DNA of 54,047 nucleotides, from NCBI GenBank assembly GCA_028715345.1, contig JAQUSB010000011.1, forward strand, positions 1-54,047, read 5' to 3'. The notes beneath the pieces are model-generated. The model was given only the letters and a program-made list of their open reading frames with translations, searched no databases and had not been told where the DNA came from. A program made the position numbers and the translations under genes. The stretch comes from Candidatus Omnitrophota bacterium. GTDB lineage: Bacteria; Omnitrophota; Gorgyraeia; 2-01-FULL-45-10. Positions 1 to 54,047 of this stretch are shown here, in pieces; position 1 is the stretch's first letter, and each line of letters starts with the position of its first letter.

Positions 1-1
1 T

Positions 2-118
2 GCGAAGATGTTCACCAACGTGAAGGGTTCGTACACAAGGACTAAGAGGGAGAAGGAGGGCGATAAGGATGTCGAATACGCGGAATTCGAGATCACGTAC
101 CCGCACGAAAGGCGTTAA
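2..118 (+). CDS. C-terminus of PilN-like pilus assembly protein (5' truncated by window)
   Basis: Thirty-eight residues of an open frame that begins before the window and stops at TAA 116-118. The tail is charged and beta-strand-like, ending FEITYPHERR. This resembles the C-terminal strand of PilN/GspL-type fimbrial assembly proteins, and the next gene looks like PilO/GspM, the usual downstream partner. In that family PilN and PilO form an inner-membrane heterodimer linking the cytoplasmic ATPase to the outer-membrane secretin. Assignment rests mainly on position, because too little sequence is visible for independent proof. Confidence 0.45.
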   Translation, partial: AKMFTNVKGSYTRTKREKEGDKDVEYAEFEITYPHERR

Positions 119-130
119 AGGGATGTGGGT

Positions 131-676
131 ATGAATATATTGAATATATTTGCCGGCATGGGTAAGAAAGAGAAGCTAGGGCTTGCGGTCGCCGTTTTGA
201 TAGGATCGCTGGCATTTTTCGACAGGCTCGTATTGATGCCTATAAGCGCCGGTTTCAGAAAAATAAATTCGGAGATAAAATTAAGCGAGCGTCAGCTGGC
301 ACAATCTATCGTAAACGTTAACAATAAAGAAGCCATAGCGAAAGAGTATCAGAAATACCTGCCGTATGTGAAGTTGGATTATACCGAGGGCGAGGAGACT
401 GCGAAACTATTGGAAGCCGTCGAAAGTATGGGGCGCAGCGCCGGCATTTCGATCACGAACGTCAAGCCTCAGCCCCCAAAAGACTCCGAAATATACAGGT
501 ATTACATGATAGAAATAGAAGCGGAAGGGAAAATGGATGCTTTAATGAACTTCCTGTATCTTCTCGGTTCCTCTAAGGAGCTTTTCAGAGCGAGCAGGAT
601 ACAGATAACGGCAAAGGATAAAGAGGCATCGATAGCAAAGGCGTCCATCCTTATTACAAAGGTGGTGGTGATGTGA
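131..676 (+). CDS. PilO/GspM-like type IV pilus inner-membrane protein
   Basis: About 181 residues: a short cytoplasmic N-terminus, one hydrophobic segment near residues 14-34, an amphipathic helix (IKLSERQLAQSIVNVNN) and a periplasmic ferredoxin-like alpha/beta region. This is the standard build of PilO and GspM alignment-complex proteins. ATG 131 is preferred over GTG 125 because AAAGGG at 117-122 sits 8 nt upstream of it. The stop overlaps the next gene by 4 nt (GTGA), indicating translational coupling. Sequence identity in this family is low, so PilO versus GspM cannot be settled here. Confidence 0.6.
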   Translation: MNILNIFAGMGKKEKLGLAVAVLIGSLAFFDRLVLMPISAGFRKINSEIKLSERQLAQSIVNVNNKEAIAKEYQKYLPYVKLDYTEGEETAKLLEAVESMGRSAGISITNVKPQPPKDSEIYRYYMIEIEAEGKMDALMNFLYLLGSSKELFRASRIQITAKDKEASIAKASILITKVVVM

Positions 677-1047
677 GTACGAAGAAAGTTCTTATGATAG
701 ACGATGAAAAGGAGTTTTGCGACCTCGTCAAACTTTATCTGGAGAGAAAAGGGGTGTTCGAGGTCGAGACGCTGACAGATTCGCGGGAAGCGATGCGCGT
801 AGCGAAAGCTTTTCAGCCCGACGTCATCATCACCGACCTGCGCATGCCTCACATAGGCGGGTTCGAGCTTATGGAGCTTTTGAATAATGACGCCGATACG
901 CAAAACATACCCGTTATAGTGAGTTCGGCCTTAGCAGACAAAGCGGACATAAAAAAGGCATATTATCTTGGCGCTAACGGGTATGTGGTAAAGCCTGTAG
1001 AGCTCAGTGCGCTTGAGACCGAGATCAACAGGGTGCTTGGCGAATAG
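673..1047 (+). CDS. stand-alone response-regulator receiver domain
   Basis: A 124-residue CheY-like protein with no output domain. The acidic pocket is D10-D11, the phospho-acceptor is D55 (IITDLRMP), the switch residue is in VSSA and the conserved lysine in VVKPVE. It starts at GTG 673 inside the stop of the pilus gene. Single receivers commonly act by docking onto other proteins, and coupling to pilus genes suggests a role in twitching or assembly control. That role is inference. No kinase lies next to it; the nearest is at 3724. Confidence 0.85.
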   Translation: MSTKKVLMIDDEKEFCDLVKLYLERKGVFEVETLTDSREAMRVAKAFQPDVIITDLRMPHIGGFELMELLNNDADTQNIPVIVSSALADKADIKKAYYLGANGYVVKPVELSALETEINRVLGE

Positions 1048-1183
1048 CCAGCCTATATATCTTCTATTGACGGATGGGTGCACCTGTACGGGACTGCTAT
1101 GCCATTTTTTATCGAGGAAAAGGGTATTGTTTTTTACCGGGAAATGCTCAATATATTTAAAGCATAGCGTGGCACGCTAAAAT

Positions 1184-1711
1184 ATGCCTATTTATAAGCT
1201 CTATACCATAGGCCACTCGGATAGGCCGCTTGAACAGTTTATAGGCCTGCTTAAAGCGCACACAATTAAGCAGGTGGTGGACGTGCGTACTATACCCAGA
1301 TCCCGTCATAATCCCCAATTCAATAAGGCAGATCTATCTAAGCGTTTAAGAAATAGAGGTATAGGCTACAGGCACATGAAGCAGCTGGGAGGGCTGCGTC
1401 ACGCAAAAGCAGATTCACGGAATCTTGGATGGGAGAATATTTCTTTTCGGGGATTTGCCGATTATATGGAAACGGTTGAATTTGCAAAAGCAATTAACAA
1501 ATTAAAAACGATAGCGCGGAAAAAACGAACTGCGATCATGTGCGCTGAAGCAGTGCCCTGGAGATGCCATCGTTCGTTGATCGCGGACGCACTTACTAAA
1601 TACCGCTGGAAAGTTTTTCACATCACGAGTAATAAAAGCGCTAGAATTCATAAGGTAACGCCATTTCTACGGCTATTTAAAGGAAGAATTACATATCCGT
1701 CGCAGCAATAA
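1184..1711 (+). CDS. DUF488 family protein
   Basis: A 175-residue protein with the DUF488 hallmarks. YTIGHSDRPLEQF lies near the N-terminus, DVRTIPRSRHNPQFN around residues 33-47, and the signature CAEAVPWRCHRSLIADAL around residue 120. The family is widespread and of unknown biochemistry; the conserved Cys, Arg and His suggest an enzyme. No convincing Shine-Dalgarno sequence precedes ATG 1184, and a small hairpin (AGCGT-GGC-ACGCT) lies just upstream. It appears to be a single-gene unit. Confidence 0.85.
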   Translation: MPIYKLYTIGHSDRPLEQFIGLLKAHTIKQVVDVRTIPRSRHNPQFNKADLSKRLRNRGIGYRHMKQLGGLRHAKADSRNLGWENISFRGFADYMETVEFAKAINKLKTIARKKRTAIMCAEAVPWRCHRSLIADALTKYRWKVFHITSNKSARIHKVTPFLRLFKGRITYPSQQ

Positions 1712-1747
1712 TTTTTTATAGGGAAGCAAATTAATCGGTAGTTAATC

Positions 1748-1776
1748 TTGACAAAAGCAAGATAATGTGCTATATT
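1748..1776 (+). promoter_or_regulatory. sigma70-type promoter of the riboswitch transcript
   Basis: TTGACA (1748-1753), a 17-nt spacer and TATATT (1771-1776). The predicted start, about 7 nt downstream near 1783, coincides with the first base of the structured RNA, which supports both calls. Confidence 0.8.
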
Positions 1777-1782
1777 ATATAT

Positions 1783-1880
1783 AGCCGATAAAGGTAAACC
1801 ACGAGAAATCGTGGGGCACAAAGCCACAAGCCTTCGTCAGCCTGAAGTCAGGTTGGAAAGGTAGTTGGGTTGCCGAAGCA
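1783..1880 (+). ncRNA. GEMM-I / cyclic-di-GMP-I class riboswitch aptamer
   Basis: The sequence matches the GEMM-I consensus. GGTAAACC (1793-1800) leads into a stem CCACGA/TCGTGG closed by a GAAA tetraloop (1799-1814). Then come GGCACAAAGCC (1815-1825), a second stem containing the hairpin CAGCCTG/CAGGTTG (1838-1855), and the closing GGGTTGCCGA (1867-1876). The class senses c-di-GMP, or 3',3'-cGAMP in some Geobacter-like variants, and sequence alone does not separate these here. It is transcribed from 1748-1776. Two diguanylate cyclase genes at 49-52 kb show the organism makes the ligand class. Confidence 0.85.
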
Positions 1881-1942
1881 CGGCGACGGAAATACAAAAG
1901 AGGAGAACAAGGGTCGCCGGTATCTTTATCGGCTTTTATTTT
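1881..1942 (+). terminator. riboswitch expression platform: intrinsic terminator and competing antiterminator
   Basis: GCCGGTA/TATCGGC (1916-1922 with 1927-1933, loop TCTT) followed by TTTTATTTT is an intrinsic terminator. Its 5' arm can pair instead with CGGCGAC (1881-1887 with 1913-1919), and its 3' arm with AGCCGATAAAG at the RNA 5' end (1783-1793 with 1924-1934). CGGC 1881-1884 can also pair with GCCG 1784-1787 to close the aptamer. The alternatives are mutually exclusive, which is the expected design of a transcription-control switch. Inferred logic: ligand closes the aptamer and frees the terminator. Confidence 0.6.
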
Positions 1943-1953
1943 AATAAAATATG

Positions 1954-1989
1954 CCCTTTCCGAAAGTAGTCGGGAAAGGGATTTTTTAT
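1954..1989 (+). terminator. second intrinsic terminator downstream of the riboswitch
   Basis: CCCTTTCC (1954-1961) pairs with GGAAAGGG (1973-1980), followed by ATTTTTTATTT. It lies 110-140 nt before the corA-like start. Two terminators in tandem mean that either both are overridden or the switch yields a short leader RNA. The remaining bases to 2097 show no clear gene; a weak TATACT at about 2034 may belong to a separate promoter. Confidence 0.75.
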
Positions 1990-2097
1990 TTCCGAAAGGT
2001 TTTTCATCGGTTCTCATTTTTCGTTTTATGTAGTATACTATTATAAACGTGAAACTAATAACTTTATCCAGGGGCTGTTTCAAAAAGAGAATTAAAA

Positions 2098-3018
2098 ATG
2101 CTTAAACCATATAACATAATAGAAGGCAGGTTGTCGGAAGCGAAGAACGGAAGCGGTGCGGTCCATGTTTATATAAAGCCCGATGAGCGCGAGACCGGCT
2201 ATCTTATTAACGAGCTAAAAATAGACGAGCATACCTATAATTCAGCGCTGGATCCGGATGAACTTGGCCGGCTGGAATTCGAACCCAATCATATAGCGGC
2301 CATCATTAAATGTCCGAAGAAGTACACGGCCGCGGATAATTTTCTGTTCAAAGTATCTTCTTTAGGGCTGTTCTTATTTTCAGACAAAATCATTATCGTA
2401 TCGAACGAAGATAATGACCTTCTTGACAGCAGGATATTCCAAAAATTAAATTCCGTTTCGGATGTATTTTTAAAGACGGTATTCCGCTGTGTCCAGCACT
2501 TCGAAGAACATATTGGGATAATACATAAAGTGTCCAACGAACTTGAAATGGAGATCAATCAGGCCCTGACCAATAAAGATCTGCTTTATATGTTCAGCCT
2601 CGAAAAAAGCCTCGTATATTATCTTAAAGCCGTAAGTTCCAATTCGCGCGTTATTGAAAGAATAAAAGCGAATTCAGCGAAGATGTCGATATCGCAAGAG
2701 CAAAATGAATTTTTGGAAGACATGATTATAGAAGCGACGCAATGCAACGAAGAGGCCAATATATATTTACAGGTGATATCCAACTTGATGGATGCCTGGG
2801 TCTCTATGGTAAGCAACAATCTGAATTTTCGCATAAAAACCCTCACGATCCTGTCCATTTGCATAATGCTGCCGACATTTATCGTCAGCCTGTTTTCCAT
2901 GAACGTAAAACTGCCTATTCCTCAGCATGAGAGCATCGTGTCGTTCTGGTTTATCTCCGCGTTAGCGGCCTTGTCGGTTATGGTGATCGCCATATTTTGG
3001 TGGCGCAAAAAATGGTAA
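2098..3018 (+). CDS. corA: CorA-like divalent cation (Mg2+/Co2+) transporter
   Basis: A 306-residue protein of the usual CorA length. It has a long soluble N-terminal alpha/beta and coiled helical region, then two C-terminal membrane helices at about residues 248-270 and 280-300, with a basic tail WRRKKW. The selectivity motif after the first helix is FSMNVKLP in place of the canonical YGMN, so Met-Asn is kept but Gly is Ser. The gene is the first downstream of the GEMM riboswitch, implying second-messenger control of ion transport. It is followed 34 nt later by a two-component pair. Confidence 0.8.
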   Translation: MLKPYNIIEGRLSEAKNGSGAVHVYIKPDERETGYLINELKIDEHTYNSALDPDELGRLEFEPNHIAAIIKCPKKYTAADNFLFKVSSLGLFLFSDKIIIVSNEDNDLLDSRIFQKLNSVSDVFLKTVFRCVQHFEEHIGIIHKVSNELEMEINQALTNKDLLYMFSLEKSLVYYLKAVSSNSRVIERIKANSAKMSISQEQNEFLEDMIIEATQCNEEANIYLQVISNLMDAWVSMVSNNLNFRIKTLTILSICIMLPTFIVSLFSMNVKLPIPQHESIVSFWFISALAALSVMVIAIFWWRKKW

Positions 3019-3052
3019 ATATACCGGAGTGAAAAAGAGGTAAGATCAAGGC

Positions 3053-3721
3053 ATGAGGATTTTGTTGGTCGAAGACGAAAAAAGAATGGCGGATTTTGTC
3101 ACCAAAGGGCTAAAAGAAGAGCGCTATGTCATCGACGTAGCTTATAAAGGCGAAGACGCGATTTTTTTAGTCGATATCAACGCGTATGATCTGATAATAC
3201 TGGATCTTATGCTGCCGGATACGAACGGGCTTGCTATATGTAAACATATACGAAATAAAAAAATGGATACTCCGATATTAATTATAACGGCTAAAGACAG
3301 CGTGCGCGATAAAGTGAAGGGTTTGGATTTTGGCGCGGATGATTATCTCACCAAGCCTTTTTCGTTCGATGAGTTTTTAGCGCGGGTAAGGGCGCTTCTT
3401 CGGAGGAAACGGGCCGATAAGATGTCCATATTCCGGGTTGCCGATCTGGAATTGAATCAACTTACCCATAAGGTTAAACGCGCTGACAGGGAGATCGATC
3501 TTACGAGCAAGGAATACGCCCTCCTGGAATACCTCATTATGAACGCTAACGAAGTCGTTACGAGAACGATGATTTCCGAGCATGTATGGAACGAAGAATT
3601 CGACAGCCTTTCCAATATAATAGATGTATTCGTAAATCATTTAAGGAATAAGATCGATAAAGATTCCGACAAACCGCTTATTCATACCATACACGGGACA
3701 GGGTATATTCTGAAAGAATAG
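3053..3721 (+). CDS. OmpR/PhoB-family response regulator
   Basis: 222 residues: receiver domain 1-115 with E8-D9 pocket, phospho-acceptor D51 (LIILDLMLPD) and lysine in LTKPFSF, then a winged-helix DNA-binding domain 125-222 with the typical DLTSKEYALLEYL and VFVNHLRNKID segments. The family works as a dimer on direct repeats. The stop is 2 nt from the start of the histidine kinase gene, so the two form one operon and presumably one phosphorelay. Inference: it may regulate the adjacent corA-like gene. Confidence 0.92.
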   Translation: MRILLVEDEKRMADFVTKGLKEERYVIDVAYKGEDAIFLVDINAYDLIILDLMLPDTNGLAICKHIRNKKMDTPILIITAKDSVRDKVKGLDFGADDYLTKPFSFDEFLARVRALLRRKRADKMSIFRVADLELNQLTHKVKRADREIDLTSKEYALLEYLIMNANEVVTRTMISEHVWNEEFDSLSNIIDVFVNHLRNKIDKDSDKPLIHTIHGTGYILKE

Positions 3722-3723
3722 AT

Positions 3724-4776
3724 ATGAGAATATTTAAATTTAAGACGGATCTTGTTTATATAGCCATCCTGAGTATTTTCTTATTCGTTTACAGCTGTTT
3801 TATTTACGCGCTTACGAGCCATAATATTAACGAAGCCATTAATAATATAGCCAAAGGCCATATATTGGCAAAACTTTTTATTCCCGTCTTAATAGCCGCT
3901 GCGCTTTTATATTTAGTATGGAAGGCAATCGTAAGGCACATAATGAAACCGGTTAAAAAGATCGCGAAAATCGCCGAAAAGATTACGCATGAAGATTTGA
4001 GCGCGCGAGTCGATATCAAAAATCCAAACAAAGAAACCAAATATTTAATATCCGCTTTCAATGATATGATATCGCGGCTGGAAAGCTCTTTCAGATATAT
4101 CGTGGAGTCTAATTCTTATATAGCACACGAATTAAAAACACCCATTGCCATCATAAGAGGGGAAGCGGAGATAGCGTTAAAAAAGGAACGCGATAACGAA
4201 GAATATAAAAAGGTAATAAGCATTGCCTTGGATGAATCGAAGAAGATGCTTAAGACCATAGAAGACCTGCTTCTTCTCACAAAAATGACATACCGGCCGG
4301 AATTCCTGAATTTCGAAAACATCGATTTAAATCAATTCCTTAATGATATTTACGAGCAGAGTAAGATTCTTACCGTAGAAAAAAATATAAGCGTAGATAT
4401 CAATGCCCCTGAGATATCGGAGCGAGTCAAGGCAGATGGATTGAGCCTGAGACGATTATTTTTTAATATCATCGATAATGCCATTAAATTTACGCCCCAG
4501 AACGGCCGGATAAAAATAGATATTAAATATCAGAAGAAGAAAGCCGTCGTCTCAATTTCGGATACCGGGATGGGTATAGCGGAAGAAGACATACCGAAGT
4601 TATTCGATAAATTTTTTCGGGCAAATAAAGAAAAGAATCGGTACGCTCCGGGCTCCGGTCTTGGGCTGCCGATCGCCCAGTCGATAGCGGAGCTGCATAA
4701 AGCTAAAATTATAGTTAAAAGTACGCTTGGTAAAGGATCGACATTTATCCTGGAGCTCCCGACCTTGCCGCATTAA
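3724..4776 (+). CDS. membrane sensor histidine kinase
   Basis: 350 residues. Two membrane helices (about 10-30 and 50-66) bracket a very short external loop of some 20 residues, so it probably senses within or near the membrane. A HAMP domain follows (70-122), then the H-box SYIAHELKTP with phospho-acceptor H135, the N-box NIIDNAIKFT, the G1 box DTGMGI and the G2 box GSGLGLPIAQ. All catalytic boxes are intact. It is the partner of the OmpR-type regulator immediately upstream. Confidence 0.92.
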   Translation: MRIFKFKTDLVYIAILSIFLFVYSCFIYALTSHNINEAINNIAKGHILAKLFIPVLIAAALLYLVWKAIVRHIMKPVKKIAKIAEKITHEDLSARVDIKNPNKETKYLISAFNDMISRLESSFRYIVESNSYIAHELKTPIAIIRGEAEIALKKERDNEEYKKVISIALDESKKMLKTIEDLLLLTKMTYRPEFLNFENIDLNQFLNDIYEQSKILTVEKNISVDINAPEISERVKADGLSLRRLFFNIIDNAIKFTPQNGRIKIDIKYQKKKAVVSISDTGMGIAEEDIPKLFDKFFRANKEKNRYAPGSGLGLPIAQSIAELHKAKIIVKSTLGKGSTFILELPTLPH

Positions 4777-4876
4777 CATCTTTCAAAAAATTTCCTCATA
4801 AAATTTCCGGCCGCACTCGGTTTGGCCGCTTATTAAAAAAATTAATATATTGTTAATAATTTGTTAATGGGCATTT

Positions 4877-4885
4877 TGATATACT
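4877..4885 (+). promoter_or_regulatory. possible extended -10 promoter
   Basis: TGATATACT fits TGn-TATACT, an extended -10 element, 38 nt before the receiver gene start at 4923. No good -35 is visible, and repeated TTGTTAAT motifs precede it. It would drive the receiver-hss-DHS-like operon. Confidence 0.35.
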
Positions 4886-4922
4886 TTTTTTGTATATGAT
4901 TATCGACCCAAGGACATTAATT

Positions 4923-5276
4923 ATGAAAAGAATACTTATCATCGAAGACGAAGATCGCGTGCGTAAAATATACGCCCAGTTGCTTACAGACGAAGGCTTC
5001 GAAGTAATTGAAAGCGCCGATGCATCCGAAGCGTACGACGTATTGAATAAAGGCGGTATAGACCTGGTGCTGCTCGATATAAAAATGCCGGTTGTATTCG
5101 GAAGCATTTTGTACGAGATCATGCAGTCATTCCACAATAAAGTGAAAGTCATAGTAGCGAGCGTATATCCGCTTGACGAACAAAAACGCATCGTTAAGGG
5201 CGCCGTAGATTATCACGACAAATCACACGGTACGCAGCTATTGCTTGAAAAAGTAAGAAAAGCGCTTGCGGAATAA
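4923..5276 (+). CDS. stand-alone receiver-domain protein
   Basis: 117 residues from ATG 4923, chosen because MKRILIIEDEDRVR is the normal receiver N-terminus; an in-frame ATG at 4890 would add 11 unlikely residues. Acidic pocket E9-D10, phospho-acceptor D52 (LLDIKMP), conserved Lys in YHDKSHG where KP is normally seen. No output domain. It lies 20 nt upstream of homospermidine synthase, so it may be co-transcribed with polyamine genes; the functional link is unknown. Confidence 0.8.
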   Translation: MKRILIIEDEDRVRKIYAQLLTDEGFEVIESADASEAYDVLNKGGIDLVLLDIKMPVVFGSILYEIMQSFHNKVKVIVASVYPLDEQKRIVKGAVDYHDKSHGTQLLLEKVRKALAE

Positions 5277-5296
5277 AACAAAAGGAGGACGCAATT

Positions 5297-6742
5297 TTGG
5301 AATTCAATAATAAGGTTTTGATTATAGGTTACGGCGCGGTATCGAAATGCACCTTACCTATATTATTGAAGCACATCAAAATCCCGCATCACAATATTAC
5401 GATAATGGATTTTGTCGATCATCGCGAACAATTAAAGCAGTGGCTGGAAAAGGGAGTAACGTTCTGCCAGGAAAGGATTACCCCGATAAACATGGCGCAG
5501 GAGCTGGGCAAACACGTGTCTTCGGGCGGGCTTATCATAGATCTCGCCTGGAACATAGGTTGCGAAGATATCCTTGGCTGGTGCTCTGAAAATAAAGTTC
5601 TATATGTTAATGCCTCCGTAGAGGAATGGGATCCGTATGCCGGAATACATAATAAGACGCCTCTTCAAAAATCGCTATATTACAGGCATATGCAGCTGCG
5701 CAACGTAATCGCTAAATGGAGTAATTCGACAACCGCTGTAGTGGATCACGGGGCCAATCCGGGACTCATCTCTCATTTCACGAAAAAAGGTATTTTAGAT
5801 ATTGCCGAAGCATCGATAAGAGATAACACTACACCCAGGAGCGAAGCAAATATTTTGGAGCGGCATCTGAGCAAAAAAGATTTCGCGCATCTGGCGATGG
5901 ATCTCGGCATAAAGGTAATACATATAAGCGAGAGGGACACCCAGGTTACTAATGTGCCGAAAAAATTAAACGAATTCGTCGGAACCTGGAGTATTGAGGG
6001 ATTGAGGGAAGAAGGGATATCTCCTGCCGAGATGGGATGGGGTACGCATGAGAAGAAGTTGCCTGATCTGGCCAATGTGCCGGATTACGGCCCGAAAAAC
6101 CAGATATTCCTTTCACAGATGGGTATGAATACGTGGGTAAGGTCATGGGTGCCCCATCACGAAATTATAGGCATGGCCATAAGGCACGGTGAGGCATTTA
6201 CCATATCTGACAGGCTTACGGTGACGGAAGGCGGCAAAGCCGTCTATAGGCCCACAGTTCACTATGCCTATATGCCGTCTTGCGAGACATTATCTTCTTT
6301 ATATGAGCTTCGATGCCGTAATTACGAGCTCCAGCCGAAGCAGAGAATCATGGGAGACGATATTGTCGAGGGGGAAGACATACTTGGCGCTCTCCTTATG
6401 GGGCATAAATATAGCTCATGGTGGATAGGAAGTATTTTAGGCATAGACCAGGCGAGGAAGCTGGTCCCGCATCAAAACGCCACTACTATACAGGTAGCTA
6501 TAGGCGTAGTGTCGGCTGTCATGTGGATGATAAAAAATCCCAGCAAAGGTGTCTGCGTTCCGGAAGATCTTCCTTATGATTACGTACTCAAAATAGCCGA
6601 GCCGTACCTCGGAAAATTCATATCGGAGCCGTCCGACTGGACACCGTTTAAGAATTACCAGATATTTTTTAAGGAGAACCCGGCGGCGCATCTTGATAAA
6701 GAGAATCCATGGTGCTTCCAAAACTTTCTATTTAAGGATTAG
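5297..6742 (+). CDS. hss: homospermidine synthase
   Basis: 481 residues with the N-terminal NAD-binding motif VLIIGYGAVSKCTLP and signatures of bacterial homospermidine synthase: MDLGIKVIHISERDTQ, NEFVGTWSIEG, GWGTHE, HQNATTIQV and EPSDWTPF. Overall length matches the roughly 480-residue alphaproteobacterial enzymes. The reaction joins two putrescines (or putrescine and spermidine) into homospermidine using NAD. The start is TTG 5297, placed 8 nt after GGAGG (5284-5288). It heads a run with the DHS-like gene, and putrescine supply would come from speB and pdaD downstream. Confidence 0.9.
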   Translation: MEFNNKVLIIGYGAVSKCTLPILLKHIKIPHHNITIMDFVDHREQLKQWLEKGVTFCQERITPINMAQELGKHVSSGGLIIDLAWNIGCEDILGWCSENKVLYVNASVEEWDPYAGIHNKTPLQKSLYYRHMQLRNVIAKWSNSTTAVVDHGANPGLISHFTKKGILDIAEASIRDNTTPRSEANILERHLSKKDFAHLAMDLGIKVIHISERDTQVTNVPKKLNEFVGTWSIEGLREEGISPAEMGWGTHEKKLPDLANVPDYGPKNQIFLSQMGMNTWVRSWVPHHEIIGMAIRHGEAFTISDRLTVTEGGKAVYRPTVHYAYMPSCETLSSLYELRCRNYELQPKQRIMGDDIVEGEDILGALLMGHKYSSWWIGSILGIDQARKLVPHQNATTIQVAIGVVSAVMWMIKNPSKGVCVPEDLPYDYVLKIAEPYLGKFISEPSDWTPFKNYQIFFKENPAAHLDKENPWCFQNFLFKD

Positions 6743-6762
6743 AAAATAATGGGAGGTATTTT

Positions 6763-7731
6763 ATGAGCGGTATAAAAAGATTCATACGTGATAATTACCT
6801 TCACTTCAATGCCGCGTCGTTAAAAGACGCGTCCGAAGCATATGTAAAATTCATCAATAAGGGCGGGAAGATGCTTGTCGCTATGGCCGGCGCTATGAGC
6901 ACTGCCGAACTTGGCATTACGCTGGCGGAAATGATAAGGAAAGGCAAGGTTCACGCTATTTGCTGCACCGGCGCCAACCTGGAAGAAGATATTTTTAATC
7001 TCATCGCGCACAAATATTACAGGAGGGTCCCGAATTATAGGAACCTGTCCGATAAAGAGGAATTATTCATCTTAAAGAGCGGCTATAACCGCGTCACGGA
7101 TACGTGCATACCCGAAGAGAAGGCCATGCGTTTTATCGAACGTAAGATCATCATTTTATGGCAACGTGCGGAAAGAGAAGGTAAGCGATATTTTCCTTAT
7201 GAATATATTTACAAGCTGATACGGGAAGGGCAGATAAAAAAACGATACCAGATCGACCCCGAAAAGTCATGGGTTATCGCCGCGTGCAAAAAAAATCTCC
7301 CGATCTTTACGCCCGGCTGGGAAGACTCGACGCTTGGGAATGTTTTTGCGGCACAGATCATTAAAAAATCGATACGTAATGTCACCACCGTAAAAACAGG
7401 CGTAGAGCAAATGGCCTCGCTTATCGAATGGTATTTAAAAAATTCAAAGGATAAACCGATAGGATTTTTCCAGATAGGCGGCGGGATCGCGGGCGATTTT
7501 TCCATATGCACGGTCCCCCTGATAAATTTTGATTTGAATAAGAAGTGCAGATTATGGGGATATTTTTGCCAGATATCCGACAGCATAACGTCGTTTGGAT
7601 CATATAGCGGCGCTGTCCCGAATGAGAAGATCACATGGGGCAAACTCGGAATTGATACCCCAAGGTTTGTAATCGAATCGGACGCGACAATCGTGGCGCC
7701 GCTTATGTTTGCCTACATATTGAATAAATAA
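6763..7731 (+). CDS. deoxyhypusine synthase-like protein
   Basis: 322 residues of the deoxyhypusine synthase fold. It has the NAD-binding segments MLVAMAGAMSTAELG and ICCTGANLEEDI, FFQIGGGIAGDF, and the active-site stretch SGAVPNEKITWGKLG with the catalytic lysine at K294 retained. The family transfers a 4-aminobutyl group from spermidine; in eukaryotes and archaea the acceptor is eIF5A, which bacteria lack. Plant homospermidine synthases evolved from DHS, so an amine acceptor such as putrescine is plausible. It sits 20 nt after hss with an AGGAGG-like RBS (GGGAGGT). Confidence 0.85.
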   Translation: MSGIKRFIRDNYLHFNAASLKDASEAYVKFINKGGKMLVAMAGAMSTAELGITLAEMIRKGKVHAICCTGANLEEDIFNLIAHKYYRRVPNYRNLSDKEELFILKSGYNRVTDTCIPEEKAMRFIERKIIILWQRAEREGKRYFPYEYIYKLIREGQIKKRYQIDPEKSWVIAACKKNLPIFTPGWEDSTLGNVFAAQIIKKSIRNVTTVKTGVEQMASLIEWYLKNSKDKPIGFFQIGGGIAGDFSICTVPLINFDLNKKCRLWGYFCQISDSITSFGSYSGAVPNEKITWGKLGIDTPRFVIESDATIVAPLMFAYILNK

Positions 7732-7746
7732 AATGCAGGGAAGTAT

Positions 7747-8274
7747 ATGAGCGAAAAACTCAAAGAAATATCCATAATTCTCGATGTGTGGGATGATATT
7801 TTTTCCGACTTTGACCCCAGACCGCTTGACGAGAGGGCCCTGTCGGAAGATTTTATAACCGAACTTAAAAAGAGATACAGGGAAACGGCAAGGGGGAGCC
7901 TCTTGATATCTTTTTTCGTGCCGAAAGCATTGAAAGACGAAAGGTCGGAGCAGATGGTTGTCCAGAGGCTTAAGCAATATTTTAAATACAGGGCATTGCA
8001 GGTAGGGCGGGAAATATATGGCATGAGAAAAAAGGGTGTGATCTTTATTTTGGTAGGCATATGCTTTTTAAGTTCGATTACGCTGATGGCCTACTATAAC
8101 ATTACTTCGGAGCTTATCATTAAGACGCTCGAAATATTATTCGTGCCTCTTGGCTGGTTCGGTATCTGGGAAGGTTTTTCCAAAATAGTTAACGCGTCCC
8201 CGGCATTTTCGCAGGAAGAGACGCTTTTTCGCAAGCTTTCCACCGCGAAGTATCAGTTTAATTACGAAGCATAG
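7747..8274 (+). CDS. hypothetical protein with two membrane helices
   Basis: 175 residues, not recognised. A soluble acidic N-terminal half contains the motif FDPRPLDERALSEDF. Two membrane helices follow, near residues 98-118 and 128-148, then a short cytoplasmic tail. It starts 15 nt after the DHS-like gene and probably belongs to the same transcript. The arrangement (soluble domain, hairpin of helices) would fit a small inner-membrane accessory protein; no function is assigned. Confidence 0.65.
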   Translation: MSEKLKEISIILDVWDDIFSDFDPRPLDERALSEDFITELKKRYRETARGSLLISFFVPKALKDERSEQMVVQRLKQYFKYRALQVGREIYGMRKKGVIFILVGICFLSSITLMAYYNITSELIIKTLEILFVPLGWFGIWEGFSKIVNASPAFSQEETLFRKLSTAKYQFNYEA

Positions 8275-8354
8275 AAAGCAAGATGTTGGTTATAAAACAC
8301 ATAGAAAAATAGCAAATGCAGTCAAGCTTGCTGCTTAAATAGGGAAAAGTAATC

Positions 8355-8789
8355 ATGTCGGAGCGAACACTATATATAACCGCCGTTGATAAGGAACGTC
8401 TGCATGAATTAATAATATCGACGAGGGAAAACGCCGCTGAGAGCGAGGTCCATTTAAAAGATCTTGAGGCCGAATTAGAGAAAGCAATTATAGTTTCGTC
8501 CAAAGACATCCCCCGCGATGTTATTACTATGGATTCGCAGGTTTGTGTTAAAGATCTGGATACGCAGGAAGAAAATGTGTATACATTGGTTTTTCCGAGC
8601 CATTCCGATATAGAACGAAATAGAATATCGGTCCTATCACCCATAGGTGTAGCCTTGCTCGGATATAGGGCAGGCGATGTTATTGAATGGAAGGTCCCCG
8701 CGGGCATCAGAAAACTAAAGATCAAGAAAATCTTATATCAACCCGAGGCGATAGAAAAAGGCGGAAACAATAACGCAGGCAAAAAATGA
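8355..8789 (+). CDS. rnk: Rnk-like / GreA-GreB C-terminal family regulator
   Basis: 144 residues. A short helical N-terminus (HELIISTRENAAES) is followed by the Rnk/GreA FKBP-like domain: IPRDVITMDSQVCVKDLDT, RISVLSPIGVALLGYRAGDVIEWKVPAG and ILYQPEA. Rnk proteins bind RNA polymerase near the secondary channel but carry a shortened coiled coil, so they do not stimulate cleavage as GreA does. The stop overlaps the next gene by 4 nt, starting a small operon that leads into speB-pdaD. Confidence 0.85.
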   Translation: MSERTLYITAVDKERLHELIISTRENAAESEVHLKDLEAELEKAIIVSSKDIPRDVITMDSQVCVKDLDTQEENVYTLVFPSHSDIERNRISVLSPIGVALLGYRAGDVIEWKVPAGIRKLKIKKILYQPEAIEKGGNNNAGKK

Positions 8790-9088
8790 AAATGGGGAAT
8801 AAATTAGTGTTTAAAATGAATCTTTTAAATGAGTTGGAATTTTTTAAATTCCGAATCGAGAAAATAGAAGGTAATTTCGCTAAAAAAGCCACCGCAGAAA
8901 GATGCAACCAATTAATAAGAGAGGCCAAACTTCTGTTGGGTGATAAAGTAGAGCATGTAAAAGAGATAGATGCAAACGAACTGACAAAAGATATGGAACT
9001 AGGCGTGGATAAGGCAGAAATGAGTGAAAAGATTTCCCAGTTGATAAATTCAGTAAACGATGAATTAAACGCTGAATTAAGGAGGTGA
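8786..9088 (+). CDS. small charged helical protein of unknown function
   Basis: 100 residues, highly charged and predicted mostly helical (ELEFFKFRIEKIEGNF, MSEKISQLINSVNDELNAEL). No family recognised. ATG 8786 overlaps the rnk stop; a second in-frame ATG at 8792 is also possible. Its stop is embedded in the strong ribosome-binding site of the DUF2934 gene, so translation of the two is probably coupled. Confidence 0.6.
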   Translation: MKMGNKLVFKMNLLNELEFFKFRIEKIEGNFAKKATAERCNQLIREAKLLLGDKVEHVKEIDANELTKDMELGVDKAEMSEKISQLINSVNDELNAELRR

Positions 9089-9093
9089 TTTAA

Positions 9094-9258
9094 ATGGTAA
9101 GAAAAAATGCTTCAAAAGGACCGCAGAGGTCGGAGAAGACCGTGGAATCGATCAGAAAGAAAGCCTATGAAATTTACGAGAAGAACGGCAGGGTGCCGGG
9201 CCGGGATTTGAATAATTGGCTGGAGGCCGAGACTATAATATTAAAAATCACGAGATAG
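9094..9258 (+). CDS. DUF2934 small protein
   Basis: 54 residues, basic N-terminus, then the DUF2934 signature: IRKKAYEIYEKNGRVPGRDL followed by NNWLEAE. It has an excellent ribosome-binding site, GGAGGTGAT (9081-9089), directly before ATG 9094, which marks it as a real gene despite its size. The family is common in proteobacteria and candidate phyla, of unknown function. The agmatinase gene starts 8 nt after its stop, so the two are co-transcribed. Confidence 0.85.
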   Translation: MVRKNASKGPQRSEKTVESIRKKAYEIYEKNGRVPGRDLNNWLEAETIILKITR

Positions 9259-9266
9259 GATTAAAT

Positions 9267-10187
9267 ATGAATGAAAACCAAGCCTTAAAACCTATTTTTT
9301 ATCGTTTATCCGATAAGAAATTCGGCGACATCGATGAGGATTATTCTAATTTCAAAAAATCCAAAGTCGTTGTAGTCCAAATTCCTTATGAAAAGACGAC
9401 CACGTACATTAAAGGCACAAAAAACGGTCCTGCGGCCATAATAGATGCCTCCGGAAATATGGAGCTATTTGACGACGAGTTAAACCAGGAGATCTATAAG
9501 ATCGGCATCCATACCGTAGAGATCCCGGGCATATCCGATGCAGGGCCGGAAGATATGGTAAAAAAGGTCCGTGATACCGCAGATGAACTTTTAAGGCTTG
9601 GTAAATTTCCCGTATTTCTCGGAGGAGAACATTCCGTATCTATAGGCGCAGTAGCCGCTATGAAAAAGAATTATCCCGATATGTCGGTTTTGCAGCTGGA
9701 CGCTCATTATGATTTAAGGGATGAATATTTAGGATCTAAATATAATCATGCGTGTGCCGCAAGGCGCATATCCGAAATGTGCCCTCTGGTGCAAGCCGGC
9801 GTAAGAAGCCTATCGAAAGAAGAAAAAGATTTTTTAAATACCAAGGCCAACGGGAATATCAAGACCGTAAATGTTTATGACATTTTGGAGAAACCGCTCT
9901 GGAAAGACTATGCCATTAACGGTTTATCCGAAAATGTGTATATAACGATCGATCTGGATGTTTTCGATCCGTCTATAATGCCCGCAGTCGGTACGCCGGA
10001 GCCCGGCGGTATTGGATGGTACGAAATAACGGATTTCTTAAAGGAAATAGCAAAAGATAAAAAGATAATAGGATTTGACGTTGTAGAGCTTTGCCCGATG
10101 GAAAATCAGATAATGTCGAATTTCCTGGCGGCCAAGCTTATATATAGATTACTGGGGTATATTTATATGTCGAACAATAAAAAATAA
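9267..10187 (+). CDS. speB: agmatinase (ureohydrolase family)
   Basis: 306 residues from ATG 9267; a longer frame from 9216 would overlap the DUF2934 gene and adds non-conserved residues. All binuclear manganese ligands are present: GGEHSVS, DAHYDLRDE and TIDLDVFDPS, as is PGGIGWYE near the end. The enzyme splits agmatine to putrescine and urea. Assignment as agmatinase rather than arginase or formiminoglutamase rests on the adjacent pyruvoyl arginine decarboxylase and nearby hss. Confidence 0.9.
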   Translation: MNENQALKPIFYRLSDKKFGDIDEDYSNFKKSKVVVVQIPYEKTTTYIKGTKNGPAAIIDASGNMELFDDELNQEIYKIGIHTVEIPGISDAGPEDMVKKVRDTADELLRLGKFPVFLGGEHSVSIGAVAAMKKNYPDMSVLQLDAHYDLRDEYLGSKYNHACAARRISEMCPLVQAGVRSLSKEEKDFLNTKANGNIKTVNVYDILEKPLWKDYAINGLSENVYITIDLDVFDPSIMPAVGTPEPGGIGWYEITDFLKEIAKDKKIIGFDVVELCPMENQIMSNFLAAKLIYRLLGYIYMSNNKK

Positions 10188-10205
10188 TCCATGAGGAAAT
10201 AAGAA

Positions 10206-10775
10206 ATGATACTTGTTCCCAGAAAAAACCTCCTTGTTCCCAAAAAGATGTTCTTTACAAAAGGCGTAGGTACGCATAATGCGGAACTCAGGAGCTTTGA
10301 GTTGGCGTTAAGGGATGCCGGCATAGAAAGATGCAATCTTGTACACGTTTCAAGTATTTTGCCCCCTGAATGCAAGATAATATCCAAAACCGAAGGGTTG
10401 AAAGAGCTTGTCGCGGGGATGATAACCTTTACCGTTATGGCCAGAGCTTGTTCCAATGAGCCGCACCGTTTAATAGCGGCCAGCGTAGGCTGCGCGGTAC
10501 CGGCGGATTCAAACACATATGGCTATTTAAGCGAGCACCACGCTTTCGGCGAAAACGAACATGTTGCCGGTGATTTTGCGGAAGACCTGGCCGTTGAGAT
10601 GCTGGCGTCCACTCTCGGCGTAGAATACGATGAAGACAAATCATGGGACGAAAATAAAGAAATATACCAGTTAAAGGACAAAATAATCAGCACCTCAAAT
10701 ATTACGCAATCCGCAATAGTGGATACGGAAGGCAATCATTCCACCGTAGTAGCCGCCGCCGTATTTCTGTTTTAA
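10206..10775 (+). CDS. pdaD: pyruvoyl-dependent arginine decarboxylase
   Basis: 189 residues, close to the roughly 160-195 of PdaD. The self-cleavage site is LVHVSSILPP, with S49-S50 the expected scissile bond that generates the pyruvoyl group. Other hallmarks are FFTKGVGTHN, ELRSFELALRDAGI and GEDxAVEML-like EDLAVEML. It makes agmatine from arginine, feeding agmatinase encoded 18 nt upstream. It is the last gene before a strong terminator, closing the polyamine cluster. Confidence 0.9.
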   Translation: MILVPRKNLLVPKKMFFTKGVGTHNAELRSFELALRDAGIERCNLVHVSSILPPECKIISKTEGLKELVAGMITFTVMARACSNEPHRLIAASVGCAVPADSNTYGYLSEHHAFGENEHVAGDFAEDLAVEMLASTLGVEYDEDKSWDENKEIYQLKDKIISTSNITQSAIVDTEGNHSTVVAAAVFLF

Positions 10776-10810
10776 AAACGAAGAGGTAGATCCCGGGCTA
10801 TAAAAAAGCA

Positions 10811-10850
10811 AGACCTTCTTAGGCCGCCGGCCTTTGAAGGTTTTTTGTTT
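10811..10850 (+). terminator. intrinsic terminator after pdaD
   Basis: ACCTTC (10813-10818) pairs with GAAGGT (10836-10841), and AGGCC/GGCCT pairs inside around a GCC loop, followed by TTTTTTGTTT. The stem has a two-base internal mismatch. Confidence 0.85.
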
Positions 10851-10863
10851 ATATCGACTTTTA

Positions 10864-10892
10864 TTGAAATATGGCAACTCATAGGATATAAT
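10864..10892 (+). promoter_or_regulatory. strong sigma70-type promoter
   Basis: TTGAAA (10864-10869), a 17-nt spacer and a perfect TATAAT (10887-10892). The predicted start at about 10899 is only some 8 nt before ATG 10907. It begins the transcript carrying the 50-residue ORF, tspO and the miaB 5' fragment. Confidence 0.75.
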
Positions 10893-10906
10893 ATTCATAT
10901 TAATAT

Positions 10907-11059
10907 ATGACTGAAACAGATACCATGCCGCAGGAAAATGCACTCCATAAAGTAAGCTTGAATTCTCAGGACACGGAACATTCCCATAAAGATCCCCATG
11001 CATTCGATGGAGATAAGGCAATTGCCGATCTTGGCCGTGGGGACAGGTTAAAGGTTTAA
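10907..11059 (+). CDS. small ORF, 50 residues, unknown
   Basis: Encodes a polar, acidic/His-rich peptide (SLNSQDTEHSHKDPHAFDGD) with no membrane segment and no recognised family. Its ATG lies only about 8 nt after the predicted transcription start, so translation would be near-leaderless. It precedes tspO by 46 nt. It could be a small regulatory protein or simply an open stretch of leader. Confidence 0.35.
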   Translation: MTETDTMPQENALHKVSLNSQDTEHSHKDPHAFDGDKAIADLGRGDRLKV

Positions 11060-11105
11060 AATCTCAGACGGTACAAGAGGAAATGTGAGACAGGAGCCGC
11101 CGTAA

Positions 11106-11573
11106 TTGCTTAAATTGATAATAAGTATAATTGTCTGTCATTGCGCAGGTATTATCGGGGCGGTCTTTACCCAAAAATCTATACCTGGATGGTATGAGCA
11201 TATTAAAAAACCTTCTTTCAATCCGCCTGGCTGGGTATTTGGACCAGTTTGGGTAACATTATATACCATGATGGGCATTGCGGCCTATATTGTTTGGAAG
11301 AAAGGTTTTCAGTTCTCCGGAGTAAAGGCGGCATTGACAGCATTCCTTATCCAGCTGATTTTAAATAGCCTGTGGTCCATAGTGTTTTTTGGCGGTAGAT
11401 CGATAGGAGGGGCTCTGGTGGTTATTGTATTTTTGTGGTTATCGATACTTTGGACGATGGCGGCTTTTTTTCTTGTTTCAAGGCCAGCATGTTTTTTGTT
11501 GCTACCATATATTCTATGGGTTAGCTTTGCGGTCGTTCTTAATATAGAGCTATTCAAGTTGAATCAGAGATGA
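11106..11573 (+). CDS. tspO: TspO/MBR family membrane protein
   Basis: 155 residues, five hydrophobic helices, the normal TspO size. Family motifs visible: IPGWYEHIKKPSFNPPGWVFGPVWVTLYTMMGIAAY and the helix containing LNSLWSIVFFG. TspO binds porphyrins and cholesterol-like ligands and is linked to stress and tetrapyrrole handling. The start is TTG 11106 behind AGGAG. The stop overlaps the ATG of a miaB-like 5' fragment by 4 nt, which suggests tspO-miaB was once one operon. Confidence 0.9.
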   Translation: MLKLIISIIVCHCAGIIGAVFTQKSIPGWYEHIKKPSFNPPGWVFGPVWVTLYTMMGIAAYIVWKKGFQFSGVKAALTAFLIQLILNSLWSIVFFGGRSIGGALVVIVFLWLSILWTMAAFFLVSRPACFLLLPYILWVSFAVVLNIELFKLNQR

Positions 11574-11656
11574 GAAAAGTATTTATAAAGACATTTGGTT
11601 GCCAGATGGGTACGTTGTTACAAACCGCTTTTACAATTTCTGGCAGGGACGTATAA
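11570..11656 (+). pseudogene. miaB 5'-end fragment 1 (candidate attL of the island)
   Basis: ATG 11570 overlaps the tspO stop and opens a 28-codon frame beginning MRKVFIKTFGCQM, the classic N-terminus of MiaB methylthiotransferase, then diverging into non-homologous GTLLQTAF and a stop. Joining its CAGATG (11603-11608) to CAGATG at 34205-34210 restores MRKVFIKTFGCQM-NMRDSEY, an ideal MiaB start. The simplest reading is the original 5' end of miaB, cut by insertion. From 11657 to 11765 no gene is seen; a 17-nt motif at 11708-11724 recurs at 15223-15239 (15/17). Confidence 0.75.
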
Positions 11657-11765
11657 TAAGGGTTGATAATTTGCCGTAATTAGAGTTGCGGGAATTCGCT
11701 TTCAAGGAACCGTGCGTAAGTGAAATTAGATATGCGGCGCAAAGATCGTAACATATCAATCATAA

Positions 11766-12329
11766 ATGGTTATTAAGGGTTCAAAAATTAAATTAAGGCC
11801 GGCTGTTCTTTCTGAGCGCAGAATGATTTACGCGTGGCTGGCAAATTCGGATTTAACGCCGTCGTTTATAGGGCCTCCGGATTATCCTGATTCCCGCATC
11901 CCAACCTTGAGAGAATTCTGTCAGGATTACAAGGCGAGCTTCTTTAGCTCTATCGGTAATAAAACCGGAAAAAATTATATTATCAGTGCCAATAATATCC
12001 GCGCCGGTACAGTAGGATATGATTTATTCGACGCAAAGAAACAGAGAGTGGTTTTAGATATCTGGATGAGAGCGGAAAAATATTGCGGCAAAGGTTACGG
12101 TACGGATGCTTTGATAACGATTTGCGGCTTCCTGAACAAGCGATACGGCATAAAGGATTTTTATATTGCGCCATCTTCGAGGAATAAGCGCGCCATAGCG
12201 GCATATCGAAAGGCGGGTTTTAGGCCCATAAAAATGTCTCAAAGTACAGCAATAAAAGAATTCGGCGTGGATATTTTTGATTATCCGGATAATATTGTTA
12301 TGAGAAAAACATTAAAAACGCTCACGTGA
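11766..12329 (+). CDS. GNAT-family N-acetyltransferase
   Basis: 187 residues. N-terminal strand IKLRPAVLSERRMIYAWLAN is typical of RimJ/RimL-like acetyltransferases. The acetyl-CoA pyrophosphate loop reads AEKYCGKGYGTDAL, and the C-terminal NKRAIAAYRKAGFRP motif is intact. Substrate unknown; small-molecule or antibiotic-type acetylation is as likely as protein acetylation. It has no clear Shine-Dalgarno sequence and lies between two miaB 5' fragments, so it is treated as island cargo. Confidence 0.85.
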   Translation: MVIKGSKIKLRPAVLSERRMIYAWLANSDLTPSFIGPPDYPDSRIPTLREFCQDYKASFFSSIGNKTGKNYIISANNIRAGTVGYDLFDAKKQRVVLDIWMRAEKYCGKGYGTDALITICGFLNKRYGIKDFYIAPSSRNKRAIAAYRKAGFRPIKMSQSTAIKEFGVDIFDYPDNIVMRKTLKTLT

Positions 12330-12400
12330 GCAAAAAATATTCCTTAAGACGTTTGGTCGGCCGTTGGAGTTAAGTTTACAGACGATACAATAACAACATA
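12326..12400 (+). pseudogene. miaB 5'-end fragment 2, frameshifted
   Basis: GTG 12326 overlaps the GNAT stop exactly as fragment 1 overlaps tspO. It reads SKKYS, then after a one-base shift LKTFGRPLELSLQ, matching K-VFIKTFGCQM. The DNA core TTTGGTCGGCCGTTG aligns base-for-base with TTTGGTTGCCAGATG of fragment 1. Confidence 0.55.
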
Positions 12401-12420
12401 TCGTTAAGAAGGGGGAAAAA

Positions 12421-12541
12421 ATGAAGATATGAGTATTTATTTCAAGTAATGACTCAAAAGACATGTTGCAGTGCTTTACGCTACGCAAATGGTTTGGGCA
12501 TAAAGAAAAACATTGGGAAGAATGTAATATAAGCTTGTGAA
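12421..12541 (+). pseudogene. decayed DsrE-like gene remnant
   Basis: Reads MKI-stop-VFISSNDSKD, then in another frame ALRYANGLGIK, then GKNVI. This parallels the intact gene at 22702 (MKIGIIISSNDAE, ALRYANFALGQK, GKGVEY). At least one nonsense change, one frameshift and a deletion are present. The copy indicates that a DsrE-type gene was carried in more than one segment of the island. Confidence 0.6.
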
Positions 12542-12569
12542 ATAATCTTAAACGGTAAAGGAGAACAGT

Positions 12570-13679
12570 ATGAACACTATAGAAAAAGCTTTAATCCACG
12601 GGTTATTTATTCATTTGCATCACAACATCGATAAAGTAATAGATTTCAAAAGATTCCAGGAATTAAATCTCCAGGTTGACAAGGTTTGGCCGGACGCCTT
12701 GGCGATAGGGCCTGAAAAAAATGATGATGCCGCGGTCTTTCAAATCCCCGGCATGAAAGGTTTTGTGGTCGCTAAGCTGGAAAGCCATTGTTCTCCCGCC
12801 GTGCCAAGGCCGTATGACGCTGCTGCCACCGGGGCCGGAGGAGCGATGCGTGATATTGTAGCTATGGGCGGCCGGCCGGTTTTCCTTCTGGATTTCATCG
12901 GGACCAGGCCTCTCGATCAGGAAGTCATCGTTGGGCCGTGCGGTTTTTCGGGACGCTGCACATGCGGCAAATGCAAGGTGATGCTCAGCCATGAGAGGTT
13001 GAATCTGATGGTTAAAGGATTGAGTGATATGTGTAAGACCATGGATGTATTTATTGTCGGGGGAGGATTCTCTACCTCTTTTTCCGATATTGTACCGGCC
13101 GTTGTTGTGTCGGTCATCGGGAAATTAGTGACGGATAGGCCTTTAACCAAACCAGCCAAAAAGGCCGGAGATAAGATTGTCATTATTGGCGTCACCGGCA
13201 ATGACGGTAATGATACGCTTCACCGCGCTGGCTTGGTAAAAGAGATGCGTCCCGCCATAGCCTTGTTCAAAGAAGAGAGGGTCGCCATGGAAGCGGCTCT
13301 TGCCGCTTTCGGTACGGGTATGATCAATGCCTGCTCCGATTGCGGTGCCGCCGGTATTGGGGCCGCAGTGTGTGAATCAGCCAGGTATGGGGGATTGGGC
13401 GCGAAGGTGGATTTATCTAACGTTCCGGTTTCAGTCAAAGAGATTACCCCGCAGGAAATTTTGATCTGTGAGACGCAAGCCCGCTATCTGGTTCAGGTCG
13501 CGCCGGAATCGCTTGACGCAGTACTGAAAGCCATACGGACTAAAACAGATAATGTCGCGGTGATCGGAGAAATTACCGGGGACGATAAAGAGACTTTTAC
13601 ATATAAGGGAGAAACCATTGCTGTTATTCCCAATAAACCGTCGCAAGAGACGTTAAAGGCCCTCGAAAGCGGCGCATAA
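12570..13679 (+). CDS. PurL/AIR-synthase-like single-domain protein with cysteine cluster
   Basis: 369 residues covering one AIRS/PurL unit, about half of a PurL. Recognisable: NDDAAVF (51-57), KLESHCSP (69-76) where PurL has KxESHNHP, ATGAGGAMRDIVAMGGRPV (86-104), and a C-terminal half with SDCGAAGIGAAVCESARYGGLG. Unusual is an insertion with C124, C130, C132 and C135 (C-x5-C-x-C-x2-C) and further C255/C258, suggesting a metal or Fe-S site. The catalytic histidine positions are altered, so canonical FGAM synthase activity is doubtful. ATG follows AAAGGAGA. Confidence 0.8.
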   Translation: MNTIEKALIHGLFIHLHHNIDKVIDFKRFQELNLQVDKVWPDALAIGPEKNDDAAVFQIPGMKGFVVAKLESHCSPAVPRPYDAAATGAGGAMRDIVAMGGRPVFLLDFIGTRPLDQEVIVGPCGFSGRCTCGKCKVMLSHERLNLMVKGLSDMCKTMDVFIVGGGFSTSFSDIVPAVVVSVIGKLVTDRPLTKPAKKAGDKIVIIGVTGNDGNDTLHRAGLVKEMRPAIALFKEERVAMEAALAAFGTGMINACSDCGAAGIGAAVCESARYGGLGAKVDLSNVPVSVKEITPQEILICETQARYLVQVAPESLDAVLKAIRTKTDNVAVIGEITGDDKETFTYKGETIAVIPNKPSQETLKALESGA

Positions 13680-13712
13680 GAGAAAAACAGCAGGGTCGAA
13701 TGCTGAAAGAGC

Positions 13713-13742
13713 ACGTAGGTCACCCTTAAGGGTGACCTACGT
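13713..13742 (+). repeat. 30-bp perfect palindrome, REP-like, copy 1
   Basis: GTAGG-TCACCC-TTAA-GGGTGA-CCTAC extended by AC/GT on each side, followed by GTTGTGGATAAC. Copy 2 at 15159 has the same outer arms, TTAA centre and 12-nt tail but different, compensating inner arms. Confidence 0.85.
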
Positions 13743-13767
13743 TGTGGATAACCGAGGGTATCGAAAA

Positions 13768-14316
13768 GTGAAAAACTTTTCTATTCCAAGAATTATAAAC
13801 CCTGAGGACGTAAGAATAATAATGGTTTGTGAGGCCATGCCGGAAAAAGAGAATGATTATTTTTATTCTTCGCAAGATTCGCTTTATGTTCTGAATACTG
13901 TTGACGCATTCAATAACGCCGGAATTCCGGTTAAAAACATGGGAGACATTATAAAAAAGGGAGTTTATCTTACGGTTGCGGTTAAATCGCCGCGGAAAGG
14001 ACTGACCGTTCCCCTCAAGAAGATAGAGAATGATTCTTATGTTCTCGAAGAAGAGTTAAAAATGTTCCCCAAAGTAAAAGCAATACTTTTAATGGGGGAC
14101 GCTGCCATCAAAGCGCTGAATTTCATCTCGAAGAGGACTTTCAAGGCAAAGGCAGTTCCAAGCGGTTCAACGTATAAGATCAGGAGCGGAAAATTTTATT
14201 TTGGCAAGGTCCGGGTTTTCCCTTCTTATCTACAGACAGGGAAGAATTTTCTCATCGAAAAATCCAAGCAAGCCATGGTTGCGCAAGACATCAAAAATGC
14301 ATTTAAACTTTTGTAA
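13768..14316 (+). CDS. uracil-DNA-glycosylase-superfamily protein
   Basis: 182 residues from GTG 13768; the frame is open to GTG 13732, but that start lies inside the palindromic repeat. Superfamily features: IIMVCEAMPEKENDYFYSS (motif A region), VKAILLMGDAAIKALNF (central strand), and VFPSYLQTGKNFLIEKS, corresponding to the C-terminal hPS motif. The key catalytic residues differ from classical UDG, so substrate is uncertain. It is followed 9 nt later by the DUF1905 gene. Confidence 0.7.
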   Translation: MKNFSIPRIINPEDVRIIMVCEAMPEKENDYFYSSQDSLYVLNTVDAFNNAGIPVKNMGDIIKKGVYLTVAVKSPRKGLTVPLKKIENDSYVLEEELKMFPKVKAILLMGDAAIKALNFISKRTFKAKAVPSGSTYKIRSGKFYFGKVRVFPSYLQTGKNFLIEKSKQAMVAQDIKNAFKLL

Positions 14317-14325
14317 TTTTTTCAT

Positions 14326-14616
14326 ATGAGCAGGGTATTTACTTTCAGAAATAAAGTCTGGAAAGATCCGAAGGCGGAAGGCTGGTATTTTATCAGCCTG
14401 AATAACACGCTATCGTGGAAAATCAGGGGATTGCCTGATAAAAAAGAAAGTAAGTTAGGATTAGTAAAAGCTATTGCCACAGTAGGAGAAACTTCCTGGG
14501 CAACTACCCTTTTTCCGACAAAAAAGGGTAATTATGTGATGTCTATCATAAGAAACGTGCGCCAGAAAGAAAAAATTGAGGATAAGGATATCCTGACAGT
14601 AAAAATAGAAATTTAA
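14326..14616 (+). CDS. DUF1905 domain protein
   Basis: 96 residues, essentially one DUF1905 domain: W-FISLNNTLSWKIRG, VKAIATVGETSWATTLFPTKKGNYVMSI and the ending EDKDILTVKIEI. The family forms a small beta-barrel and is often fused to YdeI-type domains; biochemical role unknown. Close spacing to the UDG-like gene suggests one transcript. Confidence 0.8.
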   Translation: MSRVFTFRNKVWKDPKAEGWYFISLNNTLSWKIRGLPDKKESKLGLVKAIATVGETSWATTLFPTKKGNYVMSIIRNVRQKEKIEDKDILTVKIEI

Positions 14617-14647
14617 CCGGAAGAGCAAGTGGAAAAGGAGGCAAGGA

Positions 14648-15148
14648 ATGAGAAGGATAGGCATGGCCGCGTTTCTTATAGCTTTTGTATTTACTGGTAT
14701 ATGTTTAGCCGATGAGATTAAAGGGAAGGTTAGCTCTGTGGACAAAACGAAAAAGACACTGCAGATTTCCGGCGTGCAAGTACTGGCAGGTGACGCGTGG
14801 GTGGAAAACGAACAAGATTATCCGCTTGCACTAAGCGATATAACGCAAGGAAATTATGTTGAAATAAACGGGAAATTTATCGGCCCGTCAGAGATGAAGG
14901 CAAACAAAATCGACAGAAAGATCATGGAGTGCGCGGTGGTAGAGGGCAAAATAGCATCACTAGATTTTAAGAAAAGAGAAATCGTCATTAGTGGTATTAC
15001 GGTAAAAGTTCCTTCCAGTGCTTGGCTGGAAGGCCCCAATCGCGTTAGAATACCGCTTGAGTTATTTGCTCCGGGTTATTCTGTGGAATGCAGGGGAGAC
15101 TGGACCGGGCCTGCAGAATTAACGGCGTTTAAAGTGGTTGTTGACTAA
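14648..15148 (+). CDS. secreted protein with two DUF5666-like OB-type repeats
   Basis: 166 residues. A signal peptide (MRRIGMAAFLIAFVFTGICLA, cleavage after LA near residue 21) is followed by two repeats: EIKGKVSSVDKTKKTLQISGVQV and VVEGKIASLDFKKREIVISGITV, each followed by an acidic or hydrophobic strand. These match the small beta-barrel DUF5666 domain of exported proteins. It has a good AAAAGGAGG site. Likely periplasmic; function unknown. Confidence 0.75.
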   Translation: MRRIGMAAFLIAFVFTGICLADEIKGKVSSVDKTKKTLQISGVQVLAGDAWVENEQDYPLALSDITQGNYVEINGKFIGPSEMKANKIDRKIMECAVVEGKIASLDFKKREIVISGITVKVPSSAWLEGPNRVRIPLELFAPGYSVECRGDWTGPAELTAFKVVVD

Positions 15149-15158
15149 AGCTGTAGCT

Positions 15159-15196
15159 GTAGGCCAGGTTTAAACCTGGCCTACGTTGTGGATAAC
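15159..15196 (+). repeat. REP-like palindrome, copy 2, with shared 12-nt tail
   Basis: GTAGG-CCAGGT-TTAA-ACCTGG-CCTAC is a perfect 26-bp palindrome (15159-15184) followed by GTTGTGGATAAC, identical to the tail of copy 1. Four nt later begins miaB 5' fragment 3. Confidence 0.85.
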
Positions 15197-15199
15197 TTT

Positions 15200-15238
15200 A
15201 TGAATAAAAAAGTATTTATCAAAACCTTACGTAAGTGA
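15200..15238 (+). pseudogene. miaB 5'-end fragment 3
   Basis: ATG 15200 opens MNKKVFIKTLRK and a stop. The first nine residues match MiaB N-termini; the frame then runs into AACCTTACGTAAGTGAA (15223-15239), a near copy of the motif at 11708-11724 downstream of fragment 1. It therefore looks like a deletion derivative of a fragment-1-type junction. Confidence 0.55.
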
Positions 15239-15257
15239 AGTGTAAGCGAGGTGGTTA

Positions 15258-15938
15258 ATGCCGATGTTTCAAGCAGGTCTTAGGAATGCCTGGTTGCTAT
15301 ATATCCCATTCTTGATCGGAGGAATGTATATTGGTATACAGAATAAAGTCATCGCCAAGCGCATGGCGGATATGACTGGATACACTATGAGAGAAAAGGT
15401 TTTTACGTTTATTGCTTCGCTCACTCCTTATCCATACATGATCTTAGCTGTCTGGGCACCGTTTACAGCCATAAAACATCTCCTGTATCTAGGCGCCGTT
15501 ATTTATGTTATAGGCATGACAATGTTTTTTTTAACGCTCTATGTTATCGCGAAAACACCTCTTAACTCATCATTCTCTGCGGGAGTCTATAAGATTTCAA
15601 GAAATCCTCTTTACGTTTCTGCTACGCTGATCTTCCTTGGCGTATCATTAATGACGGCCAATATTATTCTATTTGTTTTTTTGCTCGCTATTATTGTACC
15701 GCAGCATTTTATGATACTTGCGGAAGAGAGGGTGTGCAGACTCAAATATGGCCGGACATTCGAAGAATATATTAAAAAGGTGCCTAGATATATTCATTTT
15801 AGCGTGTTTTTTAAAACTATAATAAAAGGTCTGCGAGTGATCCTTGCCTCAGCAATGTTGGGCTTAGCGGCTGCTTTGGGGTACAATGTAAAAAAAGAAA
15901 AAAATAATTCCAAACACCGGATGGAGGATGAAAAATAG
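15258..15938 (+). CDS. isoprenylcysteine carboxyl methyltransferase / phospholipid methyltransferase-like membrane protein
   Basis: 226 residues with four to five hydrophobic helices. The C-terminal half carries the ICMT/PEMT signature: GVYKISRNPLYVSATLIFLGVSL, then AEERVCRLKYGRTFEEYIKKVPRYI, the SAM-binding region of these enzymes. Likely methylates a lipid or lipid-linked substrate in the inner membrane; the true substrate is unknown. RBS GCGAGGTGG precedes ATG 15258. It is flanked by miaB fragments 3 and 4. Confidence 0.75.
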   Translation: MPMFQAGLRNAWLLYIPFLIGGMYIGIQNKVIAKRMADMTGYTMREKVFTFIASLTPYPYMILAVWAPFTAIKHLLYLGAVIYVIGMTMFFLTLYVIAKTPLNSSFSAGVYKISRNPLYVSATLIFLGVSLMTANIILFVFLLAIIVPQHFMILAEERVCRLKYGRTFEEYIKKVPRYIHFSVFFKTIIKGLRVILASAMLGLAAALGYNVKKEKNNSKHRMEDEK

Positions 15939-15975
15939 ATTAGGTTGTAATTATGTTTTGGAGTAGCCATTTAGT

Positions 15976-16038
15976 ATGAAAAAAAATAAACCCAGTCTGT
16001 ACATAAAAACCTTCGGTTGGCCGATGTCTACCCTATAG
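15976..16038 (+). pseudogene. miaB 5'-end fragment 4
   Basis: ATG 15976 opens a 20-codon frame, MKKNKPSLYIKTFGWPMSTL, then TAG. IKTFGWPM aligns with IKTFGCQM of fragment 1. In another frame just after (about 16047-16070) MADLAEAL resembles the following MiaB segment (DSE-x-MADLL), so this fragment may retain slightly more of the gene. The rest to 16106 shows no gene. Confidence 0.6.
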
Positions 16039-16106
16039 ACACAGCATGGCGGATCTTGCGGAGGCGTTAACGGGGGATGGATAGGCGCGTTCTACAAAAT
16101 ATTTGC

Positions 16107-16134
16107 TTGACAGTAATTAAAAAATCAGTATAAT
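16107..16134 (+). promoter_or_regulatory. fur promoter
   Basis: TTGACA (16107-16112), a 16-nt spacer and TATAAT (16129-16134). The start is expected near 16141, inside the putative operator. Confidence 0.85.
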
Positions 16135-16136
16135 TG

Positions 16137-16159
16137 TTAATGGAAACCATTTTCATTAA
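16137..16159 (+). promoter_or_regulatory. Fur-type operator upstream of fur
   Basis: A 23-bp imperfect palindrome, TTAATGGAAA-CCA-TTTTCATTAA, overlapping the predicted transcription start. A near-identical site is at 16663. This arrangement implies autorepression. Confidence 0.75.
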
Positions 16160-16168
16160 GGAGATGTA

Positions 16169-16642
16169 ATGCCAAGAGGTAATTGCAGGGGGCAGGGTTG
16201 GTGGCACGGGAAATTTCAGGGATGCGGATATCGGCTTACTGCCGGTAGAGAAGCTATCCTTGATATCTTGTCTAAATCCGAAGGCCATTTAAGCGCCGAA
16301 GATATCTACATGAAAGTCCATCCCAAATATCCTAATGTCGGTCTTACTACTATTTATAGGACATTGGATGTGTTGTCTAATCTTGGTATGGTGTCGAAGC
16401 TTGATTTTGGTGATAGGAGGGCTCGCTACGAATTAGCTGAGGGCCCTAAGGGAGCGCATCATCATCACCATTTAGTTTGTACGGATTGCAACAAAGTGGT
16501 TGATTACACGGATTTCATTGATGATGAGGTAGAGCTTTTGCGAGAAACCGAGAAGGGTTTAGGCGCAAAATACAATTTTAAGATCACAAATCATATTATT
16601 CAATTCTACGGTTTGTGCAATAAATGTAGCGCCAAGAAATAA
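16169..16642 (+). CDS. Fur-family metalloregulator
   Basis: 157 residues. Winged helix: YRLTAGREAILDILSKSEGHLSAEDIYMKVHPKYPNVGLTTIYRTLDVLSNLGMV. Metal sites: the run HHHHH before LVC, CTDCNK and a C-terminal CNKC, i.e. two CxxC pairs for structural zinc. The N-terminus is unusual, with a Gly/Trp/Cys/His-containing extension PRGNCRGQGWWHGKFQGCG before the DNA-binding helix. Flanked by matching operators and followed by ferritin, Fe-S and transporter genes, it likely senses iron or another metal; Fur, PerR and Zur cannot be separated by sequence reading alone. RBS AAGGAG. Confidence 0.88.
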   Translation: MPRGNCRGQGWWHGKFQGCGYRLTAGREAILDILSKSEGHLSAEDIYMKVHPKYPNVGLTTIYRTLDVLSNLGMVSKLDFGDRRARYELAEGPKGAHHHHHLVCTDCNKVVDYTDFIDDEVELLRETEKGLGAKYNFKITNHIIQFYGLCNKCSAKK

Positions 16643-16662
16643 TCGCTATATTTTTTTGTCTT

Positions 16663-16685
16663 TTAATGGAAATAGTTTTCACTAA
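16663..16685 (+). promoter_or_regulatory. second Fur-type operator, upstream of the metal module
   Basis: TTAATGGAAA-TAG-TTTTCACTAA matches the site at 16137 in 19 of 23 positions. It lies 17 nt before the DUF5320 gene and its RBS (GGGAGGTG), so the downstream genes are probably co-regulated with fur. Confidence 0.75.
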
Positions 16686-16702
16686 CAAAAGGGAGGTGTA
16701 AG

Positions 16703-17038
16703 ATGCCGGGTTTTGACGGAACGGGCCCTATGGGGCAAGGCAGTATGACAGGCGGTGGAAGGGGGTATTGTGCGGTTAATTTAAGCGGCACGGTTGCAAG
16801 ACGAGGCGTTGGGCGTGGATTTTTCGCTAGAGGAGGAGGTCGGGGGCATAGGAATTGTTTTTACGCTACAGGCTTGCCGGGATGGATGCGTGCGCAAAAG
16901 GGTATGCAGGCATTTGGCGGGGGCGGGCGTGAGTTATCTAAGGAAGACGAATTGTCTATGTTAAAAGGTCAGGCTGATTATCTTAAGGCTGAACTTGAAG
17001 CGGTGCAAACGAGAGTTCAGGATTTAGAAGCTAAATAA
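16703..17038 (+). CDS. DUF5320 glycine-rich protein
   Basis: 111 residues. The N-terminus MPGFDGTGPMGQGSMTGGG followed by RGYC is the DUF5320 signature; the middle is Gly/Arg-rich with Cys residues; the C-terminus is a short coiled coil (DELSMLKGQADYLKAELEAVQTRVQDLEAK). These proteins habitually sit beside NifX/NifB-like and MinD-ferredoxin genes in anaerobes, as here; molecular role unknown. Confidence 0.85.
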   Translation: MPGFDGTGPMGQGSMTGGGRGYCAVNLSGTVARRGVGRGFFARGGGRGHRNCFYATGLPGWMRAQKGMQAFGGGGRELSKEDELSMLKGQADYLKAELEAVQTRVQDLEAK

Positions 17039-17055
17039 GAAAGGGGAGTAAAAAC

Positions 17056-17433
17056 ATGAGAGTAGGAGTCGTTTTGGAAGATGAGAATGGTGTGCATGGG
17101 AATGTTTGTGCGCATTTTGGGCAATGTAAGTTTTTCTTTTTGGCGGATATCGATCAGGCGAAAAAGAAAATAACAGGCACTCGTATTGTGCCTAATACAG
17201 CTGTGCATGGCGGCGGCGGATGCGTGGCTGTTGATGAGATATTGAAATATAAAATAACCCATGTGATCGCTGGCGGAATGGGCATGGGCGCTCAGCAGAA
17301 ATTCGCACAAGCAGGAGTTCAGGTTTTTGGTTATTCCGGTAACGTGCAAAAAGCCCTTGATGATTTTATGAATAATACCTTGGGCGGACTTGAGGCATGC
17401 AAGGATCATGGGCAAGGAGGAAGTTGCCATTAA
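17056..17433 (+). CDS. NifX/NifB-type dinitrogenase cofactor-binding family protein
   Basis: 125 residues with the Nitro_FeMo-Co fold: MRVGVVLEDE, NVCAHFGQCKFFFLADID, HGGGGCVAVDEIL and THVIAGGMGMGAQQKFAQAGVQVFGYSG. The C-terminus is Cys/His-rich (EACKDHGQGGSCH), which would suit metal or cluster binding. No nitrogenase gene is present, so it probably handles an Fe-S or other metal cluster in a different pathway. RBS AAGGGGAG. Confidence 0.85.
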   Translation: MRVGVVLEDENGVHGNVCAHFGQCKFFFLADIDQAKKKITGTRIVPNTAVHGGGGCVAVDEILKYKITHVIAGGMGMGAQQKFAQAGVQVFGYSGNVQKALDDFMNNTLGGLEACKDHGQGGSCH

Positions 17434-17446
17434 GGAAGGTGATAAT

Positions 17447-17818
17447 ATGAAATTATGTATTACGTCCGAAGGAAAAACTTTAGACGCTAAAGTTGATCCT
17501 CGCTTCGGCCGGTGCCAGAATTTCATTTTTTTCGATACTGATATCGGTAATTTCGAAGCGTGTGAAAATGCGAATGCTCAATTTCAAGGTGGGGCTGGCA
17601 TTCAGTCTGGTCAGCTTGTGGTGTCTAAAGGTGTTAAAGCGGTTCTTACCGGAAACGTGGGCCCTAATGCTCATCAGGTTTTATCTGCGGCGGGGGTCAG
17701 CGTTTTTACCGGTGTTTCAGGAACGGTAAAGGAAGCGGTTGAGAATTATAAGAATGGAAAATACAAATCGGCCGATGCGCCAAACGTCGGTTCAAAATTC
17801 GGCATGCCGAATAAATAA
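17447..17818 (+). CDS. second NifX-type cluster-binding protein
   Basis: 123 residues from ATG 17447 after AAGGAAGGTG; the frame is open upstream to 17390 but overlaps the preceding gene. Motifs: MKLCITSEGKTLDAKVDPRFGRCQNFIFFD, IQSGQLVVSKGVKAVLTGNVGPNAHQVLSAAGV and FTGVSGTVKEAVENYKNGK. This subgroup lacks the Cys-rich tail of its upstream neighbour, so the tandem pair probably has distinct partners. Confidence 0.85.
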   Translation: MKLCITSEGKTLDAKVDPRFGRCQNFIFFDTDIGNFEACENANAQFQGGAGIQSGQLVVSKGVKAVLTGNVGPNAHQVLSAAGVSVFTGVSGTVKEAVENYKNGKYKSADAPNVGSKFGMPNK

Positions 17819-17830
17819 AAGGAGGGTCAA

Positions 17831-18316
17831 ATGGGAACAAAGGGGCGAGAGTTAGTTGGTGCAGATGTCAAAAAGATTGTTACTTTATTAAATAAGGCGT
17901 TTGCTGATGAATGGCTAGCGTATTATCAATACTGGGTTGGAGCAAAAGTTGCACGTGGTCAGATGCGTGGAGCTGTGGCTGGGGAGCTCGAGCAACATGC
18001 GGGCGAAGAACTTAAACATGCGGGTATGCTCACCGAGAGAATTATCCAACTTGGCGGAACACCGATATTGAAACCGGAAGATTGGTATAAGCAGACAAAT
18101 TGCGGTTATGACGCTCCGGAAGATCCATCGGTAAAAACTCTTTTGAAGCAGAATATCAAGGGTGAGCAATGCGCTATTGATGTTTATAAGAAACTTGCGG
18201 ATGCGGTCAAGGACAAGGATGTGATCACGTATCATCTTGCCTTAGAAATTATGGCGGATGAGGTTGAGCATGAGGAGGATTTGGAGTCACTTCTTGAAGA
18301 TATGTCGCAGAAGTAG
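17831..18316 (+). CDS. ferritin-like diiron protein
   Basis: 161 residues, four-helix bundle pattern. Iron-ligand motifs: FADEWLAYYQYW (E), ELEQHAGEELKHAGML (E-x6-E-x2-H type), KGEQCAIDVYKKL (E) and MADEVEHEEDLESLL (E-x2-H). This is the bacterioferritin/DPS-like ferritin arrangement, so it likely stores or oxidises iron or detoxifies peroxide. It follows the NifX pair by 12 nt with a GGAGGG site, in the Fur-flanked cluster. Confidence 0.85.
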   Translation: MGTKGRELVGADVKKIVTLLNKAFADEWLAYYQYWVGAKVARGQMRGAVAGELEQHAGEELKHAGMLTERIIQLGGTPILKPEDWYKQTNCGYDAPEDPSVKTLLKQNIKGEQCAIDVYKKLADAVKDKDVITYHLALEIMADEVEHEEDLESLLEDMSQK

Positions 18317-18322
18317 GTCAAA

Positions 18323-18928
18323 TTGAATAACGAAATATTAGAGAATCACAAGAGGTATTTAGAGCGTAAAGCCCTCTATAAAAGTTTCGGATACGATGTA
18401 GATAAAGAACGGGATTTTATCCTTAAGCAGGCGGAGCCTGTCTCGGGGAGAATCCTTGAGGCCGGAACTGGCAAGGGGCATTTTGCGCTCGCCTTGGCGA
18501 AGGCAGGGTATTCATTTGTTACCTTTGATATCTCTCCGGAAGAACAGCGTTTTGCGAAGCTGAATATCACTCATTTTGGGTTTGATAAACAGGTAGATTT
18601 CAGGATCGAAAACGGAGAGAAAACGAGTTTCCTGTCAGGAAGTTTTGACGTGGTTTTTTCCGTGAATGTCCTGCATCATTTGCGTAACGCCTACCAAGTT
18701 ATCGATGAACTCATCCGGCTCATTTCATCTAATGGCAAATTGATCCTAGCTGATTTTACAGATGAAGGGTTTAAGGTGATGGATAAGATTCACGGGCTTG
18801 AAGGCAATAAGCATGAGGTGCGGGAGGTTACATTATCTGACGCTGAGAATTATTTAGGCAATAAAGGGTTTAAGGTCATCGGGACAAAAAGTATATATCA
18901 AGCTGTCCTTATGGCTGAAAAAAGGTAA
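18323..18928 (+). CDS. class I SAM-dependent methyltransferase
   Basis: 201 residues, TTG start 7 nt after the ferritin stop. Motif I is ILEAGTGKGHFALALAKAG, motif II FVTFDIS, motif IV FDVVFSVNVLHHL; the ending is less conserved. It belongs to the large Methyltransf_11/25 group whose substrates range widely; nothing visible fixes the substrate here. Operon position suggests a service role in the metal module. Confidence 0.8.
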   Translation: MNNEILENHKRYLERKALYKSFGYDVDKERDFILKQAEPVSGRILEAGTGKGHFALALAKAGYSFVTFDISPEEQRFAKLNITHFGFDKQVDFRIENGEKTSFLSGSFDVVFSVNVLHHLRNAYQVIDELIRLISSNGKLILADFTDEGFKVMDKIHGLEGNKHEVREVTLSDAENYLGNKGFKVIGTKSIYQAVLMAEKR

Positions 18929-18937
18929 TGAGTTATT

Positions 18938-19813
18938 ATGATTATTTCAATAGCCAGCGGTAAGGGTGGAACAGGAAAAACAACAGTTGCGGTCAACCTG
19001 GCGCTTTCACTTCAGAATGTGCAGATCCTTGATTGTGATGTTGAGGAGCCGAATGCCCACATCTTCTTAAAACCAAAGATTATTGGGGAGAAGAAGGCTG
19101 TTATTCCTGTGCCGGAAATTGACGAGGCAAAATGCGACTATTGCGGTAAGTGTAGAGAGGTATGCGCCTACCACGCTATTGCGGTCGTACCAGCAAATGA
19201 TGGAAAAAAGGGGAGCGTGTTAATTTTCCCGCATCTTTGCCATGGTTGTGGCGCATGCAGTCTGCTGTGCCCTAAGGGAGCGATTAAGGAGATCGATAAA
19301 GAGATCGGGATTATTGAAACCGGCGAGAAAGAAAACATGATGTTTGTCCACGGCCGTCTTAATGTCGGGGAGGCAATGTCACCCCCTGTTATAAGGCAGG
19401 TGAAGAAGCATATTAACTTGTCAAAAACAGTCATTATTGATGCGCCGCCGGGGACGTCTTGTCCAGTGATCACAGCGGTTAAAGGGAGCGATTTTTGCGT
19501 GCTGGTTACGGAGCCTACGCCTTTCGGGCTCAATGATCTTATTTTGGCGGTTGAGGTATTGCGTAAAATCGAGATTCCCTTCGGGGTGGTCATTAACCGT
19601 GCGGATATTGGCGATGGCAATGTAGAGGACTATTGCGAAAAAGAGAATATCCCTATTTTGATGAAAATTCCTTTTTCCAAAGAAATAGCGGTAAGTTACT
19701 CAGAAGGCATTCCGGTTGTTGAGAGGGATATTTCATATCAGGATAAATTTATTAATTTGTATTTAAACATTTGCGGGATAAAGAATGAAGCAGATAGTTG
19801 TCGTAAGCGGTAA
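18938..19813 (+). CDS. MinD/Mrp-family ATPase with inserted ferredoxin domain, copy 1
   Basis: 291 residues. Deviant Walker A KGGTGKTTVAVN, DCDVEEPNAH, an inserted double 4Fe-4S ferredoxin (CDYCGKCREVCAYHAI and CHGCGACSLLCPKGAI), IDAPPGTSCP and VTEPTPFG. These ATPases occur in pairs in anaerobes beside NifX-type and NifU-like proteins and are thought to load or carry Fe-S clusters, by analogy with Mrp/NBP35. The end overlaps copy 2 by 29 nt. Confidence 0.9.
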   Translation: MIISIASGKGGTGKTTVAVNLALSLQNVQILDCDVEEPNAHIFLKPKIIGEKKAVIPVPEIDEAKCDYCGKCREVCAYHAIAVVPANDGKKGSVLIFPHLCHGCGACSLLCPKGAIKEIDKEIGIIETGEKENMMFVHGRLNVGEAMSPPVIRQVKKHINLSKTVIIDAPPGTSCPVITAVKGSDFCVLVTEPTPFGLNDLILAVEVLRKIEIPFGVVINRADIGDGNVEDYCEKENIPILMKIPFSKEIAVSYSEGIPVVERDISYQDKFINLYLNICGIKNEADSCRKR

Positions 19814-20636
19814 AGGCGGAACTGGCAAAACGGTTGTGACAGGATCTCTTGCCTTCTTAGCGCAAAATAAAATAATGGTGGATTGTGATGTGGATGCGGC
19901 CGATTTGCATTTGCTATTGCATCCGAATGTCAAGGAACGCCGCGAATTCAGAAGCGGACAGACAGCTGTTATTGAAAAGAAGCTCTGCGAAAAGTGCGGG
20001 AAATGCTTATCGGCATGCAAATTCGAGGCGATAAAACCTGATTTCAGTATTGAACCGTTTTCCTGTGAAGGGTGCGGTTTATGCGCTCAGTTATGTCCGT
20101 ATGGCGCAATACGCATGAATGAAAATGTCGCTGGAGAATGGTTTATTTCGGATACACAATATGGGCCCTTTGTTCACGCTAAATTGGGGATCGCTGAGGA
20201 AAATTCAGGCAAACTGGTAGCCAAAATCAGGCAAGTTGCCAAGGAATTAGCCGAGAAAGACAGTCTTGATTATGTAATTATTGACGGGCCTCCGGGTATA
20301 GGGTGCCCGGTTATAGCGTCATTGTCAGGAGTCGACTGCGCATTAATCGTGACGGAGCCGACTCTCTCGGGTTTGCATGACGCTGAGCGTGTTATGGAAG
20401 TAGCTAAACATTTTAATATCCCGGTTAAACTGGTAGTGAATAAGTACGACTTGAATCTTGTAATGACAGAAAAGATTGAAGCGTTTTGTCAGGCAAAAGG
20501 TGTTTTAGTCGTTGGCAGGATCGCTTTCGACAAGGTGGTTGTTCAAGCGCTGGTTGCGGGGAAAACTATTGTTGAGTATGCGGACTGTTTGGCGGGTAAT
20601 GAGGTGAGAAAAATTTGGGAATGTTTAAAGGACTAG
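19785..20636 (+). CDS. MinD/Mrp-family ATPase with inserted ferredoxin domain, copy 2
   Basis: 283 residues, same layout as copy 1: KGGTGKTVVTGS, DCDVDAADLH, ferredoxin motifs CEKCGKCLSACKFEAI and CEGCGLCAQLCPYGAI, IDGPPGIGCP and VTEPTLSGLH. Copies 1 and 2 differ in the switch residue after the Walker A and in the cluster-flanking residues, and in related clusters they probably work as a heterodimer. They overlap, ensuring coupled synthesis. Confidence 0.9.
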   Translation: MKQIVVVSGKGGTGKTVVTGSLAFLAQNKIMVDCDVDAADLHLLLHPNVKERREFRSGQTAVIEKKLCEKCGKCLSACKFEAIKPDFSIEPFSCEGCGLCAQLCPYGAIRMNENVAGEWFISDTQYGPFVHAKLGIAEENSGKLVAKIRQVAKELAEKDSLDYVIIDGPPGIGCPVIASLSGVDCALIVTEPTLSGLHDAERVMEVAKHFNIPVKLVVNKYDLNLVMTEKIEAFCQAKGVLVVGRIAFDKVVVQALVAGKTIVEYADCLAGNEVRKIWECLKD

Positions 20637-20646
20637 GAGGAGTAGG

Positions 20647-21039
20647 ATGGAACATGATAAAGAAGAAGCTCTTGCTGAATATCCCCAAGAGGTTATTGAA
20701 TTAATAAACGACCAAAAATATTTTGGCAGGATGAACGATCCCGTTGCGTCTTCTTACTTGAAGGGCCTCTGCGGTGATGCGATGGAGTTTTATCTATCTA
20801 TCGATAAAGATAAGATCACCGAGATAAAATATTATACCGATGGCTGTCATGCCACTCGGGCATGTGCGGCGATGGCGGCGAAGCTGGCTGACGGTAAGAC
20901 TGTTAAAGAGGCTCTATTGATTTCGGCTGGAGAGGTTATTACGAGGTTGAAAGGTTTGCCGGAAGACCATTTACATTGTTCAATTCTTTCCGTAAGCACT
21001 CTTTATAGGGCGATAGCGGACTATCTGCTTAAGAAGTAA
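20647..21039 (+). CDS. NifU/IscU-like Fe-S scaffold protein
   Basis: 130 residues. Three scaffold cysteines in family positions: GLCGDAMEFYL, DGCHATRACAAM and LHCSILSV, so the IscU-type C...C...C set plus an extra Cys is intact. The IscU chaperone-binding LPPVK-type loop is not evident, as in the divergent NifU-like group of anaerobes. With the two MinD-ferredoxins and NifX proteins it suggests a dedicated Fe-S assembly or delivery path. RBS AGGAGGAG. Confidence 0.88.
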   Translation: MEHDKEEALAEYPQEVIELINDQKYFGRMNDPVASSYLKGLCGDAMEFYLSIDKDKITEIKYYTDGCHATRACAAMAAKLADGKTVKEALLISAGEVITRLKGLPEDHLHCSILSVSTLYRAIADYLLKK

Positions 21040-21048
21040 GGGGATTAA

Positions 21049-21786
21049 ATGAATTTTATCTGGGCATTGGGAGCGAGTATTGTTATAAGCCTGATTTCCT
21101 TTGTGGGGGTTATCAGTCTGCTGTTTAAAGAAAACATACTTAACAAGATTCTCCTTTTATTGATCAGTTTTTCCGCAGGGGCCTTGATCGGAGGCGCATT
21201 TTTACATTTGATACCGGAAGCGGCGGAGCATAACCCTCATAGCGAGGTTTATTTATTCGTAATAGTTGGTTTTATCCTGTTTTTTATTCTTGAGAAATAT
21301 TTGCATTGGCGGCATTGCCATAAGGGCAAGTGCGATATTCACACATTTACGTACCTGAATCTCATTGGAGACGGAGTGCATAATTTCATCGATGGTTTGA
21401 TAATTGGATCTTCTTTTGTAGTCAATGTTAATTTCGGTTTTGCCACGTCATTCGCGATTATTATGCACGAAATACCACAGGAGATTGGGGATTTTGGTGT
21501 TTTGATTTACGGCGGTTTGAACAAAAACAAGGCATTATTTTATAATTTTTTATCCGCACTTACGGCGGTTATAGGTACAGTCATCGGTTATGCGTTAGCG
21601 AACATATCAGATGCTTTTTTGAGATTGCTCATGCCGATGGCGGCCGGAGGTTTTATTTATATAGCGAGTTGTGATTTAATTCCTGAACTGCACAAACAGC
21701 AGGATGTTAAGAAGGCCACTCTTTCAATGGCTGTATTTATTCTTGGCGTGGCATTCATGTATCTTGCGGCAACAATGCATCATTAA
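21049..21786 (+). CDS. ZIP-family metal transporter
   Basis: 245 residues, about eight membrane helices. The ZIP metal-pathway motifs are present: DGVHNFIDGLIIGSSF in helix 4 and IIMHEIPQEIGDFG in helix 5. A His/Cys loop (HWRHCHKGKCDIH) lies in the cytoplasmic segment before helix 4. ZIP proteins bring Zn2+, Fe2+ or Mn2+ into the cytoplasm, so it would supply metal to the module. Start ATG 21049 is 9 nt after the scaffold gene. Confidence 0.9.
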   Translation: MNFIWALGASIVISLISFVGVISLLFKENILNKILLLLISFSAGALIGGAFLHLIPEAAEHNPHSEVYLFVIVGFILFFILEKYLHWRHCHKGKCDIHTFTYLNLIGDGVHNFIDGLIIGSSFVVNVNFGFATSFAIIMHEIPQEIGDFGVLIYGGLNKNKALFYNFLSALTAVIGTVIGYALANISDAFLRLLMPMAAGGFIYIASCDLIPELHKQQDVKKATLSMAVFILGVAFMYLAATMHH

Positions 21787-21790
21787 GCAT

Positions 21791-22501
21791 ATGAAAATAA
21801 AAGTTATCGCTACAGGATCAAGTAAATTCCAGCGTTTCATGCGCAGATGGGGCGTTTCGTTCTTAATCGGCGAGGATGTGTTGTTCGACACCTTTGGAGA
21901 TCCGGGTGTTTTTATGAATAATTTGCCTAAGCTTCAAGTCGATATAGGAAAAATCAAGCACATAGTCTTGTCGCATGATGACTGGGATCATATTGCTGGG
22001 CTATGGTATTTATTGCCTAATCGACAGGATATCACGGTCTATATTTGCCCCGGGTTTAAGAAGGAAATAAAGGAAAGAATCGTTTCTTTCGGTGCAAAGA
22101 TTATCGAGGCGGGACAGTTGATTCAAGTCAGAGAAAATATTTATACCACAGGGGAGCTTTATGGTGAATCAGGCGGCCGTAAGATATATGAACAGTCTGT
22201 TGTGATTAAAGAAAAAAACGGTTTAGCGGTACTCTGTGGGTGCGCTCATCCCGGAGTGGAGAAGATTATCGAGAGAGCCAAGGATAGCTTTAAGACAAAC
22301 ATTTCTTCGCTTATCGGTGGTTTTCATCTTAAAGACAATACAAATGAAGTCAACGGGCGAATTATAAAAGAATTGAATGAAACCGGTATTCGCAGGATTA
22401 TGCCGATGCATTGTACCGGTAAGCGTGCGGTTGAGTTAATACGCCAATCTTTTGGAGAGGGTTTTGCGTGGTTGAAGGAAGGAGACGAAATAGAGTTGTG
22501 A
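21791..22501 (+). CDS. metallo-beta-lactamase-fold hydrolase (COG1237 type)
   Basis: 236 residues from ATG 21791, 4 nt after the ZIP stop. Metal motifs: SHDDWDHIAGL (HxxxDH variant with D in place of the first H), GGFHLKD and MPMHCTGKRA. The pattern matches the dihydropterin ribofuranosyl-aminobenzene phosphate synthase-like MBL subgroup found with Fe-S and DsrE genes in anaerobes. The first HxH histidine reads Asp (H-D-D-x-D-H), so exact metal coordination is uncertain. Confidence 0.82.
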   Translation: MKIKVIATGSSKFQRFMRRWGVSFLIGEDVLFDTFGDPGVFMNNLPKLQVDIGKIKHIVLSHDDWDHIAGLWYLLPNRQDITVYICPGFKKEIKERIVSFGAKIIEAGQLIQVRENIYTTGELYGESGGRKIYEQSVVIKEKNGLAVLCGCAHPGVEKIIERAKDSFKTNISSLIGGFHLKDNTNEVNGRIIKELNETGIRRIMPMHCTGKRAVELIRQSFGEGFAWLKEGDEIEL

Positions 22502-22686
22502 ATAAGATAGTGATTATTGATGAAGATCTGTGCATTGGCTGTGGAGCGTGCGTATCACTTTGTCCTAAGAAAATTTTATATATTGATGAGAAAAGCGGGA
22601 AATGTAAGGTAACTGACGAATCTAAATGCGACCGTTTACGTGGGTGCGTTAAAGTTTGTCCAGTTGACGCTTTGAAAATTATTTAA
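22498..22686 (+). CDS. small 4Fe-4S ferredoxin
   Basis: 62 residues from GTG 22498 overlapping the MBL stop; GGAGA lies about 11 nt upstream. One canonical cluster motif, CIGCGACVSLCPKKI, and a second set CDRLRGCVKVCP, giving a 2x[4Fe-4S]-like layout with an altered first spacing. It likely passes electrons to partners in the operon. The frame is open to ATG 22468, but the upstream residues MVEGRRRNRV are not ferredoxin-like. Confidence 0.85.
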   Translation: MNKIVIIDEDLCIGCGACVSLCPKKILYIDEKSGKCKVTDESKCDRLRGCVKVCPVDALKII

Positions 22687-22701
22687 TTCAGGAGGGTTCA
22701 G

Positions 22702-23022
22702 ATGAAAATAGGAATCATAATTTCAAGCAATGACGCAGAGACGTCTTGGAATGCGCTTCGCTATGCTAACTTCGCACTTGGCCAGAAGGATGAGGTTAAG
22801 GTGTTCTTTATGGGCAAGGGTGTGGAATATCAGAGCATAAGTACGGATAAGTTCAACACCGTTGAGCAGACGGAGAAGTTTTTGCAGGCTGGCGGTAAGA
22901 TCCTTGCTTGCGGAACCTGCATTAAATCCCGCAATCAGGAAGGGACGGAAATGTGTCCGATCAATACGATGAAGGATATGTACGAGGTCATCAAAGAAAG
23001 CGATAAGGCGGTCACGTTTTAA
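22702..23022 (+). CDS. DsrE/DsrF-like sulfurtransferase-fold protein
   Basis: 106 residues: MKIGIIISSNDAETSWNALRYANFAL, VKVFFMGKGVE, and the cysteine segment GGKILACGTCIKSRNQEGTEMCP. DsrE family members carry sulfur or bind clusters through such cysteines (here CGTC plus a third Cys). It is the last gene of the Fur-flanked module and is closed by a strong terminator. A decayed relative is at 12421. Confidence 0.85.
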   Translation: MKIGIIISSNDAETSWNALRYANFALGQKDEVKVFFMGKGVEYQSISTDKFNTVEQTEKFLQAGGKILACGTCIKSRNQEGTEMCPINTMKDMYEVIKESDKAVTF

Positions 23023-23044
23023 CGCTGTCAATGCCTATATTGAG

Positions 23045-23083
23045 CCCTATGGCCGTGGTTAGCGAGTGGCTATAGGGTTTTTT
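23045..23083 (+). terminator. intrinsic terminator ending the metal module
   Basis: CCCTATGGCC (23045-23054) pairs with GGCTATAGGG (23068-23077), ten base pairs including one G-T, followed by TTTTTT. Confidence 0.92.
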
Positions 23084-23096
23084 ATTGTTTGCGGGC

Positions 23097-23188
23097 TTAC
23101 GGGTCCTCGGAAGGGGGTGTCGGGTGAGGGTCGGGCGAGGCGCGGGGAGCCAGTGATAGTGGTCAAAAAAATCGATGTCCATGTCCAT
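23097..23188 (+). repeat. long direct repeat, left copy
   Basis: About 92 bp, GC-rich, beginning TTACGGGTCCT, containing the exact 18-mer GAGGGTCGGGCGAGGCGC, and ending in AATCGATGTCCATGTCCAT. The right copy is at 31801-31891. The stretch 23189-23444 has no gene; it holds ATGTCCAT motifs near 23175-23190 and their inverse GATGGACATG twice at 23307-23326, so a large inverted structure around 23190-23310 is possible. Likely a regulatory, replication or end sequence of the mobile element. Confidence 0.7.
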
Positions 23189-23444
23189 CACTTTTGGGGT
23201 TTGGGCATCAATGGCCAAACCGGCTAAAATAAGCGTCCAGCGTCGGAAAACAGGCGATTTTAGGGGTGTTTTAGGGGCTCCCCGAGAGGCCCAAAAAGGC
23301 CATTTTGATGGACATGGATGGACATGAAAAGATCCATTAAAAGTGCGGAAACTTAATCCGGGGCTTATTTCGATCACTTTTGCTATATGCCTTGCCAACC
23401 GCTCGAACTTATGGCCTACTTGACCCAAAAAGGGAGGTAGGCGT

Positions 23445-23717
23445 ATGGCAAGAGTTATCGAGCAAGCAGTTAAGAAAACCCGCTACATCAGCGTCCGGCT
23501 GGCTGGCGAGGAAGTTTACGTGGAAAACATCTCAACCGAGGGCGATCTTCTGGGCGCGGTCCCGGCTGGTAAGCTTCGCCTGCGCGAGATCCAGAAAGTC
23601 ATGCCATTGGGTGACTGGAGCCTCAATATCGAAGAGCAGTGGAGAGGTCGCACCGGCAAGACCCATTTCCGGATCGTGGACTCCACGACAGGGAAGTTTC
23701 AAGAATCGGTTTTATAA
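23445..23717 (+). CDS. small basic hypothetical protein of the mobile element
   Basis: 90 residues, not recognised: RYISVRLAGEEVYVENISTEGDLLGAV, PAGKLRLREIQKVMPLGDW, GKTHFRIVDSTTGKFQE. Mostly beta-strand pattern with many charged residues. A strong RBS, AAAGGGAGG, precedes ATG. Codon use and GC are higher than in the lexA and restriction genes that follow, hinting at separate origin. Confidence 0.6.
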   Translation: MARVIEQAVKKTRYISVRLAGEEVYVENISTEGDLLGAVPAGKLRLREIQKVMPLGDWSLNIEEQWRGRTGKTHFRIVDSTTGKFQESVL

Positions 23718-23795
23718 ATCAATTCGGTTCATAGAGTTTGTTTGAGATCCCCACCCCGTTAATTTCAAAAATAAACATTGACAAATTATCCTGAC

Positions 23796-23812
23796 TGTAT
23801 AATACTGTATAC
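23796..23812 (+). promoter_or_regulatory. putative LexA-family operator and -10 region before lexA
   Basis: TGTATAATACTGTATAC, with inverted arms GTATA/TATAC, ends directly before ATG 23813. It contains TATAAT (23798-23803); TTGACA lies at 23778-23783, only 14 nt away. A 16/17 copy sits at 32302-32318. Autorepression is likely. Confidence 0.65.
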
Positions 23813-24436
23813 ATGCAAACGTCCACAATAACAAACAAGGAATTAGAAGCCATCCGCGAAATACGCAATTTCATCATGCATGCTGGTCGCATTCCCTCCA
23901 TGCGTGAACTTATGTCTTCTCTAGGATATCGTTCACCTCGTTCCGCTTCGTTGATTGTTAATAAACTAATTGAGAAAGGCATATTGCGTCGCAAGGACGA
24001 TGGAAGTCTGCAATTTATAAAAAGCATAGGGGATGAGAACATCCGTGCTCAAACTATTGATGTCCCTTTGGTTGGAGTCGTTGCCTGTGGCGCTCCCATG
24101 CTTGCCGAAGAAAATATTCAGGCTAAAATACCGGTTAGCACAAAATTAGCCTGTCCACCACATCGTTATTTTCTTCTAAAAGCAAAGGGTGATTCAATGA
24201 ATCAGAAGGGCATCGGTGATGGTGACTTTGTATTGGTTCGTCAGCAAATAAAGGCGCAGAATGGCGATACTGTTGTGGCGTTAATTGATAATGAAGTAAC
24301 TGTTAAAGAATTTCATGCGGCTGGCGATACCGTTGTATTAAAGCCGAGATCAAAAAATAAACAACATCAGCCAATTGTGTTAACAAGGGATTTTCAGATT
24401 CAGGGTGTTGTAGTGGCAACAATTCCGGATATGTAG
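23813..24436 (+). CDS. lexA: LexA-type autocleaving repressor
   Basis: 207 residues. N-terminal winged helix (ELEAIREIRNFIMHAGRIPSMRELMSSLGYRSPRSA), cleavage site VVACGAP with C92-G93, and the S24-type protease dyad S128 (GDSMNQ) and K165 (TVKEF). Dyad spacing of 37 residues matches E. coli LexA. No Shine-Dalgarno precedes ATG 23813, which lies at the expected transcription start, so the message is probably leaderless. It may be the element's own SOS-responsive repressor, since the host would normally carry another. Confidence 0.92.
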   Translation: MQTSTITNKELEAIREIRNFIMHAGRIPSMRELMSSLGYRSPRSASLIVNKLIEKGILRRKDDGSLQFIKSIGDENIRAQTIDVPLVGVVACGAPMLAEENIQAKIPVSTKLACPPHRYFLLKAKGDSMNQKGIGDGDFVLVRQQIKAQNGDTVVALIDNEVTVKEFHAAGDTVVLKPRSKNKQHQPIVLTRDFQIQGVVVATIPDM

Positions 24437-24465
24437 TATTTTTTTAAAGGATAGAGGAGAAAATT

Positions 24466-25662
24466 ATGTATGATAATGCAGTAGCTGAAAAAATATCGAT
24501 CCAATATAAACAAATCCCTCTTACCGATTTCGCAAGTGTTAATTCAAAAACTAGACTTGATGATTTGAACCTGAATTGGCGCGAAAGAGATCTTCCAGAA
24601 AACGAACGAACAAAACATGTTCACAGACTGCATCCATATATGGGGAAATTCATTCCTCAATTAGTCGAAATCTTTCTTAGAAAATATCAACCTAAATTAG
24701 TTTACGATCCATTCTGTGGCTCTGGAACAACACTTGTTGAAGCAAATATTCTCGGGGTAGATTCAGTCGGCACAGATATTTCTTCATTCAACACTTTGCT
24801 TTCTCAAGTCAAGACGGCAAAATATGATTTAACTTTATTGGAAACGGAATTGAGAGATATTCTGAAAAAATTATATACTTTTAAATATGGCCCCGTCTCT
24901 CCAAAAAATGGAGGTAATGGCCGTTTATCAACCAGCAGTGAATATGTCAAAACATGGTTTTCCCAGACCACGCAAAAAGAATTACTATATTTTAAAGATT
25001 TGATAGATAAGTACACGTATAAAGACTTATTGAAAGTAATTTTATCTCGTTCTGCTCGATCTGCCCGCCTTGTAACGCATTATGATTTGGACTTCCCTAA
25101 AAAACCTCAAATCGAACCATATTTTTGTTACAAACACAATCGTACATGTCAGCCAGTAAACGAAGCCTATAAGTTTTTGTACAGATATACTCTTGATACG
25201 TTAGAACGAATAAAAGAATATGCAAAATTACGAACGGAAGCATTAGTTACAATTTTTCACGATGATTCGCGTGAAGTAAAATTGCCGAAGAGCATTGATA
25301 TGATCTTTACGTCACCGCCCTATCTGGGGCTTATAGATTATCACGATCAGCACAAATATGCTTACGAGCTATTGGGTTTACAAAATAATGAGATGCGGGA
25401 AATTGGCCCCGCAAAAAATGGACAATCGGAACAGGCTCGCAAGGATTATATTAAGGGCATAAATGATGTTCTGTTGCATACCAGAGATTTTATGGTTAAA
25501 AAAGGCCTTGCTCTGATTGTTGTGAACGATAAGTATCATTTGTACAAGGCAGAAGACGTGGGTTTCAAGTCTGTAGGGCGAGTTGATCGTCATGTAAATA
25601 GACGAACTGGCCGACGAGAAGGCGCTTTTTATGAGAGCATTTTAATATGGGAGAAAATATGA
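24466..25662 (+). CDS. type II DNA methyltransferase (TdeIII-like system)
   Basis: 398 residues. SAM motif I DPFCGSGTTLVEA (81-93) precedes the catalytic motif TSPPYLGLIDY (about 281-291), with some 190 residues between them that would hold the target-recognition region. SPPY indicates amino methylation (N4-cytosine or N6-adenine). RBS AGAGGAG. It is directly coupled to the restriction enzyme gene (ATGA overlap), forming a complete AT-rich restriction-modification pair. Target sequence is not derivable by reading. Confidence 0.88.
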   Translation: MYDNAVAEKISIQYKQIPLTDFASVNSKTRLDDLNLNWRERDLPENERTKHVHRLHPYMGKFIPQLVEIFLRKYQPKLVYDPFCGSGTTLVEANILGVDSVGTDISSFNTLLSQVKTAKYDLTLLETELRDILKKLYTFKYGPVSPKNGGNGRLSTSSEYVKTWFSQTTQKELLYFKDLIDKYTYKDLLKVILSRSARSARLVTHYDLDFPKKPQIEPYFCYKHNRTCQPVNEAYKFLYRYTLDTLERIKEYAKLRTEALVTIFHDDSREVKLPKSIDMIFTSPPYLGLIDYHDQHKYAYELLGLQNNEMREIGPAKNGQSEQARKDYIKGINDVLLHTRDFMVKKGLALIVVNDKYHLYKAEDVGFKSVGRVDRHVNRRTGRREGAFYESILIWEKI

Positions 25663-26498
25663 CAGATAAACAAAAAATGAAAGAGGCAATCCAGTCTGTC
25701 ATCAAATCGATGATGGACAGGATTATGCATAAGGTATTAGTCGAGGATCCGTTTATTAAAGAAGACCACAAAGCAGAGAAACCGCTATATGCGGCCCTGG
25801 TGCCGGATGAGATATTCAAGGGATCTCATTTCGAGCGAAGATTTGTTACGCCCTTTGGAAATGTTTGGGAGAAATTAGCCATTGTAGCGGCTAACAATGG
25901 TCTTGGTCATGGCGAGCAAGGCGTATCAATAAAGGGCCAAGTAAATTCAGAACGGTTACGGAGAATTCAAGAGGTTTTGAATACCCTGGAACATTCAGGG
26001 CGAGGCAAGGAAAAAGTGCGGCCCGATTGGAAAAAAGAATTGAAATACATTTTAGAAGGCAAAAGTGAGAAGCTTATCCCCACAACAGTTATTTGCGATG
26101 TTTACGCTGAAGACAAACACAATAATAAAAAATATACTTTTGAGTTAAAGGCCCCTTTGCCTAATAGCGATCAGACGAAGGTCAGCAAAGAAAAAATCTT
26201 GAAACTTTATAGCATGCAACCACTACAAGTCGATGGCGCTTATTATGCGTTGCCTTATAACCCATATGGTAAGCGTACTGATTATGCTTGGGCTTTCCCC
26301 GCTCGCTGGTTTGATATGAAAAACGATGATGTTGTGCTTATCGGCGATGAGTTTTGGGAAAAAATCGGCGGGACAGGAACGTATAAGGCATTCATAAGTG
26401 CCGTGAATGAGATTGGCAAAGATTATAAGGATAGGATTTATAGAGAATTCTTGGGGATAGAACCCCCTAGTGATTTAGAAGAAGGTAAGCTGGATTGA
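25659..26498 (+). CDS. TdeIII-family type II restriction endonuclease
   Basis: 279 residues from ATG 25659, which overlaps the methyltransferase stop and has GGGAG 5 nt upstream; ATG 25647 is the alternative. Segments recalled from TdeIII-like enzymes: FKGSHFERRFVTPFGNVWEKLA, then VICDVYAEDKHNNKKYTFELKAP with a PD-(D/E)xK-like D...ExK, then NSDQTKVSKEKILKLY. The named family cuts GGNCC in Treponema denticola as far as I recall; the specificity here is untested. Confidence 0.75.
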   Translation: MTDKQKMKEAIQSVIKSMMDRIMHKVLVEDPFIKEDHKAEKPLYAALVPDEIFKGSHFERRFVTPFGNVWEKLAIVAANNGLGHGEQGVSIKGQVNSERLRRIQEVLNTLEHSGRGKEKVRPDWKKELKYILEGKSEKLIPTTVICDVYAEDKHNNKKYTFELKAPLPNSDQTKVSKEKILKLYSMQPLQVDGAYYALPYNPYGKRTDYAWAFPARWFDMKNDDVVLIGDEFWEKIGGTGTYKAFISAVNEIGKDYKDRIYREFLGIEPPSDLEEGKLD

Positions 26499-26514
26499 TG
26501 CCCTTGGGTGATAT

Positions 26515-26724
26515 ATGAATAATTTAACTGAAGAGCAAATCAGAAGACAGGATATGGTCGATAATGCAATTTATCGACTCATTTGTGATATCAATCCTAC
26601 TGACAAAAATATTGCATGGGATATTGAACTCATCGGAGAGGTAAGGGATGTTATAAGAGTACAGCTCGTTGAGAAAATGCGAATCACTGATGAGCAAAAA
26701 TTTTATCCCTACATTAAGGGTTAA
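26515..26724 (+). CDS. small hypothetical protein downstream of the restriction gene
   Basis: 69 residues, acidic/helical: NLTEEQIRRQDMVDNAIYRLICDINPTDKNIAWDIELIGEVRDVIRVQLVEK. Not recognised. It begins 16 nt after the restriction enzyme gene and ends before a terminator, so it belongs to the same transcript. A small accessory or controller role is possible, but it lacks an obvious HTH. Confidence 0.55.
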   Translation: MNNLTEEQIRRQDMVDNAIYRLICDINPTDKNIAWDIELIGEVRDVIRVQLVEKMRITDEQKFYPYIKG

Positions 26725-26772
26725 AAATGGGGTATCCGAAGGGACGGGCTTGATTTGGTTCGCTTTACATAA

Positions 26773-26813
26773 CAGAAAAAAGTTTTTAAATGGACATCCT
26801 GTCCCTTTTTCTG
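26773..26813 (+). terminator. probable terminator after the restriction-modification operon
   Basis: GGACA-TCC-TGTCC (26792-26804) nested within CAGAAAAA (26773-26780) and TTTTTCTG (26806-26813). The 3' arm supplies the T-run. The outer pairing could let it act in both directions. Confidence 0.5.
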
Positions 26814-26910
26814 TGTATTGAATCCAACGAATTAACGGACACACTTAATGGACAATACTGCCGTCTATGCCCAAAAGGATAAGGCGGCTTAATTATTTTA
26901 GGGGAGCGCA

Positions 26911-27522
26911 GTGGGGACAAAAAATAAGTTAGATTGCCTTAATGAATTCTGGAAGAAATGGTCGGCGTATCGGAAGGCCGCCAGTGACTGTGTTTTAGCT
27001 TTGGATAGACTGAAGTTATCTTCAATCAGCCCCTATGAGCGTCTGACTGATGACGAAAAGAATCGCAAGTTTGAAAGTACATTAAAGAAACACGGTATAA
27101 AAATTCCAAATCTTTGGAAATTGCATCAAGAAGCAAATGATGCCGCAGTGCCTGTTTTAGATTCTCTTTTTGGGCCTAACGAAATACCTGTTGTTCCTGA
27201 GCTTCCAGGGGAATGCCCCAACGGATATAATGAATGGTTGAAGAAAACGGAGGGAATTGAGTTTACCCTGATGAACCGTATCATTGGGGCCCGGAATAGG
27301 ATCTCATCTGCCGGATTCAAAACCAAAGCAAAAATAGTCCCGCGTAGCGGCTGGTCAAGCCCGTATCCAATAACCCACTGGGCAAAGGTTTTTAATATCA
27401 GCCGTAAGACCATGCAAAGCTGGCTTGAAAATAACCAGTTATTAGCCCGTAAGATCGGAAGCAAGTGGCAGATTGCCACGGAAGAACTTCCTACCGCTGA
27501 CGATCAGGATTCCTCTCAGTAA
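26911..27522 (+). CDS. hypothetical protein with C-terminal HTH-like segment
   Basis: 203 residues from GTG 26911 (GGGGAG upstream). N-terminal half is helical and charged (DCLNEFWKKWSAYRKAASDCVLALDRLKL); the C-terminus reads ITHWAKVFNISRKTMQSWLENNQLLARKIGSKWQIA, typical of a helix-turn-helix excisionase/MerR-like fold. Possibly an element-specific DNA-binding protein. It ends just before a terminator and upstream of a second HTH gene. Confidence 0.6.
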   Translation: MGTKNKLDCLNEFWKKWSAYRKAASDCVLALDRLKLSSISPYERLTDDEKNRKFESTLKKHGIKIPNLWKLHQEANDAAVPVLDSLFGPNEIPVVPELPGECPNGYNEWLKKTEGIEFTLMNRIIGARNRISSAGFKTKAKIVPRSGWSSPYPITHWAKVFNISRKTMQSWLENNQLLARKIGSKWQIATEELPTADDQDSSQ

Positions 27523-27554
27523 CATTTCCGAAATAAAAAGCAGTAATCCTCACT

Positions 27555-27577
27555 AAAACGCCTTAGGGCGTTTTTTC
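27555..27577 (+). terminator. intrinsic terminator
   Basis: AAAACGCC (27555-27562), loop TTAG, GGCGTTTT (27567-27574), running on into TTTCTTTTTT. Lies 33 nt after the HTH-tailed gene. Confidence 0.85.
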
Positions 27578-27691
27578 TTTTTTAAGCACAATCACTGCAA
27601 AAATTTGGGCAATTTTGAGTAAAGCTGGGAAGGCGTAATTTTTCCGGTGATAAACTCCAAGTAGAAAGGAAATTCGCGAGGAGGCAACCAC

Positions 27692-27931
27692 ATGGAAGGA
27701 TTATTGACCGTTGAACGGCTTATGACTCATCTCAATCTAAAGCGGAGCCAGATTGATTATCTGGTGAAGAATTGGCTTATTCCGCATTTTCGTCTTCCCA
27801 GCGGAGAGGTAATGTTTCGGGCCTCTGAGGTCGAGATGTGGCTTTATACCTGTCGCGTGCCCTATAACGACAGTAAATTCCGGGCAATACTTAACCAAAT
27901 ACGGACGTGGCGATGCAAACAGCAAGGTTAG
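27692..27931 (+). CDS. AlpA/excisionase-like helix-turn-helix protein
   Basis: 79 residues: LLTVERLMTHLNLKRSQIDYLVKNWLIPHFRLPSGEVMFRASEVEMWLYTCR, the MerR-like HTH_17 pattern. RBS GCGAGGAGG. The 3' end overlaps the prim-pol gene by 25 nt, so the two are translationally coupled. In P4-like and phage-satellite elements such a protein often activates the replication genes or excision. Confidence 0.8.
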   Translation: MEGLLTVERLMTHLNLKRSQIDYLVKNWLIPHFRLPSGEVMFRASEVEMWLYTCRVPYNDSKFRAILNQIRTWRCKQQG

Positions 27932-30249
27932 ATTTTAACAAGATGTCTTTAGTTATTCCGGATGAGATCAGGTCTCAAAAGGCATGGGTGGGCTATGTCA
28001 CCAGAGAGGACAATGGCCGTATTGACAAGATTCCGATGAATGTTATGACCGGCATGCCTGCGAAAAGCAACGATCCTTCAACATGGACTGATTTTGAAAT
28101 GGCTTTAGATTTGGCGATTCAGCGTAATTACGCGGGCATCGGTTTTATGTTTCAACCGCCATATGTGGGCGTGGATATTGACCATTGCGTTAAAGACGGA
28201 GCTATCGAGATGTATGCGTTAGAAATCCTCAAGGCACTTAACTCATATTCCGAGTATTCGCCAAGCGGCACAGGTATTCATACTCTTTGTAAAGGTGAGA
28301 TTCCCCGTGCCTGCAAGATTTCCAAGATCGGCTTGGAGATTTATACCAAGGGCCGATTTTTTACCGTTACCGGTAATCGCCTTGAAAATTATCCGGCTGA
28401 GCTTAATGAATGCACTGATGCGCTTAAAGGCATATTTAGTCGGTTTGTAGATAAAGCTCCCGCGAACGACATTCTATCCTTGATTGCCAATAGCAAAGAC
28501 GCGGAGAGGTTTCAGCGGATCTATTCTGGTCAATGGCAGAACGATTATCCTTCTCAAAGCGAAGCGGATCTGGCGCTCTGCAACAAGCTGGCCTTCTGGA
28601 CAGGTAAAGATGCCGGGCAGATGGACTCGTTATTCAGACAGTCAGGCCTCATGCGGCCCAAATGGGATGAGAAACATTTCAGCGATGGCAAGACTTATGG
28701 TCAGGTGCTCATCGAGAAAGCCAACGAAGGTTGTGAGAACACATTTCAGTCATCGGGTAGCGAATTTAAACATAAACCGACTCAAGGCGAGATCATCACC
28801 CGCGACTGCGAGGAAAACAGCAAAGATTTTTTCCGCGACCAGCACGGTAATTCTATTCTGGTGCTTCCGGTAGACAATCATCTGGAAGTATGCCTAACGA
28901 ACACCTCAAGTTTTCGTAATTGGACAGCTACCCGTTACCGTAAGAGATTCGGGGTGCCTCCCAAGATCGACGCTATCAATCAGGCAAAGGTTCAGCTTGA
29001 GGCGCGGTGCGCCACGTCAAGACAGGTCGAATTATTCAATCGGGTCGGCTGGCATGACAATAAGATCTTCTACGACCTTACTGCGGTTGATCATAAGGGC
29101 GTTGAGGTTTCAGCGTCAGGGTGGCGGGTAACGCAACTTCCGCCGATATTCCGGCGTTATCAACATCAGGTTGAACAGGTCACGCCTGCTCAAGGCGGCG
29201 ACGCTAAAGATTTTTTACGGTTCTGCAATATTGCAGGGGAGGACAGTTGTCTTTTGTTGACGGCAATCGCTTCCTATTTTATCCCGAACTTTCCGCACGT
29301 CATTATCAGCATGACCGGAGAGCAAGGCACTGCCAAATCGAGCAACTCCCGGAAAATCAAAGAATTGGTCGACCCGTCTCGGGTCATACTCACATCAAGC
29401 CCGAAGGAATTAGAGCAAGCGCAACTGACCGCGGACAAGCACTGGGTCTGCGCTTTTGATAATGTCTCGCGCATTCATGACTGGTTCAGTGATTTCTTAT
29501 GTCGCGGCGTTACCGGCGAGGGAGACATGAAACGCTCGCTTTATACCAATGACGATGAGTTTATTCGTTCATACCGCAGGTGTTTTGTCTTAAACGGCAT
29601 CGGTTCAATCATGTATCGGCCGGACCTGCTCGACCGTTCGATTATTTTCGATATTCCGCTTCTCAAAGAATCGTGGCCTGAATCCTTCATTACCGATGAA
29701 TGGAAAAAGTCTTTGCCCGGGATTCTGGGCGGATTCTTAACCGCTGTTTCAAGAGCGATGGGCGTTGTGGCGCAGGTTAGCGGCCATGAGAAGTTTCGCA
29801 TGGCTGATTTTGCCCGGTGGGGCGGCGCTTTGTCTGAAGGATTAGGCTATTCGCGGGATGAATTCTTCTCGAAGTATCAGGAGTCGGTGGACTCAAAGTG
29901 GCAGGATACTGCCGAGGAAAGCACCTTCGCGAAAAAGATCAAAACATTTTTTGAGAGTCATGGCGGTTATTGGGCGGGATCGCCCTCTGAATTGTTGTCG
30001 GAAATCAGCTCTGATGATGACGAGAAAGGAATTCCCAAGACAGCCAAGTGGCTGTCGAACGAGCTTATCAGGATCGCGCCGGTCATGCGTCACGTGGGCA
30101 TCGATATCATAAAAGACAAGCGCCAAGGCGGAACCGGCAGGCGCATATTTATCCTGAAAAAATGCGCGCCACAAAGTCGTGAGGATGGTGTGAGTATCAG
30201 TGAGTTTTGTGAAGATGACAGCGAGGTGGACAGTGATCGGCCATTCTAA
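27907..30249 (+). CDS. primase-polymerase / helicase replication protein
   Basis: 780 residues. The N-terminus (about 1-190) resembles bifunctional prim-pol domains of phages and plasmids: YAGIGFMFQ, VGVDIDHC (divalent metal DxD) and SPSGTGIH, then EIYTKGRFFTVTGN. The C-terminal part has an ATPase: Walker A GEQGTAKSS near 470 and Walker B-like WVCAFDN near 515, then an arginine-finger-like PDLLDRS. Such fusions start replication of phage satellites and integrative elements. GTG 27907 or ATG 27913 may be the start. Confidence 0.82.
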   Translation: MAMQTARLDFNKMSLVIPDEIRSQKAWVGYVTREDNGRIDKIPMNVMTGMPAKSNDPSTWTDFEMALDLAIQRNYAGIGFMFQPPYVGVDIDHCVKDGAIEMYALEILKALNSYSEYSPSGTGIHTLCKGEIPRACKISKIGLEIYTKGRFFTVTGNRLENYPAELNECTDALKGIFSRFVDKAPANDILSLIANSKDAERFQRIYSGQWQNDYPSQSEADLALCNKLAFWTGKDAGQMDSLFRQSGLMRPKWDEKHFSDGKTYGQVLIEKANEGCENTFQSSGSEFKHKPTQGEIITRDCEENSKDFFRDQHGNSILVLPVDNHLEVCLTNTSSFRNWTATRYRKRFGVPPKIDAINQAKVQLEARCATSRQVELFNRVGWHDNKIFYDLTAVDHKGVEVSASGWRVTQLPPIFRRYQHQVEQVTPAQGGDAKDFLRFCNIAGEDSCLLLTAIASYFIPNFPHVIISMTGEQGTAKSSNSRKIKELVDPSRVILTSSPKELEQAQLTADKHWVCAFDNVSRIHDWFSDFLCRGVTGEGDMKRSLYTNDDEFIRSYRRCFVLNGIGSIMYRPDLLDRSIIFDIPLLKESWPESFITDEWKKSLPGILGGFLTAVSRAMGVVAQVSGHEKFRMADFARWGGALSEGLGYSRDEFFSKYQESVDSKWQDTAEESTFAKKIKTFFESHGGYWAGSPSELLSEISSDDDEKGIPKTAKWLSNELIRIAPVMRHVGIDIIKDKRQGGTGRRIFILKKCAPQSREDGVSISEFCEDDSEVDSDRPF

Positions 30250-30253
30250 ATTT

Positions 30254-30442
30254 ATGAGGTTCGTGTTTCATCCTCACACAAACTCACAGGCATCCTCACA
30301 GGGGCAACTCGTCGAGGCAAAAGGAGTTACGCCAATCTGTGAGGATTGTGAAGCTAATTTCCTTAAAGTTCTAAAAGAAAGAAATATAAGGAAAACAGGC
30401 CATAAACTCACAAAAAAGCGCCCTAAAGGAGCGGAGGTATGA
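30254..30442 (+). CDS. small hypothetical protein with CxxC
   Basis: 62 residues from ATG 30254, 4 nt after the prim-pol stop; a longer frame from 30200 lies within the prim-pol gene. Sequence contains CEDCEANFLKVL and a lysine-rich tail KTGHKLTKKRPKG. CxxC with basic tail suggests a zinc-binding nucleic-acid protein, but there is only one pair. Unrecognised. Confidence 0.5.
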   Translation: MRFVFHPHTNSQASSQGQLVEAKGVTPICEDCEANFLKVLKERNIRKTGHKLTKKRPKGAEV

Positions 30443-30458
30443 GAGTGGGGATTGTAGC

Positions 30459-30482
30459 TTCACAACGTTCACAAGTTCACAA
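30459..30482 (+). repeat. three TTCACAA direct repeats (iteron-like)
   Basis: TTCACAA at 30459, 30468 and 30476, spaced 9 and 8 nt, directly before a strong Shine-Dalgarno. Spacing below a helical turn argues for a regulator-binding or origin-like site, though chance is possible. Confidence 0.4.
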
Positions 30483-30484
30483 AA

Positions 30485-30503
30485 AGGAGGTGCGGCAATG
30501 TAG
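30485..30503 (+). other. strong ribosome-binding site followed by an ATG-TAG minimal ORF
   Basis: AAGGAGGTG then, six nt on, ATG (30498) immediately followed by TAG. In the +2 frame the sequence continues VDEELWEKFIESENN into the 30566 gene without a stop, so a one-base loss after the start codon, or a deliberate start-stop regulatory element, are the two readings. Confidence 0.45.
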
Positions 30504-30565
30504 ACGAAGAATTATGGGAGAAGTTTATCGAATCAGAAAATAACCAAAACAGGAGGAATAAAGAA

Positions 30566-31006
30566 ATGAACCAAGCGCACGTATTAAACACAATAAGCCA
30601 GATGATCAGGCGGTATGTCCCGGGCTCGACCGAGGAAAAACAGCTCGTGCATTTGATCGAGGCGAATCTTTACATGAACCGCCACAAATGCGCTTTGACC
30701 GAAGCGTTGCAAGCGACGGCCAAGCGTAATCCGGCAACAGTAAGCGAAGGAGATATTCGACTCGCCCATCTTAAACGGGCCTACGAATATCAGGAGAAGT
30801 TTGAATGCACGCTGACGGATGCCTTGCGCAGGACAGCGCCGGAGCGCAAGACCGATCAAGACACCGCGTTAATCGCCAGTCAGTTGGATCATATCTGGCG
30901 GGCAAGGCAGTATCAGGATGAGAACGAATGTTCTTTTGATGAGGCGATGTCCATCACAGCGCCAAAAAGACTTCCAAACGAAGGGAGAAGAAATCATGAA
31001 GCTTAA
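30566..31006 (+). CDS. triple-repeat helical hypothetical protein
   Basis: 146 residues. Three tandem units, each ending in a short motif: CALTEALQATAKRNP, CTLTDALRRTAPERK and CSFDEAMSITAPKRL, preceded by helices of the type LKRAYEYQEKFE or IWRARQYQDENE. Repeat length is about 40 residues. RBS AGGAGG (30551-30556). No known family recognised; repeated alpha-helical pairs suggest a protein- or DNA-binding surface. An upstream, frame-shifted start with a better RBS exists at 30498. Confidence 0.6.
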   Translation: MNQAHVLNTISQMIRRYVPGSTEEKQLVHLIEANLYMNRHKCALTEALQATAKRNPATVSEGDIRLAHLKRAYEYQEKFECTLTDALRRTAPERKTDQDTALIASQLDHIWRARQYQDENECSFDEAMSITAPKRLPNEGRRNHEA

Positions 31007-31679
31007 TTTTCTGAATGTCTTAAAAAGTAAAAGTACACCGGAGGAAATCGCCGAGCAGATTGTCGCTCTCGAAGAAAAGCAGAAGGTCTGCGAACAAGAA
31101 AAAGCCGAAGCGAAAGAGAAAGCAAAAGAAATCAGAAGCCGTGTCATGTGCGGTGAGCGGGTTAATTCCGAGTCGATAAAACTGGCAGATTTGGCATTGG
31201 AAGAATGCAACATTAATCTCGACGTTGTTGCCGAAAGTCTCGCCAAGCTCAAGACGAAGCTGGAAGAAGCATTAACCGCCAAACGCGATGAAGAAGCGAA
31301 GCGGATTATCGAAGACCGGAAACAGTGGAATCTTGACCGCGAGAAGGCATTGCTTGAGCTTTGGCGCGCTAAGGGCAAGCTGTTCGCGTTAGCGTTCGCT
31401 ATTTATGGCCATCCGGAAACTACGAGGCGTAATCTTGAGAGTTATCCGGAGTTCAGCCCTTCGCTTGGCACAGAAGAACATAAAGTCTTTCATTCAGAGA
31501 AGGACAAAGGCATTACTGAATTGCGGCATCCAACGATCGCTGATGTCGCAGAGGATATTCGTGTAAGAGACCATTGGGTATCGCACTTTGACCTTGAGCA
31601 TGAGGTTAAAGCGCTTATGAGAAAGTACCGGCCTGAACCGGTAAAACCAGCAGAACAGACCGAGTCGGTGGCTGAGTGA
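30996..31679 (+). CDS. coiled-coil hypothetical protein
   Basis: 227 residues from ATG 30996, 11 nt before the end of the preceding gene (AGGGAGAAG upstream). Residues 15-120 form a long coiled coil rich in E/K/A; the C-terminal part is globular (LFALAFAIYGHPETTRRNLESYPEFSPSL and VSHFDLEHEVKALMRKYRPEP). Unrecognised; may be a structural or plasmid-type accessory protein of the element. Its stop is followed by a structured region. Confidence 0.55.
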   Translation: MKLNFLNVLKSKSTPEEIAEQIVALEEKQKVCEQEKAEAKEKAKEIRSRVMCGERVNSESIKLADLALEECNINLDVVAESLAKLKTKLEEALTAKRDEEAKRIIEDRKQWNLDREKALLELWRAKGKLFALAFAIYGHPETTRRNLESYPEFSPSLGTEEHKVFHSEKDKGITELRHPTIADVAEDIRVRDHWVSHFDLEHEVKALMRKYRPEPVKPAEQTESVAE

Positions 31680-31685
31680 AAGTTT

Positions 31686-31796
31686 AATGCGGAGGAACCG
31701 GATCGATGTTCTTGTTAACTCTTCCATCGTGAAAGTTTTGCCAGATAAACGCGTCTGGCAGAGGGTCACCTCTTGCCCTTCTCCGCACGCATTTTT
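31686..31796 (+). other. multi-hairpin structured region after the coiled-coil gene
   Basis: Outer stem TGCGGAG (31688-31694) with CTCCGCA (31781-31787), enclosing CGATG/CATCG (31704-31708, 31725-31729), GCCAGA/TCTGGC (31740-31745, 31754-31759) and AGGG/CCCT-like arms (31762-31779), then ATTTTT. It could end transcription or be a small RNA. It is not a tRNA: the T-arm does not fit. Confidence 0.4.
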
Positions 31797-31800
31797 AACT

Positions 31801-31891
31801 TTACGGGTCCTTCTGGGGGCGGTTTGGGCGAGGGTCGGGCGAGGCGCATTCTGTCAGTGATACAAAATTTCAAAAATCGATGTCATGTCAT
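31801..31891 (+). repeat. long direct repeat, right copy
   Basis: Second copy of the repeat at 23097, sharing TTACGGGTCCT, the 18-mer GAGGGTCGGGCGAGGCGC, CAGTGATA and CAAAAATCGATGTC. Down to 32100 no gene is seen; CACTGAC/GTCAGTG (32011-32033) and CGGACA/TGTCCG (32056-32075) are inverted repeats in the same relative place as the ATGTCCAT motifs beside the left copy. Confidence 0.7.
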
Positions 31892-32100
31892 ATAGGGCTA
31901 TCGGGAGAGCGCCAAAATAGGGGTAGGACTGGGCAAAATATGCGTTTTTTGCGGAAAAAAGGTCAAATTCAGGGTATTTCATGGGTTTTGGAGTGTGTTT
32001 TGAGTGACATTCACTGACACGAGCAATGTCAGTGTGTCAGTAAAACCGGACACGATCGGACACAAAAAATGTCCGAATGTCCTATTGGACAGTGGGAAAA

Positions 32101-32298
32101 ATGAATGAGGACGTAAGCACAAATAAAGAACAAGCGGTGAGCCCGCGAGGCTGGGATGCTTTAGAGATAAAGCTGAAAAGCCGCGGTCTGTCTTGTGCCG
32201 AAATCCAAGAAGCGCATAAGTCATTTAACGAAGGTATAGAGCTTTTAACGCGTATGTTCTTGTCTTGCTATGACGCGGAGAAGAAAACGCTTGTATAG
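32101..32298 (+). CDS. small hypothetical protein
   Basis: 65 residues from ATG 32101 (frame open to 32077): NEDVSTNKEQAVSPRGWDALEIKLKSRGLSCAEIQEAHKSFNEGIELLTRMF. Helical and charged, no recognised family. It precedes the recombinase operon promoter and may be an accessory of the element. Confidence 0.45.
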   Translation: MNEDVSTNKEQAVSPRGWDALEIKLKSRGLSCAEIQEAHKSFNEGIELLTRMFLSCYDAEKKTLV

Positions 32299-32319
32299 GG
32301 TTGTATAATACGGTATACT
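32291..32319 (+). promoter_or_regulatory. promoter of the HTH-recombinase operon with LexA-like operator
   Basis: TTGTAT (32291-32296), 17-nt spacer, TATACT (32314-32319). The 17-bp sequence TGTATAATACGGTATAC (32302-32318) lies between and over these elements and is one base different from the site before lexA, so the repressor would block RNA polymerase here. Confidence 0.65.
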
Positions 32320-32346
32320 GGGCACCAATAGTTGAGGGTGCCAATT

Positions 32347-32526
32347 ATGAAAACTTACACCATGACAGAGACGGCAAAGATGCTGGGCGTACACCGGCAG
32401 ACCATGATCAATTGGATCCGCAAGGGTTGGGTCAAGCCCAAGCGGGATTACAAAGACTGGCCGGTGTTCACGGACGAGTGTATCGCCAAGATTAAGGAGT
32501 GGCGTGAGACTTTAAGGGAAGAATAA
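32347..32526 (+). CDS. MerR-like helix-turn-helix protein, probable recombination directionality factor
   Basis: 59 residues from ATG 32347 (GAGGGTG upstream): YTMTETAKMLGVHRQTMINWIRKGWVKPKRDYKDWPVFTDECIAKIKEW, a classic HTH_17 excisionase-type fold. It overlaps the recombinase start by one base (TAATG). Small HTH proteins encoded next to an integrase commonly act as excision factors or as the element's regulator. Confidence 0.82.
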   Translation: MKTYTMTETAKMLGVHRQTMINWIRKGWVKPKRDYKDWPVFTDECIAKIKEWRETLREE

Positions 32527-34211
32527 TGAAGGTAGCGTTATATACGAGAGTCAGCACAGAGGATCAAGCCCGCGAAGGTTTTTCGTTGGAGGTGCAAAGG
32601 ACATATTTATTGCAATACGCGAAAAATTTCGGCTGGGACGTTTTTTGCAGTCTTTCCGGAAAAGAAGTTTATATGGATGATGGCTATTCCGGCGGTAATA
32701 TGGATAGACCGGCACTGCAGAGGCTTCTATTTGACGCCCGCAATAAGCAGTTTGATTTAGTGCTGGTGTATAAGCAGGATCGCCTAAGCCGTCGGCTTAA
32801 GGATCTTTTAGGATTGCTCGAGGAATTTGAGTCGATCGGCATTGGTTACAAGTCAGCTACCGAGCCGTTTGATACGACATCCAGTGCCGGTAAAATGGCA
32901 ATCCAAATGCTCGGTAGTTGCGCGGAGTTTGAACGAAACCGTTTGGTTGAGCGCGTGTTCCCGGGTATGGTGGTCGGCGTTAAGCGCGGGCATTGGCAGG
33001 GCGCCCGCTACGCGCCGTATGGCTACCGCTATAATAAGGAAGCCAAAAAGCTGGAAGTTCACGCGGATGAGGCGAAGATCGTCAAAGAGATTTTCTCGAT
33101 GTATATAAATGGCAAGAGCACTTCGCAGATTGCCGGATATTATTATCATCTCGGGATTCCCTCAAGGCAGGGCGGAAAGTTTTATACTAAATTCATCTCT
33201 GATATTCTTAAGAATAAAGTGTATTTGGGAATGCTGGTCTGGAATAAGCGGCGTTACGATACAAAGAATAAGACTAAAAATGGCGAGGGGAAAGGGTATT
33301 GCTATATCAAGAATGATCCATCCAAGATCATCGAGGTCCCGAATACGCACGAGCCGATTATTTCGCAAAGGGAGTTTGACGAGGCTTCCACGCTTCTCAA
33401 ACGAAACCGCACAAATGGCGTAGTCCGGTTTCGCAATAACGTTTATCATCTCTCCGGTATCTTAAAATGCAATGAATGCGGCGGCAATTATCGCGGGATG
33501 ACGCATATCGTTAATCATCGAACAAAGATGAGGCGTCCGTGGTATAGGTGTTCGTCCAGAGGGATTCGGTACATTAAGTGCAACAATAAATCCGTGACTG
33601 CTGATGCTATCAATAAGCAGGTCTGGGATATCGTTGAAGTCATTAGAAAAAATCTTCACGTGCTGGAAGAATTAGGCGACATGATTCGGCTTAACGCTTC
33701 TGAGCCGGAGAGGGTATATGTGGAACAGTTGGAGGAGAAGGAAACGCTTCTTAAAAAGAACGTGGAGAAGCAAAGGGCTATATACGAATTATTTTCAGAA
33801 GACAAAATAAATATGGGGCTCTATAAAGACAGAGCCGAGCTTTTAAGTAATGAGGAGAAAAAACTAAAGCAGGATATCAAGGCCATTCATCTTAAGATTC
33901 TGGATAAGCGCAATTCCGTCAATCTGGTTAAGGCGACGCAGGATTTTCTTTTGAGGTTGCGCAGTACGCCCGAAAGCGACAATCACCAATTGGACTACCT
34001 TATAAAGACGTTCATGCGGATTGTCTTTAAGTCGATTACTATCCAGAATCAGGAGATCGTGAAATTTGAGTTGAATGAGCCTTGGAAGACTTGCTATGAA
34101 GAGGGGATGAAATGGTTGAAAACGAGCGAAAAGACGACAATACAGGCGACTCCGGAGGCAAAAGCCCGAAGAAGTTACGTGTGCTTTTGCGTACCTTCGG
34201 ATGTCAGATGA
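32526..34211 (+). CDS. large serine recombinase (site-specific integrase)
   Basis: 561 residues. Resolvase domain with catalytic S10 (YTRVSTEDQ), MDRPALQRLL and VYKQDRLSRRLKDLL; recombinase domain (YAPYGYRYNKE, GKSTSQIAGYYYHLGIPSRQGG); a zinc ribbon (CNECGGNYRG, YRCSSRG, KCNNK) and a coiled coil around 390-450. Such enzymes insert DNA without host factors at attB. Its last 100 nt overlap miaB, and its TGA stop (34209-34211) uses bases of the miaB coding sequence, so the insertion site is the miaB 5' end. Confidence 0.93.
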   Translation: MKVALYTRVSTEDQAREGFSLEVQRTYLLQYAKNFGWDVFCSLSGKEVYMDDGYSGGNMDRPALQRLLFDARNKQFDLVLVYKQDRLSRRLKDLLGLLEEFESIGIGYKSATEPFDTTSSAGKMAIQMLGSCAEFERNRLVERVFPGMVVGVKRGHWQGARYAPYGYRYNKEAKKLEVHADEAKIVKEIFSMYINGKSTSQIAGYYYHLGIPSRQGGKFYTKFISDILKNKVYLGMLVWNKRRYDTKNKTKNGEGKGYCYIKNDPSKIIEVPNTHEPIISQREFDEASTLLKRNRTNGVVRFRNNVYHLSGILKCNECGGNYRGMTHIVNHRTKMRRPWYRCSSRGIRYIKCNNKSVTADAINKQVWDIVEVIRKNLHVLEELGDMIRLNASEPERVYVEQLEEKETLLKKNVEKQRAIYELFSEDKINMGLYKDRAELLSNEEKKLKQDIKAIHLKILDKRNSVNLVKATQDFLLRLRSTPESDNHQLDYLIKTFMRIVFKSITIQNQEIVKFELNEPWKTCYEEGMKWLKTSEKTTIQATPEAKARRSYVCFCVPSDVR

Positions 34212-35476
34212 ACATGCGGGATTCGGAGTATGTGATGGGGATACTCATGGACCGCGGGTTCCGGAAGGCGAAGTCTGCCGACGAGGCCGATGTTATTATC
34301 TTTAATTCCTGCTCGGTGCGCAAACACGCCGAGGATAAGTTGTTCAGCAATATCGGCGATCTGTGGAAGCTTAAAAAACGAAAACCTGGGCTCGTGATCG
34401 GCCTTATGGGCTGTACGGCCCAGAGTTATAAAGACGCGGCGCTGGAGAGGGCGCCGCTGCTCGATTTTGTCTGCGGGACGGGGAATGAGAGCGACCTGCC
34501 TGCGATCATCGGCGACATACTGAAAGACAGGTGCCGTATGGTGGCCGCCGATAAGGTCAATGAAAAGAAGCACGAGATTTTTCCCGCTTACCGCGACGAG
34601 ACATTCAAGACATTTGTTTCGATAGGCGAAGGATGCAATAATTTTTGTTCATATTGCATAGTGCCGTATGTGCGCGGGAAAGAACGCTCACGCGATGCCA
34701 AGGACATAATCCGCGAGATAGATGATCTCGGCTCGCGGGGTTTTAAAGAGGTGATGCTCCTCGGACAGAATGTCAATTCGTACGGCCGCGGCGAGGGGAC
34801 CGATTTTGTAAAACTGCTCTGCGAGATAAATAAACTCAAGGGCATCGAGCGCATCCGTTTCATGACGAGCCACCCTAAGGACGCGTCGATAAAGTTATTC
34901 GAAGCGATGCGTGACCTCGATAAAGTTTGCGAACATCTCCACCTGCCGCTTCAGTCGGGCTCCGACAGGATACTGAAGCTCATGAACCGCAAATATACCG
35001 TCAAGGATTACCTGAAATTGGCCGAGAGCTACAGGAAAATACTGCCGCAGGGCGCTATCACCACCGATATAATAGTAGGTTTCCCATCGGAGACGGAGAA
35101 GGACCTCAAAGAAACCGTAAAGGTCATGAAGGCGGCGGGCTTCGACAGCGCCTACACCTTCAAATATTCGCCCAGGCCGCCGGCCAGATCGTGCAAATTG
35201 AAAGACAATGTATCGGAAGCGCTCAAAGATAAAAGATTGAAGACTATTATGGATATTCAGTGTAGAATAGCTGAAGATATCAACGCGCGCTTGATCGGGC
35301 AGCCGGCCGGGATCCTTGTGGACGGCTGCGGAAGTAAGGATCCGCGTAAACTTACCGGAAGGACGCGCACGAATAAAGTGGTTGTATTCGACGGGCGACC
35401 GGATCTCGTCGGTAAATTTGTCGATGTTAAGATATTATCGGCTACGCCGTATGCATTGAAAGGAAAGATCGTATGA
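34112..35476 (+). CDS. miaB: tRNA-2-methylthio-N6-dimethylallyladenosine synthase
   Basis: 454 residues. N-terminal MTTase domain LRTFGCQMNMRDSE with Cys ligands (FGCQMN, FNSCSV, MGCTAQ), radical-SAM motif CNNFCSYCIVPYVRG, HLHLPLQSGSDRILKLMNRKY, and a TRAM domain at the end. Adds a methylthio group to i6A37 of tRNA, the product of MiaA encoded two genes later. The first 26 residues or so (ENERKDDNTGDSGGKSPKK) are non-homologous and come from the recombinase 3' end, as do the RBS GAGGGG and ATG 34112. The protein should still be functional. Confidence 0.92.
   Translation: MVENERKDDNTGDSGGKSPKKLRVLLRTFGCQMNMRDSEYVMGILMDRGFRKAKSADEADVIIFNSCSVRKHAEDKLFSNIGDLWKLKKRKPGLVIGLMGCTAQSYKDAALERAPLLDFVCGTGNESDLPAIIGDILKDRCRMVAADKVNEKKHEIFPAYRDETFKTFVSIGEGCNNFCSYCIVPYVRGKERSRDAKDIIREIDDLGSRGFKEVMLLGQNVNSYGRGEGTDFVKLLCEINKLKGIERIRFMTSHPKDASIKLFEAMRDLDKVCEHLHLPLQSGSDRILKLMNRKYTVKDYLKLAESYRKILPQGAITTDIIVGFPSETEKDLKETVKVMKAAGFDSAYTFKYSPRPPARSCKLKDNVSEALKDKRLKTIMDIQCRIAEDINARLIGQPAGILVDGCGSKDPRKLTGRTRTNKVVVFDGRPDLVGKFVDVKILSATPYALKGKIV
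34190..34210 (+). other. putative attR core inside miaB
   Basis: TGCGTACCTTCGGATGTCAGATG (34188-34210) encodes RTFGCQM. It aligns with the miaB fragments: fragment 1 has TTTGGTTGCCAGATG and fragment 4 has TTCGGTTGGCCGATG. The element-to-host switch is expected at or near CAGATG. Half-site symmetry was not tested. Confidence 0.55.
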
Positions 35477-36273
35477 GTAAACGGAAGTTTTTTACGATTA
35501 CAATTTTTGCGCTGCTTATAGGCTTTAATTTACAACCCGCGGCCGCATATGCCGAATCCGATATCGCTGTCGTCGAGAAACCGTTCCTCGAAGGGCGATA
35601 CGACCGCGCAATTTACGAGGCGAAACGCCTGATAGACGAACGCGCCAGGAATAGACATGAAATATATTACCTCAAAGGCTTGAGCGAGCTGAAACTCGGC
35701 CGTTTCGATGACGCGCGCAAAAGCTTCGATGAGATCGTCTCCCGGTATTCTAAGTCGAGCCGGGCTTTCGACGCGCATGTCGGGATAGGGGATGCGTATT
35801 TTCTCGAAGGCAATATGAACGGCGCGGCCAAAGCCTATGAAGAGGTAAAAGCGAAATTCCCGAACGACAAGAATATCGCTATCGTGGACGCGCGGTTGAA
35901 TGATTGCAGAAAGCGAGGCGGTTCCGCGCAAAGCTCTCCTCCCATCGAAAGCTCTTTGCCCGTAAAAAGTAAGCCGGTAGCAGCCCGGCAGCCGGATATA
36001 GTGACGCCTGAGATCCCGCAGAATGGATCGCAGGGATATTTCTCCGTCCAGGCGGGAGGATTCAAGAACCACAGGAACGCCGAGAGACTATCGGCCAAGC
36101 TTAAAGCCGCAGGATACGCAAGCTATGTCGAACTGCCGCTCGCCGATGGCGATAAACTCTATCGCGTAAAGATCGGCAGGTTCAAGACCAGGAGCGAAGC
36201 CGAAAATACGGCGGCGAAACTGAATAGGGACGGCTACAGGACCAAGATATCCGATGAGAACCCCTCCCGGTAA
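35473..36273 (+). CDS. TPR and SPOR domain periplasmic protein
   Basis: 266 residues. Signal peptide (FFTITIFALLIGFNLQPAAAYA, cleavage near residue 27), two or three TPR-like helical hairpins (YYLKGLSELKLGRFDDARKSFDE, AHVGIGDAYFLEGNMNGAAKAYEEV), a linker, then SPOR: GYFSVQAGGFKNHRNAERLSAKLKAAGYASYV and YRVKIGRFKTRSEAENTAAKL. SPOR binds denuded septal peptidoglycan, so this protein likely works at division or in envelope maintenance. It overlaps both miaB (4 nt) and miaA (20 nt). Confidence 0.85.
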   Translation: MSKRKFFTITIFALLIGFNLQPAAAYAESDIAVVEKPFLEGRYDRAIYEAKRLIDERARNRHEIYYLKGLSELKLGRFDDARKSFDEIVSRYSKSSRAFDAHVGIGDAYFLEGNMNGAAKAYEEVKAKFPNDKNIAIVDARLNDCRKRGGSAQSSPPIESSLPVKSKPVAARQPDIVTPEIPQNGSQGYFSVQAGGFKNHRNAERLSAKLKAAGYASYVELPLADGDKLYRVKIGRFKTRSEAENTAAKLNRDGYRTKISDENPSR

Positions 36274-37177
36274 AGTAGTTTTCATCGTCGGCCCCACCGC
36301 CATAGGCAAAACAAGCCTCGCCGTTCGATTGGCAAGGCGTATCGATGCGGAAATAATCTCAGCCGATTCGATGCAGATCTATAATGGGATGAAGATCTTA
36401 AGCCAGGCGCCGACCGCGGAAGAGAAGCGAAAGGCCCGCCATCATTTAGTAGAATCCATCGATCCGCGCAAAGAATATAGCGTTGCTGAATTCATAAAAA
36501 AAGCTACGGCTGCGATAAACGCGATAACAAAACGGGGCCGCCTTCCTATTATAGCAGGCGGCAGCGGACTTTACATAAAGGGGCTTATCGACGGCCTTTT
36601 CGAGTCGCCCAAGGCCGACCTGAAATTTCGCGCCAAAATGGCGCGCTTTGCCGCCAAGAACGGGCGCAAAAAACTTTACGCGAAACTAGTGAAGATCGAC
36701 CCGGACGCGGCGAAGACGATACACCCGAACGACCTGCGCAGGGTGGTGAGGGCCCTTGAAATTTACCATACCGCCGGCAAAACAATGACGGAATTGAAGG
36801 CCTCGACGCGCGGCCTGAAAGACGCCTGCGAGATAAAAATATTCGGGCTTATCCGGCCGAGAGGAGAGATGTATTCGCGTATAGACAGCCGCGTGGACGG
36901 TATGTTCCGCTCCGGCGCCGTCGCGGAAGTGAAAAGGCTGAGGCGCAGGAAACTCTCGAGGACCGCGGCCGCCGTATTGGGATTTAAGGAGATCTCGGGT
37001 TATCTCGACGGAGAATGCACTCTCGACGAGGCGAAAGAACTTTTGAAGATGAATACGCGCCGTTTTGCCAAACGCCAGATGACCTGGTTCAGGGCAAACG
37101 ATAAAATTAAATGGTTCGACGCGGGCAAATTGAATAATAAAGAGATAATAAAAAAGATAACAAAAGAATTGAGGTAA
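36254..37177 (+). CDS. miaA: tRNA dimethylallyltransferase
   Basis: 307 residues. P-loop GPTAIGKTSLAVRLA, SADSMQIY, KARHHLVESIDP, IAGGSGLYIKGLIDG, and VLGFKEISGYL. Transfers dimethylallyl from DMAPP to N6 of A37 in tRNAs that read UNN codons. The stretch with miaB and hflX is the familiar tRNA-modification context, and the coupling to the SPOR gene indicates one operon. Confidence 0.95.
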   Translation: MRTPPGKVVFIVGPTAIGKTSLAVRLARRIDAEIISADSMQIYNGMKILSQAPTAEEKRKARHHLVESIDPRKEYSVAEFIKKATAAINAITKRGRLPIIAGGSGLYIKGLIDGLFESPKADLKFRAKMARFAAKNGRKKLYAKLVKIDPDAAKTIHPNDLRRVVRALEIYHTAGKTMTELKASTRGLKDACEIKIFGLIRPRGEMYSRIDSRVDGMFRSGAVAEVKRLRRRKLSRTAAAVLGFKEISGYLDGECTLDEAKELLKMNTRRFAKRQMTWFRANDKIKWFDAGKLNNKEIIKKITKELR

Positions 37178-37182
37178 AGCAT

Positions 37183-38256
37183 ATGGAACGGGCGCTCTTA
37201 GTTACGGTGGATCTGGGCAAAAGAGAAGAATGGACGGCCGAAGAGCGGTCGCGCGAACTCGCGGAACTTGCGAGATCCGCCGGGGCCAAGGTCATACGCG
37301 AAGAGATCGTGAAGCGGCACTCGATATGCCCCGCGACTTTTATCGGCAAGGGCAAGGCCGAGGAGCTCTCGGCATTTTGCAAAGCGGAAGACATAAAAGT
37401 GGTTATTTTCAATAATGACCTTGCCGGCACCCAGGCGAAGAACCTCGCGGATATATTGGGTGTGAAGACGATAGACAGGACACAGCTGATCCTCGATATC
37501 TTCGCAAGCCGCGCCCATTCCAACGAAGGCAAGGTGCAGGTGGAACTGGCCCAGCTCATGTATCTTTTGCCGCGCCTGACGGGCAAAGGCACGGAACTTT
37601 CGCGCCTCGGAGGCGGCATCGGGACAAGAGGGCCGGGAGAGCAGAAGCTCGAGGTCGACAGGCGCAGGATAAGGGCAAGGATCTCCAGACTTAAGGACGA
37701 ACTCGAGGGACTGGAAAAGCGCCGCGACATGATGCGTAAGCGCCGTGAGAGATTCGACATACCGATGATCGCGATAACGGGCTACACGAACGCCGGCAAG
37801 TCGACCCTCTTGAACGCACTTACAGGCTCCACGGTGGACGTCAAAGACAAGCTTTTCGCTACACTGGACCCGACGGTGAGACGGTTCAGGATGCCGAGCG
37901 GACAGGAGACGCTGTTCGTAGATACGGTAGGATTTCTCACCGACCTTCCGCATAATCTGATAGAGGCGTTCAAGGCGACCCTCGAAGAGGTGGCGACCGC
38001 GGACATTATCCTGCACTTGGTCGATGCCAGCCATCCCAAGGCCATCGAGCAGGCGCAGGCTACCGTCAAAGTCTTAGAAGAGATAGGGGCGGGATCGAAA
38101 CCGGTCATAACCGTATTGAATAAGGCCGACAAGGTCACGGACCCCGAGAGGATAGCCAGACTCAAAGGTTATTTCGGGGAGGCCGTAGCCATATCCGCGC
38201 TCAAAAAAGAAGGGTTCGACAAACTCATCGACGCCATCCTCCTCTCCAAATTCTGA
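37183..38256 (+). CDS. hflX: ribosome-associated GTPase HflX
   Basis: 357 residues. N-terminal HflX domain (IKRHSICPATFIGKGKAEEL-type, NDLAGTQAKNLAD, DRTQLILDIFASRAHSNEGKVQVELAQLMYLLPRL), Gly-rich GGGIGTRGPGEQKLE, then the G domain: G1 GYTNAGKST, G3 DTVGFL, G4 NKAD, G5 SAL. HflX splits stalled ribosomes in stress. It follows miaA by 5 nt. Confidence 0.95.
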   Translation: MERALLVTVDLGKREEWTAEERSRELAELARSAGAKVIREEIVKRHSICPATFIGKGKAEELSAFCKAEDIKVVIFNNDLAGTQAKNLADILGVKTIDRTQLILDIFASRAHSNEGKVQVELAQLMYLLPRLTGKGTELSRLGGGIGTRGPGEQKLEVDRRRIRARISRLKDELEGLEKRRDMMRKRRERFDIPMIAITGYTNAGKSTLLNALTGSTVDVKDKLFATLDPTVRRFRMPSGQETLFVDTVGFLTDLPHNLIEAFKATLEEVATADIILHLVDASHPKAIEQAQATVKVLEEIGAGSKPVITVLNKADKVTDPERIARLKGYFGEAVAISALKKEGFDKLIDAILLSKF

Positions 38257-38269
38257 AGATAAATTTTTA

Positions 38270-38298
38270 TTGACTTTTAGCACTCGATGGTGTAGAGT
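38270..38298 (+). promoter_or_regulatory. hrcA operon promoter
   Basis: TTGACT (38270-38275), 17-nt spacer, TAGAGT (38293-38298). The expected start, about 38305, coincides with ATG 38306, implying leaderless hrcA mRNA. The -10 lies inside the CIRCE element. Confidence 0.65.
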
Positions 38299-38303
38299 GC
38301 TAA
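38277..38303 (+). promoter_or_regulatory. CIRCE operator
   Basis: TTAGCACTC-GATGGTGTA-GAGTGCTAA is a perfect 9-9-9 CIRCE inverted repeat, the HrcA binding site, covering the -10 region of the hrcA-grpE-dnaK promoter. It predicts heat-shock control by HrcA. Confidence 0.97.
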
Positions 38304-38305
38304 TC

Positions 38306-39040
38306 ATGCAAAAAGACGCTAAAACACGTCAGGCAGAGGTCCTATCGCTCATCGTAAAGCGTTACGTTGAGACGGCTGAGCCTGTCGGTTCAAGATACAT
38401 CGCCAAAGAACTCGACCTGTCGAGCGCCACCATACGCAACGTCATGGCCGACCTCGAAGACGCCGGCTACATCACGCATCCTCACACTTCCGCCGGCCGC
38501 ACACCGACGGACAAAGGCTACCGCTATTACATCGAGTCGCTCATGCGCGTCAAAAGCGTCAACGACAACATGGCCCGCTCGATCAAGGATGAGTATTCTC
38601 ACGCCAGGCGCTCGCTCGAAGACGTCCTCGAGCGGACGAGCCATCTCATCTCGCACCTTACGAATTACGTCGGCGTCGCGCTCCTTTCCGAATACCACAA
38701 GCTTTACCTGGACGGCGCCAGCCACATAGTGGAACAGCCCGAATTCAAGGATCTCAAGAAGCTGCACCATATTTTGAAGTGTCTCGAGGACAAACGCGAT
38801 ATCCTCGAGATCCTATCGAATGATTTCGAAACGGACCAGCTTACCATATATATAGGTAAAGAGAACCAGTACAATTCTTTGAGCGAATGCAGTATCGTAA
38901 CGCGCGGTTATAAAGTGAGGGGGAAACTTACCGGCAGGGTCGGAGTAATAGGGCCGAAGCGGATGGTTTACGAAAAGGTCATACCTACCGTCGAATACCT
39001 GGCCGATTCGGTTTCGGAACTTTTAGAGGAGATCGTTTAA
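38306..39040 (+). CDS. hrcA: heat-inducible transcription repressor HrcA
   Basis: 244 residues from ATG 38306; a TTG at 38270 would place coding sequence across CIRCE. Winged-helix SSATIRNVMADLEDAGYITHPHTSAGRTPTDKGYRYY, central GAF-like domain (ASHIVEQPEF) and C-terminal GVIGPKRMVYEKVIPTVEYLADSVSELL. It represses this operon through the CIRCE element directly upstream. No RBS precedes the ATG. Confidence 0.96.
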   Translation: MQKDAKTRQAEVLSLIVKRYVETAEPVGSRYIAKELDLSSATIRNVMADLEDAGYITHPHTSAGRTPTDKGYRYYIESLMRVKSVNDNMARSIKDEYSHARRSLEDVLERTSHLISHLTNYVGVALLSEYHKLYLDGASHIVEQPEFKDLKKLHHILKCLEDKRDILEILSNDFETDQLTIYIGKENQYNSLSECSIVTRGYKVRGKLTGRVGVIGPKRMVYEKVIPTVEYLADSVSELLEEIV

Positions 39041-39045
39041 TTTTT

Positions 39046-39609
39046 ATGGGAAATAACGCTTCCAAAAATAATAAGAATAACAAGGCGGGCGAGGAAGTCC
39101 CGGCATCCGGCGCCGAAGAGATCATCCTTACCAAAAAAGAGTATGAGGAATTGAAGGCGAAGGCGGACGAGCGCGACGGCTATTTCGATAAATACGTCCG
39201 CGCGCACGCAGAGTTCGAGAATGCCAGGAAGAGAATAGAAAAAGATAAGGTCGAATACTGCAAATATGCGAACGAAGGATTTTTACTGGAATTTTTGCCG
39301 ATACTCGACAATCTTGAGATGGCGGAAAAGCACATAAAGGAAGCAAAGGATTTCGCCGCCGTAAGGGAAGGCGTCGACATGATCCAGATGCAGATACAGA
39401 AATTTTTGAAGGACATAGGCGTGGAGCGGATAAAAGTGAACGGCGAGAAATTCGATCCGCATATGCATGACCCTATAGAGGTGGCGGAGTCGGACGATAA
39501 AGACGACGGAAAGATTTTAGCGGAATTGAAACCGGGTTACAGGTTTAACGGCAGGCTGCTGCGCCCGGCATCGGTAAAGATAGCGAAGAAAAAAGAGGGA
39601 GGTAAATAA
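39046..39609 (+). CDS. grpE: nucleotide exchange factor GrpE
   Basis: 187 residues. Long N-terminal helix ([38 protein letters not shown]), then [14 protein letters not shown] and the beta domain [25 protein letters not shown]...[18 protein letters not shown]. Releases ADP from DnaK. Spaced 5 nt from hrcA and 1 nt from dnaK. Confidence 0.95.
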
Positions 39610-39610
39610 T

Positions 39611-41569
39611 ATGGCAAAGATAATAGGCATAGACTTGGGTACATCGAATTCGGCCGCGGCGTACATGGAAGCGGGCCGTCCGGTTATAATACCGTCGGCA
39701 GAAGGCGCGGGAGTGGCCAGCGGAAAAGCGTTCCCGTCGTTCGTGGCGTTCACCAAAGACGGCACCAGGCTCGTCGGCGAACCGGCAAAGAGGCAGGCGT
39801 CGGTAAATCCCGAAGGCACGGTATTCGCGGCAAAGCGCAAAATGGGCACAGACTACAAATATAATATTTACGGCAAAGAATACACGCCCCAGCAGATATC
39901 TGCGTTCATTTTGCAGAAAATAAAACAGGACGCCGAAAATTACTTAGGCGATAAAGTAGAGGACGTAGTCATCACCTGCCCGGCTTATTTCAACGATAAC
40001 CAGCGGCAGGCGACTAAGGACGCGGGCGCGATAGCCGGTTTGAACGTTTTAAGGATAATAAACGAACCGACCGCGGCGTGCCTGGCATACGGACTCGACA
40101 AATCGGGCAAAGAGCAGAAGATAATGGTATTCGATCTGGGCGGCGGCACTCTCGACGTCACCATACTTGAGATGGGCTGGGACGACGAACATAAGGCCGC
40201 GACATTCGAGGTAATAGCGACTTCCGGGGACACACAGCTCGGCGGAACGGATATGGATAACGCGCTCGTCGATCACATAGTAAATCAATTCAAACGTGAT
40301 ACCGGCATCGACCTGAAGAACGACAAGATGGCGATGCAGCGCGTAAGGGAAGCTGCGGAAAAAGCCAAGGTAGAGCTGTCGAGCACCCTTTCTACCGATA
40401 TAAACCTGCCGTTCATCACAGCCGACCAGACGGGCCCGAAGCACCTTACGATGACGCTCAACAGGGCGAAGCTCGAAGATCTCGTGAAGCCGATCATTAA
40501 TAGGTGCCACCACCCGATCGAGCAGGCGTTGTCGGACGCGGAACTTACGGCGAAGAGTATCGACAGGATAATCTTAGTCGGCGGGCCTACGAGGATGCCG
40601 GTAGTCCAGAAGTTCGTAGAAGAATACGTCGGTAAGAAGCTTGAGCGCGGCGTCGATCCTATGGAATGCGTTGCTCTGGGCGCGGCAGTACAGGCGGCCA
40701 TCATAAAGGGCGACACGAAAGACGTCCTCTTACTCGACGTTACTCCGCTCTCTCTGGGTATCGAGACGCTCGGCGGAGTTTGTACTAAGCTCATCGAGAG
40801 AAATACCACGGTTCCCACTAAGAAGAGCCAGACTTTCTCGACCGCGGCCGATAATCAGACCGCAGTTACCATCAGAGTCTTGCAGGGCGAGCGAAAAATG
40901 GCCGACGACAACGTCGAGCTCGGCAGGTTCGACCTCATCGGCATACCGCCTGCTCCCCGCGGCATACCGCAGATCGAGGTCACATTCGACATCGATGCCT
41001 ACGGCATAGTGCACGTCGGCGCCAAAGATCTCGGCACAGGCAAGGAGCAGTCGATAAAGATATCGGCTCCGAAGAAACTCTCGAAAGAAGAGATCGATAA
41101 ATTCGTAAAAGAGGCCGAGAAATTCGCGGCCGAGGACGAAAAGAAGAAAGAGCAGGTCGATCTCGTGAACCAGGCCGATACGCTGGTCTACGCGACCGAG
41201 AAAGCCCTGAAAGAATACGGCGATAAGGTCTCTCAGGAGGAGCGGGGCAATATCGAAGCGAAGATCAACGACTTAAAACAGGCGATGAAAGACAAGAACC
41301 TCGACAGGATCAAAAAAGAGATGGAAGAGCTTACGAAAGTTTCGCATAAGCTTGCCGAGGAGATATATAAGAAGGCGCAGGACAAAGGCGGCGCGGGAGC
41401 GGGCGGCCCCGGCGGACAGGGACCGGGCGGACAGCAGGGACCCGGCCCGGATTACGGCGGCCCTCAGCAGGAGCCCGAGACCGAGAAGCACGGCGCCGGC
41501 TCGTCGAAAGACGACGTCATCGACGCGGAATACACGCCCGAGGACGAAGACAAAAAGAAGAAGAAATAA
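39611..41569 (+). CDS. dnaK: chaperone DnaK
   Basis: 652 residues, full length. ATPase signatures [33 protein letters not shown] and [16 protein letters not shown], then the substrate-binding domain ([17 protein letters not shown]) and a Gly/Gln-rich tail ending EDKKKKK. The phosphate-1 loop reads [10 protein letters not shown] with a short insertion ([13 protein letters not shown]) where most bacteria have EGARTTPS; this is a lineage-type variant. Its TAA is part of the left arm of the downstream inverted repeat. Confidence 0.97.
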
Positions 41570-41739
41570 AATTTTTCGCCACAGCGTGCAAATGCGCTAT
41601 GGCGAAGCGGTTCGTAAGGACGCAAATTTTTCAGCCATGTGAAAAATTTGCTCTGTAAAATTTCTCGTACGCTGCCTCGAAATTTTAAAGCCTTACTCAC
41701 CGCTCCGCCACATCGCATTTTTGCAGAGCGAAAAATTTT
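41568..41739 (+). repeat. MITE-like 172-bp element with long terminal inverted repeats
   Basis: The left arm begins AAAATTTTTCGC at the dnaK stop; its right-end mirror GCGAAAAATTTT ends at 41739. Arms of about 50 bp remain alignable: GCAAATGCG, TATGGCGAAGCGG and GTAAGG on the left against GCAAAAATGCG, TGTGGCGGAGCGG and GTAAGG on the right reversed. An inner hairpin AAATTTTTCA/TGAAAAATTT lies at about 41624-41650. No transposase. 41740-41906 has only a short GCACC/GGTGC repeat and no supported gene. Confidence 0.7.
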
Positions 41740-41906
41740 GATTAAAGCGTGGGAGCAGGTCGAAGGTTTGAATTTGCACCAGGTGCAAGCATATACAAGC
41801 ATGCATATCTCTAGAGGTAAGGGTAAAGTTGCTATCAAGATAGGTTGAATCTTAAAGTAGAAGACACGGTGAGGGTTGAGTTCATATCTGATACAAAGGA
41901 TAACAA

Positions 41907-43283
41907 ATGAAAATTGCATCTATCGGTTTGCATATCCAACACAAAGACGTAGCTAATATATCGTTTACATCTTCAACATCATTATTGGATTATGATATGT
42001 TGATATGGGATCCTTCTGATTTGTTTGAAGAATATAATTGCGAGTACTCTCAGCCTACTTATCAAGGATATCCAAATTTAAATGATGATGATTCTCCAAG
42101 GATTCGTGAGGATGTAAAGCGCAGAAGAGGTGAGATAATAGATTTTTTAAAAAACAATCGAACAATTATTATAATATTGCCACCACCTAAAAAATGCTAT
42201 TGTGCCAGTGGTAAATATGATTATGCTGGATCAGGCAAAAATCGTTCCACTACAAGATATGTAGACGAGCTTGATCTGTGTTCAATTGTTCCAATAGAAG
42301 ATTTTACAACAGTAATGGCCGATGGTTATAATATTGAACTTAGAGAACAAGAACCTTTTAAGAAATATTGGAGTAAAATGAATAAGCGGCATTATTATTC
42401 TGCATACTTGTCGTCTTCTTTAGGCAAACCATTTCTTTTTATAAAAGGTACCGACAAGGTAGTAGGAACGTGGGTGCCTACCAAAAATGGCATATTTCTA
42501 ATGCTTCCATCGCTAGTTATTAAACCTAAAAGTGAAGTTGCTTCAATATCGGCGGAATTTATAGATGCCATTAATGAACTAATTTCTGGGCTTCAAAAAA
42601 CGGGAGATGATTATTTATTGCCTCCTTGGACTAAGCAGTACATGTTGCCCCCTGAAGAAGCAAAAAGAAGTCAGGTTGAAATAAAAGAAAGCGAGCTTAC
42701 TGAATTAACGACAGAGATTGCTAAACTCAAAAAAGAGTTTATTAATATCGAAAAAAATAAAATTTTATTGAGTGGCTCTGGGAAAATATTAGAAGAGCAG
42801 GTTGCTTATATATTAGGCGAAATTGGTTTTATAGTTGAACGAGGGACTGCGGGACGCGATGATCTAATCCTCCGGTATGGTGATAAAGTTGCTGTTGTTG
42901 AGATTAAAGGGACATCTAAAAGCGCATCAGAAAAAAATGCTGCACAATTAGAAAAATGGGTTACAGAATATATCACTAATAATGATACTAAGCCAAAAGG
43001 TATTCTTATTGTCAATGCATACTGTGATATCCCATTAAACGAAAGAATTGAGCCACCGTTTCCACATCAAATGATTAAATATTCAATTAATCGTGAACAT
43101 TGTCTGATCACGACATCGCAGTTACTTGGGATTTATTATGCAGTACTGTCTGATTCTTCTCAAAAAGATGTTCTGATTAATGAAGTTTTTAATACAACTG
43201 GGGTATATTCTAAATTTTCAGAGTACCAAAGTTTTATTTCTATAAAGAAAAAGGAATCCGACCTAGTTGCCAATAAAGATTAG
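41907..43283 (+). CDS. orphan protein with C-terminal PD-(D/E)xK nuclease-like domain
   Basis: 458 residues, AT-rich and out of character with the flanking chaperone genes. N-terminal 240 residues unrecognised; a coiled coil follows (VEIKESELTELTTEIAKLKKEFINIEKNK). The C-terminus reads LEEQVAYILGEIGFIVERGTAGRDDLILRYGDKVAVVEIKGTSK, a good match to the PD-(D/E)xK pattern E...D-x(n)-ExK, as in DUF-type restriction endonuclease-like proteins. No methyltransferase is nearby. It may be a single-gene defence factor or a DNA-repair nuclease. Confidence 0.65.
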   Translation: MKIASIGLHIQHKDVANISFTSSTSLLDYDMLIWDPSDLFEEYNCEYSQPTYQGYPNLNDDDSPRIREDVKRRRGEIIDFLKNNRTIIIILPPPKKCYCASGKYDYAGSGKNRSTTRYVDELDLCSIVPIEDFTTVMADGYNIELREQEPFKKYWSKMNKRHYYSAYLSSSLGKPFLFIKGTDKVVGTWVPTKNGIFLMLPSLVIKPKSEVASISAEFIDAINELISGLQKTGDDYLLPPWTKQYMLPPEEAKRSQVEIKESELTELTTEIAKLKKEFINIEKNKILLSGSGKILEEQVAYILGEIGFIVERGTAGRDDLILRYGDKVAVVEIKGTSKSASEKNAAQLEKWVTEYITNNDTKPKGILIVNAYCDIPLNERIEPPFPHQMIKYSINREHCLITTSQLLGIYYAVLSDSSQKDVLINEVFNTTGVYSKFSEYQSFISIKKKESDLVANKD

Positions 43284-43328
43284 CTTATCAGATTAGATAA
43301 GATTACAATGATAATAGCGGAGGTAACC

Positions 43329-43523
43329 ATGAAAAAATTATATCTTTCCGACACGGATAAAAAGATCGGCGGGGTATGCGGAGGTCTGGGCGAGTATTTC
43401 GATATAGACCCGACGCTTGTCAGGGTAATTTTCATATTGATAGCGCTGCTGTCATTGGGGTTGGGCGTTCTCGCTTATATCCTGATATGGATGGTCATTC
43501 CGCGCAAACCTATGGCTAAGTAA
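43329..43523 (+). CDS. PspC-domain membrane protein
   Basis: 64 residues from ATG 43329 (GGAGGTAACC upstream); an in-frame start at 43308 adds MIIAEVT. PspC pattern: [57 protein letters not shown], one membrane helix. Related proteins sense envelope stress; here it is a small stand-alone. Confidence 0.9.
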
Positions 43524-43534
43524 AAGGAAGCAAA

Positions 43535-43879
43535 ATGCTGCTCATCATCAGAAAAAAGGCTGACGAAGGGGTCCGGGAGATAGTCTCCGAGGATCTCGGC
43601 GGATATACGAAGGTTGTCGTCGATGTCCGGCGGAAGATACTGGCCGCGGGCAGCGAAGTCCACGCTAACGGCGAGAGGTTACTGCTCGAAGACGGCAGTG
43701 ACCGGTCGGACCTGTGGGGCGGCGGCATAGATTTTGCGACGGGGGATATCGATTTTGAGTCGATGATAAACGGGCATGCGAAACAAGCGAAAAAAAGCTG
43801 CGAAGTTTTGGATAAAAAGATACGCAGGCAGATGAAAACGATAATAAATAATTTATTGGGCAAGAAAAAACCGCTTTAA
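43535..43879 (+). CDS. DUF5674 family protein
   Basis: 114 residues: [63 protein letters not shown] and [11 protein letters not shown], matching DUF5674 (VVDVxxGIMAxDAELHADEEALLLEDGS). Small alpha/beta protein of unknown function, common in candidate phyla. Twelve nt after the pspC gene and 10 nt before dnaJ. Confidence 0.75.
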
Positions 43880-43889
43880 AAAAGGGTTC

Positions 43890-45062
43890 ATGGCGAAACG
43901 CGATTATTATGAGATTTTAGGTATATCCAGGTCGGCGAGTGCCGACGAGATAAAAAGAGCTTACAGAAACCTTGCTTTGAAATACCATCCCGACAGGGTC
44001 CCTGCGGAAAAAAAGAAAGAAGCTGAGGAAAAATTCAAAGAAGTGTCCGAGGCCTACGAAGTCCTGCTCGACCCGCAGAAAAAAGCTACCTACGACCAAT
44101 ATGGCCACGCCGGCGTAGACAGTTCGTTCAAGCAGGGCGGATTCAGCTGGCAGGATTTCCACCACTTCGACGATGTCAAGGACGTGTGGGGCCAGTTTGA
44201 CTTGAACGACCTATTAAGAGGCTTCGGGTTCGGCTCGAACATGTTCACCGATTCGTTCGAAGAGGGCGAAGGCCGCAGGTACGGCGGCAGGCGCGGCGCG
44301 GACCTCGAGTACAGGATCAGGATAACTTTCGAAGACGCGGCTTTCGGGACGGAGAAGACGATATCGATACCGCGCAACGAAACATGCGAAGTTTGCGGCG
44401 GCACGGGCGCCAAGCCCGGCTCGAAGACGGAGCGCTGCCCGGATTGCGGCGGCCGCGGCAAGGTGAGCGCGTCGAGCGGGTTCTTCAATATCATCAGGAC
44501 CTGCCAGAGATGCGGCGGCGAAGGCACGATCATAAAGACCCCATGCTCCGCGTGCGGCGGCAGGGGGCGTGTGCGGACGAAGAGGAATATAAAAGTCAAG
44601 ATACCGGCGGGTGTTGATACCGGATCGCGTCTGAGGGTCCACGGCGAAGGCGAAGCAGGCGCGAAAGGCGCGAAGTCGGGTGACCTATACCTTTTATTGG
44701 AAGTGGAGCCGCATGAGATATTCGAACGCCACGACGCGGACATATATTGCGAAGTGCCGATAAGTTTCGTCATAGCGGTGCTGGGCGGGGAAGTCGAAGT
44801 CCCGACGCTTGAAGGCAGGATAATGATGAAGATACCGCCGGGGACGCAGAGCGGCAGGGTCTTAAGATTAAGAGGCAAGGGGATAGCGCGCCTGCATGAA
44901 TCGGGCAGGGGCGACCAGTTGGTCAAAGTTCAGATAGACGTGCCGACCGACACTTCGTCGGAGCAGAGAAGAATATTGAAAGATTTCGCGAGAGCGTCCC
45001 AGGAGAGCCCCGGGCCATTAGCGAAGTCGTTCGTCGAGAAGATGAAGAGGATGTTCAGATAA
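43890..45062 (+). CDS. dnaJ: chaperone DnaJ
   Basis: 390 residues. J domain with HPD (KYHPDR), a G/F region, four CxxCxGxG zinc repeats ([32 protein letters not shown]) and a C-terminal substrate domain. Works with DnaK/GrpE encoded 2.3 kb upstream; the gap is filled by the nuclease, pspC and DUF5674 genes. Start ATG 43890 follows AAAAAAGGG. Confidence 0.96.
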
Positions 45063-45080
45063 ACAACATTAGGGAGAGTT

Positions 45081-45338
45081 ATGCCGACTTACGAATACGA
45101 ATGCGATAAATGTAAACACAGATTCGACGCCTTCCAGTCGATGACCGCGAAACCGCTTACGAAATGTTCCGAGTGCGGCGGGAAAGTGACGCGCCTTTTG
45201 GGCACCGGCAGCGGCATAATATTCAAAGGAAGCGGATTTTACCAGACGGATTACAAGAAATCATCCGTTTCGGGATCATGCAGTAAGCCCAAGTCCGACG
45301 CATGCAAAGGCTGCCCAAGCCATAAACACAAACATTAA
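45081..45338 (+). CDS. FmdB-type zinc ribbon protein
   Basis: 85 residues: MPTYEYECDKCKHRFDAFQSM, LTKCSECGGKVTRLLGTGSGIIFKGSGFYQTDYKK, and a Cys/His-rich tail SGSCSKPKSDACKGCPSHKHKH. The CxxC...CxxC zinc ribbon is the FmdB/CxxC_CXXC_SSSS family, which often accompanies regulatory or translation genes. Confidence 0.9.
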   Translation: MPTYEYECDKCKHRFDAFQSMTAKPLTKCSECGGKVTRLLGTGSGIIFKGSGFYQTDYKKSSVSGSCSKPKSDACKGCPSHKHKH

Positions 45339-45353
45339 ATAAGGCCTCGTAAA

Positions 45354-46601
45354 ATGCCCATAGTAAAACCTTTTAAAGCGCTCAGATATAATAAATCGAA
45401 AGTGCGGAACATCGCGGAAGTGGTTACCCCTCCGTATGACGTCATACCGCCGAAGATGCAGGGCGAATTGTACCGCAAAAACAAATATAACGCGGTCCGC
45501 ATTATTTTAAATAAGACGACTTCCAAAGATACGGCTTCCAACAACAGGTACACCCGTTCGAAAAAATTCCTGACCAGATGGCTCAAAGAAGGCGTTTTGA
45601 AGAGGGACGACAAGGACGCTTTCTACGTCTATACCCAGATATATAAAAGCGGCAAAAGGAATATAGCTCAGGTAGGTTTCATAGGCCTGATGAAGATCGG
45701 ATCCGAAGGCAAAGACAAGGTGCTGCCGCATGAGAATACGCTCGCCACTCCGAAAAAAGACCGCCTTGAACTGACACGCGCCGTAAGAGGCAACCTTGAG
45801 CCGATATTCATACTGCACGACGATAGCGCCATAACGCGCGCGCTCAAAAAATTCAGCGCTAAAAATAAACCCGTCATAGACTTCAGGCGCGAAGGCGTCC
45901 GGCACATCATCCGGAAATTGGAAGACCCGGCGATAATAGAGATGATCGAGCGCCATATGAAAGGCAAAAATGTCTTCATTGCCGACGGACATCACCGCTA
46001 CGAGGTGGCGAAGATGTATTCGAAAGAGCCGGGAGGTTCGGACCATTTGATGGTCTATTTTGTCGAAGCGGACGAGGCGATGCTAACGGTGCTCCCGACC
46101 CACCGCCTAATAAAGGATTTAGGAAAAATAGAAAAAGATGATATAATAGGCAGATTAAAAAAGCACTTTGATATAGAGAAGACGGCTGACGTTAAAAAAA
46201 TGATCTTAAGGTTGTCCGGGCTTAGCGCGGGATGCGCGTTCGGCATGTACCTGGGTAAGAGGCGTTTTTACGTACTTAAACTCAAAGACGCCGGACAGTC
46301 CGATAAAGTCATCAGGGATAAGCCGAAGGAATGGAAGAGGCTCGACGTTTCCATATTGCACCATTTTGTTCTTCGGCATCTGCTCGGCATAAAAGATACG
46401 GACGAGAATATAGAATTTTCCAAAGACCCTTTTGAAACGGCAAAAGCCGTGGACAGTAATAAATTCAAAGCGGCGTTCTTTTTGAACCCGACGAAAGTAT
46501 CGCAGGTAAAACGTATAGCGAAGCTGGGCGAGCGTATGCCGAGGAAATCGACATATTTCTATCCGAAGCAGATCTCGGGTCTGGTAATAAATAAACATTA
46601 A
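45354..46601 (+). CDS. DUF1015 family protein
   Basis: 415 residues. Signatures: VVTPPYDVI, NAVRIILNKTTSKD, DAFYVYTQIYK, HENTLATPKKDRLELTRAVRGNLEPIFILHDD, FIADGHHRYEVAKMYSKE and ETAKAVDSNKFKAAFFLNPTKVSQVKRIA. The family is a putative kinase/phosphotransferase-like protein linked in some organisms to serine or inositol metabolism; function unproven here. Ten nt spacing to the corrinoid gene. Confidence 0.9.
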   Translation: MPIVKPFKALRYNKSKVRNIAEVVTPPYDVIPPKMQGELYRKNKYNAVRIILNKTTSKDTASNNRYTRSKKFLTRWLKEGVLKRDDKDAFYVYTQIYKSGKRNIAQVGFIGLMKIGSEGKDKVLPHENTLATPKKDRLELTRAVRGNLEPIFILHDDSAITRALKKFSAKNKPVIDFRREGVRHIIRKLEDPAIIEMIERHMKGKNVFIADGHHRYEVAKMYSKEPGGSDHLMVYFVEADEAMLTVLPTHRLIKDLGKIEKDDIIGRLKKHFDIEKTADVKKMILRLSGLSAGCAFGMYLGKRRFYVLKLKDAGQSDKVIRDKPKEWKRLDVSILHHFVLRHLLGIKDTDENIEFSKDPFETAKAVDSNKFKAAFFLNPTKVSQVKRIAKLGERMPRKSTYFYPKQISGLVINKH

Positions 46602-46610
46602 AGGAAACCG

Positions 46611-47252
46611 ATGAAAGATAAAATACTCAATGACATTAAAGCGGCGCTGATGCGCGGCGACAGGGCAGGCGTTACGGCATTGACCAAGGCGGCTCTTGAT
46701 GCGGGCGTGAGCATACCCGACATACTTAACGACGGGCTCATCGCCGGCATGGATATCATAGGCGGCAAATTCAAAAATAACGAAGTGTTCATCCCCGAAG
46801 TGCTTATCGCGGCCAAAGCGATGCACGAGGGCATGGCGCTTATCGAGCCGCATTTTTTAAAATGCGGCATCAAGCCTATGGGCAAGGTCGTAATAGGGAC
46901 GGTCAAGGGCGATCTCCACGACATAGGGAAGAATATCGTGAGCATGATGCTTAAAGGGTCGTGCTTCGAGGTCGAGGATTGCGGGATAGACGTCCCGACG
47001 GAGAAATTTATCGAGGCGATCAGGAAGGGCGGGGTCGATATCCTCGCGATGTCGTCGCTCCTCACGACATCTATGAATTCGATGAAAGACACGATAAGCG
47101 CGCTGAAAGCGGCGGGGCTTCGCGATAAGGTCAAAGTAATGGTCGGCGGGGCGCCGGTGACCAAAGAATTTGCCGATTCCATAGAAGCCGATTGTTACGC
47201 GAAAGACGCAGCGATAGCCGTCGATAAGGCCAAAGAATTGCTTAAGAGGTGA
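46611..47252 (+). CDS. corrinoid-binding methyltransferase accessory protein
   Basis: 213 residues. N-terminal helical cap (B12-binding_2) then the cobalamin domain with the base-on histidine motif GDLHDIGKN, SLLTTSMNSM and GGAPVT. It would carry a methyl-corrinoid intermediate, as in MtaC/MtbC-type systems. No substrate methyltransferase is adjacent, so it presumably pairs with one elsewhere. Confidence 0.92.
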   Translation: MKDKILNDIKAALMRGDRAGVTALTKAALDAGVSIPDILNDGLIAGMDIIGGKFKNNEVFIPEVLIAAKAMHEGMALIEPHFLKCGIKPMGKVVIGTVKGDLHDIGKNIVSMMLKGSCFEVEDCGIDVPTEKFIEAIRKGGVDILAMSSLLTTSMNSMKDTISALKAAGLRDKVKVMVGGAPVTKEFADSIEADCYAKDAAIAVDKAKELLKR

Positions 47253-47259
47253 TCTAAGT

Positions 47260-48102
47260 ATGCCGCTTTTCCCCAGAAAACCTAAATACACGATAGTAAA
47301 GATAGCCAAGAAAAGGGACATCCCCGAAGATCTCTGGACGCGATGCGTCGACTGCAATGAACTCATCTATAATAAGAAGCTGGACGAGAATATGCGCGTC
47401 TGCCCGAAGTGCAATTACCATTTTTCGCTCGGCGCCAGGGCGAGGATAGCCCTTCTTATGGACGAGGGCAGTTTCAAAGAGATGGATGCCCAGATGGAAT
47501 CCCTCGATCCGCTCACGTTCGCGGGGCCAAAGACATATAAGGAAAAGATAAAGAAGGACCAGGAGCTTACAAAATTAAAAGAAGCGGTCGTTACGGGCGA
47601 AGGCGCAATAAACGGCATACCGGTCGTCCTGGGAGTGACCGATTCGCGGTTCATCATGGGCTCGATGGGCTCTGTAGTGGGCGAGAAATTGACCCGCGCC
47701 ATCGAACATGCCACTAAAAAACACCTCCCCCTTATCATAGTATCCGGCTCCGGCGGCGGGGCCAGGATGTACGAAGGCCTGTATTCTCTTATGCAGATGG
47801 CGAAGACATCGGCCGCTTTGTGCAGGCACGACAGGGCAGGATGCGTATTCATATCGATCCTCACAAACCCGACGATGGCCGGCATCATGGCGAGCTTTGC
47901 CTCGCTCGGGGATATTATAATGGCGGAGCCGAAAGCCCTGATAGGTTTTACCGGTCCGCGCGTCATCGAGCAGACCATAAGGCAGAAACTGCCGCCCGGT
48001 TTCCAGAAATCGGAATTCTTGCTCACCCACGGCCTCATAGATATGATAGTTCCCAGGAAGACGATGAAAGAGACCCTCTCGAGGCTGTTATCTTATTTTT
48101 AA
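47260..48102 (+). CDS. accD: acetyl-CoA carboxylase carboxyltransferase beta subunit
   Basis: 280 residues. Four-Cys zinc finger CVDCNELIYNKKLDENMRVCPKC, then carboxyltransferase domain: GVTDSRFIMGSMGSVVGEKLTRAIE, IIVSGSGGGARMYEGLYSLMQM, GGVFISI-like CVFISILTNPTMAGIMASFASLGDIIMAEPKALIGFTGPRVIEQTI. Commits acetyl-CoA to malonyl-CoA together with AccA, which is not in the window. Just after it lies a possible promoter TTGCGC-16 nt-TAAAAT (48104-48131). Confidence 0.95.
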   Translation: MPLFPRKPKYTIVKIAKKRDIPEDLWTRCVDCNELIYNKKLDENMRVCPKCNYHFSLGARARIALLMDEGSFKEMDAQMESLDPLTFAGPKTYKEKIKKDQELTKLKEAVVTGEGAINGIPVVLGVTDSRFIMGSMGSVVGEKLTRAIEHATKKHLPLIIVSGSGGGARMYEGLYSLMQMAKTSAALCRHDRAGCVFISILTNPTMAGIMASFASLGDIIMAEPKALIGFTGPRVIEQTIRQKLPPGFQKSEFLLTHGLIDMIVPRKTMKETLSRLLSYF

Positions 48103-48141
48103 GTTGCGCATTGCTGCTATTATGCTAAAATAATAACTCAT

Positions 48142-49245
48142 ATGGCACAAGTAAGCTTAAATAACGTCTCGAAATTCTTCCCCGGCAACGTCCAGGCCAT
48201 ACGCGACATAAACCTCGGTATAGAAAATAAAGAATTTGTAGTTTTTGTAGGCCCTTCCGGATGCGGTAAATCCACCACTTTAAGGATAATAGCAGGACTC
48301 GAAGAAGCTTCCTCCGGCGACGTGTACATAGGCGACCAGCGCGTCAACGACGTCCCGCCGAAAGACAGGAATATCGCTATGGTATTCCAGAACTACGCGC
48401 TCTATCCACATATGACCGCTTACGAGAATATGGCGTTCGGCCTGCGCCTGCGCAAATATCCCAAAGCGGAAATAGAATCGAGGGTCAGGGAAGCGGCGAC
48501 GATACTCGGGATAGAGAAGCTTCTCCACAGAAAACCCAGAGAGCTCTCGGGCGGACAGAGGCAGAGGGTCGCGGTCGGCCGCGCCATCGTGAGAAAACCG
48601 CTCGTATTCCTGTTCGACGAACCCCTTTCGAACCTCGACGCCAAGATGCGCGTCCAGATGAGGACCGAGATAAAGAAGGTCCACATCAGGCTCCAGACGA
48701 CGATGATATACGTGACGCACGACCAGACCGAAGCGCTCACAATGGGCGATAGGATCGTCGTGATGAAGGACGGCATCATACAGCAGATAGCCGACCCGAT
48801 CAAACTTTACGATAAGCCGGTGAATAAATTCGTCGCCGGTTTCATCGGCAGCCCGCCTATGAATTTCATCAGAGGGCCGATAATAAAGCAGGACGGGAAA
48901 TTCTATTTCAACGAGGGGAAATTCAAGGTCAGGGTAGTGGATTCGATGATGAAAACGGTCGAGCCGTATATCGATAAAGAGGTCATATTCGGCATAAGGC
49001 CCGAAGACATATACGACAAGCTCTTCGTTTCCGAAGCGCCGCCCGATAATACCATAAAAGCGACCTGCGAACTTATCGAACCGATGGGATCGGAAGCGTA
49101 CCTGTATCTCAATACGGGTAAGAACCCGCTCGTAGCAAAAGTGGGCGGCCACAACAAACCTACGTTGAACCAGGACATGGATCTCGTCTTCGATATGTCG
49201 AAGATACACTTTTTTGACAAAGAAACAGAGAATACGATAGTCTAA
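48142..49245 (+). CDS. ABC transporter ATP-binding protein, MalK/UgpC type
   Basis: 367 residues. Walker A GPSGCGKSTTLRII, Q loop VFQNYALYPHMTAYENM, signature LSGGQRQRVAVGRAIVRKPLVFLFDEPLSNLDAKMR, H loop YVTHDQTEAL, then a C-terminal TOBE regulatory domain. This is the sugar/polyol importer ATPase group; the ATPase is alone here and may serve several importers. Confidence 0.92.
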   Translation: MAQVSLNNVSKFFPGNVQAIRDINLGIENKEFVVFVGPSGCGKSTTLRIIAGLEEASSGDVYIGDQRVNDVPPKDRNIAMVFQNYALYPHMTAYENMAFGLRLRKYPKAEIESRVREAATILGIEKLLHRKPRELSGGQRQRVAVGRAIVRKPLVFLFDEPLSNLDAKMRVQMRTEIKKVHIRLQTTMIYVTHDQTEALTMGDRIVVMKDGIIQQIADPIKLYDKPVNKFVAGFIGSPPMNFIRGPIIKQDGKFYFNEGKFKVRVVDSMMKTVEPYIDKEVIFGIRPEDIYDKLFVSEAPPDNTIKATCELIEPMGSEAYLYLNTGKNPLVAKVGGHNKPTLNQDMDLVFDMSKIHFFDKETENTIV

Positions 49246-49261
49246 CCTTTAGGCTTTAAGG

Positions 49262-50689
49262 ATGTTCCATTCCCTAAAAAGAACAGCGCTCGGTATCCTT
49301 TCCATAATCTCTTTTATCCTCTCGACGATCCTCTTCTATAAGATACCGTACGGCCACGGGGCCCCTGCGGTATTTTACGCGGATCTGGTCAGTTCTATAA
49401 TTTTCTCCTACAATATCGCGGTATTTTTCGCATGGGTGGGTTTCGGCATGATCTTCGGGATCGGCATGGCCGCCCTTTCGATAGCGCTGGTACTGCTCCT
49501 GAACCTCAGGGTCGGGCTTCCCGGCCATTCCGCCCTCGTATTGCCGTTCCTCCTGACCGCGTTTTTCGGTTTTTTGTACTGGCGCGCCCGCAACAGGCTC
49601 AATGACGCGTATCGCCTGAAGATGGAAAAAGCCGGGGAGAATATAAATATAATTTCTAACGGTATAGAGGACAGCAGGAAGGGCATATTTTCTGTCGAAG
49701 AAAAACTTAAAAGGTACGCCGTCCTGAAGGGCGTGATAGATTCGTTCAGTTCGCAGCTCCTGTTCGACGACGTAACGAAGCTCATAATGGAAAAGACGAA
49801 TAAGACCATCGGTAAGCCCGGCAGGGTGCTGCTCTTCCTCGTCGATACCGAGAAGCAGGAACTGATGCTTTCGGCTTCGCGGGGCGCCGAACGCGTAACC
49901 GCGAAGAAGGGCGATCTTTTCGACAGATGGGTATTGAAGAACAGGAAATCCCTCATAGTGGAGGACGTGGTCACCGATTTCAGGTTCTCTACCGACAAAC
50001 AAGGCGACCTCAAGAAGATATTCAGGTCGCTGATAGCCACGCCGCTTGTCAGCGGCGACAAGGTGATAGGGATATTGAGGATGGACAGCGCCCGTAAGGT
50101 CGCCTATACACAGGACGACCTCAGGCTGCTCGATATAATAGCCGACCTGGGCGCGATCTCCATAGAAAATGCGCTCCTTTATGCCAGGACGCAGGAGCTG
50201 GCGATAATCGATTCTATGACCGGGCTTGCCGTCAGGAGGTATTTTCTCGAGCGCCTCCATGCGGAGGTCAAACGCACGGCCATGAAAAAGGGCAAGATGT
50301 CGCTCGTCATGCTCGACATAGACCATTTCAAAAAATATAACGACCAGTTCGGCCATGCCGCGGGCGATATCATATTGAAGCACATAGCGAAGACGATAAA
50401 TTCGATGATCAGGGAAGGCGACATAGCGGCCAGGTACGGCGGGGAAGAGATAGTCATAATGCTATGCGGCAGGAGCAAGAATGAAGCGGCCCTGGAGGCG
50501 GAAGAGATACGCAAAGCAGTTAAGGAGAGCCCCATCATGCTCAGGAGGCATAGCGCGGACGTTACCGTTTCTATGGGAGTATCCGGCTATCCCGAGGACG
50601 CATCTTCAGCCGAAGCGCTCATAAGGTTAGCCGATGAAAGGCTTTATAAGGCAAAAGCGCAGGGGAGGGACAGAGTTTGCTCAGCCTGA
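49262..50689 (+). CDS. membrane GAF-GGDEF diguanylate cyclase
   Basis: 475 residues. Four or more N-terminal hydrophobic segments (about 10-110), a coiled coil, a GAF domain (150-300), and GGDEF domain 310-475 with MLDIDHFKKYNDQFGHAAGD and active-site RYGGEEIVIM, so GGEE is intact. Should make c-di-GMP. The next gene starts within its 3' end, giving a tandem GGDEF pair. Confidence 0.92.
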   Translation: MFHSLKRTALGILSIISFILSTILFYKIPYGHGAPAVFYADLVSSIIFSYNIAVFFAWVGFGMIFGIGMAALSIALVLLLNLRVGLPGHSALVLPFLLTAFFGFLYWRARNRLNDAYRLKMEKAGENINIISNGIEDSRKGIFSVEEKLKRYAVLKGVIDSFSSQLLFDDVTKLIMEKTNKTIGKPGRVLLFLVDTEKQELMLSASRGAERVTAKKGDLFDRWVLKNRKSLIVEDVVTDFRFSTDKQGDLKKIFRSLIATPLVSGDKVIGILRMDSARKVAYTQDDLRLLDIIADLGAISIENALLYARTQELAIIDSMTGLAVRRYFLERLHAEVKRTAMKKGKMSLVMLDIDHFKKYNDQFGHAAGDIILKHIAKTINSMIREGDIAARYGGEEIVIMLCGRSKNEAALEAEEIRKAVKESPIMLRRHSADVTVSMGVSGYPEDASSAEALIRLADERLYKAKAQGRDRVCSA

Positions 50690-51990
50690 AGATCCTGTAT
50701 ATAATTTTTCTTATCATGACGCCGCTGTCGTATTCTTACCTGTCGTATAAGAGCGTGATCGCCTCGGCCGTCGTCATTATACCGGCCATCATCTTTATAT
50801 GCGGCATAGACCCGCTGAACGCGTTCCTGGCCGCCGTAGTCTTCGCAGCTTTCCAGTCGGGGGCCATAGCCGCCAAAGATATTATCGACGAAGAACGCCG
50901 GGATCTCGAGTACGAACTGGATGCCGAGGAAAATAAGAAGGGCGGGCTTCTCGAAAAGCTCGGGGCGCTGGAAGCGGAAGAGCGCGAGATAAAAGAAGAC
51001 GAACTGATGATAGTGAATTTATTCGAGATAACGAGAAAGATGTCGGCCAATCTCAAATTCATAGATATATTCAACGTCTTCAGCGCTTTCCTCAAGGGCA
51101 ATTTTTCCTTTACGAAATGCGACCTCTTGACATTGAACCGCGAAGATATAAAGAACCCGCGCCTTGAGAAGATATACAGCGTATGGCAGGAGACGAGCCC
51201 GGGGGTTTCGAAGCAGATAACGAATTACGACAAGCTCATAAAGAATTTCCTGCACGACCCCCGCAAGATACACGCGTCGAAAAGTTCAGGGGAGAAGGTC
51301 ATGGAGGATATGGGCGTCGAGGACCCGGATGTGAAGACGTTCACGGCCGTTCCTCTTTTGAGCGATAATGTGCTCGCGGCGATACTGACGGTCGAGGACC
51401 TGCCCACGGAGGAACTCGAGAAATTCCTGATACTTTCGATGCAGTTCGCGCTCGAGATAAAGAAAGTCCTGCTGTATGAAACGGTGGAGAAGCTTGCCAT
51501 AACGGATTCTCTGACAGGCCTCTACCTGCGCAGGTATTTTTACGAGCGTCTCGATGAGGAATTGCAGCGTTCGCGCCGGTATAAATTCGAGTTCGCGTTC
51601 CTCATGATCGACATAGACGACTTCAAGAAAGCGAACGATACGTACGGCCATCTCGTCGGAGACGTCATCTTAAAAGAGCTGGGCAGGCTGATAAAAGAAG
51701 GCGTGCGCGAGATCGATCTCGTCTCAAGGTACGGCGGCGAAGAATTTGCCATAGTCCTGCCCGAGACGAGCCGCGAGGGCGCGATGCTCGTAGCGGAAAG
51801 ATTGAGAAAGAAGATAGCCGGCCATCTCTTCAGGGCGTATGACGAAACCCTTAATATAACGGTAAGTATAGGCGTTTCCATCTATCCGGAAGATTCGGAC
51901 GATGCCGATAACCTCATAGAAAAGGCCGATATAGCCATGTATAACGCGAAAAAAATGGGCAAAAATGTTGTATGTAAATACAAAGCGTAG
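50677..51990 (+). CDS. GAF-GGDEF diguanylate cyclase, second copy
   Basis: 437 residues from TTG 50677 (GGGGAGG 8 nt upstream). Two to three hydrophobic helices (about 1-70), coiled coil, GAF-like region, then GGDEF with LMIDIDDFKKANDTYGHLVGD and RYGGEEFAIVLPE, active-site GGEE intact. Overlap of 13 nt with the first cyclase suggests co-translation and perhaps a functional partnership. Its product could be read by the riboswitch at 1783. Confidence 0.92.
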   Translation: MLSLKILYIIFLIMTPLSYSYLSYKSVIASAVVIIPAIIFICGIDPLNAFLAAVVFAAFQSGAIAAKDIIDEERRDLEYELDAEENKKGGLLEKLGALEAEEREIKEDELMIVNLFEITRKMSANLKFIDIFNVFSAFLKGNFSFTKCDLLTLNREDIKNPRLEKIYSVWQETSPGVSKQITNYDKLIKNFLHDPRKIHASKSSGEKVMEDMGVEDPDVKTFTAVPLLSDNVLAAILTVEDLPTEELEKFLILSMQFALEIKKVLLYETVEKLAITDSLTGLYLRRYFYERLDEELQRSRRYKFEFAFLMIDIDDFKKANDTYGHLVGDVILKELGRLIKEGVREIDLVSRYGGEEFAIVLPETSREGAMLVAERLRKKIAGHLFRAYDETLNITVSIGVSIYPEDSDDADNLIEKADIAMYNAKKMGKNVVCKYKA

Positions 51991-52004
51991 TATAATGAGG
52001 CCTT

Positions 52005-52655
52005 ATGCGATTATTTATAGATACGGCTAATATAAACGAAATACGCGAAGCTAATGCCATAGGTATAATAGACGGAGTCACCACAAATCCTTCTCTCATA
52101 GCGAGGGAGGGGCGCGACTTCGTCGCAGTGGTAAAAGAAATATGCTCGATCGTCGACGGGCCGATTTCGGCAGAAGTGATAGGCTTGAAGTGCGACGAGA
52201 TGATCAAAGAAGCTGCTGTCCTTGCCAAGATACATAAGAATATAGTCATAAAAATACCTCTTATAGCAGAAGGGCTTAAGGCTGCGAAGATATTATCTAA
52301 GGACGGGATAAAGACCAACCTGACGCTCTGTTTTTCCCCCACGCAGGCGCTCCTGGCCGCCAAGGCGGGCGCTACCTATGTAAGCCCGTTCATAGGCAGG
52401 CTGGACGACATAAGCCTGACCGGGATGGACCTTATCAGGGATATCAAGACGATATACACTAATTATTCTTTCAAGACGCAGGTTATAGTAGCCAGCGTAA
52501 GGAACCCTCTGCATGTCCTAGACGCCGCCAAGATCGGGGCGGACATCGCGACCGTGCCTTACGCCACTCTGATGGCTTTGATGAAGCACCCTCTTACAGA
52601 TATCGGCCTGAATAAATTTTTAGAGGACCACAAGAAGATACCGTCCAAAAAATGA
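52005..52655 (+). CDS. transaldolase, short TalC/Fsa type
   Basis: 216 residues. [49 protein letters not shown] with the Schiff-base lysine in [39 protein letters not shown], and [28 protein letters not shown]. This is the short family of transaldolase/fructose-6-phosphate aldolase; the active tyrosine/lysine pattern does not decide between them by eye. It overlaps lptD by 4 nt. Confidence 0.93.
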
Positions 52656-54047
52656 TAAAGCCAAAACAAAATTCCGCGAAATATTTTAAAGTAATGATCG
52701 CCTTCCTCTTGATATCAAGTAATGCCGAGCTTGCCTTTCCGGTCCAATCGTCCGATGAGATAGCCGTCCAGGCTCCCAAAGAACCCATCGTGGTGAACGG
52801 CGATAACGTCGAATATTTCCAGGAAAAGAAGATGGTCACCGGGACGGGAAATATATCCATAAAATACAAAGACATAGAACTTACCTGCGACAAGATCACT
52901 GTATACCTCGACACGAGAGAATCTATAGCCGAAGGCAATGTCAAAGTGACGCAGAAGGGCGCCTATTTTACGGGCGAAAGGATGAACTATAACTTCGATA
53001 CCAGGAAAGGTACCGTCCTCCAGGCCAGGCTTTCCTCCAATCCTTTGTACGGCAAGGCCGAACAGGTGGATAAGGTCGAGAATAAGGACACTTACAAGCT
53101 GGAGAGGGGGTATGTGAGCACGTGCGACCTGGAAAATCCGCACTACAGGCTGCAGGCGCGCCACGTAGAGATATTCCTTAACGATAAAGTCATCGCGAAA
53201 CACATAGTCCTGTATATAGGGAAGATCCCCGTCATGTATTTCCCTTATTATGTCCAGTACCTGAGACAGTATAAAGGTTATATAACGGTGATCCCCGGCA
53301 GAAAAAGCGAATGGGGTTATTACGTATTGAACAGCTACAGGTATCAGCTCAATAATGCGTTGAAGGGCGACCTGATGCTCGATTACAGGACGAAAGACGG
53401 GCTCGGCCTGGCCGGCGGCGTGAACAATTACCACGACTTCGGAAAGATGGGCAAAGGCGCTTTCAAATTTTATTATACGAAAGAGAACGGCGATGGGGAC
53501 GATAACGACCATCGAGGCGAGATAGAAAGAAGATACCGTTATCAGCTGCGCCACTATTGGGACATGGGCGAGGGTACCGATACCACGGCGCTTCTGGAAT
53601 TCAATAAACTGAGCGACCCGGACGTTATAAAGGATTATTTTTATAATGAATACGAAGAGATCGGGGATAACCCCGACAATTACCTCACTTTCATAACCGC
53701 CAAACAGGAATACACCTCGCAATTTTTAATGAGAGCGCGTTTCAATAAATTCCAGTCGGTCGTCGAACGCCTGCCGGAGTATAAAATAAATATCAACAAT
53801 ATGCGGCTTTTTAAAGATATCCCCCTGTATTATACAGGTGCCGCCAGCGGCGTATATCTCAGGCAGATGCTGCCGGCTAACGGGACCGTCATAAAGCCGA
53901 CGGAGGTCGGGCGTGTCGACGTCAATAACCAGATCTCGTATGCAATGCAATTTTTCAGGACGCTGAACATAACCCCGTTCGTCGGCACGGAAGATACTTA
54001 TTATTCCAGGACGGCCGGCGGAGAGACCAACGTAATAAGGACGGTCC
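52652..54047 (+). CDS. lptD: LPS-assembly protein LptD, 5' part (truncated by window end)
   Basis: The frame begins at ATG 52652 overlapping the transaldolase stop and is open to the end of the window (465 codons). Signal peptide ([18 protein letters not shown]), an LptA/OstA-like N-terminal domain ([36 protein letters not shown] and [18 protein letters not shown]), then the OM barrel region ([43 protein letters not shown]). It translocates LPS to the outer leaflet, so the cell has an outer membrane. Confidence 0.92.

Follow-up and report, generated by a model that had tools for sequence, protein, structure and literature searches.

Integration inside its own recombinase gene may rebuild the host miaB start and shorten the recombinase in an Omnitrophota element

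In the window, by which we mean the whole stretch of DNA analysed, an entire 54-kb contig of a 1.6-Mb, 65-contig genome of Omnitrophota type, the host gene miaB opens inside the coding sequence of a large serine recombinase. How does a tRNA-modification gene come to start within a recombinase gene, and what does this do to each of the two proteins? Comparison of related sequences makes it very probable that the attachment site attP lies in the recombinase gene, and that crossover at a TG dinucleotide rebuilds miaB and strips the recombinase of a C-terminal tail; in addition, we infer a functional rebuilt MiaB and a switch role for the tail.

Overlap, crossover point and displaced starts

The recombinase and miaB ORFs overlap by 100 bases in different frames, with the following features.

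32526..34211, + strand: large serine recombinase gene, 561 aa (Pfam PF00239/PF07508/PF13408; PHROG integrase)
34101..34106, + strand: GAGGGG, ribosome-binding-site-like tract built of recombinase codons (sequence; purine-rich tract in most of 40 related junctions)
34112..34203, + strand: dual-coded left arm (P-left), comprising the recombinase frame, the first 30 MiaB codons and the TG of the Cys codon (substitution pattern)
34112..35476, + strand: host miaB, its 5' end element-made (MVENERKDDNTGDSGGKSPKKLRVLLRTFG joined to CQMN...; UPF0004, Radical_SAM and TRAM domains)
34202..34203, + strand: putative crossover dinucleotide TG (attR), within the MiaB Cys31 codon TG/T (seven near-identical elements compared)
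34209..34211, + strand: recombinase stop TGA, from host MiaB codons CAG ATG AAC read out of frame (same place in the miaB junctions listed)

The recombinase carries Resolvase, Recombinase and zinc ribbon domains by Pfam, its fold matches solved serine integrases (Foldseek), and its integrated form ends in ...CFCVPSDVR followed by the stop. Residues R8, S10, R61, R86 and R89 (L083 numbering) were invariant in the 35 family members compared, and S10 is presumably the catalytic nucleophile. The MiaB frame comprises 454 codons opened by the ATG at 34112, and the next MiaB-like matches in its own genome, among those listed, were only 33-34% identical. An earlier note on this DNA had taken both GAGGGG and this ATG for recombinase codons, and both can indeed be read directly in the sequence; the recombinase TGA, as it had also proposed, is host sequence, derived from the MiaB Gln-Met-Asn codons, and lies 19 nt past the T of TFGC in every miaB junction listed. 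The earlier note further suggested that miaB expression would be tied to the element; scanning of 31650-34300 for consensus promoters gave no more matches than in shuffled sequence.

The crossover point was located by comparison of elements. Recombinases 88-97% identical to that of the window lie 5' of miaB elsewhere, including in the complete chromosome of Ca. Velamenicoccus archaeovorus LiM, and elements near-identical to the window's in other Omnitrophota are the same up to ...ACCTTCGGATG, with host sequence beyond. When seven such elements were aligned at the junction, they were nearly invariant over the 40 bases ending in GGATG, while from base +1 onward the sequence tracked the host, identity to the window falling from 95-98% on the left to 48-61% on the right over 100 bases. 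The TG, with which the MiaB cysteine codon TGY begins, is all that the two sides have in common at the change-over, the displaced starts described below deviating at base -3 (GGTTG); this minimal sharing fits the 2-bp crossover of serine integrases. These comparisons point to a 2-bp TG crossover between short, dissimilar attP and attB sites, as would characterize a serine integrase. Integration had earlier been placed at CAGATG, which was rejected as the core because GGATG is fixed, whereas base +1 and the Gln codon's third base differ from host to host; the crossover falls immediately to its left, at 34202-34203. CAGATG is also found at 11603 because the right arm of an older element happens to share it.

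A scan of the same genome for the DNA of the MiaB motif retrieved two further sites, an exact match at 11591-11608 and a close one at 16009-16026, both preceded by a short miaB start. These sites, and the main genes of the element, are listed below.

11570..11599, + strand: oldest displaced miaB start, MRKVFIKTFG (resembles the start MKKIFLKTFG of element-free G002)
11600..11666, + strand: TG junction and right arm of a second, older element, with tail ARWVRCYKPLLQFLAGTYNKG and stop (related arm in L083 and G051 contig 6, ARWRQCYIPILQLLGDVHMKA and stop)
15976..16017, + strand: displaced miaB start MKKNKPSLYIKTFG, used before the present element inserted (joined flanks give MKKNKPSLYIKTFGCQMNMRDSEY)
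16018..16019, + strand: putative far-end crossover TG (attL) of the present element (att scan; same right arm in LiM and G057)
16019..16084, + strand: right arm (P-right), encoding the excised-form recombinase tail GRCLPYRHSMADLAEALTGDG and stop (same tail on recombinase ORFs at LiM and G057 tandem junctions)
16169..23022, + strand: cargo, namely Fur, DUF5320, two NifX-like, ferritin, methyltransferase, two Fe-S Mrp-type ATPases, NifU-like, ZIP transporter, MBL-fold and DsrE
23813..24436, + strand: LexA-like S24 repressor
24466..26498, + strand: restriction-modification pair (N6_N4_Mtase, RE_TdeIII)
27907..30249, + strand: NrS-1-like primase-polymerase (PF22763, E=2.8e-30; PHROG primase)

The displaced starts encode 10 residues (11570) or 14 (15976), and element-free relatives (G002 and most others) have short starts such as MKKIFLKTFGCQMN with no recombinase upstream, a few relatives (e.g., G001 and G023) having longer miaB starts of another kind. 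The short starts of G002 and most element-free relatives, together with the displaced starts, therefore indicate that the N-terminal tail of the window's MiaB is not native. The earlier note had called this tail non-native and suggested examining miaB N-termini lacking the element; the same-genus G002, with its tailless start, and the old starts at 11570 and 15976 bear this out. Its size, put at about 26 residues, needs correction: the element supplies MiaB codons 1-30 and two bases of codon 31, a net extension of 20 residues relative to the oldest displaced start. The junction comparison and the displaced starts also agree with the proposal that miaB was interrupted at its 5' end and repaired, in one step, from within the recombinase ORF.

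The element proper extends over 16020-34203, about 18.2 kb. Its far end was assigned to the 16018 junction because the 97%-identical elements of LiM and G057 carry this type of right arm, 18-19 kb upstream of miaB; since these elements end with that arm, a single element of 11.6-34.2 kb was rejected. The simplest reading of the older junctions would be repeated insertion at the miaB that was functional at the time, the previous start being pushed upstream on each occasion; LiM and G057, with two tandem recombinase elements each, present the same picture. A single recombinase gene was found among the ORFs scanned in 16020-34203, and no capsid/terminase or conjugation genes among the main ORFs scanned there; in viral contigs, the left arm was found in one contig only and the right-arm pattern in none. 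The cargo at 16169-23022 resembles an iron/Fe-S island (Fur, NifX-like, Mrp-type ATPase, NifU-like, ZIP). Direct repeats of 62 nt (74%), at 23097-23158 and 31801-31862, flank the core of the element, and ~230 bp from 23097 are 86-90% conserved between elements.

Recurrence in Omnitrophota and selection on the overlap

The sample consisted of 384 Omnitrophota genomes, one per species, many of them fragmented. At E<=1e-60, 40 recombinase genes were found in 37 of these genomes, and 31 of the 40 run into miaB with the same frame relation and stop position, one such miaB being broken (L121). Three lead into a tandem junction (the second copy in LiM, G199, and G051 contig 6), whereas one, a 40%-identical relative (L129, G275 contig 14), runs into an mtaB-like gene (MRVKFLTLGCKVNQYETQ), which may be read as a target switch between methylthiotransferase paralogues via the same TGY codon. 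The remaining five are partial, degenerate or unclassed; the G052 gene, interrupted by TAG, also lies 5' of miaB. Each of the 40 distinct junctions examined has a start codon that opens the MiaB frame, between 11 and 41 codons ahead of the Cys, with a purine-rich tract 5' of the start in most. The overlap of the recombinase gene with miaB is not due to chance.

Upstream of the overlap, differences at recombinase codon positions 3, 1 and 2 numbered 249, 99 and 49, respectively, and over the 11 codons that precede the crossover those at MiaB positions 1, 2 and 3 numbered 113, 69 and 221; all such counts pool related sequences, so that the events are not independent. MiaB position 3 is recombinase position 2 in the overlap, and the MiaB wobble peak found here therefore indicates that the left arm is read and selected as MiaB. 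The rebuilt MiaB would thus be functional, an interpretation that selection on its frame supports. In AlphaFold models the confident recombinase fold ends at about residue 535, and the dual-coded stretch is of low confidence or disordered. Judging from these models, this stretch is probably a flexible linker, which would make dual coding tolerable.

The recombinase tail, its possible role and known systems

In several places the left arm is joined to a right arm and not to miaB, namely at tandem junctions in LiM, G057, L130 and G051 contig 6, and in the free-looking L083. In these joins the recombinase ORF extends by ~21 codons (about 50 in G051 contig 6), the tail of ~21 residues following the pattern x-x-W-x3-4-Y-x3-[LM].... 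L083 was rejected as a proven circle, since it has no terminal repeat and may be a tandem junction. In G051 contig 6 (L135), the recombinase gene is followed by a predicted ORF of 457 aa that resembles membrane proteins and may be related to conjugation.

The right-arm pattern was found at 57 sites in 47 of the 384 genomes, as against one in a backwards control, and most of the 30 loci that were read paired a miaB-type start, on the left, with a right-hand tail of about 17-25 residues (e.g., GRWPIYSKSMMSLASALVE, GQWQDYSNAMRSLAEAILG and GRCPPYRRTMASLAEALVGAD, each ended by a stop). In the distal half of the tail, the differences, pooled as above, numbered 337, 186 and 501 at recombinase codon positions 1, 2 and 3, and the same residues were encoded by differing codons; this codon-position pattern and the mixed codons therefore argue that the tail is protein-coding. 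Other arms (ARWVRCYKPLLQFLAG, DQWVQYYTTILEFLNM, DEWLNAYKMVLCFLKEL) have the same aromatic/hydrophobic spacing. Beside miaB, the tail is replaced by Ala/Val, Arg/Lys and a stop, because the invariant MiaB codons CAR ATG AAY hold TGA in the recombinase frame. DNA binding could account for part of the tail's conservation near the core, and AlphaFold placement of the tail was of very low confidence.

The mechanism that we propose would operate as follows. attP would lie within the 3' part of the element's own large serine recombinase gene, and attB within the codons of the conserved MiaB motif T-F-G-C-Q-M-N, with strand exchange at the TG of the Cys codon. The left attP arm would provide a ribosome-binding-site-like tract, a start and an in-frame N-terminus ending in TFG plus TG, out of frame in the recombinase ORF. 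Upon integration, the old miaB start would be detached and that of the element attached, leaving the MiaB frame intact; the host Gln-Met-Asn codons, out of frame, would become the new recombinase stop; and the right attP arm would move to the far end together with the ~21-residue tail, so that the integrated recombinase lacks it. Later insertions would target the newly rebuilt miaB, leaving the older starts upstream as ordered fossils. The tail itself may act as a state switch, in that the free-form recombinase would be integration-proficient, and loss of the tail would either lock the integrated state or make excision need another factor.

Direction control in serine integrases is a long-standing question, the usual answer to which is a separate factor. 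In known serine integrases, the C-terminal zinc/coiled-coil region is where directionality factors act (PMC5814800), and integrase-RDF structures have been solved; a C-terminal tail is therefore well placed. We favour the reading that the tail supports integration and that its loss stabilises the integrated state. It is more tentatively, at somewhat less than even confidence, that we suggest a serine recombinase sensing its own integration state, the functional tail being swapped for a host stop and the host gene given a new start, so that the free and integrated recombinases differ and directionality arises without, or alongside, a separate factor.

The overlap could instead be passive, attP merely lying at the 3' end of the recombinase gene, with the tail reflecting conservation of the att site as DNA, MiaB repair being all that is selected, and no switch. 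Indeed, the tail begins no farther out than an att site usually extends, and the integrated recombinases retain all LSR domains and may be fully active without it. We nonetheless regard this reading as unlikely, given that tail conservation continues past +30, with third positions varying and identical residues encoded by different codons, and that unrelated right arms (GRW, ARW and D-x-W types) retain the W/Y/hydrophobic spacing, mostly in a frame of ~21 codons.

The main functional rival to the tail switch is suggested by analogy. Mycobacteriophage BPs has attP in its repressor gene, the longer viral repressor being degraded and the truncated prophage form stable (PMC4557955); as in BPs, integration of the present element shortens a C-terminus and the protein reports the integration state, but the shortened protein is the recombinase rather than a repressor, and the host gene is rebuilt as well. 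Following the logic of BPs gp33 (PMC4557955), the tail could be a signal for degradation or auto-inhibition that limits the recombinase in the free, possibly replicating form. Many tails do have small or hydrophobic residues at their ends (VGAL and ILG, for example); others, however, end in GAD, LVE, GDG or MKA, an ssrA-like consensus was not found in the tails, and the recombinase is needed by the free form, all of which leaves this role slightly less probable than the passive one.

Joining of the recombinase and miaB by homologous recombination or ordinary gene fusion, for which short similarity between the arms around TTYGGNTG might be invoked, is highly improbable, since the change-over is precise to one dinucleotide across different hosts, with no scattered junctions seen, the far-end and tandem junctions match, and the recombinase family is a dedicated one. 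An assembly or annotation artefact of the metagenome bin, conceivable in that the genome is in 65 contigs, of which the window is one, can practically be dismissed, as the same structure occurs in the complete LiM chromosome and in many independent assemblies.

The proposed self-shortening by integration can be set against several known systems. The SXT/R391 elements and the dusA islands use tyrosine integrases. IMEVchUSA3 resides in the 5' coding end of dusA, where it restores the dusA frame and provides a promoter (PMC8409611, PMC4482086), and the SXT/R391 ICEs occupy the 5' end of prfC and give it a new N-terminus, according to the citation of Hochhut & Waldor 1999 in PMC8409611. The window element likewise appears to insert in a host 5' coding region and supply a new N-terminus, dusA also being a tRNA-modification gene; unlike those islands, it relies on a serine recombinase, places the new start within the recombinase ORF but in a different frame, and deprives the recombinase of its tail upon integration. 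In the archaeal suicidal integrases (SSV1, pTN3, pT26-2), which belong to the tyrosine family, attP lies in the integrase gene, which is split into inactive halves, and self-disrupting recombinases have been termed exclusively archaeal (PMC8371274). The Omnitrophota recombinase gene similarly contains attP and is altered by integration, but this bacterial serine recombinase remains complete in its domains, its loss being limited to about 21 residues at the C-terminus. SCC elements have large serine Ccr recombinases, occupy the 3' end of the RNA-modification gene rlmH, carry R-M and replication genes, and form tandem composite arrays. The present elements share with them a large serine recombinase, an RNA-modification target, R-M and replication genes and tandem arrays, and differ in targeting the 5' end of miaB with replacement of its start, with no ccr or rlmH 3' insertion.

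The open-access literature yielded no description of any bacterial serine recombinase replacing a host 5' end or having attP in its gene, or doing both in one overlap, and none of miaB as such a target, one paper giving the MiaB-like rimO as a target; this is weak evidence of absence. Thus, element-made N-termini are known, while a dual-coded serine recombinase that truncates itself appears to be new. About 90 bp would here couple recombinase self-truncation with dual coding and the repair of a host gene, and a direction switch may be built into the att site. The arrangement would explain why elements concentrate at miaB (once mtaB) 5' ends in a phylum that has received little study, and the displaced starts offer a readable fossil order of insertions. 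In practice, automated annotation of Omnitrophota will place MiaB starts and recombinase ends wrongly, and the arms are natural att pairs for a new LSR clade.

Other start relics and att modules

Two further relics were noted in the window, decay being presumed for both.

12334..12357, + strand: start/att relic KIFLKTFG/RP, with CG in place of the core TG, following a one-gene GNAT segment
15200..15229, + strand: start/att relic MNKKVFIKTL, after a hairpin

Between successive miaB-start relics lie a GNAT gene (11766-12329), an AIRS/SelD-like group (12570-15148) and a PEMT-type methyltransferase (15258-15938), all without a recombinase; they are possibly non-autonomous cassettes moved in trans. 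Comparable att-bounded intervals of 1-3 kb also occur in G009 contig 12 and G051 contig 6. A hairpin followed by GTTGTGGATAAC (DnaA-box-like) is present at 13715-13769 and 15159-15213, and also directly 5' of miaB in L024, in a genome of another family.

The longer miaB starts of G001 and G023 (L004 and L020), which belong to two genera, contain a palindromic, in-frame insertion with 86-94% similarity that stops 35 bases before the TG. They were rejected as recombinase-less cassettes, since the similarity ends at -35 and not at the TG and the segment is palindromic; this start segment is probably a separate palindromic insertion. Lastly, L097 (G052) and L103 (G058 contig 1) contain att modules in both orientations, some of them back to back, which suggests recombinase-mediated inversions.
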